Part shown: piece after piece, positions 1 through 20,488 of the stretch
How the letters are laid out: each line of letters begins with the position of its first letter
Position numbering within the stretch: the first letter of the stretch is position 1
DNA from: a virus
DNA: 20,488 nt
Strand: one strand, 5' to 3'
Virus record (IMG/VR): IMGVR_UViG_3300009537_000220
Span: 1-20,488 of that record
Program-made: the position numbers and the translations under genes
The notes under the pieces: model-generated
Told to the model about the DNA's origin: nothing
Databases searched by the model: none
The model's input: the letters and a program-made list of their open reading frames with translations, nothing else

Positions 1-248
1 CCGATCCATATCTGTTTGTTTATTGGGTCAAATTTGTCGTTCAGCACATATTCCAGATATGCCACCTGCCCGGTCTGATACTTGAGATTATACCAGCTTT
101 CAATCTCCCATGCCTTATATCTGTTGTATAAATCCACGACAGGAGAAATCAAGCTTTTCACCCAAGCTATCATCCTTGTCCGGCGCAGCCTCGGTGGCAG
201 CAGCCATGTTATAAGCAGGTTATAGTTTATGTTAGTTACATCCGTCAT
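1..248 (-). CDS. Tail protein, partial (cut by the window edge)
   Basis: The minus strand encodes an open frame from the ATG at 248 to the left edge, giving about 82 residues without a stop, so the C-terminus is missing. The visible part starts MTDVTNINYNLLITWLLPP and is rich in aromatic and basic residues; it has no catalytic motif that I recognise. Its ATG overlaps the TGA of the J-like baseplate gene (ATGA, 248-245), so the two are probably translationally coupled. In Bacteroidota Mu-like phages a protein with this 'LLP..LR....AW...L..PV' opening follows the baseplate J-like gene, which places it in the distal baseplate or at the tail-fibre junction. The exact role is not known to me. Confidence 0.7.
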   Translation of the reverse strand, partial: MTDVTNINYNLLITWLLPPRLRRTRMIAWVKSLISPVVDLYNRYKAWEIESWYNLKYQTGQVAYLEYVLNDKFDPINKQIWI

Positions 249-1084
249 GGTGTCCAGATTTGATAGGTGATCACTAAGTCTGCCGGGTTGAGAATGCGTA
301 AGTACCCCGCGTCAGGCACTACGCCTTCCGGCGGTATGTTGCTGTATGCCAACACGCCGTACTGGCTCTGTGCACTGGTAAGGCTTGCCACCTTCACTCC
401 TTCAGTTGATTCAATCGCATCCATCAGGTATTGTGGCACAAGCCGACCGTTAAAGTCCATCGCCTTTATGAAATTGTCAATAGCGCTCATCACAGGCGTA
501 TCATTCGTTCCATCCAGTCGTTTACCCTGAGAGTTGAGCACAAGCGGGTCATAAAATATGGTCATTGCCAGCTTTAGGCTGTCGGGGTTATTGTTCTTGA
601 AGAACAAGTTATCACCAGCAGCCCCCACGCGAAACATATACTGCTGAAACGCTGCGAATTCAGGCGCACCAATAGGAGCAAGATTACCGCCTGTTAGTCC
701 GGCAACTTTTACCATCAACCCTCCGGGTGTCTTGGTGCAGGAACAGAACTTTACCACCTTCTGAGCGTCCACTTGCGCATCCGTCAACCCGGAATTATCA
801 TATTCCACCTCTCCCCAGGGTAATGCACTTCCAAACTGGAACTTTTTCCCATAATCAGAATACCAGGTGAATGAATGGATTTTTGTGTCTTTGATGTATT
901 TGTTTTGGGCAGCAACCGTGATGTCATGGAGGTTTTCCAAAGTCCAGATGCAAACAGCAATGATATATGCCCACAGCCTCCAGATAGCTACTTTGCTATT
1001 GCTGGTAAGCGTTGCAGCCAATGTGGCATCAGCGTTTTTTGCTGCTATTATCTGTGTCAATATTTGTTCTATCGTCCTTGCCAT
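245..1084 (-). CDS. Baseplate J-like wedge protein
   Basis: This protein of about 279 residues starts MARTIEQIL; I chose the ATG at 1084 because a longer frame to 1141 would overlap the upstream gene and adds an unconserved tail. The N-terminal third carries the helical stretch VAIWRLWAYIIAVCIWTLE and the following segment KIHSFTWYSDYGKKFQFG, which matches the pattern (KPHTLRWY...ALAFQYG) of the Bacteroidota baseplate J family as I remember it. Later segments (SLKLAMTIFYDPLVLNSQG, DFNGRLVPQYLMDAI) fit the same family. Mu gp47/P2 J-type proteins build the baseplate wedge. It starts 4 nt after the LysM gene and overlaps the next gene by ATGA. Databases sometimes label this family as nucleotidyltransferase; I see no nucleotidyltransferase motif. 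Confidence 0.72.
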   Translation of the reverse strand: MARTIEQILTQIIAAKNADATLAATLTSNSKVAIWRLWAYIIAVCIWTLENLHDITVAAQNKYIKDTKIHSFTWYSDYGKKFQFGSALPWGEVEYDNSGLTDAQVDAQKVVKFCSCTKTPGGLMVKVAGLTGGNLAPIGAPEFAAFQQYMFRVGAAGDNLFFKNNNPDSLKLAMTIFYDPLVLNSQGKRLDGTNDTPVMSAIDNFIKAMDFNGRLVPQYLMDAIESTEGVKVASLTSAQSQYGVLAYSNIPPEGVVPDAGYLRILNPADLVITYQIWTP

Positions 1085-1088
1085 TGTT

Positions 1089-1373
1089 TTAAGGTGTGTT
1101 CGGCGATACAGTGAAGTAGGTGCCGATGATATAATAACCAATTCCTTTTTTTACGCTGCTTGCCGTGGCTGGTTTTATCGGGCTTTTTCTTATGTAGTCC
1201 ATTACATTACCATTTATCCCCGCCAATCCTTCCGCTTTCAGCATCACTCCGGGTTTGATCTTCTCGGTAATCGAAATGTCGTTTTGCATAGCCAGAGAAA
1301 AAACAGCCGCAACACTGCCGCCCTCCTGTATAGCTATGTCTAAAAGATTTTGCTGATTACCGACTATGACCAT
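1089..1373 (-). CDS. LysM-type tail/baseplate protein
   Basis: A 94-residue protein. Residues about 5-47 (NQQNLLDIAIQEGGSVAAVF ... followed by ISITEKIKPGVML) have the LysM pattern: a Q..L.DIA..  first helix, a second helix, and a closing 'I.PG..L' strand. The C-terminus, about 45 residues, is unassigned. Small LysM proteins in contractile tails (gpX / gp53-like) help join tube and baseplate or bind peptidoglycan; in this position, between gp25-like and J-like genes, a structural baseplate role is the more likely. There are only 2 nt between it and the upstream gp25-like gene. Confidence 0.65.
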   Translation of the reverse strand: MVIVGNQQNLLDIAIQEGGSVAAVFSLAMQNDISITEKIKPGVMLKAEGLAGINGNVMDYIRKSPIKPATASSVKKGIGYYIIGTYFTVSPNTP

Positions 1374-1375
1374 TC

Positions 1376-1663
1376 TTAGTTCGTTTTCAATCTCTGGTTT
1401 ACCAATTCTTTGATTTCTTCATAGTTTTTCCCGTCTCTTGCGAGGTGCAGCTTTACACGGCTTTGGAACTCTACCAGATTTACCCTGCTGTTGATAAGCT
1501 GCATCAGGTTTGGCCCCAACAAAGGATCTTCTTTCAGCTCTCCCTGGCTCATGCCCACTATCAGATCAACTTCCTGTATCAGGCTATTGTCTGTGCTAAA
1601 ATCCCCATCTGAAAATGACAGATCATAAGCAGTATTCAACGCTATGTCCAGTTCCTGTTTCAT
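1376..1663 (-). CDS. gpW/gp25-like baseplate wedge protein
   Basis: A 95-residue protein with the gp25/gpW layout: an N-terminal 'DLSFSDGDFSTDNS' strand pair, a helix (LIQEVDLIVGMSQGELKE), the turn DPLLGPNLMQLIN, and a C-terminal helical and strand part (VEFQSRVKLHLARDGKNYEE). In T4 gp25, P2 W and Mu gp46 this small lysozyme-like fold forms the core of the baseplate wedge and attaches the sheath. The member here is short but complete for Bacteroidota versions. It follows the 70-residue gene directly (stop and start adjoin at 1663/1664). Confidence 0.7.
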   Translation of the reverse strand: MKQELDIALNTAYDLSFSDGDFSTDNSLIQEVDLIVGMSQGELKEDPLLGPNLMQLINSRVNLVEFQSRVKLHLARDGKNYEEIKELVNQRLKTN

Positions 1664-1876
1664 TTACTGAATGGTGTGAGTTATTTGACCTGTTACCGGA
1701 CCGCCTCCGCTCGGAGCTACAAGACCCGTTTGATAAACTACTTCTGCGCCTTTCACGAATGCATCAATTGCATCAGACAGCCTTTGAGCAAATTCATCCT
1801 TTGCATCTCCCGTCCTGGTTTCCATGTCGGTCAAAATGCTTTTTATGTCGGCTTTTAAACTTGCTTTATCGAGCAT
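1664..1876 (-). CDS. Small baseplate-operon protein of unknown function
   Basis: A 70-residue protein. The N-terminal 50 residues are predicted helical (LKADIKSILTDMETRT, FAQRLSDAIDAFVKG) and the last 20 are a Gly/Pro-rich tail (APSGGGPVTGQITHTIQ). I recognise the pattern 'AI..FV.G.EVVY..GL.AP.GPV.G' as recurrent in the baseplate operons of Bacteroidota Mu-like phages, but know no assigned function. It sits 5 nt after the spike gene and directly before the gp25-like gene, so it is co-expressed with the baseplate. A minor baseplate component is an inference from position only. Confidence 0.6.
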   Translation of the reverse strand: MLDKASLKADIKSILTDMETRTGDAKDEFAQRLSDAIDAFVKGAEVVYQTGLVAPSGGGPVTGQITHTIQ

Positions 1877-1881
1877 TTCAG

Positions 1882-2385
1882 TTAGGTTAAAAGTTGTTTA
1901 AACGATGTTTCAAGTTGATTAACGCTTGCCATTGTTGGCGGCAACAATCCTGTAGTTGGTCCCGCTGGCGTTGTTAATCCGAATTGCTTTAGCAAATCCA
2001 CAAGCTGCTGAAATAAATCTGTCATTGAAACACCTCCACGCTTGATCAGGAATCCGCTGGCATCCATTTTCAATTCACACTGCCCGAATTTTATTTCCGC
2101 TTCTTCAACTTCCTCCGCTTCTATCAGGAATGTTGCGGCATCCTGATTTTCTATCATGCCGATCAAACAGCTTGTGTCTGACTTAGGCTTGATGTAAACG
2201 GCACCAATACCGAGCAGCACATCATAATATTCAAGCTCGTCATCTATGCCGACAGCTACCATAGTCTTTTTCCCCCAGTCCACACTCTTTACCGTCACCC
2301 ATGCCGTCTGCACCTTCACATGCTTCTTCGACATTTCGGCAAGTGTCCTGCTCAGTTGCTGTATGTTATTCCCTTTATCTGCCAT
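1882..2385 (-). CDS. Baseplate spike protein, gpV / Mu gp45-like
   Basis: A 167-residue protein. After an N-terminal helix (QQLSRTLAEMSKKH) it has an OB-fold-like run of short strands (VQTAWVTVKSVDWGKKTMVA, YYDVLLGIGAVYIKPKSDTS, CLIGMIENQDAATFLIEAEE), then the β-rich segment LKMDASGFLIKRGGVSM and a C-terminal helix plus Pro/Gly stretch. This is the pattern of Bacteroidota gpV/gp45-type spikes, which tip the tail tube and pierce the outer membrane. No HxH iron-binding tip is visible. The start codon overlaps the stop of the gpD-like gene, which fits the constant gpD-then-gpV order. Confidence 0.65.
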   Translation of the reverse strand: MADKGNNIQQLSRTLAEMSKKHVKVQTAWVTVKSVDWGKKTMVAVGIDDELEYYDVLLGIGAVYIKPKSDTSCLIGMIENQDAATFLIEAEEVEEAEIKFGQCELKMDASGFLIKRGGVSMTDLFQQLVDLLKQFGLTTPAGPTTGLLPPTMASVNQLETSFKQLLT

Positions 2386-3359
2386 TACACTTTGCCGCCA
2401 ATGTTTATTTTCTGTCGGTATCCGTCCCTGCTAAATTTCCTTGTCACCCCATCTACATAAAAAGTCCCGTTTCTGTCTTCGTATATGTCGCTGGTCAAAT
2501 CCACTTTCCATCCGTGGTGCACGCGTGGTGTACCAAATGCGGTAATACTGCCTTCCATCTTGTCCCGCCATGCTTTGTCATAATCAGCTTTCACTTTCTT
2601 TTCCAGTTCAGCTTTGGTGGTGATGTTGTGATATTTCAGGTTCATCACATCACCGCCTTTTTCCCCGAAATCAAATTTTAACCGCTTCCCATTTACCAAA
2701 ATGCTGGTTGCGTTTATCTTTAAAATCACCTCCTCTTTGCTGCGATAGCTCAGATTGTTTTCTGCTATGTTCCTTTCAAGATGGAAGTTTACAGATGGCA
2801 TCCCGGTATTGTCGGAGTAGATTTTACCGCATACAAGTACCGCAGGGTTGGTGGCTGGTTGCATGTAGGAAGAAAAGTTCCAGTCCTGCTTCAGTTTATC
2901 AAGCACGGCAGCTACGGTTGTTTCTTTCAGCCTTACGCTGCCGAGCTTCACCTCATCTGCATCCACCTTTACCGCTCCCTTCACTATATCTTCCAGCAGC
3001 TTTTTAAGCGTTACGTTCGGGTTGCTGTAATTCACCGGTATCTGCTTCAGCTTCCACATCTCATCTTCACAGCGAATGATGATGGGGATGCCTGCACTTA
3101 CCTGAACTATGTAACCTCTGAATTCTTCAAAGAACTTTTCATTATATCCGAGTTCAATCGTTACCGGATCGCCTCGTCTGAATACATCTTTTACCTTTCT
3201 CTTATCAAAGTCCTTCACATTGCGTGGCAGCGTTATCTCTGCTCTGTCCGTCAGCTCCTTCCAACTACTTTCAATGCTCACTTCAATAATTTTCCTAATC
3301 ACTAAATCCTGTCTGTCTCTCACCGAAGGAAAAGTGATACGTGCGGTCATTACCATCAT
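2385..3359 (-). CDS. Tail hub protein, gpD / Mu gp44-like (late control D family)
   Basis: A 324-residue protein of the phage late-control D/gp27 hub family. The N-terminal part has the usual paired segments: a strand region with a 'SSWKELTDRAEITLPRN' element, then 'FRRGDPVTIELGYNEKFFEE' and 'FRGYIVQVSAGIPIIIRCED', which fit the first hub domain. The middle (VTLKKLLEDIVKG, AAVLDKLKQDWNFSSYM) resembles the swapped helical domain. The C-terminus ends FYVDGVTRKFSRDGYRQKIN, as in hub domains that close on the tube. It is expected to form a trimer linking tube and spike. The start overlaps the upstream gene's stop (ATGA). The ATG at 3359 is followed by a second ATG and another Met at codon 4, so the exact start is uncertain by a few codons. 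Confidence 0.75.
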   Translation of the reverse strand: MMVMTARITFPSVRDRQDLVIRKIIEVSIESSWKELTDRAEITLPRNVKDFDKRKVKDVFRRGDPVTIELGYNEKFFEEFRGYIVQVSAGIPIIIRCEDEMWKLKQIPVNYSNPNVTLKKLLEDIVKGAVKVDADEVKLGSVRLKETTVAAVLDKLKQDWNFSSYMQPATNPAVLVCGKIYSDNTGMPSVNFHLERNIAENNLSYRSKEEVILKINATSILVNGKRLKFDFGEKGGDVMNLKYHNITTKAELEKKVKADYDKAWRDKMEGSITAFGTPRVHHGWKVDLTSDIYEDRNGTFYVDGVTRKFSRDGYRQKINIGGKV

Positions 3360-4021
3360 GACATAAGCTCTATTGGTATGTCACTAATCGCATCCATTTC
3401 AAAGGGTATCACCCATGGCTTGCCTTCCAGTTGGCGGAAGCTGAGGTTTTCGATAACGATGCTGTGAATACCCAGCACCGAAAAAAGATAACCCTCCACT
3501 TTAATCCCTTCGATGACCTGCGCGTATTCGTGCAACCCCTGCTTCTGCTGTGCTGCGCTCCTTACGCTGCCATCACCAAAACGATAATCATCGAGGCAAA
3601 GCCCGCGTATTCTTATTTTCCAATCGTCCAGCCCAAATAGCTCTTTCACTGTGCCGTTACCTCCTAAAGGCTGGCTCTTGGCTATTACCTTCTCTCTCGA
3701 AAAATCCACAAGCGTCACGGCAGGCATGGGAAAGTCTGCTATCTGCCTTTTATCAATTTTCCCGCTCTCGTCCACATGAAAGAAAAGTACCTCGCCTCCA
3801 CCTTTCAAAGTCCAGGGAAACATTACCTCCGTTCCCAGCCAACTACTTTTGGTTTCCGTTATTGGGTTATTGTCCACTTTCGCCTCCGGCTTATAGCTAT
3901 TAATACCCACCCATTCTTCCACCTGCCGCGCACTCGGTGGTGCAGGCAATTGAAAGCCTATGCCCGGACGCTGTGCAAATGCCAGGTGAAATAAAGCTCC
4001 TATGTCGTACCTGTCGTTCAT
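3356..4021 (-). CDS. DUF6046-like tail hub adaptor
   Basis: A 221-residue protein. It opens with MNDRYDIGALFHLAFAQ, then a Pro-rich linker (FQLPAPPSA), and ends in β-rich segments such as YLFSVLGIHSIVIENLSFRQ and WVIPFEMDAISDIPIEL. I recall this pattern as the DUF6046 family, found between tape measure and gpD-like hub in Bacteroidota Mu-like phages. By position it is the counterpart of Mu gp43 / 'DNA circularisation protein N', which links tube and hub. It starts 2 nt after the tape measure stop and overlaps the gpD-like gene. The family name is from memory and unverified. Confidence 0.6.
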   Translation of the reverse strand: MNDRYDIGALFHLAFAQRPGIGFQLPAPPSARQVEEWVGINSYKPEAKVDNNPITETKSSWLGTEVMFPWTLKGGGEVLFFHVDESGKIDKRQIADFPMPAVTLVDFSREKVIAKSQPLGGNGTVKELFGLDDWKIRIRGLCLDDYRFGDGSVRSAAQQKQGLHEYAQVIEGIKVEGYLFSVLGIHSIVIENLSFRQLEGKPWVIPFEMDAISDIPIELMS

Positions 4022-4023
4022 TT

Positions 4024-5955
4024 TTACAATTGCAATGCCGCGTCCCTCAAACGGTCATTCACATGTCCTGCAAGCTCGTCGGCTATTTTCGCCACATCGA
4101 GCTTACTGCTTATGTTATTGAAGTAATTTTTAAAATCCATATTCAGCGTGATGATCTTGCTGCCGCCATGCCCACCCACACTCAATCCGTCAGCATCACC
4201 TTTTCCTTTGGGCGGCTTTATATCACCGTCCATATTATTGCCCTCGTTCTGACGAGCGTAAGCATCCGGGCTTAGTTCTTTTTTCTTCTTTTCCTCTTCC
4301 TTCTCTGCGCGGAAATCTGCAATACCTTTTTGCTTGTCACGCTTATAGGCATCCCCCACACCATCGAATAAATGAGTGCTTGCGGCTATTGTTCTCGCCG
4401 CCATGCTGATTGGGTTCAGCTTCAGAAATGCTTTTGCTGCACCCATCCAGTCCCCCTTTTGGATGGCTGCTATCACCTCGGCTATCGGAGAGAATACATC
4501 CTTAAACAGATTGCCGATATTGGTAAATATCTGCTTGATGCTTCCCCATAAACCGTAAAGGAAGCCCCTGAATCCTTCAAACTTTTTCCAGGCATAAATT
4601 ATCCTGCCCACTACAGCCGCGATGGCTAATACTATCCATACACCCGGAAATGAATAAGTAGCAATGTTTAGCTTCCATTGCATGAGTGTCTGCGCCCAGG
4701 TTACTTTGCGCAGCGTGTCCATGATCATAATGGTACTCGCTATGCCCGTAGCCATCGTAGCGAAGGTTTGAAAATATTGAGTGAAGCCTCCGAAGGTGGT
4801 GGCAAACCATGTTTCTATATCCGCCAGCCAACTTTTAATGCCTTCATTTGCCTGCTGCACTTCCGGCAGCTTTTCAAAATCAAGGTCCACGCTGCCCAGC
4901 CCTTTTATAAACTCATTGCCCGCATCTTCACCTGCCGCCTTGAATATCGTTTTCATTACCTGCTGTCTTGCCTGTGTGCTCGCGCCTTCCATTTGCCTGG
5001 CTATAAGCTGCACGGCTTCAAAGCTGCTCTTACCCACAAAGTCTTTAGGGGAAAGCTTTATGCCTTTCAATGCGGTGATCTGGCTTGAGTTCATCTCTTT
5101 GAGTGAAAGATTCGCCTCTTTGATACTATCCAAAGCCTTATCGCTGAAAACGCCGCTCTTGCCAGCCTGCACCATCAAGCTCATTGTTTCTGCTGCGCTC
5201 AATCCTGCCGCCCGCATTTGCGGACCGTACTCCCTCAATTGTTGCAGCATGTCGTCGTTTAGGTTCGCACCTTTTTTAAACCCCTTCTCAATGAGGTTGA
5301 AGGCATCATTAAACGAGATGCCCATTTGCTTGCTCACGGCATTAGCCGCTTGTGCTATCTCGCGGTCATCTTCATTAAACACCTTTCCAAGCCTATGCGC
5401 TCTGCGTGTCAGTTCCTCCAGTTCATCACCGGTTGCACTGCTGAATCTTTGAATATCTGTTTGCAAATCCTGAATGGCGGGGGCAAAATCAAGCATCTGT
5501 ACTACGCGGTCTGCAAGCTGCTGCATCTGATTAAATGCAGTGATAGTACCCTCCCAGCGCGAGGCTCTTACTTTAAACTTATCCAGGTCATCAGTAAGGT
5601 CTTTCATGTCCTTATCTGCGCCCTTCAGTGCCCCTCGCAGTTCTTCCAGTCCTTTCTTTGCCCTGTTCAGTTCGCGCACGGCTTTTGCCTGTACTGTGCC
5701 GGGTGCTGTTTTGGCGGATATTTTTTCAAGCTCAGCTACCTTTTTTTCGGTATCCTTTATCTGCTTGCTGAGGTCTTTGTAGTATTGCTTGGCTTTGCCC
5801 AGTGCATCTTTGGTGGCTTTCTCGCTCAGCTTCACGGCTCCGCTCATATCATCCACAGCATCCTTTCCGCCGGTGATCGCTTTGGTAATTGCTTTCATCG
5901 GGGCAGTGATCAGGTCCGCCAGCTTCAGTATCCATGTGGTTTGCGTATCTGCCAT
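4024..5955 (-). CDS. Tail tape measure protein
   Basis: A 643-residue protein, the longest in the window. Residues about 30-135 are coiled coil (SEKATKDALGKAKQYYKDLS, KDTEKKVAELEKISAK). Residues about 165-370 match the TP901-type tape-measure core: FSSATGDELEELTRRAHRLG, QAANAVSKQMGISFNDAFNL, GPQMRAAGLSAAETMSLMVQ, GKSGVFSDKALDSIKEA. Hydrophobic helices follow at about 395-455 (TMATGIASTIMIMDTLRKV, VWIVLAIAAVVGRIIYAW). The C-terminus is charged and ends in a β-like NMDFKNYFNN segment. It sets tail length and occupies the tube lumen. It is placed, as usual, directly after the chaperone. Its length would predict a short tail, of the order of 90-100 nm by the usual 1.5 Å per residue rule. Confidence 0.93.
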   Translation of the reverse strand: MADTQTTWILKLADLITAPMKAITKAITGGKDAVDDMSGAVKLSEKATKDALGKAKQYYKDLSKQIKDTEKKVAELEKISAKTAPGTVQAKAVRELNRAKKGLEELRGALKGADKDMKDLTDDLDKFKVRASRWEGTITAFNQMQQLADRVVQMLDFAPAIQDLQTDIQRFSSATGDELEELTRRAHRLGKVFNEDDREIAQAANAVSKQMGISFNDAFNLIEKGFKKGANLNDDMLQQLREYGPQMRAAGLSAAETMSLMVQAGKSGVFSDKALDSIKEANLSLKEMNSSQITALKGIKLSPKDFVGKSSFEAVQLIARQMEGASTQARQQVMKTIFKAAGEDAGNEFIKGLGSVDLDFEKLPEVQQANEGIKSWLADIETWFATTFGGFTQYFQTFATMATGIASTIMIMDTLRKVTWAQTLMQWKLNIATYSFPGVWIVLAIAAVVGRIIYAWKKFEGFRGFLYGLWGSIKQIFTNIGNLFKDVFSPIAEVIAAIQKGDWMGAAKAFLKLNPISMAARTIAASTHLFDGVGDAYKRDKQKGIADFRAEKEEEKKKKELSPDAYARQNEGNNMDGDIKPPKGKGDADGLSVGGHGGSKIITLNMDFKNYFNNISSKLDVAKIADELAGHVNDRLRDAALQL

Positions 5956-5968
5956 TGTCGTATATTTG
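5940..5968 (+). promoter_or_regulatory. Bacteroidota-type promoter on the plus strand
   Basis: TTTG at 5940-5943 and TATATTTG at 5961-5968 are separated by 17 nt. The second box is a full match to the Bacteroidota -7 consensus TAnnTTTG, and the first fits the -33 TTTG. The box ends 4 nt before the ATG at 5973, so transcription would start almost at the ATG, giving a leaderless or near-leaderless mRNA. It overlaps the start of the tape measure gene on the other strand, and a chance match is possible. Confidence 0.45.
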
Positions 5969-5972
5969 TGCC

Positions 5973-6128
5973 ATGTCGGTACTTTCCTTCATAGCTACAT
6001 TAATCATCGGCGCCTTCTTTATTTACTTTATGGCGCTCTGCGTGCTCTACGCCGTTGGAGGGATACTTCATTTTCTGCGCACGCTCTGGAAAGACTTTTG
6101 CAGTATTATTCTGTCTTTCCGTAGATAG
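5973..6128 (+). CDS. Putative small membrane protein opposing the tail operon
   Basis: A 51-codon ORF starting at the ATG at 5973. The protein is almost one long hydrophobic helix, or two short ones (VLSFIATLIIGAFFIYFMAL then CVLYAVGGILHFL), followed by a basic, aromatic tail ending SFRR. It fills the 150-nt space between the stop of the chaperone frameshift product (6106) and the tape measure start (5955), where the minus strand offers no gene that I can see. A promoter-like pair lies just upstream. It could be a moron, an exclusion or holin-like protein, or a chance ORF. A membrane product from the antisense strand of a tail operon is unusual. Confidence 0.42.
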   Translation: MSVLSFIATLIIGAFFIYFMALCVLYAVGGILHFLRTLWKDFCSIILSFRR

Positions 6129-6665
6129 CTTTTGCAAGCTCGTAAAGCACCTCCCGAAGGTTATTCTTCAGCACTTCACCCTCTACATACTGCACGTATT
6201 GATATTCCCCCACCAGCTTTGCCCACTCTTCATCGCTTAGTTTATCCGGGTCGCAGCCATAAGTCTTTCTTATCACTGCGTTCCATTTCTTTACCGCGCC
6301 GCCATCATCGTCCTCCGGGTCAAGATGCCTGGCGGCTAAAGCTTTTTTACGGAGGCGCGTTTTCTGGTCACGAGCCTTTCAAGCTGTTCCAGTAAGGCTG
6401 TATATACGCTGCCGTCGTTCTCCATCAAATCCATGTCGCCACCCAGCACACAATTAGCAATAAGCACTTTGTTCGCTTCCGCTACTTGTTTCTTTACACC
6501 ATACTCACCGATGGCATCCATAACACTCCTATTAGGTCTGCGGGCTATAAAGCTTGCCGTTTTGCCCTCTTCAAGTTCCACGTCTATCTGCTGGAGCTCT
6601 CCGTACTTCAGTTTCCAGTCCTGAATCATTTCAGGAGTAATGTCGCTATAACTTCTTGGTTGCAT
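6106..6665 (-). CDS. Tail assembly chaperone, -1 frameshift product (gpGT-type)
   Basis: Slipping by -1 on the heptamer at 6348-6342 joins the 108 upstream codons to a second frame of 78 codons (ALAARHLDPE ... KAIYGKTE) ending at TAA 6108-6106, so the fusion is 186 residues. The second frame has no start codon in a sensible place, is free of stops, and encodes an ordinary, charged, helical protein (SDEEWAKLVGEYQYVQYVEG), which argues that it is translated only by frameshifting. In lambda the equivalent G and GT proteins are both needed for tail assembly, with the T part contacting the tube protein. Two frames and a fitting signal are directly visible; the in vivo use is inferred. Confidence 0.8.
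6298..6348 (-). promoter_or_regulatory. Programmed -1 ribosomal frameshift signal
   Basis: On the minus strand, A AAA AAG (6348-6342) is in the right register of the zero frame (GTA AAA AAG CTT TAG). Five nucleotides later GCCGCCA (6336-6330) can pair with TGGCGGC (6304-6298). The stem can extend with CATC/GATG across a small bulge. The heptamer is the most slippery one in bacteria (the dnaX type), and the spacing to the stem-loop is the usual 5-9 nt. The zero-frame stop codon sits two codons after the heptamer. Confidence 0.85.
6336..6665 (-). CDS. Tail assembly chaperone, short form (gpG-type)
   Basis: A 109-residue product that ends at TAG 6338-6336 if no frameshift occurs. It contains a helical N-terminus (SDITPEMIQDWKLKYGEL), a strand pair (IDVELEEGKTASFIARRPNR), and helical segments with VLIANCVLGGDMDLMENDG. 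This is the usual pattern of the small tail chaperones that coat the tape measure before tube assembly. It lies between tube and tape measure, the standard place. Its last sense codons overlap a slippery heptamer, which makes a longer second product likely (see the next entry). Confidence 0.8.
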   Translation of the reverse strand: MQPRSYSDITPEMIQDWKLKYGELQQIDVELEEGKTASFIARRPNRSVMDAIGEYGVKKQVAEANKVLIANCVLGGDMDLMENDGSVYTALLEQLERLVTRKRASVKKL

Positions 6666-6711
6666 TTTTATTCAGTTTAAAATGATGTTTAAATGTTTTT
6701 AAGTCGCGTGG

Positions 6712-7146
6712 CTATACGCCCCACTCAATATGGCTTACCAGTCCTTCAAACTTGAAGGCGATGGTTCCGTCTCCCTGCTTTACGGGGATGCCTCTGTTTT
6801 TGAATTCGAAATTCCTGATCCTGTCCTTGCTGAGCACTCCGCCCCCCTGCTCATACTCGCACGTGATGTCAAACGGTGGAATATCCTGAAAGCGACTTCC
6901 CGGGGGCAATGATTTTTGAATCGCGTCCATTTCTTCCTTATACAGCGTAATTGCGCATTTTGCCTCATAATTTCCCTCGCCTCTACCAACAGGATATTTC
7001 CCGCCTCCATACGCGTTTTCTTTGGACACACTGTCATCATACTCTATTTCCGTAAAACCTTCCACCTCGCGTCCCATTATCTCCACAGTCAGGGCGTTCC
7101 ATCCCTGCATCCTTCCGAACTTATTAATGATTGTTGCCTTTGGCAT
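6712..7146 (-). CDS. Tail tube protein
   Basis: A 144-residue β-rich protein directly downstream of the sheath. Segments such as ALTVEIMGREVEGFTEIEY, GEGNYEAKCAITLYKEEMDA, IPPFDITCEYEQ and IRNFEFKNRGIPVKQGDG resemble the Mu gpM/P2 FII-like tube fold (a sandwich with one helix). It forms the inner tube of the contractile tail; the sheath-tube-chaperone-tape order supports this strongly. The start is the ATG at 7146, 36 nt after the sheath stop, behind an A-rich tandem repeat. Confidence 0.8.
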   Translation of the reverse strand: MPKATIINKFGRMQGWNALTVEIMGREVEGFTEIEYDDSVSKENAYGGGKYPVGRGEGNYEAKCAITLYKEEMDAIQKSLPPGSRFQDIPPFDITCEYEQGGGVLSKDRIRNFEFKNRGIPVKQGDGTIAFKFEGLVSHIEWGV

Positions 7147-7160
7147 ATTAACGATTTTAG

Positions 7161-7184
7161 ATTTTGAATTTTGAATTTTGAATT
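7161..7184. repeat. Short AT-rich tandem repeat (7-bp unit, about 3.4 copies)
   Basis: Plus strand ATTTTGA repeats at 7161-7167, 7168-7174 and 7175-7181, with part of a fourth copy. On the coding strand this gives an A-rich leader upstream of the tail tube ATG and runs into the sheath stop codon. A-rich, unstructured leaders favour translation in Bacteroidota, where Shine-Dalgarno pairing is weak; that role is inference. Confidence 0.75.
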
Positions 7185-8412
7185 ACAGTTTGTTGGTCAG
7201 TCCTAAGTCCACGCTGAATTCATGCACGATACCATCTGCAACCACCGATGCTTTTACAACCAGCGGAGTATTTTCGCTTGGATTTTGCTTCGGGTCTATG
7301 TAGCAGCTTTTGCCGCTGATCTCGTCTGCTGCTTCCATGCGCTCCAATGCTTTCAGCACAAGTCCTTCCCAGCGTGATGTGGTGGTGGTGCGGATATATC
7401 CGGTTGCAGAATCTTTCTTCACTTTGCCTTTCACTTCCGGCAGCAGCGTTTCGCGGATCAGCCTTGCAGCTTTATTCCACACACGGGTATTTTCCATGTA
7501 AGCATAATCGCTTGCAGCCTCTACGCAGGCAGGCGAGCTATTGAGGAAGATCCCGCCATACCCTTCATAATGCCCGGCAAACACATAGCCTTTTGCAGTA
7601 AGCGATTTCTTTTCCGCCTGGCTCAAAGCAGTTTCCTTTGTTCCATCGCTCAGGGTTGCAGATTGCCACAGGCTTCCTTCGCTCAGTGGATAATCTTTAT
7701 TCCCTTTTTTAATGGAAGGCTTATTGCTGATGTTCACACTGCCCCAATTTTCATTTACCTGACGGGCAGCAGCCATACCGAGCACGGCTCCTACATCCGC
7801 ATATTTTGCATAAGCGGCATCCAGCGCAGCTATGTAAGGGTCTTGCGCAATGCTCACCATCACGTTGGGAGCTACCTTAGTGCGCAGGTCATTATACGTT
7901 GCAACAGTGATGGCAACAGCCTCGCCATTGCCTTGCAGCAACACGAAGTCTATTAAACGATGTTCTGCGGCAAAATCATCAATCACCGCCTGAATGTCTT
8001 CCACCATTGCAGCCAGCGATTGAACCGTGGTTGCAGTGCCGCCTATCGCTATGCCTTTTACCTTTGGCATGTTGCGAATTGCCTCCTGAAATGCGGCAAG
8101 CTCCATAACCTGCTTTGGAGTCAGGTTATCGGCAACAGGTACGAGATGAAGGACTGCATCCGGTGCCAGTCTGAAAAATTCGCTGATAGCATGATGCACC
8201 AGATAACCATTGTTTGCATCGAAAGCGGCATTAAAACCTGCATCCTCTGCATTCTTCAGCGTGAACAGCTCAATAGGTTCATTATGCGAAGCTCCCGCCG
8301 GAAGATCGGCAGCAGATATGGCATACGCCAGAGCCATTACATTATCATCGGTAGGATTGGTGCGACCAAGACCGCCATTCAGTTTATTAATTTTTACTCC
8401 TTCGAAACTCAT
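7183..8412 (-). CDS. Contractile tail sheath protein (DUF2586-like)
   Basis: A 409-residue protein. The N-terminus (FEGVKINKLNGGLGRTNP) is followed by an α/β region with repeated strand-helix units (LHLVPVADNLTPKQVMEL, KVKGIAIGGTATTVQSLAAM, LIDFVLLQGNGEAVAITVAT, PNVMVSIAQDPYIAALDA), then GYGGIFLNSSPACVEAASDY and RVWNKAARLIRETLLPEV, and a C-terminal strand domain ending in a β-strand (ADGIVHEFSVDLGL). This is the layout of Bacteroidota sheath proteins of the DUF2586 type. It polymerises around the tube and contracts on infection. It lies directly upstream of the tube gene, as in all myoviruses. Confidence 0.82.
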   Translation of the reverse strand: MSFEGVKINKLNGGLGRTNPTDDNVMALAYAISAADLPAGASHNEPIELFTLKNAEDAGFNAAFDANNGYLVHHAISEFFRLAPDAVLHLVPVADNLTPKQVMELAAFQEAIRNMPKVKGIAIGGTATTVQSLAAMVEDIQAVIDDFAAEHRLIDFVLLQGNGEAVAITVATYNDLRTKVAPNVMVSIAQDPYIAALDAAYAKYADVGAVLGMAAARQVNENWGSVNISNKPSIKKGNKDYPLSEGSLWQSATLSDGTKETALSQAEKKSLTAKGYVFAGHYEGYGGIFLNSSPACVEAASDYAYMENTRVWNKAARLIRETLLPEVKGKVKKDSATGYIRTTTTSRWEGLVLKALERMEAADEISGKSCYIDPKQNPSENTPLVVKASVVADGIVHEFSVDLGLTNKL

Positions 8413-8441
8413 TTCAGGAAGTTTTTATAAGCGTGATTGAA

Positions 8442-8975
8442 TTATTTTTTTGCTTTTGCAGTTTTTTTAGGGGCTGGGGTTGTTTTTGGTTGAGCAGCTT
8501 TTTTAGGTGCGGCTTTTACCGTTGCTTCTGCCGGAATGGTTACGTCTTCACCAGCATTCACGCCCTGGTCTTTCAGATCAGGATTGTTTTGCAAATCTTC
8601 TTCAGTGATCGTATGCTGCGTGCCTTCTCCCTCACCCACTAATTCGTCAATGCGTGCCTGGATAACAGATACCGCATTTACATCATTGGAGCCGCCTACT
8701 TCTTCAAGCAGCATATCATGCAATTCATTCAGATCGGCAATAGCGTTCACGTTCCCCTGAAGCGCATTAAGAGCAGCAATCGAGTAAGCTTCTAAAGGTG
8801 TGTCCCCGTCTGCCTCCATTGTATAAATATTCCTGCCCTTCGCATGAAGGAAGGCACGGTTATACAAAAGGAAAAACTGACCGTCACTGGTGGCGTAGAG
8901 CTTACGCACGCCAAGTCTTTTGAAGTGTTCTTTTGATAGCTCAATAAGTTCTTGCTGGCTGTATATTGATTTCAT
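8442..8975 (-). CDS. Unknown phage protein with a histone-like basic tail
   Basis: A 177-residue protein. Residues 1-75 look folded (IYSQQELIELSKEHFKRLGV, KLYATSDGQFFLLYNRAFLH). The middle is helical and acidic (IADLNELHDMLLEEVGG). The last 40 residues are low complexity and rich in Ala, Lys and Pro (PKKAAQPKTTPAPKKTAKAK), like a histone H1 tail. A protein of this kind often lies between capsid and sheath genes of Bacteroidota Mu-like phages; I cannot assign a function. A neck or head-completion factor that touches DNA is possible because of the basic tail. The gene follows lysozyme by 11 nt and precedes sheath by 29 nt. Confidence 0.65.
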   Translation of the reverse strand: MKSIYSQQELIELSKEHFKRLGVRKLYATSDGQFFLLYNRAFLHAKGRNIYTMEADGDTPLEAYSIAALNALQGNVNAIADLNELHDMLLEEVGGSNDVNAVSVIQARIDELVGEGEGTQHTITEEDLQNNPDLKDQGVNAGEDVTIPAEATVKAAPKKAAQPKTTPAPKKTAKAKK

Positions 8976-8986
8976 AAACGTGTTTT

Positions 8987-9448
8987 TTAAGAAATGTTTT
9001 CTATTCCATAGCGATAAAGTGCGGCTTCCGCCTTGCGGCGTTTGGTAAGCCCTGGCAAAACCTGCCCTTTGGACTTATTCCATCTCATGAATTCCGCCTC
9101 TATTTCTTCGAGCGGGGCATTCATATTTACTTTCCTAAGCAGGGTAGATTTTTCCAGATTGCCAACGCCCACGTTATAACAGAAGCTAACCAGCGCATCA
9201 AACTCATGTTGATGAATATGCCGCTTAACCATTTGATCAACGCTTATAGCAAACTTCTCCACCACATACTTGACCATTGAATCCGCGCGTCCTTTTGTTA
9301 TCGTGTCGCCTTTCTTAACAGGTCTGCCGTTTTCAAAAAAGGTATTTCCATATCCGATAGTCCAAATACCTGCACTGCATTGATATGCTTGCATCTTGCA
9401 GCCTTCGAAGTGTTTTATAAGGGCATAGCATTTTTCAGATGGCTTCAT
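8987..9448 (-). CDS. Endolysin, GH24 (T4-type) lysozyme
   Basis: A 153-residue muramidase that cleaves the glycan strands of peptidoglycan. The family motif is clear: KHFEG with catalytic Glu15, then AYQCSAGIWTIGYGNT, and later ALVSFCYNVGVGNLEKSTLL, RWNKSKGQVLPGLTKRR and EAALYRYG. The triad spacing is E-8-C-5-T (Glu15, Cys24, Thr30): cysteine stands where T4 lysozyme has Asp20, a variant known in active members. There is no signal peptide or N-terminal anchor, so export must depend on a holin. Its ATG overlaps the TGA of the spanin-like gene (ATGA). Confidence 0.93.
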   Translation of the reverse strand: MKPSEKCYALIKHFEGCKMQAYQCSAGIWTIGYGNTFFENGRPVKKGDTITKGRADSMVKYVVEKFAISVDQMVKRHIHQHEFDALVSFCYNVGVGNLEKSTLLRKVNMNAPLEEIEAEFMRWNKSKGQVLPGLTKRRKAEAALYRYGIENIS

Positions 9449-10008
9449 AAAAATCTTTTAATGATGAGTATTACAATTGCAACAACGCCTCCGATTATCA
9501 AAACCCACTTCAAATAGAACATCAGATCATACACCTTCACAGTTTCTTTATGGGTGTTTGAAGTCTCGTTTTTGCTGAAATAAGCATCTTTCCAATAGCT
9601 GACACTATCGCGTATCTCCGTAACCGTACTGTCAAGGCTTCGGATCACCAGCGCAAAGCTGTCTGCCTTGCATTGCATGTTCACGCTGCCGTCAGGATGA
9701 ACGGTAACCTTCATGCTGATGCCTGCGCTGTCCTTTACGAATGTGCGTGGCACTGCTTTACCTTCTTTGGTATAAACAGGCTGCAAGTCTTCAGGAGTAA
9801 AATCGTGAGTAACGGTCTTTTTCGGTATTCCTATGGTAGAATCCTTCTTTTGGGTAAATGTATTGGTACTCGTCCCGGAAGAAGTATTCAAACTGTCCCG
9901 GCGCGAAGTCACTTCCTGTTTCGCCGTATTGCTGCTCTCTGTCTTTTTTACGGGAGCGCAGGCAGACAGAAGCAGGATCAGAATTAGTATGTTGAAACTC
10001 CAATTCAT
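9445..10008 (-). CDS. Candidate unimolecular spanin (lipoprotein with C-terminal membrane anchor)
   Basis: A 187-residue protein. The N-terminus is a lipoprotein signal (WSFNILILILLLSAC) with lipobox LSAC and acylated Cys17. A long periplasmic middle is rich in Ser/Thr and charged residues, with a helical segment (LVIRSLDSTVTEIRDSVSYW). The C-terminus holds a transmembrane helix at about residues 166-184 (FYLKWVLIIGGVVAIVILII) and a short basic cytoplasmic end. An outer-membrane lipid anchor plus an inner-membrane C-terminal helix is the architecture of u-spanins such as T1 gp11, which fuse the two membranes in lysis. It lies between holin-like and lysozyme genes with overlapping codons at both ends. 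The function is inferred from architecture and context. Confidence 0.62.
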   Translation of the reverse strand: MNWSFNILILILLLSACAPVKKTESSNTAKQEVTSRRDSLNTSSGTSTNTFTQKKDSTIGIPKKTVTHDFTPEDLQPVYTKEGKAVPRTFVKDSAGISMKVTVHPDGSVNMQCKADSFALVIRSLDSTVTEIRDSVSYWKDAYFSKNETSNTHKETVKVYDLMFYLKWVLIIGGVVAIVILIIKRFL

Positions 10009-10190
10009 TAGCGTTTTTTAATGTTCTTCCAGAATATGAATGCCTGGTTGCAGGCGTAGAGCAGCCCACCGGCTATGGTTATAAGTCCTATAATGCTGCT
10101 CATCGTTATGTTGGTTAAAATCCACCCTGTAAACAAGCTTGCAAGATATACACCATCTCCCAACGTATTGCCACTCTGCATTTGTTTCAT
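10008..10190 (-). CDS. Holin-like small membrane protein
   Basis: A 60-residue protein with a hydrophobic core from about residue 15 to 53 (VYLASLFTGWILTNI, SSIIGLITIAGGLLYACNQAF), enough for one long or two short membrane helices, and a basic C-terminus (KNIKKR). Size, charge and place directly upstream of the spanin-like and lysozyme genes fit a holin that opens the inner membrane. TAATG overlap with the next gene indicates coupled translation. No specific holin family is recognised. Confidence 0.55.
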   Translation of the reverse strand: MKQMQSGNTLGDGVYLASLFTGWILTNITMSSIIGLITIAGGLLYACNQAFIFWKNIKKR

Positions 10191-10232
10191 TTTTTGCTGT
10201 GTGTTATCCTGAGATTTAGAGGGTTTTTTAAA

Positions 10233-10258
10233 GGAGAGCTACACGACCATAGCCCTCC
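10233..10258 (-). terminator. Hairpin between the secreted protein and the lysis cassette
   Basis: GGAGAGCTA (10233-10241) and TAGCCCTCC (10250-10258) form a 9-bp stem with an 8-nt loop. In minus-strand RNA the one mismatch becomes a G·U pair. It lies 29 nt after the stop at 10287. The tract that follows (TTTAAAAAACCC) is a poor U-run, so partial termination or an RNA-processing site fits better than a strong terminator. Confidence 0.45.
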
Positions 10259-10286
10259 TGTTTACCCATCATGAAAAACAGCTTCT

Positions 10287-10709
10287 TTATCGTACTTCGT
10301 CAGGTCTTCGCATGTAAGTGAAGGACAGCACACTTCGTTGGGTACTGGATGGCGTGATATACCTGATCCGGTAACTATAATAACTTGTGGATGTAAGAAG
10401 CCACACTTTGAAATTCGTGGTTTGATTCGCCAGCGTCAGCGTATCCGTGTTTACATCCACCCAGTTCGTTCCGTCAATAGTGCCTTGCAGAATCACATAA
10501 CTCGCTGTATTGATCGTTCCGCTCACCTTCGTAACCGTAGCCTGCAAGGCTACGATGTTGCTGGGCACAGCATTGAACGTTATTACAACCGTGTCCTGGT
10601 TGATACAGGTGTCGGGAGCCTGCCTCGTGAATCGTTCGGGCACGGCAGCCTGACATGACAAAGCGAAGCACAGGCCGCTTACTATTGCTAAAAAGATTGT
10701 TTTCTTCAT
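10287..10709 (-). CDS. Small secreted β-rich protein of unknown function
   Basis: A 140-residue protein with a clear Sec signal: MKK, a hydrophobic run (TIFLAIVSGLCFAL) and a likely cut after SCQA. A lipobox is not convincing (ALSC rather than L-x-A/S-C). The mature part is β-rich, with VVITFNAVPSNIVALQATVT, SYVILQGTIDGTNWVDVNTD and SYYSYRIRYITPSS, a sandwich-like pattern seen in 'DGTNW' extracellular or virion-associated domains. It is placed between major capsid and lysis genes. A signal peptide on a protein in this place is odd for a virion component; it may alter the host surface. I cannot assign a role. Confidence 0.65.
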   Translation of the reverse strand: MKKTIFLAIVSGLCFALSCQAAVPERFTRQAPDTCINQDTVVITFNAVPSNIVALQATVTKVSGTINTASYVILQGTIDGTNWVDVNTDTLTLANQTTNFKVWLLTSTSYYSYRIRYITPSSTQRSVLSFTYMRRPDEVR

Positions 10710-10753
10710 TTCGTTTGAAAAATTTGGATTAGAAAAAATATTTGGATTTTGAT

Positions 10754-10777
10754 CCCCCTCTCCCGTGAGAGAGGGGG
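10754..10777 (-). terminator. Intrinsic terminator-like hairpin after the major capsid gene
   Basis: CCCCCTCTC (10754-10762) pairs with GAGAGGGGG (10769-10777): a perfect 9-bp GC-rich stem with a 6-nt loop, 13 nt after the capsid stop at 10791. A TTTTTT run follows about 18 nt further on the minus strand, too far for a textbook terminator. It could limit read-through from the highly expressed capsid gene into the genes below. Confidence 0.6.
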
Positions 10778-10790
10778 TTAGAACTGATGC

Positions 10791-11681
10791 TTACTCAACT
10801 ACCGGGCTTACGATTGCGCCGAATCCTTCATCTTGCAAGCCTACGCAGATGGCGTACAAACGGAAACCGATTGTATTCTCACGCATTGTAGGATTGAGTT
10901 CAGCAGGAAGCGCATAACGCTTGATAGAACCTGTAGCTTTGCACGCGCTGCTCTTATGGAAGAACACGGAAGCTGTACGACCGTCCACACTCTCAAACGC
11001 TTTCTTAGTCCACACGCCGTTTACTTTCTCGTACTTGGGCACATTGGGAGAAACCCAAAGATTAAAGCCTACGTGGAACTGCGGTTTAGTCCCCTGCATC
11101 CACTCGCCGCCCCACGCACGCTGGCGGGTAGCATCTTCGAGCATCAGATCGGCTGCGTGCTCATAGCTCAGAGTTAGGTTGCGTCCCAAAAGCTGGCTTA
11201 ACGGTCCCTGCAATTCCCAAAACTTGATAAGATCGGGTGTGGTCATACGCCTGCGACCTGTTACAGGATCAGGATCACCTGTACATTCAATGATCGGCGT
11301 TTTATTAGTGTCTGACGGAGCAGAGATACTGAACAAGCCGTGCTGCGCCGTCTTATCTTCCAGCGTTTCGCGGTGTTGCATCTGCACATCGCTTGTCTTT
11401 TCGTAGGGCAGGGCATACAGCTCATCGTCTGTTACGATAGTGTTTTCTGTTTCATACTTATTCAGAGAAACAGCGATAAAGTCATCATCACGCCTGTTGC
11501 TGGCAATCGGGTAAATGTTGTTATTGATCAACACAAGCGGAGCGGTGCCCTGGCGAGGTATCTTGATAACATCATTGTTTACCCATTCGTTTTTCGCCTT
11601 TAACTCACCCATCCATGAGTTTTCGTGGCGGAATTTTTTGAGAAGCTCCCTTTCGGCAAGTTCGTTTTGGAGTTGTGCCAT
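10791..11681 (-). CDS. Major capsid protein
   Basis: A 296-residue protein, right for a Mu gpT-like/HK97-fold capsid subunit. It begins with a short helix (LQNELAERELLKKFRHEN) and then a segment with strands typical of Bacteroidota capsid proteins (NNDVIKIPRQGTAPLVLINN, IYPIASNRRDDDFIAVSLNK). The C-terminal half carries MTTPDLIKFWELQGPLSQLL, DLMLEDATRQRAWGGEW and ENTIGFRLYAICVGLQDEG. It follows the protease-scaffold gene by 46 nt. It is not made as a long precursor: no cleavable N-terminal domain is visible, in line with the scaffold being carried on the protease gene. Confidence 0.82.
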   Translation of the reverse strand: MAQLQNELAERELLKKFRHENSWMGELKAKNEWVNNDVIKIPRQGTAPLVLINNNIYPIASNRRDDDFIAVSLNKYETENTIVTDDELYALPYEKTSDVQMQHRETLEDKTAQHGLFSISAPSDTNKTPIIECTGDPDPVTGRRRMTTPDLIKFWELQGPLSQLLGRNLTLSYEHAADLMLEDATRQRAWGGEWMQGTKPQFHVGFNLWVSPNVPKYEKVNGVWTKKAFESVDGRTASVFFHKSSACKATGSIKRYALPAELNPTMRENTIGFRLYAICVGLQDEGFGAIVSPVVE

Positions 11682-11727
11682 TATTTTTCTTTTAAAAAGT
11701 TTTTAAATACGGTTTACAAACAGATTT

Positions 11728-12186
11728 TTATTTAACCTTCTTACCGAAGTAAGCAGCTTCCAGTTTTGCGGCGTGTTCAGGTTCGTCCTCTTTCATCTTC
11801 GCATAGGCATCCGGGTCTTTGTCGAGGTAATCGTCCAGCGTCCAGTTTTCGCGTCCTGCTTCAACACTGCCTCCGGCACTTTTACGATCAAGAGATGCGG
11901 ACAGCTTAGGAGTGGCAGTTCTTTTCTCAAGCAACGCCTTTGTACCGTCATAATCCACAGCCGCAAGTTTCACGATGCTCTCACGCTCATCAGCAGAGGC
12001 GATCTTGTCAACGATTGCCTTATCCGCGAGGGCTTCGGCTTTTACCTTAGCAGACTTTTCTGCATTTGCCTGAAGATTTGCAGCACTTTCTGCATCCTGC
12101 TTATTTGCTTTTACGGCAGATTCAATTTGCTCGTCTGTAGCATCAGCAGGCAGACCGAGCATTGCGATCAGTTTTAAACGATCCAT
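11728..12186 (-). CDS. Possible separate scaffold from an internal start (nested)
   Basis: In-frame ATG at 12186-12184 (Met217 of the protease gene) stands exactly between the protease domain and the helical scaffold domain, and would give a 152-residue scaffold. An A-rich tract precedes the ATG (AATAAAAACTCCAAGCAA), which suits Bacteroidota initiation. Mu Z and lambda Nu3 are made by such internal starts. There is no strong ribosome-binding site, so this remains a proposal from layout. Confidence 0.35.
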   Translation of the reverse strand: MDRLKLIAMLGLPADATDEQIESAVKANKQDAESAANLQANAEKSAKVKAEALADKAIVDKIASADERESIVKLAAVDYDGTKALLEKRTATPKLSASLDRKSAGGSVEAGRENWTLDDYLDKDPDAYAKMKEDEPEHAAKLEAAYFGKKVK

Positions 12187-12834
12187 TTGCTTGGAGTTTT
12201 TATTTTGAATAATTGGTTTTGGTATGTGAGGAGCGGCACATGCGGTAAGCAATGCCACATCTTCTTCAGTTATCGCTTCCGCGTCGGTTTCAATGGCATC
12301 TACAAAGCCCTGCTCCTTCGCCTCCTGGGCAGTCATCCAGTAATCACCTTTTGCCCATAACGCTTCTATTTCTTCAGGGGTTTTGCCTGTCTTGGCGGCA
12401 TAGGCATTTTTATAATCTTCGGTGATGTTCTTGAGCAGCTTCAGGTCTGATTCCACTTCGTCAATAGTTCCGGATGTGTACAGGCGGGGACGATGCACCA
12501 TTACCTGGCTGTTTGATTTTACCGTGGTGGGAAACTTGGCGCAGAGATAAGTAACGGCTGAAGCTGCCACAGCCCCAACCAGAATGCTAACTGTTTCTAT
12601 TCTCGTAAGCTCATTGGCAATCTCTGTAGCTTCAAACACATCACCTCCGCGACTGTTTATATACACCTCGCATTCTTTTACTCCGTGTGCCAGCAGGCGG
12701 TCAACCTCCTGACGCACATTATAGCTGCTTGCCGAGGTATATTCTTCTACATAGCTCACAATGCGTATGTAACCTTTCCCGGCTTTGAACTCCGCTGTTA
12801 TTCTGTTTTTGTTTTTGCCTTTTACGACTGCCAT
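11728..12834 (-). CDS. ClpP-like prohead protease with C-terminal scaffold domain
   Basis: A 368-residue protein. Residues 20-185 are ClpP/S14-like: oxyanion-loop segment YINSRGGDV (58-66), nucleophile Ser92 in VGAVAASAVTYL, His114 in QVMVHRPRLYTSG, and an acidic residue in GFVDAIE (Asp179 is the likely third member). The C-terminal part from about 215 is Ala/Lys/Glu-rich and helical (SAANLQANAEKSAKVKAEAL) with the acidic end LDKDPDAYAKMKEDEPEHAA, the usual composition of a capsid scaffold. It guides capsid assembly and then digests the scaffold, as Mu gpI/Z and lambda C/Nu3 do. An internal Met217 lies at the scaffold boundary. Confidence 0.88.
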   Translation of the reverse strand: MAVVKGKNKNRITAEFKAGKGYIRIVSYVEEYTSASSYNVRQEVDRLLAHGVKECEVYINSRGGDVFEATEIANELTRIETVSILVGAVAASAVTYLCAKFPTTVKSNSQVMVHRPRLYTSGTIDEVESDLKLLKNITEDYKNAYAAKTGKTPEEIEALWAKGDYWMTAQEAKEQGFVDAIETDAEAITEEDVALLTACAAPHIPKPIIQNKNSKQMDRLKLIAMLGLPADATDEQIESAVKANKQDAESAANLQANAEKSAKVKAEALADKAIVDKIASADERESIVKLAAVDYDGTKALLEKRTATPKLSASLDRKSAGGSVEAGRENWTLDDYLDKDPDAYAKMKEDEPEHAAKLEAAYFGKKVK

Positions 12835-12978
12835 TCCGATGTAAAAATGAAACGCCGAAAACAGTAAAAAAAACCGGAATCACTTTTCAGTAAGCCGTTT
12901 CAACTGATTCAGTTTTATACAATTACTAAATCGTACTTGCTTTTTTCATGCGCATATATTGGTGTGCATCTTTGTGTT
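12835..12978. promoter_or_regulatory. Divergent intergenic region between head-tail and packaging operons
   Basis: This 144-bp gap separates the two divergent structural operons and should hold promoters for both. A perfect odd palindrome AACTGA-T-TCAGTT lies at 12902-12914 and could be an operator. On the plus strand CATCTTTG (12967-12974) differs by one base from TAnnTTTG; only a weak -33 candidate (TTTC at 12944) lies 19 nt upstream. The box ends 4 nt before the ATG at 12979, the same spacing as at 5968/5973. I found no convincing promoter for the minus direction. Confidence 0.4.
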
Positions 12979-13476
12979 ATGGCTAAAGTCAATGAGAAGA
13001 AAACCGCACGTTTTATGTTCGTGGAACAGGGCAAAGACGGGAAAGAAATTGCTGCGCTGCTGGGGGTTTCTGAGAACACCATTTCAAAATGGGTGAACTC
13101 AGGCGGTTGGAAGGAAGAAAGAAGCGCACGTCTCAACGATTTTGACAATGGCGTTAAGAACATCAAACAGGTTCTCGAAAATCTTTCTGAACAAACCCTG
13201 CAACTACAGCAGGCGCGAAAGAAAGCGATAGAGAATGATGACAAAGCTGAAGTAGCGGGATTAGATGTGCAGGCTGTTGCAATCAGCCAGCAGGTCGCCA
13301 TGTACAATAAAACGCTGGCTTCCTTTCAAAAGGAAAACCGTATCACACTGGCTGTTTACCTCGATGTAATGGACGATATATTCGACCATCTGCGCGGCTA
13401 TGATGCCAAACTTCACCTGTCGCTGGTTGACTTTTTGGAACAGCACACTCAGTTCATTTCTAAAAAGCTTGGATAA
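12979..13476 (+). CDS. Terminase small subunit / gp27-like DNA-binding protein
   Basis: A 165-residue protein when started at ATG 12979 (MAKVNEKKTAR); the frame is open to an ATG at 12937, but the extra residues look unrelated and would cross the promoter-like box. Residues 20-45 form a helix-turn-helix (GKEIAALLGVSENTISKWVN), followed by a long coiled-coil region (LENLSEQTLQLQQARKKAIE) and a C-terminal helical oligomerisation part. This is the layout of small terminases, which recognise phage DNA and load it into the motor. TAA and the next ATG overlap (TAATG), coupling it to the large subunit. Confidence 0.75.
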   Translation: MAKVNEKKTARFMFVEQGKDGKEIAALLGVSENTISKWVNSGGWKEERSARLNDFDNGVKNIKQVLENLSEQTLQLQQARKKAIENDDKAEVAGLDVQAVAISQQVAMYNKTLASFQKENRITLAVYLDVMDDIFDHLRGYDAKLHLSLVDFLEQHTQFISKKLG

Positions 13477-15017
13477 TGAGGGCGGCAGACAAAAAAGCCA
13501 AAGAACTTTTTCTCAAAAAATTAGAGCTGATCCGCGCATCTGCATCCATTAACCCATTTGAAAGCTATGAGGAACAGCGAAGCAGGATAGAACGTGCAAA
13601 AAAAGATATTGCCTTTTGCGTAGTAACATACTTTCCGCATTATGCTACAGCAGCTTGCGCTAAATTTCAAATAGATTTCGCCAATAAAGTAAAGCGGGAA
13701 AAGACCATAAAAGCATTTGCCCAATGGGGGCGCGGTTTGGCAAAGTCTGTGTGGTGCGATGTCATTATCCCGTTCTGGCTTTGGATGAATGATGAAGCGC
13801 ACTATCTGGTTTTGGTCGGTCAGAATTACGATAAAGCCAAGCAACTGCTTGGAGACCTTCAGGCGGAATTTGAGGTTAACCCGCAGATCATTAAAGATTT
13901 CGGAGAGCAAAAACTTGAAGGAAGCTGGGAGGATGGCAATTTTAAAACGAGAGGATGTAAGGAACAAGGGTTAAAAGGTTTTATAGCTCGCGCAGCAGGC
14001 ATCGGGCAAAGCGTGCGTGGATTTCGCATTGGTGCCCAACGACCAGACTTATGTGTAGTGGATGATATTGAAACCAGAGAAACCGCCCGCAACCCAAAGC
14101 GGCAGGACGAATATGTAAAATGGGTGAAGGAAGACCTTGTGCCTACGATGGATGGTCCCATTAGAAGGCTGCTTTATGCCAATAATCGGTTTGCACCCCG
14201 AATGATCCAAACAGAGCTTCAGGATTTACAGCCGGATTGGCATGTAAGCCATGTGCCTGCATACAATAAAGCAACCTATGAGCCAGCATGGAAAGAGAAA
14301 TACCCTGCGGATTATTACCGGAATATCGAAAAAGAAATCGGCAGGCTTTCCGCCCTTGCCGAATATGTTCAGGAGCCACATATTGAAGGCAAAATATTTA
14401 CGCAGGAACAAATAAACTGGGATAAGCTGCCGCGTCTTGATCATCTTAAAATAATCGTGGGGCATTGGGATATTGCTTATGCAGGTAACAAAAATAGCGA
14501 TTATAACGCTGTGCGCATTTGGGGTATTTGTAAAAACAATCTTTTCTGGTACGTCCAGGGCTTTGTAAAGCAAACTAAAATGGCTGATGCCGTCCGGTAT
14601 ATCTGCGAGGTGCAAAAAACAAAGCCCGCATCTGTTATCATTCACTGGCAGTATGAAAGCCAGTTCTGGAATGACGAAGTCGAGCGAACAATCAATGAAA
14701 CCAGCAAAGAAGCCAGAGTAACCTTAAATATTAGCCGGGTGGACACACCGAGAACACGCAAATATGATCGCATCCTCACCATGCAGCCACGTTATCAAAA
14801 CAACCGGATACGCTATAACGAAGCCATGAAAGGAGATGCTGACACTCAAGAGGGTCTTGCCCAACTATATGGAATTGAGCCGGGTTATAATTGCCATGAT
14901 GATGCTCCTGACGCAGACGAGCAGGCGATTGCATTTCTTGAAAAACATATCCCCATCAGCTCAGGCAGCGGAAGTTTCCGATCCGGCAAAATGAAGCCTA
15001 AAAACGAACGAATATGA
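13476..15017 (+). CDS. Terminase large subunit (Mu gp28-like)
   Basis: A 513-residue DNA-packaging motor. The ATPase part shows a Walker A-like GRGLAKS (85-91), Walker B LCVVDDIET (192-200) with Asp196/197, and a coupling-type segment around LLYANNRFAP (232-241). The C-terminal RNase-H-like nuclease has GHWDIAYAG with Asp332 and a distal acidic cluster CHDDAPDADEQ (473-483). Lengths and motif order are complete, with no frame damage. The gene is expected to drive headful or Mu-type packaging from the portal. It overlaps the gene after it by 4 nt (ATGA). Confidence 0.92.
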   Translation: MRAADKKAKELFLKKLELIRASASINPFESYEEQRSRIERAKKDIAFCVVTYFPHYATAACAKFQIDFANKVKREKTIKAFAQWGRGLAKSVWCDVIIPFWLWMNDEAHYLVLVGQNYDKAKQLLGDLQAEFEVNPQIIKDFGEQKLEGSWEDGNFKTRGCKEQGLKGFIARAAGIGQSVRGFRIGAQRPDLCVVDDIETRETARNPKRQDEYVKWVKEDLVPTMDGPIRRLLYANNRFAPRMIQTELQDLQPDWHVSHVPAYNKATYEPAWKEKYPADYYRNIEKEIGRLSALAEYVQEPHIEGKIFTQEQINWDKLPRLDHLKIIVGHWDIAYAGNKNSDYNAVRIWGICKNNLFWYVQGFVKQTKMADAVRYICEVQKTKPASVIIHWQYESQFWNDEVERTINETSKEARVTLNISRVDTPRTRKYDRILTMQPRYQNNRIRYNEAMKGDADTQEGLAQLYGIEPGYNCHDDAPDADEQAIAFLEKHIPISSGSGSFRSGKMKPKNERI

Positions 15018-15466
15018 GGTACTTAACCATAGATGATCTTTCCACAGACATTTACATGCGCTTTATCAATGAAAGTGCGGAAAAGCCCCCCGGGGAGGAG
15101 GGTGAAGAAGAACAAGAGCCGCCAGTCCTGGCTGAACTTGAAAACAGGGCAATTGCCTTAGTTTCCACGTACCTCACCGGACGCTATGATGTGGCAAAAA
15201 TCTTCGATGATGAGGAGCCTGTGAGGAACGAACTGATCGTGGACATTCTTTCTCGCATTATTGTTTACAGGCTTATCAAGCGCAACGCCGCGCGAAAAGT
15301 TCCTACCGATGCAAAGGAGGACTACGACGCCGCTATTAAACAGCTTGAGAGCATTAATTCCGGCAGGATAAAACTTGAAGACCTCCCCAAACCCACCGAT
15401 GAAAGCGGCAATCAGATCGGTAAAAACACTTATGGTAACAATTCTAACCCGGACTTTTATATATGA
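15014..15466 (+). CDS. gp36-like head-completion protein (DUF1320)
   Basis: A 150-residue protein with the DUF1320/Mu gp36 pattern: N-terminal MRYLTIDDLSTDIYMRFINE, an acidic insert (EEGEEEQEPP), helix ELENRAIALVSTYLTGRYDV, helix LIVDILSRIIVYRLIKR, and a C-terminal DYDAAIKQLESINSGRIKLE. Members are thought to join the portal to the neck or tail. Here the gene lies between terminase and portal and overlaps both by 4 nt, a place that differs from Mu, where gp36 lies after the capsid gene. Confidence 0.75.
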   Translation: MRYLTIDDLSTDIYMRFINESAEKPPGEEGEEEQEPPVLAELENRAIALVSTYLTGRYDVAKIFDDEEPVRNELIVDILSRIIVYRLIKRNAARKVPTDAKEDYDAAIKQLESINSGRIKLEDLPKPTDESGNQIGKNTYGNNSNPDFYI

Positions 15467-16722
15467 GCATGTTTAAAAAGCTATACGCTAAGGCAGAAAC
15501 CTACTTCCTGAAAAATGCAGATTTCAGAAAGGTATTTGTAGAAGCTGCATTGCGGAGAGGTGATGACAATAACCGGATAAGCGGCAGGCTTCAGTACAGC
15601 GCAAAGAATCTCCGATCGCAAACGCTGAAAGTGTGGAAAAATGCTGTAGCCGCAGCCAGTGACCCTGAGAATCCTGATTATTCTCTGTTAGCAGAATTGT
15701 ACTACAACCTGCTGCTGGATAATCACCTTTCATCAGTGATTGATACGCTCATATTATTCGTCCAGCGTTCCGCATTCAAGATGGTCAGCGATTCGGGAGA
15801 GGAAAATAAGGATGTGAGCAAGTTATTTGAGCGACCCTGGTTCTTTGACCTGATGCGGAAATATCTTTTCTCGAAATTTCAGGGAAGGACGCTCCTGGAA
15901 ATTTATGACCTTAATGAGGACGGTGAATTAATGGGTGTCGAAGAAATACCGCAAACACACTTCAACCCGTTAAAAGGAATTATCATAGAAAAGCCCGGCG
16001 ATACAAAGGGCTGGAACTACAAAGAAGGTGCATTTGCCGATCAGTATGTGCAGATCGGTAAGGATTATGACCTCGGCATGTTGGAAATGCTTGCGCCCAT
16101 TATTCTTGCCAAAAAGCTGGCAATGGGCTCCTATCAGGATTATATCGAAAAGTACGGTGTGCCGCCACTGTTCATCACCACTGACCGCGAAGATAAGGGA
16201 AGGTTGGATGAACTTTTCGAAGCTGCATCCAATTTCAAGAGCAATCAGTTCATGATCGGTCGCGGACAGGAGAAATTTGAGATTGGCAAAGACATGGGCG
16301 GTGGCGGAACAGCGCCATTTGCAACGCTCATCAACATCGTGAACGATGAGATAAGTAAGAAGATTCTTGGCGGTGCTGGTATCACCGATGAGAAAGCTTT
16401 TGTAGGCTCTGCGGAAATTCAGTTCCGGCTTACGAAAGACCGTTACGAATCACTCAAACTTTCGTTTAAATACTTCTTCAACAGTGAGATCAGACCAAAA
16501 CTGATAAAACTCTCTCCTATATATGCGCCATTGGCAAACCATTCTTTTGAGTGGGACAATACCGAGAGCCTGAACCAGAAGGAGATCATTGAGGCAATAT
16601 CCAAGCTGGGGAACGTGTTTGAATTTGATGCGGAAGAGGTAGCGACAATATTAGGGCTTCCGATCATTGGCACTAAAACTTTTGCTCCTGTCTCCGGAGG
16701 TGATACCGGAAAAAAACAGTAG
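15463..16722 (+). CDS. Portal protein (Mu gp29-like, DUF935)
   Basis: A 419-residue portal subunit. Typical parts are AELYYNLLLDNHLSSVIDTL near residue 80, a wing region with FQGRTLLEIYDLNEDGEL, IILAKKLAMGSYQDYIEKYG followed by VPPLFI, and the GAGITDEKAFVGSAEIQF loop before the C-terminal helical crown. The dodecameric ring is the gate for DNA entry and the base for terminase and tail. The frame is intact and the length is on the low side of the family. It is followed by 35 nt with no gene before the gpF start. Confidence 0.85.
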   Translation: MSMFKKLYAKAETYFLKNADFRKVFVEAALRRGDDNNRISGRLQYSAKNLRSQTLKVWKNAVAAASDPENPDYSLLAELYYNLLLDNHLSSVIDTLILFVQRSAFKMVSDSGEENKDVSKLFERPWFFDLMRKYLFSKFQGRTLLEIYDLNEDGELMGVEEIPQTHFNPLKGIIIEKPGDTKGWNYKEGAFADQYVQIGKDYDLGMLEMLAPIILAKKLAMGSYQDYIEKYGVPPLFITTDREDKGRLDELFEAASNFKSNQFMIGRGQEKFEIGKDMGGGGTAPFATLINIVNDEISKKILGGAGITDEKAFVGSAEIQFRLTKDRYESLKLSFKYFFNSEIRPKLIKLSPIYAPLANHSFEWDNTESLNQKEIIEAISKLGNVFEFDAEEVATILGLPIIGTKTFAPVSGGDTGKKQ

Positions 16723-16757
16723 GGGTTGAGGCACGAAGCTTCAAACCATCAGCCCTT

Positions 16758-17753
16758 TTGTTTAAACGAATAGAAGCATCTTATCAACACGACCATGCGT
16801 GCGGACACGCCGCGCATGTGCGAGCCGTTGATCTGCCGGATAACTGGCAGCAGGAGTTCCTCCGCATTGCGCAGGAAATGCACGATGAAAAATACGGCAA
16901 GGCAGTTATTCCCGAATTGACCAATAAAACCTATGACGCGTTAAATGGAGGACATCTTTCAGGGAGAAATATAAAGTTCGGCGATGAGGCAGGCGCCGAT
17001 CCTGCGGTTCTTAACATGCAAAGAAACCTGTTCAGATTCTCCGGAGCGAAATCATTTGCAATTCGTGAGGAACTGAATCATCTGCTGCATAAAGACGGCA
17101 AGAAAAGACCGTGGGAAGACTTTAAAACCGAAGCCCTGAAGATTAACGAAAAGTATAACGTCAATCATTTGCAGGCAGAATATCAAACCGCGCACGCTGC
17201 CGGACAACATGCCCGTAACTGGGAGAAATATCAGTCGCAAAAAAAGCTGTTCCCAAATCTTAAATACAGGACCGTTGGCGATGCAAGAGTGCGTGATGAA
17301 CATGCGAAGCTGGAAGGTATCATAGCTCCTATAGACAGCGATTTTTGGAAGAAATATTACCCGCCTAATGGATGGCGGTGTTTCCCTCCGGAAACACTAA
17401 TACTTACCGAAAAAGGATGGAAACAAATTAAGAACATCAAACAAAGAGACTGGCTACCTGGCGGGAGCGGAGAGATGAAGTTTGTGGAAGCCGTTCATGT
17501 AAATCCGTTCCGCGGAAATCTTATCACTATCAATGATGCTGTTTCTTGCACCCCAAACCACAGATTCCTTACTGCTAAAGGATGGATTGAGGCGGAGCAG
17601 ATTGAAGCCGGAGATATAATCATACAGGTCGGTAAAGTCGGCTTTTTTTATAAAGTTCTCCATGCAGTACACAATACTGTAGCCCTCGTCCAGTATGTAT
17701 TGATGGCGGTCAAAAGAAGGTTTTCGCCTGCTGCTTTGCAGGTCAATGATTAG
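16758..17753 (+). CDS. gpF head-morphogenesis protein, N-half, fused to an N-intein
   Basis: Residues 1-207 are the Mu gpF/SPP1 gp7-like head protein, with helices (DNWQQEFLRIAQEMHDEKYG), GDEAGADPAVLNMQ, and the conserved block YRTVGDARVRDEHAKLEG, IIAPIDSDFWKKYYPPNGWR. At residue 208 (codon 17379) the protein turns into an intein: Cys1, CFPPETLILTEKGWKQIKNI (block A), NPFRGNLITIND (N2), SCTPNHRFLTAKGWIEAEQI (block B, with TPNH), then GDIIIQVGK. About 36 further residues are the reverse side of the antisense endonuclease gene and end at TAG 17753. The start is TTG at 16758; no ATG or GTG lies in frame in the gap after the portal stop. Full gpF can form only if this half is spliced to the second half. 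Confidence 0.85.
   Translation: MFKRIEASYQHDHACGHAAHVRAVDLPDNWQQEFLRIAQEMHDEKYGKAVIPELTNKTYDALNGGHLSGRNIKFGDEAGADPAVLNMQRNLFRFSGAKSFAIREELNHLLHKDGKKRPWEDFKTEALKINEKYNVNHLQAEYQTAHAAGQHARNWEKYQSQKKLFPNLKYRTVGDARVRDEHAKLEGIIAPIDSDFWKKYYPPNGWRCFPPETLILTEKGWKQIKNIKQRDWLPGGSGEMKFVEAVHVNPFRGNLITINDAVSCTPNHRFLTAKGWIEAEQIEAGDIIIQVGKVGFFYKVLHAVHNTVALVQYVLMAVKRRFSPAALQVND
17379..17641 (+). other. N-terminal intein segment (Hint fold, IntN)
   Basis: Codons 17379-17641 encode about 88 residues with class 1 intein features: Cys1, the N1 block ending IKNIK, the N2 strand FRGNLITI, and block B with Thr-x-x-His (TPNH) that activates the first peptide bond. The segment ends at GDIIIQVGK, where continuous inteins pass into a linker or endonuclease domain. 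The insertion point is the last residues of the gpF motif PPNGWR-CRC. Confidence 0.9.
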
Positions 17754-18332
17754 ATGATGATCCGGCAGATAAAAATTGACAAAATAATGTCCAACTATGT
17801 ATCGGAACTCAAAACGGATTTTTAGAGCGTTTAAAAACTCAATAACAATTTGCTCGTTAGCGCTCAAAGGTGATTTTAAAAAAGCATTTCTTTCAGGATG
17901 CTTTCGCCTGGCAATTACTGAATTTTCTTTGGCTTTATTCATGACCCCCGGACGATGGAAGGAAGAAGTTTTTTCCAGCTTCTTTGCTATTGCTCTTACC
18001 ATCTTACTGTTCTCTTTTGTTTTCCCTTGTCTTATGTGCAAACCTTTTAAAGCCAACTCATGATTTGTTTTTGCCAATATAGCTGCTGCCTGCTTTCTGC
18101 GCTTCTTATTATTCACCCATTGGGTTTTTACAGCTTCGCTGCCTTTGCGGGGCTGCTGCTGGCAGTAGGCTATTATTTTTGCCACCGTTCGATTATTAAT
18201 CCGCCAAAGCTTGCAAAGCTTACGATAGCTGAGCAACTCGGTAAAATATCTTCGCTCAAGGGCATCAGCAATATCGCATCCTTCCAAAAATTCAATTCTC
18301 GCTATCACTTCCTGCGAAAGACCTTTTTTCAT
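17454..18332 (-). CDS. Predicted Vsr/DUF559-like homing endonuclease, antisense within the split intein
   Basis: A 292-residue protein from ATG 18332 (MKKGLSQEVIARIEFLEG); the frame is open to 18593, but that part only mirrors gpF. Residues about 33-56 form a helix-turn-helix (SYRKLCKLWRINNRTVAKII). Residues 95-155 are basic with NUMOD3-like repeats (GKTKENSKMVRAIAKKL, NKAKENSVIARRKHPE). Residues 158-240 match the DUF559/Vsr-type nuclease: ANEQIVIEFLNALKIRFEFR, HYFVNFYLPDHHLIIDLQ, FDRHQYILDEGYSIVYC. Glu159, Asp197 and Asp208 hold acidic positions, but the usual Asp of 'YIVDFY' is Asn186 and 'E-x-D-G' is D-L-Q-S, so activity is uncertain. The C-terminal 50 residues are antisense to IntN. This is the position between blocks B and F where inteins normally carry their endonuclease, but inverted. 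Confidence 0.75.
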   Translation of the reverse strand: MKKGLSQEVIARIEFLEGCDIADALERRYFTELLSYRKLCKLWRINNRTVAKIIAYCQQQPRKGSEAVKTQWVNNKKRRKQAAAILAKTNHELALKGLHIRQGKTKENSKMVRAIAKKLEKTSSFHRPGVMNKAKENSVIARRKHPERNAFLKSPLSANEQIVIEFLNALKIRFEFRYIVGHYFVNFYLPDHHLIIDLQSSRRKPSFDRHQYILDEGYSIVYCMENFIKKADFTDLYDYISGFNLLRLNPSFSSKESVVWGARNSIIDSDKISAERIYMNGFHKLHLSAPAR

Positions 18333-18344
18333 ACGCGCTATGTT

Positions 18345-18446
18345 TTGGTAAAAAACAAAAATACGAAACCATACAGCGGCAGTGTTTATAATCTTTCCGT
18401 GTGGGAAGATGAAAGCTACATTACCAGGACAGGCATTGCGCATAAT
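18345..18446 (+). other. C-terminal intein segment (IntC)
   Basis: Codons 18345-18446 encode about 34 residues: a β-strand region VKNKNTKPYSGSVYNLSV (block F) with acidic WEDESYIT, then TRTGIAHN (block G) ending His-Asn, followed by Cys+1 at 18447. Size and motifs match IntC segments of naturally split inteins (about 35 residues in DnaE inteins). Confidence 0.88.
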
Positions 18447-19013
18447 TGCCGCTGCTTTGTTACTCAGACGGCGGAGCTTGCCAATCACGATCTGCCGGAT
18501 GATGTACCTGAAGTGAAACCGGAATTCCGCCAAAATGTGGGCATCACCGAAGAAGTGTTTCCTGAAAAGAAGATAGACGGTGTAAAGCCGCATATATATT
18601 TCGCCATAGCTGCAAAAGCAGGCGTAAAAGTGCAGCAGGAAATAGACAATCTGCTAGCAAAAGAAACGGCAAAAAAAGCAGTAGAATGGGGCAAAGAGAA
18701 TCTTGTGCAGGCAAAAGTAAAACTGACCCACCTAAGCCTTCCGAAAGAAATATCACTATCTGTCCGCAACCTAAAAACGATAACGGGGAAACCACATAAA
18801 AACAGAGCGGAGAGAAACGACCTGCTTTATAACATTGAGGGTGATTTTAAAGACGCTGAATTCATTAAAGGTCCCATACCTGAAGGTAAAGGACGATCTC
18901 AGTATAAGAACTGGTGGTACTTTAAATCAAAGCAAGGCGATTTCTATTACAATGTAGTCGAATCTGCTGATGGAAGGATTGAAATACATGCTATAACTGA
19001 TAGCGTAAAATAG
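18345..19013 (+). CDS. C-intein fused to gpF C-half and a BECR-type nuclease domain
   Basis: IntC (34 residues) is followed by CRCFVTQTAELANHDLPDDV, which completes the gpF motif after splicing (NGWR + CRC). Then comes a gpF-like tail (EEVFPEKKIDGVKPHIYFAI) and a helical linker. The last 85 residues or so (VRNLKTITGKPHKNRAERND, LLYNIEGDFKDAEFIKGPIP, WWYFKSKQGDFYYNVVESAD, GRIEIHAITDSVK) resemble phage BECR (barnase-EndoU-colicin-RelE) domains often fused to gpF, with a conserved His in PHKNR. The start is uncertain: TTG 18345 gives a textbook IntC; ATG 18060 gives a hydrophobic extension that mirrors the antisense gene. The spliced gpF would have about 395 residues. Confidence 0.72.
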   Translation: MVKNKNTKPYSGSVYNLSVWEDESYITRTGIAHNCRCFVTQTAELANHDLPDDVPEVKPEFRQNVGITEEVFPEKKIDGVKPHIYFAIAAKAGVKVQQEIDNLLAKETAKKAVEWGKENLVQAKVKLTHLSLPKEISLSVRNLKTITGKPHKNRAERNDLLYNIEGDFKDAEFIKGPIPEGKGRSQYKNWWYFKSKQGDFYYNVVESADGRIEIHAITDSVK

Positions 19014-19074
19014 AAAAGTTTCAGAGCGCATGCCCCTGGTTTTTGCAGAGCCAGGGAGGCAACCTGAAACTTTT
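19014..19074 (+). terminator. Two-tier hairpin after gpF
   Basis: AAAAGTTTCAG (19014-19024) and CTGAAACTTTT (19064-19074) form a perfect 11-bp outer stem. Inside it CCCTGG (19034-19039) pairs with CCAGGG (19051-19056). It begins directly at the stop codon of the gpF second half. No U-run follows beyond the stem itself, so it may be a terminator, an mRNA stabiliser, or a relic boundary of an exchanged toxin-domain module. Confidence 0.6.
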
Positions 19075-19094
19075 CACCACAAATATACAAATAA

Positions 19095-19622
19095 ATGTCG
19101 AAGCAACACACTATACCGGATTTTGAAACAATGGCGAGGGAACTGCTTGCCGACACGGTAATGTTTGCCGAGGTAACCGCCTTGAATTTTTTCAAAGATA
19201 GCTTCTATAAACAGGGATGGACAGACGGTGCATTCATTCCCTGGGAGCGCAGAAAGACAGGCGCAGACGGACGCGCGATACTGACAAAAACCGGATCGTT
19301 ACGAGATAGCCTCCGTGTATTGCAAAGCTCGCCGTTACAGATCGTATTCGGCACATCAGAACCTTATGCGCAGATACATAACGAAGGCGGCACCATCACT
19401 ATAAAACCCACGAAGAAAAGCCGGAAATTCTTTTGGTATATGTTCAAAGCCACAGGGCAGAGTTATTGGAAATGGATGGCTTTGACGAAGAAAGACACGC
19501 TGACCATCCATATTCCCAAACGTCAATACATTGGCGAAAGCCAAACCCTCATGAAACAACTGGATGAATGGTTTTTAAACGAGCTTCAAAAACGATTTAA
19601 TAACGTGAACTCGAAACATTAA
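19095..19622 (+). CDS. gpG-like virion morphogenesis protein (phage tail completion family)
   Basis: A 175-residue protein of the Mu gpG / P2 S family. The helical N-terminus (FETMARELLADTVMFAEVTA) leads into the family signature of a 'W..R...D....IL..TG.L..S' type (FIPWERRKTGADGRAILTKT, GSLRDSL) and IVFGTSEPYAQIHNEGG. The C-terminus has IPKRQYIGESQTLMKQLDEW, the usual 'PxRxFLG' end. In Mu this protein helps head and tail joining. It comes after gpF as in Mu, with a hairpin between. The ATG at 19095 is chosen. Confidence 0.85.
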   Translation: MSKQHTIPDFETMARELLADTVMFAEVTALNFFKDSFYKQGWTDGAFIPWERRKTGADGRAILTKTGSLRDSLRVLQSSPLQIVFGTSEPYAQIHNEGGTITIKPTKKSRKFFWYMFKATGQSYWKWMALTKKDTLTIHIPKRQYIGESQTLMKQLDEWFLNELQKRFNNVNSKH

Positions 19623-19638
19623 ACTTCAAACTCGAAAC
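19608..19638. repeat. Short direct repeat around the gpG stop codon
   Basis: AACTCGAAAC occurs at 19608-19617 and again at 19629-19638, with a related AAACTTCAAAC between. The A-rich run leads into the ATG at 19646 and may serve, like the 7161-7184 repeat, as an unstructured leader. No other meaning is visible. Confidence 0.6.
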
Positions 19639-19645
19639 TTTTTAT

Positions 19646-20185
19646 ATGCAAAACTGGAAAGACCTTTACAAGGAGCTATGCACGCTGATCAGCGAGAAGA
19701 TACCAGCAGTTAAATGGATAGACCTTTGGCATAATCAGGTTAGCTTCCTCGAAAATGAGCATCCGTTTCCTACGCCTGCGGTGTTCTTATCATTCCGCGC
19801 ATTTAAGACCACAGACACGGGCGAGAAAGTGCAACAGGTAAGGCTGCAATTAGACACGTATATTTTTTACGAAACGTTTGCCGACACCTATAAGGATAGC
19901 TGGAATCAGGATGATGCATTAGGCTTCCTCGACCTGCTGAATGACGTGTATGCTGCCCTGCATGGCTCGTCCGGCACGAATTACAGCGAGATGCGCAGGA
20001 TAGGTTTTGCGCCTGTAGATACCGGAAGCGCAGGCAATCTTTACCAGCAGATTTTTGAATGCGTGTTGGTGGACTATGCAGCCGCAAAGAATTATGTGGA
20101 CGTGGAAATAAATGATGTGCAATTGATGAAAGGCACCAAGCCGGAAGAAGAGGAGGGAGAAAACCTCTTTATTATACCCGGTTAA
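19646..20185 (+). CDS. Tail terminator-like protein (Mu gp37 / DUF1834-type)
   Basis: A 179-residue protein. The N-terminus (LYKELCTLISEKIPAVKWID), PAVFLSFRAFKTTDTGEKVQ, RLQLDTYIFYETFADTYKDS, and helix ALGFLDLLNDVYAALHG, followed by FECVLVDYAAAKNYVDVEIN, give the α/β pattern of tail terminator or neck proteins such as lambda gpU and Mu gp37. An acidic end (KPEEEEGENLF) closes it. It would cap the tail tube and bind the neck. It is the last gene of the rightward block and overlaps the end of the convergent HTH gene by 14 nt. Confidence 0.65.
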   Translation: MQNWKDLYKELCTLISEKIPAVKWIDLWHNQVSFLENEHPFPTPAVFLSFRAFKTTDTGEKVQQVRLQLDTYIFYETFADTYKDSWNQDDALGFLDLLNDVYAALHGSSGTNYSEMRRIGFAPVDTGSAGNLYQQIFECVLVDYAAAKNYVDVEINDVQLMKGTKPEEEEGENLFIIPG

Positions 20186-20399
20186 AGACAATATTCTCTA
20201 TCGTCTTGGGTGAACGGTAAAACTTCTCAGCTACTTTATGCAGGATATACTCATCTGAGTACAGGCGGACACCATTCTTTTTGATATTTCTAAGCCGAAG
20301 ATACTCACGCTTCACATCTTCATAAAAAGCGCGTGTACGGCTCTTCCTATCCTCGCGAGCCTGCGGATTATCAATTGTGAATAAAAGCTGTTGAAACAA
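20172..20399 (-). CDS. Small HTH protein, possible late-gene or lysogeny regulator
   Basis: A 75-residue basic protein with an N-terminal charged helix (AREDRKSRTRAFYEDVKREY) and a C-terminal helix-turn-helix (YILHKVAEKFYRSPKTIENI). Small Mor/C-like activators end in a similar HTH, but the match is weak. The start is TTG at 20399, as no ATG is in frame before the next stop region; a start at another codon is possible. It is convergent with the tail terminator gene and overlaps it. A promoter with an inverted repeat lies upstream. DNA binding is likely; the target is unknown. Confidence 0.55.
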   Translation of the reverse strand: MFQQLLFTIDNPQAREDRKSRTRAFYEDVKREYLRLRNIKKNGVRLYSDEYILHKVAEKFYRSPKTIENIVFNRV

Positions 20400-20422
20400 G
20401 GAGTGTGTGAAAAATGGTTGGA

Positions 20423-20461
20423 TAAAGATAATTCGACAACAAACTTTTACAAATAAAAGTT
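20423..20461 (-). promoter_or_regulatory. Promoter with overlapping inverted repeat for the HTH gene
   Basis: On the minus strand TTTG (20453-20450), 19 nt, then TATCTTTA (20430-20423) matches the Bacteroidota -33/-7 pattern with one mismatch. A perfect inverted repeat, AACTTTTA-CAAA-TAAAAGTT (20442-20461), has the -33 box in its loop, so a dimeric regulator bound there would block or recruit polymerase. Autoregulation by the HTH protein is a reasonable guess. Confidence 0.55.
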
Positions 20462-20488
20462 ATTCAACAATTCACAAAAAAGCCCCGC

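Follow-up and report, generated by a model that had tools for sequence, protein, structure and literature searches.

A conserved reading-frame slip appears to give a Bacteroidota Mu-like phage a short and a long tail-assembly helper

Introduction

The programmed -1 frameshift of lambda G/GT and its relatives in dsDNA tailed phages were reportedly described by Xu, Hendrix and Duda in 2004. The heptamer of lambda G/GT is G GGA AAG. In signals of the dnaX type, a Shine-Dalgarno-like stimulator lies about 10 nt upstream, and a single host tRNA-Lys(UUU) reads both AAA and AAG. According to the accessible part of one review, many G are made per GT in lambda, and the tape measure is bound by G and the tail tube protein by T (PMC5009743). 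A value of 7 % measured for an HK97-like chaperone cluster is given in the accessible text of the GeneTack work (PMC3711429). The Burkholderia Mu-like phage KS10 was reported, in the accessible portion of one paper, to have no detectable site (PMC2628397).

Here we describe a tail chaperone gene in a 20,488-base virus record (IMGVR_UViG_3300009537_000220, positions 1 to 20,488), the whole of which is referred to as the window. Sequence comparison indicates that the locus is very probably a -1 frameshift cassette of the lambda G/GT type. It resembles lambda G/GT in its gene place, two overlapping frames, -1 step and slippery heptamer late in the first frame, and one clade among its relatives has G GGA AAG itself, at -43. 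It differs in that the usual heptamer here is A AAA AAG, placed one codon ahead of the stop, and in that there is no sequence match to any Pfam chaperone family. Phage Mu gp41/42 shares the Mu-like genome type and the gene place, but its shift is reported as -2 in the accessible parts of two papers (PMC5009743, PMC2628397), whereas the step is -1 throughout here. E. coli dnaX has the same heptamer, A AAA AAG, with a stem-loop soon after it; unlike dnaX, the window has no upstream Shine-Dalgarno-like stimulator, and the frameshift product, which is short in dnaX, is long here, as in lambda G/GT.

Methods

Homologous loci were collected by profile scans with a two-member chaperone alignment and with sheath alignments, and frame and heptamer were measured by script. 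The zero-frame protein alone found no relative among viral contigs, and an alignment of five distant chaperone members held no block conserved enough for a scan. Of the 104 sheath loci (80 viral and 24 genomic), 14 yielded no pair that could be used, were of insufficient length or were left out, and these weigh neither for nor against the frame step. Five viral sheath loci (L055, L064, L078, L083 and L093) were dropped as too short downstream, and five others (L076, L080, L086, L092 and L097) gave no pair. Among the 24 genome loci, L127 and four duplicates were left out, and L121 gave no pair under the size limit; its first frame, followed by hand, ends TTA AAA AAC TGA. The chaperone picks at L084 and L098 were rejected, as both pairs lay several kb downstream of the sheath, and the L098 protein looks unrelated to the chaperone. 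Removal of these two picks left 91 distinct chaperone pairs. The sheath-derived pairs, in which the frame was free to vary, numbered 78; L002-L005 and L007-L024 were left out of that count because their second frame had been chosen as -1 by construction. L098 is still inside the representative count, the start-codon count and the shuffle test given below.

A formal frameshift combination was defined as an in-register XXXYYYZ at most 60 nt from the stop together with a -1 extension of at least 50 codons, and was sought in stop-to-stop ORFs of at least 60 codons. For the portal gene, the protein alone as scan query found no relative, but the portal alignment did. Four loci in which the portal ran off the end were dropped and identical pre-junction sequences were merged, which gave 77 distinct junctions, the window included; some of these are close relatives of each other, with no further clustering.

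The chaperone cassette in the window

The gene set of the window is Mu-like (Portal_Mu, Phage_Mu_F, virion morphogenesis and DUF2586 sheath proteins), and megablast of the window against phages returned no match and hence no close relative. The tail module lies on the minus strand in the order sheath (DUF2586, 7183..8412; PF10758, E 5.6e-43), tube (6712..7146; PHROG 4579 tail protein, E 3.7e-20), 109-codon ORF, 78-codon second frame and tape measure (4024..5955; PF10145, E 3.9e-17, and PHROG tape measure families). The chaperone gene is thus located between the tail tube/major tail gene and the tape measure gene, a place shared with lambda G/GT. The 109-codon zero-frame ORF (6336..6665, minus strand) was assigned as a G-like tail assembly chaperone on its position, its fold and a match to PHROG 19076, a family whose function is not named there (E 2.3e-16).

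On the minus strand, the chaperone ORF ends GTA AAA AAG CTT TAG. The slippery site is an A6 run, and its heptamer A AAA AAG (6342..6348) is in register 10 nt ahead of the TAG stop at 6336..6338. An earlier note on this DNA had reported this heptamer, giving no strand, with the stop two codons on; a single sense codon, CTT, does lie between heptamer and TAG. The -1 frame is already open 40 nt ahead of the zero-frame stop, and its T-like extension (6106..6342, minus strand), which carries a conserved helical domain, runs for 78 codons from GCT (6342) to TAA (6108-6106). It contains no ATG, in agreement with the earlier description of a second frame lacking its own start, and the predicted frameshift product has the 186 residues stated there (108+78).

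Downstream of the heptamer, a stem-loop occupies 6289..6341 on the minus strand, as a 7-bp GCCGCCA/TGGCGGC stem or a slightly longer alternative fold. When the 56 nt after the heptamer were folded freely, the minimum free energy structure was a longer fold related to this stem (-21.7 kcal/mol, z -2.58), which 2 of 200 shuffled sequences equalled, and the 7-bp stem became the minimum (-18.8) once five spacer bases were removed. The GC stem that had been placed 5 nt after the heptamer is therefore present there, but it competes with a slightly more stable longer fold. No Shine-Dalgarno-like stimulator was found 5-18 nt upstream of the heptamer in the window; among the relatives, Shine-Dalgarno-like 4-mers occurred in 11 of 45 loci versus 22 of 270 control stretches. 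The view that each dnaX-like element is present thus stands for the heptamer and the stem, but not for the upstream stimulator, and the frameshift product is the long one. The formal frameshift combination was present in 7 of the 122 ORFs of the window, so the sequence of this one locus is weak and unexceptional evidence by itself and conservation must bear the argument.

Conservation of the frame step and slippery site

Of the 78 distinct chaperone pairs collected through the sheath, which lie beside DUF2586 sheath genes in Bacteroidota Mu-like phages, all 78 show the -1 step, and so do all 91 distinct pairs. An in-register XXXYYYZ lies inside the overlap at 80 of the 91 loci: 45 have A AAA AAG exactly 10 nt ahead of the stop, and 35 more have another in-register heptamer. 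Synonymous codon shuffling within genes predicted 30.3 loci with a heptamer compared to 81 observed in the 92-locus test (L098 included), and in the same 92 loci XXXYYYZ was found in register at 81 versus 19 and 13 in the other two registers. The heptamer was retained in 63 of 74 representatives below 60 % identity, and in 86 of 92 loci ATG was absent where the second frame starts (L098 included in both counts). Since 80 of the 91 homologous loci keep an in-register heptamer where about 30 would be expected, the cassette is far more than a product of chance. These results answer the conservation check that the earlier note had proposed, and they strongly support its proposal that the tail chaperone gene carries a -1 frameshift cassette. 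A degraded second frame beside an intact first frame, which it had named as contrary evidence, was sought and seen in none of the 91 pairs.

The pattern NNA AAA AAG NNN stop, followed by a -1 ORF, is common to Winogradskyella phage Peternella_1, FPSV-S1 and the gut phage scaffold MT835775. Other clades have G GGA AAG at -43, A AAA AAC at -10, A AAA AAA at -22, or A AAT TTT / T TTT TTG at -31/-28. As judged from the sequences compared, the slippery site shifts place between clades and the frame step stays fixed.

Eleven of the 91 loci (L003, L035, L039, L053, L057, L058, L062, L081, L094, L102 and L114) have no canonical heptamer in the overlap and still keep the -1 ORF. Three of them, L039, L053 and L058, have NTA AAG GAA GTN TAR in common, and the chaperone of L035 ends GTA AAG CTA TAG with no XXXYYYZ; single-codon slippage on A AAG may perhaps operate at these four loci with a conserved -1 ORF. 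The gut phages L003 (scaffold MT835523, 2923-3549), L129 and L130 likewise carry the -1 chaperone ORF with no canonical heptamer. Variants of these phages that differ elsewhere share an identical stretch of about 67 nt surrounding the stop, and therefore some other signal may act there. At two loci, L005 (4462-4986) and L089 (5791-6330), the zero-frame chaperone is 175-180 aa long and looks like an internal domain duplication.

Selection, RNA structure and protein fold

Because the window lacks a close relative, selection was measured on the relatives. Beyond the zero-frame stop, the second frame gave dN/dS values of 0.06-0.52 in all listed pairs for which dS was finite, and third-position changes were in excess; these substitution patterns indicate that purifying selection acts on the second frame in the relatives. 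A 32-member alignment of the second frame has a conserved core around KxNAxIR...IDPxxLSDxEWAxL, which was modelled as two helices (pLDDT 84.4). No convincing PHROG was found for the members of this alignment, one of which matched at E 0.0083, and when the structure of the second-frame domain was compared to viral models, no match fell below E 0.001.

RNA structure is enriched after the heptamer. Across the 45 loci with A AAA AAG, the following 55 nt had a mean z of -1.88, compared to -0.15 for control stretches 100 nt downstream and -0.40 for those upstream, and z fell below -1.5 in 30 of 45 loci versus 5 of 45 and 7 of 45 in the respective controls. The Wilcoxon p values against the two controls, 1.6e-6 and 8.5e-6, are a guide only because the 45 loci are related. 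Covariation was good in one stem family, with four pairs changed on both sides and 3 of 500 shuffles scoring as high; it was weak in a second stem family, with one pair changed on both sides and 289 of 500 shuffles as high.

Comparison of the AlphaFold2 model of the zero-frame protein (pLDDT 93.5) with the PDB placed 3fgx, YqbN, HK97 gp13 and a PICI-like element protein ahead of everything else. The best PDB rows were 3fgx (Z 9.1) and YqbN 3klu (Z 6.4); the HK97 chaperone 2ob9 (Z 5.6) and 5ir0 (Z 5.0) followed, and the next row had 3.4 (VIA-align). Foldseek gave a probability of 0.96 against 2ob9. Sequence identity to the zero-frame protein is 17-20 % for 2ob9 and 11 % for 3klu, and the cassette proteins had no match to a chaperone model in Pfam or NCBIfam. 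The modelled fold thus resembles that of HK97 gp13 and YqbN, at moderate Z values that, being under 8, are not proof alone.

Origin of the two predicted chaperone forms

With an A6 run as slippery site in a virus fragment of 20,488 bases, it could be supposed that an error in sequencing or assembly added or removed bases in the homopolymer and so split one gene into two frames. This is already refuted by the homologues, which have the same frame step in 91 distinct loci drawn from isolates, prophages and metagenomes, Peternella_1 and FPSV-S1 among them, and its probability is practically negligible. It is also very unlikely that the chaperone fusion arises from transcriptional slippage on the A run instead of ribosomal slippage. 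Longer A runs do occur at the site in a few relatives (L099, L100, L104 and L109), but the run is A6 in the window as well as in the 45-locus group, which is short for RNA polymerase slippage, and the downstream stem, enriched in these loci, is not needed by a slipping polymerase. For such slippage, runs of 9 are spoken of in the accessible part of an NAR review (PMC5009743).

Re-initiation after the zero-frame stop could in principle make the second frame, or this frame could be a dead remnant, and the heptamer-less gut phages L003, L129 and L130, with their retained -1 ORF and invariant stretch around the stop, would suit either idea. Both are at odds with the lack of an ATG near the second-frame start in nearly all loci and with a heptamer that is held in register, and the remnant is further opposed by the purifying selection on the second frame; we regard the two together as extremely improbable.

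In the lambda G/GT-type reading that we prefer, most ribosomes would end at the TAG and yield the 109-residue chaperone (G). A minority would move back by one base at A AAA AAG, aided by the stem-loop 5 nt downstream of the heptamer, and continue into the 186-residue form (GT), which ends in a helical domain. On the lambda model, the tape measure protein would be coated by G, and the T part would serve to bring in tube subunits. Computation established the architecture, its conservation, the selection that acts on the second frame of relatives, the enriched structure and the fold resemblance; we infer the steps themselves, from slippage on the ribosome and its efficiency to the roles of the two chaperone forms. 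The nearest relative by sheath (62 %) is carried by Chitinophaga sp. SYP-B3965, which has tRNA-Lys(CUU) besides tRNA-Lys(UUU). Because tRNA-Lys(CUU) is present, AAG may be less slippery in SYP-B3965 than in E. coli.

The deposited records of Peternella_1 and FPSV-S1 contain no feature of its own for the second frame, which, with the lack of a convincing PHROG, fits the earlier expectation that standard gene calling would miss it. In the accessible Winoviridae literature a frameshift was found mentioned only for spanins, and a term search of the available text of the Peternella paper returned neither frameshift nor chaperone. As to a possible link between hankyphage assembly defects and a missing heptamer, no hankyphage record was among the matches, and the accessible part of the hankyphage paper (PMC12135933) does not mention these genes. 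In all likelihood, then, this is a known kind of signal that is very well conserved, unannotated in the Peternella_1 and FPSV-S1 records and, as far as our search found, not previously reported in the clade. A clade of Bacteroidota phages and prophages would gain a hidden, probably essential tail gene product, and a moving slippery site with a fixed frame step shows the evolution of such a signal.

A second candidate -1 transition from portal to MuF

The portal gene came up in the window-wide control for the formal frameshift combination. It forms the zero frame of a second putative cassette (Portal_Mu, 15463..16722, plus strand; PF06074, E 1.7e-48) and ends GGA AAA AAA CAG TAG (16708-16722), an A7 run followed by a stem. 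The in-register heptamer A AAA AAA (16710..16716, plus strand) lies one codon ahead of the portal stop TAG (16720-16722). The MuF ORF (SPP1 gp7-like, 16704..17753, plus strand; PF04233, E 6e-11) is open in -1 across this stop and extends 343 codons past it, with no ATG near its start.

Among the 77 distinct junctions, portal and MuF are in -1 at 65, fused in-frame at 6, in +1 at 3 and separate at 3. The MuF domain was confirmed in all 8 of the -1 ORFs scanned, and both portal and MuF were found in the fused L178. At the 65 -1 loci, the final 60 nt of the portal have A10 as their longest A run in 49 cases and A11 in 4. Elsewhere in these portals (75.1 kb) there are 23 runs of 7-8, and no run reaches nine. 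In 51 of the 65, the -1 frame lacks ATG, GTG and TTG as far as 60 nt beyond the portal stop. All 65 have an in-register heptamer at the portal end, a count that alone says little because 43.9 would be expected. Structure was not enriched after A runs of at least nine (mean z -0.15, control -0.22, n=55); the 10 short-run loci had a mean z of -0.97 against a control of -0.34, and the window had -1.97.

The fixed A10 run, the lack of downstream structure and the varying distance to the stop suggest that polymerase slippage probably joins portal to MuF in most relatives. Ribosomal slippage is possible in the window, which has A AAA AAA with a stem right after it. Taken as a whole, it is likely that Bacteroidota Mu-like phages have two programmed -1 transitions, one in the chaperone and one leading to both plain portal and a portal-MuF fusion, the latter by polymerase slippage on A10 in most relatives and perhaps on the ribosome in short-run members. 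In-frame portal-MuF fusions are known in Microbacterium phages, according to the accessible part of one report (PMC7302621). No earlier report of a frameshifted or slipped portal to MuF was found in the accessible literature, a search that most subscription papers lie outside, and the apparent portal-MuF slip of this phage looks new. If true, it would provide a portal ring with a set share of MuF domain, so that the copy number of a head protein is fixed, and a natural comparison of polymerase and ribosomal slippage on the same gene pair.

Past the portal frame step, the MuF proteins of L184, L188, L204 and L212 end in a CdiA_C-like C-terminal domain, as in MuF-type polymorphic proteins. In the window, an intein-like insertion was observed in MuF at a GWR/CRC motif (16758-19013, plus strand; about 17379-18449), with its two halves in separate ORFs. 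Its N-terminal splicing region matched TIGR01445 weakly, below the cut-off, and its C-terminal splicing region matched TIGR01443 above the cut-off (20.1 versus 15.6 bits). On the opposite strand, a 379-aa ORF (17454-18593, minus strand) lies inside the intein region; it has no Pfam, NCBIfam or PDB match, and a fractured intein with its homing endonuclease encoded antisense is one tentative explanation.

What the first reader, a model, noticed from the sequence alone, without database searches (positions are those of the whole stretch)
16758..19013. Fractured gpF gene: split intein halves separated by an inverted homing endonuclease gene
The gpF reading frame is broken at the motif PPNGWR/CRC. 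The first half ends in an intein N-segment (Cys1, block A, TPNH block B) and the second starts with an intein C-segment (blocks F and G, His-Asn, Cys+1). Between them the sense strand has several stops (the first half ends at 17753; more follow around 17823-17831), and the antisense strand carries a Vsr/DUF559-like nuclease with HTH and NUMOD3-like parts. The exteins are intact and all splice residues are kept, so the locus looks functional and would need protein trans-splicing. Fractured genes with split inteins and a free-standing endonuclease gene are described (Dassa, Pietrokovski and co-workers), but an endonuclease on the opposite strand, with ends overlapping IntN and abutting IntC, in a Bacteroidota phage head gene, is not one I know.
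Basis: partly seen in the sequence, partly recalled or inferred. Interest (0 to 1): 0.92.

Follow-up and report, generated by a model that had tools for sequence, protein, structure and literature searches.

The report
Inteins with back-to-front homing nuclease genes
In many phages a self-splicing protein insert (intein) in a head gene carries its DNA-cutting mobility gene on the opposite DNA strand, so the same bases are read in both directions; in this phage the forward reading has since broken, leaving two half-proteins that would have to be spliced together.

Summary
The Mu gpF-like head gene (16758-19013) is cut at PPNGWR|CRC by an intein whose N- and C-parts are separated by seven in-frame stops, and an intact 292-aa Vsr/I-Bth0305I-like nuclease ORF runs on the other strand (18332 to 17454). 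Relatives change the interpretation. The same site holds CONTINUOUS inteins in at least 24 other loci (Bacteroidota-, proteobacterial- and actinobacterial-type phages), and these also carry the nuclease antisense, codon opposite codon. The insert is dual-coding: selection acts on amino acids in the nuclease frame (w 0.07-0.25), while the sense frame is kept only free of stops. The window and a second contig (L090) form a derived 'fractured' clade. They share stops, but the nuclease, IntN and exteins remain under purifying selection, which favours a working split intein that trans-splices. Antisense HNH and LAGLIDADG-like nucleases occur in gpF inteins too. In Salmonella Jerseyvirus 58 of 349 matching records carry the intein; most others match as empty sites. 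No paper in the searched library describes antisense nucleases inside inteins. Trans-splicing, cleavage and the IntC start are untested; the window's nuclease has Asn at a predicted catalytic Asp.

The parts
16758..17378 (+). gpF N-extein (207 aa, TTG start assumed), ends ...PPNGWR
   Evidence: Phage_Mu_F E=5.6e-11; 41.7% identity to Winogradskyella phage Peternella gpF, match ends at residue 208
17379..17642 (+). IntN (about 88 residues: Cys1, block A, TPNH block B)
   Evidence: TIGR01445/PF14890 weak matches; homologous to IntN of L076, whose model has pLDDT 84-93 and matches solved inteins
17751..18050 (+). seven in-frame stops of the sense frame (17751, 17823, 17832, 17871, 17877, 17919, 18048)
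   Evidence: three lie at Leu codons of the nuclease that are also stops in L090
18060..18338 (+). candidate start (ATG 18060) and 93-codon extension of the IntC fragment; alternative start TTG 18345
   Evidence: ATG shared with L090 and no stops after it in both (P 0.19 and 0.01 by codon usage); start not proven
18339..18446 (+). IntC (blocks F and G, ends ...GIAHN)
   Evidence: TIGR01443 20.1 bits above cut-off; IntC of L076 modelled with pLDDT 80-87 as part of the HINT fold
18447..19013 (+). gpF C-extein (188 aa, starts CRCF)
   Evidence: spliced protein aligns across the junction to intein-free gpF
17454..18332 (-). antisense nuclease gene (292 aa), in register with the sense codons; overlaps IntN by about 62 codons
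   Evidence: conserved ATG 38/39 codons from the intein end in relatives; AF2 pLDDT 83.4; w=0.12 against L090
18165..18272 (-). helix-turn-helix of the nuclease (residues 21-56)
   Evidence: AF2 helices; profile match to DeoR HTH, E=0.004; Pfam HTH in relatives
17592..17882 (-). Vsr/EDxHD-like catalytic domain (residues 151-247); Glu160, Asn186 (Asp in most relatives), Asp197
   Evidence: VIA-align: 1vsr Z 10.7, 3r3p Z 9.8; Foldseek 3r3p E=7.8e-4; alignment A6

Best explanation
This is a mobile intein at the conserved CRC motif of phage gpF whose homing-type endonuclease gene lies inverted inside it. In most relatives the insert is dual-coding: read forward it is an unstructured linker between IntN and IntC of a continuous cis-splicing intein; read backward, codon opposite codon, it encodes an HTH + Vsr-like (EDxHD-type) nuclease. 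That nuclease would cut intein-free gpF alleles at the same site and cause copying of the element. In the window's branch the sense frame lost its continuity: N-gpF-IntN ends at 17753 and IntC-C-gpF is made from an internal start (probably ATG 18060), so gpF must be rebuilt by protein trans-splicing. Once the halves were separate, the sense frame no longer had to avoid stops and the nuclease could use TTA, CTA and TCA codons. Shown by computation: anatomy, homology, double coding, strand-specific selection, derived fracture, intein presence/absence in relatives. Inferred: trans-splicing, nuclease cleavage, the IntC start.
For: (1) 24 continuous inteins with zero sense stops and in-register antisense ORFs of 237-337 codons. 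(2) In the linker, substitutions fall at nuclease codon position 3 (1230 against 789 and 620), whereas in exteins they fall at sense position 3 (912 against 422 and 337); in the five more diverged pairs tested w is 0.07-0.25 in the nuclease frame and 0.85-1.75 in the sense frame. (3) Continuous members have no TTA/CTA/TCA codons in the linker although 8.7 (L071, P0=3e-5), 7.8 (L073, 3.7e-5), 6.6 (L092), 6.3 (L064) and 4.3 (L096) are expected; window and L090 have the neutral number or more (7 against 3.9, 8 against 8.0). (4) Nuclease ATG at a fixed distance from the intein end: 38/39 codons in Bacteroidota-type, 20 in most others. (5) AF2: nuclease pLDDT 83 with a Vsr/I-Bth0305I fold; sense linker pLDDT about 30 between well-modelled IntN and IntC. 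(6) Window and L090 form a clade (98/98) within continuous forms, share three stops, and keep nuclease w=0.12, IntN 0.19, N-extein 0.30. (7) Mobility: 58 of 349 Jerseyvirus-type records carry the intein; inteins are more alike than exteins in four close pairs.
Against: No experiment. The window's nuclease has Asn186 at the predicted catalytic Asp, as do L090, L071 and L091, so cleavage by this copy is doubtful. No strong start or promoter for the IntC half was found, and the 93-codon extension on IntC is unusual. dS is near saturation for window-L090, so its ratio is approximate. IntN profile matches are below curated cut-offs. Selection for an open sense frame in GC-rich members is not shown, because few stops are expected there.
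Confidence: 0.8

Rival explanations
1. The window's gpF is a dead gene: the continuous dual-coding intein decayed, leaving a defective phage or prophage.
For: Seven stops; no proven start for the IntC half; catalytic Asp replaced in the nuclease.
Against: L090 shares three stops, so the fracture is old (exteins only 34% identical), yet IntN, IntC, exteins and nuclease stay under purifying selection. Stops are confined to codons 119-228 in both and absent after a shared ATG. Neighbouring portal, terminase and gpG-like genes are intact ORFs.
Confidence: 0.12
2. The antisense ORF is a by-product of codon bias over a sense-encoded linker domain, not a gene.
For: Antisense ORFs in this register are often long in GC-rich genes (L108 reads open for 1062 codons stop to stop).
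Against: Codon-position and dN/dS tests put the amino-acid constraint on the antisense frame; the antisense protein has a confident nuclease fold and the sense linker none; fractured members keep the antisense frame and lose the sense frame; other long window genes have 3-10 in-register antisense stops.
Confidence: 0.02
3. The stops are sequencing or assembly errors and the intein is continuous.
For: Environmental virus record; reads not available here.
Against: Seven stops by substitution with no frameshift, each TTA/CTA/TCA in the nuclease; shared homologous stops in an independent contig L090, and a third fractured member L094.
Confidence: 0.02
4. The nuclease no longer cuts and is kept as a DNA-binding regulator or for another role in the fractured branch.
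For: Asn at the predicted catalytic Asp in window and L090 while the nuclease frame w=0.12; N-terminal HTH.
Against: The rest of the catalytic fold and Glu160/Asp197 are kept; the Asn change also occurs in two continuous members (L071, L091).
Confidence: 0.3

Closest known systems
Fractured genes with split inteins and free-standing endonuclease genes (Dassa et al. 2009, doi 10.1093/nar/gkp095; paper not held, content from memory)
   Same: Conserved phage gene broken by a split intein with a nuclease gene in the gap; Vsr-like nuclease family
   Different: Here the nuclease is inverted and in register, the host gene is a head gene, and the sister forms are continuous inteins that carry the same inverted gene. 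Whether any of the published loci are inverted could not be checked.
EDxHD homing endonuclease I-Bth0305I (PDB 3r3p)
   Same: Vsr-like catalytic fold plus DNA-binding part
   Different: I-Bth0305I belongs to a group I intron-associated family (PMC3943268); the window protein has Asn at one catalytic position and sits inside an intein on the other strand
Canonical inteins with a nested in-frame endonuclease (for example PI-SceI; here L067 at the same gpF site)
   Same: HINT halves with the nuclease DNA between IntN and IntC
   Different: Canonical nuclease is part of the intein polypeptide; here it is a separate gene on the opposite strand
gpF/minor head inteins noted in Salmonella Jerseyvirus (PMC8425127), coliphage vKMB36 (PMC11162368) and a cryoconite Mu-like phage (PMC7468147)
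   Same: Same kind of host gene; for Jerseyvirus and vKMB36 the antisense match is seen here at the gpF gene
   Different: The passages read do not mention an antisense nuclease
Antisense homing endonuclease genes in nuclear group I introns (from memory, a lead only)
   Same: Mobility gene on the strand opposite to the host gene
   Different: Introns need no open frame; an intein must keep the sense strand translatable, hence the double coding

Membership tests
Intein (HINT splicing domain) | Cys1, TxxH block B, C-terminal His-Asn, Cys+1 at a conserved extein motif | tested here: met
   CFPPET...TPNH...AHN|CRC; TIGR01443 above cut-off
Intein (HINT splicing domain) | HINT fold | tested here: met
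   Shown for the continuous homologue L076: top PDB matches are inteins, MchDnaB-1 E=3.2e-5, gp41-1; the window halves are homologous but were not modelled themselves
Intein (HINT splicing domain) | Protein splicing activity | not testable with these tools
   needs expression
Fractured gene with split intein | Host gene interrupted between IntN and IntC, with a nuclease gene between | tested here: met
   second example L090, HNH example L094
Fractured gene with split intein | IntC half translated from its own start | tested here: inconclusive
   shared ATG 18060 with an open frame after it; no clear promoter
Fractured gene with split intein | Trans-splicing | not testable with these tools
   indirect only: purifying selection in window and L090
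EDxHD / Vsr-like homing endonuclease | Vsr-like catalytic fold | tested here: met
   1vsr Z 10.7 rmsd 2.0 over 100 residues, 3r3p Z 9.8 rmsd 2.2 over 88 residues
EDxHD / Vsr-like homing endonuclease | Full set of catalytic acidic residues | tested here: inconclusive
   Glu160 and Asp197 kept, Asn186 in place of Asp; the effect of Asn186 is unknown
Homing element | Presence/absence at a conserved site in close relatives | tested here: met
   for relatives, not the window lineage: Jerseyvirus 58 of 349 records with the intein, most others two-piece matches
Homing element | Cleavage of the empty site and copying | not testable with these tools
   needs purified protein and phage crosses

The most novel reading that the evidence does not exclude
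A widespread, previously undescribed class of mobile inteins encodes its homing endonuclease antisense and in register with the splicing frame, so one stretch of DNA is read as an unstructured intein linker on one strand and as a nuclease on the other. This arrangement arose with at least three nuclease families (Vsr/EDxHD-like, HNH, LAGLIDADG-like) and repeatedly gives rise to naturally split inteins when the sense constraint is lost.
Probability: 0.65. Interest if true: 0.92.

Novelty: new variant of a known kind. Interest (0 to 1): 0.86.

Why it matters
Inteins and homing nucleases are known, but the nuclease has been thought of as nested in the intein polypeptide or as a free-standing gene. 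An inverted nuclease forces two-strand coding over more than 200 codons, a rare and clearly testable case of antisense overlap under selection, and it gives a concrete route to naturally split inteins: lose the sense constraint, keep the halves. It also means gpF/MuF genes of cultured Salmonella, Pseudomonas, Gordonia and coliphages hide mostly unannotated nuclease genes, and it supplies new candidate split-intein pairs for protein engineering.

Tried and rejected
Searching with the window nuclease alone found no relatives in viral contigs or phages, nor did the N-extein alone in viral contigs; relatives came from a DNA pattern for the extein-intein junction and from alignments. An 8-row gpF alignment had no stretch conserved enough to search with. 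A query given with wrong coordinates hit the extein and was discarded. Full-length nuclease relatives were not found in 395 Bacteroidota genomes, only DUF559-like domains of about 100 aa, and in 1 of 398 proteobacterial genomes, where the locus again is an antisense nuclease in a gpF intein. Rejected: sense linker as a protein domain; spurious antisense ORF; assembly error. The sigma-70-type promoter scan gave no more hits than shuffles. Dassa et al. 2009 and Novikova et al. 2016 were not held, so the orientation of endonuclease genes in the published fractured loci could not be checked. The P values for stop avoidance assume independent codons and each contig's codon usage.

Full report
Observation. 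The window is a 20,488-bp virus record. After a Mu-like portal gene (PF06074), the gpF-like gene begins and is interrupted at PPNGWR|CRC. The first ORF runs 16758-17753 and the last ends at 19013. The insert 17379-18446 has 356 codons in the sense frame with seven stops. N-extein: Phage_Mu_F E=5.6e-11; IntN and IntC match the intein N- and C-terminal models, IntN below and IntC above cut-off. Joining 1-207 to 188 residues gives a 395-aa protein that aligns as one segment across the junction with intein-free gpF genes (L012, 41.6% over 293 aa). About 60 relatives have no insert at this point.

The antisense gene. The reverse strand from ATG 18332 to 17454 is open for 292 codons, each codon exactly opposite a sense codon. 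Pfam gives only weak DUF559 for the window protein, but members of the family match HTH families and DUF559/REase_MTES_1575. AlphaFold2 with 19 sequences gives pLDDT 83.4. The best fold matches are E. coli Vsr (Z 10.7, rmsd 2.0, 100 residues) and the catalytic domain of homing endonuclease I-Bth0305I (Z 9.8, rmsd 2.2, 88 residues; Foldseek E=7.8e-4). The C-terminal 50 residues or so, which overlap IntN, are of lower confidence.

Relatives. A DNA pattern for PPN[GD]WxC[LF]xxxT found 19 viral contigs. Most have a long intein reading, two more are cut soon after the junction by the contig end, and three are false matches. Of the long ones, L067 has a sense-strand endonuclease-like insert and no long antisense ORF; the others are open on the sense strand (277-362 aa; L066 reaches the end of its contig) and carry an antisense ORF homologous to the window's. 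Nuclease-based scans added more, as did 87 cultured-phage records at E<=0.01, whose listed matches lie in head morphogenesis, minor capsid or similarly placed genes, some annotated only as hypothetical: Salmonella Jerseyvirus, Pseudomonas, Gordonia, Mycobacterium, Vibrio, coliphages. In all, 24 continuous inteins were measured: no sense stops and 237-337 in-register antisense codons open. The nuclease ATG lies 38 or 39 codons (Bacteroidota type) or 20 codons (most others) from the intein end.

Which frame is selected? In the linker, differences summed over 15 pairs are 789, 620 and 1230 at nuclease codon positions 1, 2 and 3; in exteins they are 422, 337 and 912 at sense positions 1, 2 and 3. 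Pairs are not independent, but the pattern holds in most of them. NG86 gives w of 0.07-0.25 in the nuclease frame and 0.85-1.75 in the sense frame for five pairs; one very close pair (L099-L100) has too few changes. The sense frame is nevertheless kept open: given each contig's codon usage 8.7, 7.8, 6.6, 6.3, 5.1 and 4.3 stops are expected for L071, L073, L092, L064, L070 and L096 and none is seen; in GC-rich members the test has no power. The modelled continuous intein L076 has well-predicted IntN (1-88) and IntC (324-361) that match solved inteins and a linker at pLDDT about 30. So the sense linker is the unstructured shadow of the nuclease gene.

The fractured branch. Window and L090 (another virus contig) are sisters (98/98) inside continuous forms. 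They carry 7 and 8 stops, at or above the number expected without constraint (3.9 and 8.0), three of them at the same nuclease Leu codons. Between them the nuclease has w=0.12, IntN 0.19, N-extein 0.30, with dS near saturation. In both, the stops end just before a shared ATG 129 codons from the splice junction and none occurs in the following 94 codons (P 0.19 and 0.01). A long-lived fracture with all parts conserved is what a functional split intein predicts and a dead gene does not. L094 is a third fractured gpF intein, with an antisense HNH nuclease (PF01844 E=2e-6) and an IntC that starts with ATG 35 codons before the end.

Other nuclease classes and mobility. Gordonia phages Lennon, Sitar, Nordenberg, Thing3, SchottB and Barsten carry, antisense in the gpF gene, a LAGLIDADG-like protein: motif match to I-MsoI (Pfam LAGLIDADG_3 only 0.26) and 31-32% identity to annotated phage endonucleases. 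Lennon and Vivi2 have gpF exteins 93-95% identical at DNA level but unlike inteins. In four other close pairs the intein is more alike than the exteins. In Jerseyvirus-type phages 58 of 349 matching records cover at least 80% of the gpF query; most others listed match in two pieces with a gap the size of the intein. L097 shows a related nuclease free-standing and convergent, its end overlapping the end of an intein-free gpF, a possible picture of the precursor.

Limits. The window's nuclease has Asn186 where most relatives have Asp; L090, L071 and L091 share this. The copy here may not cut. Splicing, cleavage and the IntC start are inferred. The literature search covered only openly licensed papers: reports of gpF inteins exist (PMC8425127, PMC11162368, PMC7468147) and none of the passages read mentions an antisense nuclease; the key 2009 paper could not be read. 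I therefore call it a new variant of a known kind, not categorically new.

Noticed in passing
L094:3213-4187 (-): Fractured gpF intein with an antisense HNH nuclease; the sense frame is still open over codons 112-277 (P about 1e-5), as if only recently fractured.
   Followed up: partly
L003:2741-3565 (Gordonia phage Lennon): gpF intein with an antisense LAGLIDADG-like ORF at the site where the nearly identical gpF of phage Vivi2 (L109) has a different intein with an antisense Vsr-like nuclease.
   Followed up: partly
L097:1205-1876: Free-standing nuclease of this family, convergent with and slightly overlapping the 3' end of an intein-free gpF gene, about 15 codons from the target motif.
   Followed up: partly
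L110:2417-3232 (Mycobacterium phage Sejanus): Antisense-nuclease intein inserted at a different point of the MuF domain (WV|C...HN|CTIDGKTR).
   Followed up: no
window 17775-17777 (-): Predicted catalytic Asp is Asn in the nucleases of window, L090, L071 and L091 although the window-L090 nuclease frame is under purifying selection.
   Followed up: no
L067:2903-4087: Same gpF site with a conventional sense-strand endonuclease-like intein and no long antisense ORF.
   Followed up: no
window 1-20488: Mu-like layout: genes leftwards in 1-12834 and rightwards from 12937 (terminase, portal, gpF, gpG-like); gene order around gpF similar to Winoviridae phage Peternella.
   Followed up: no
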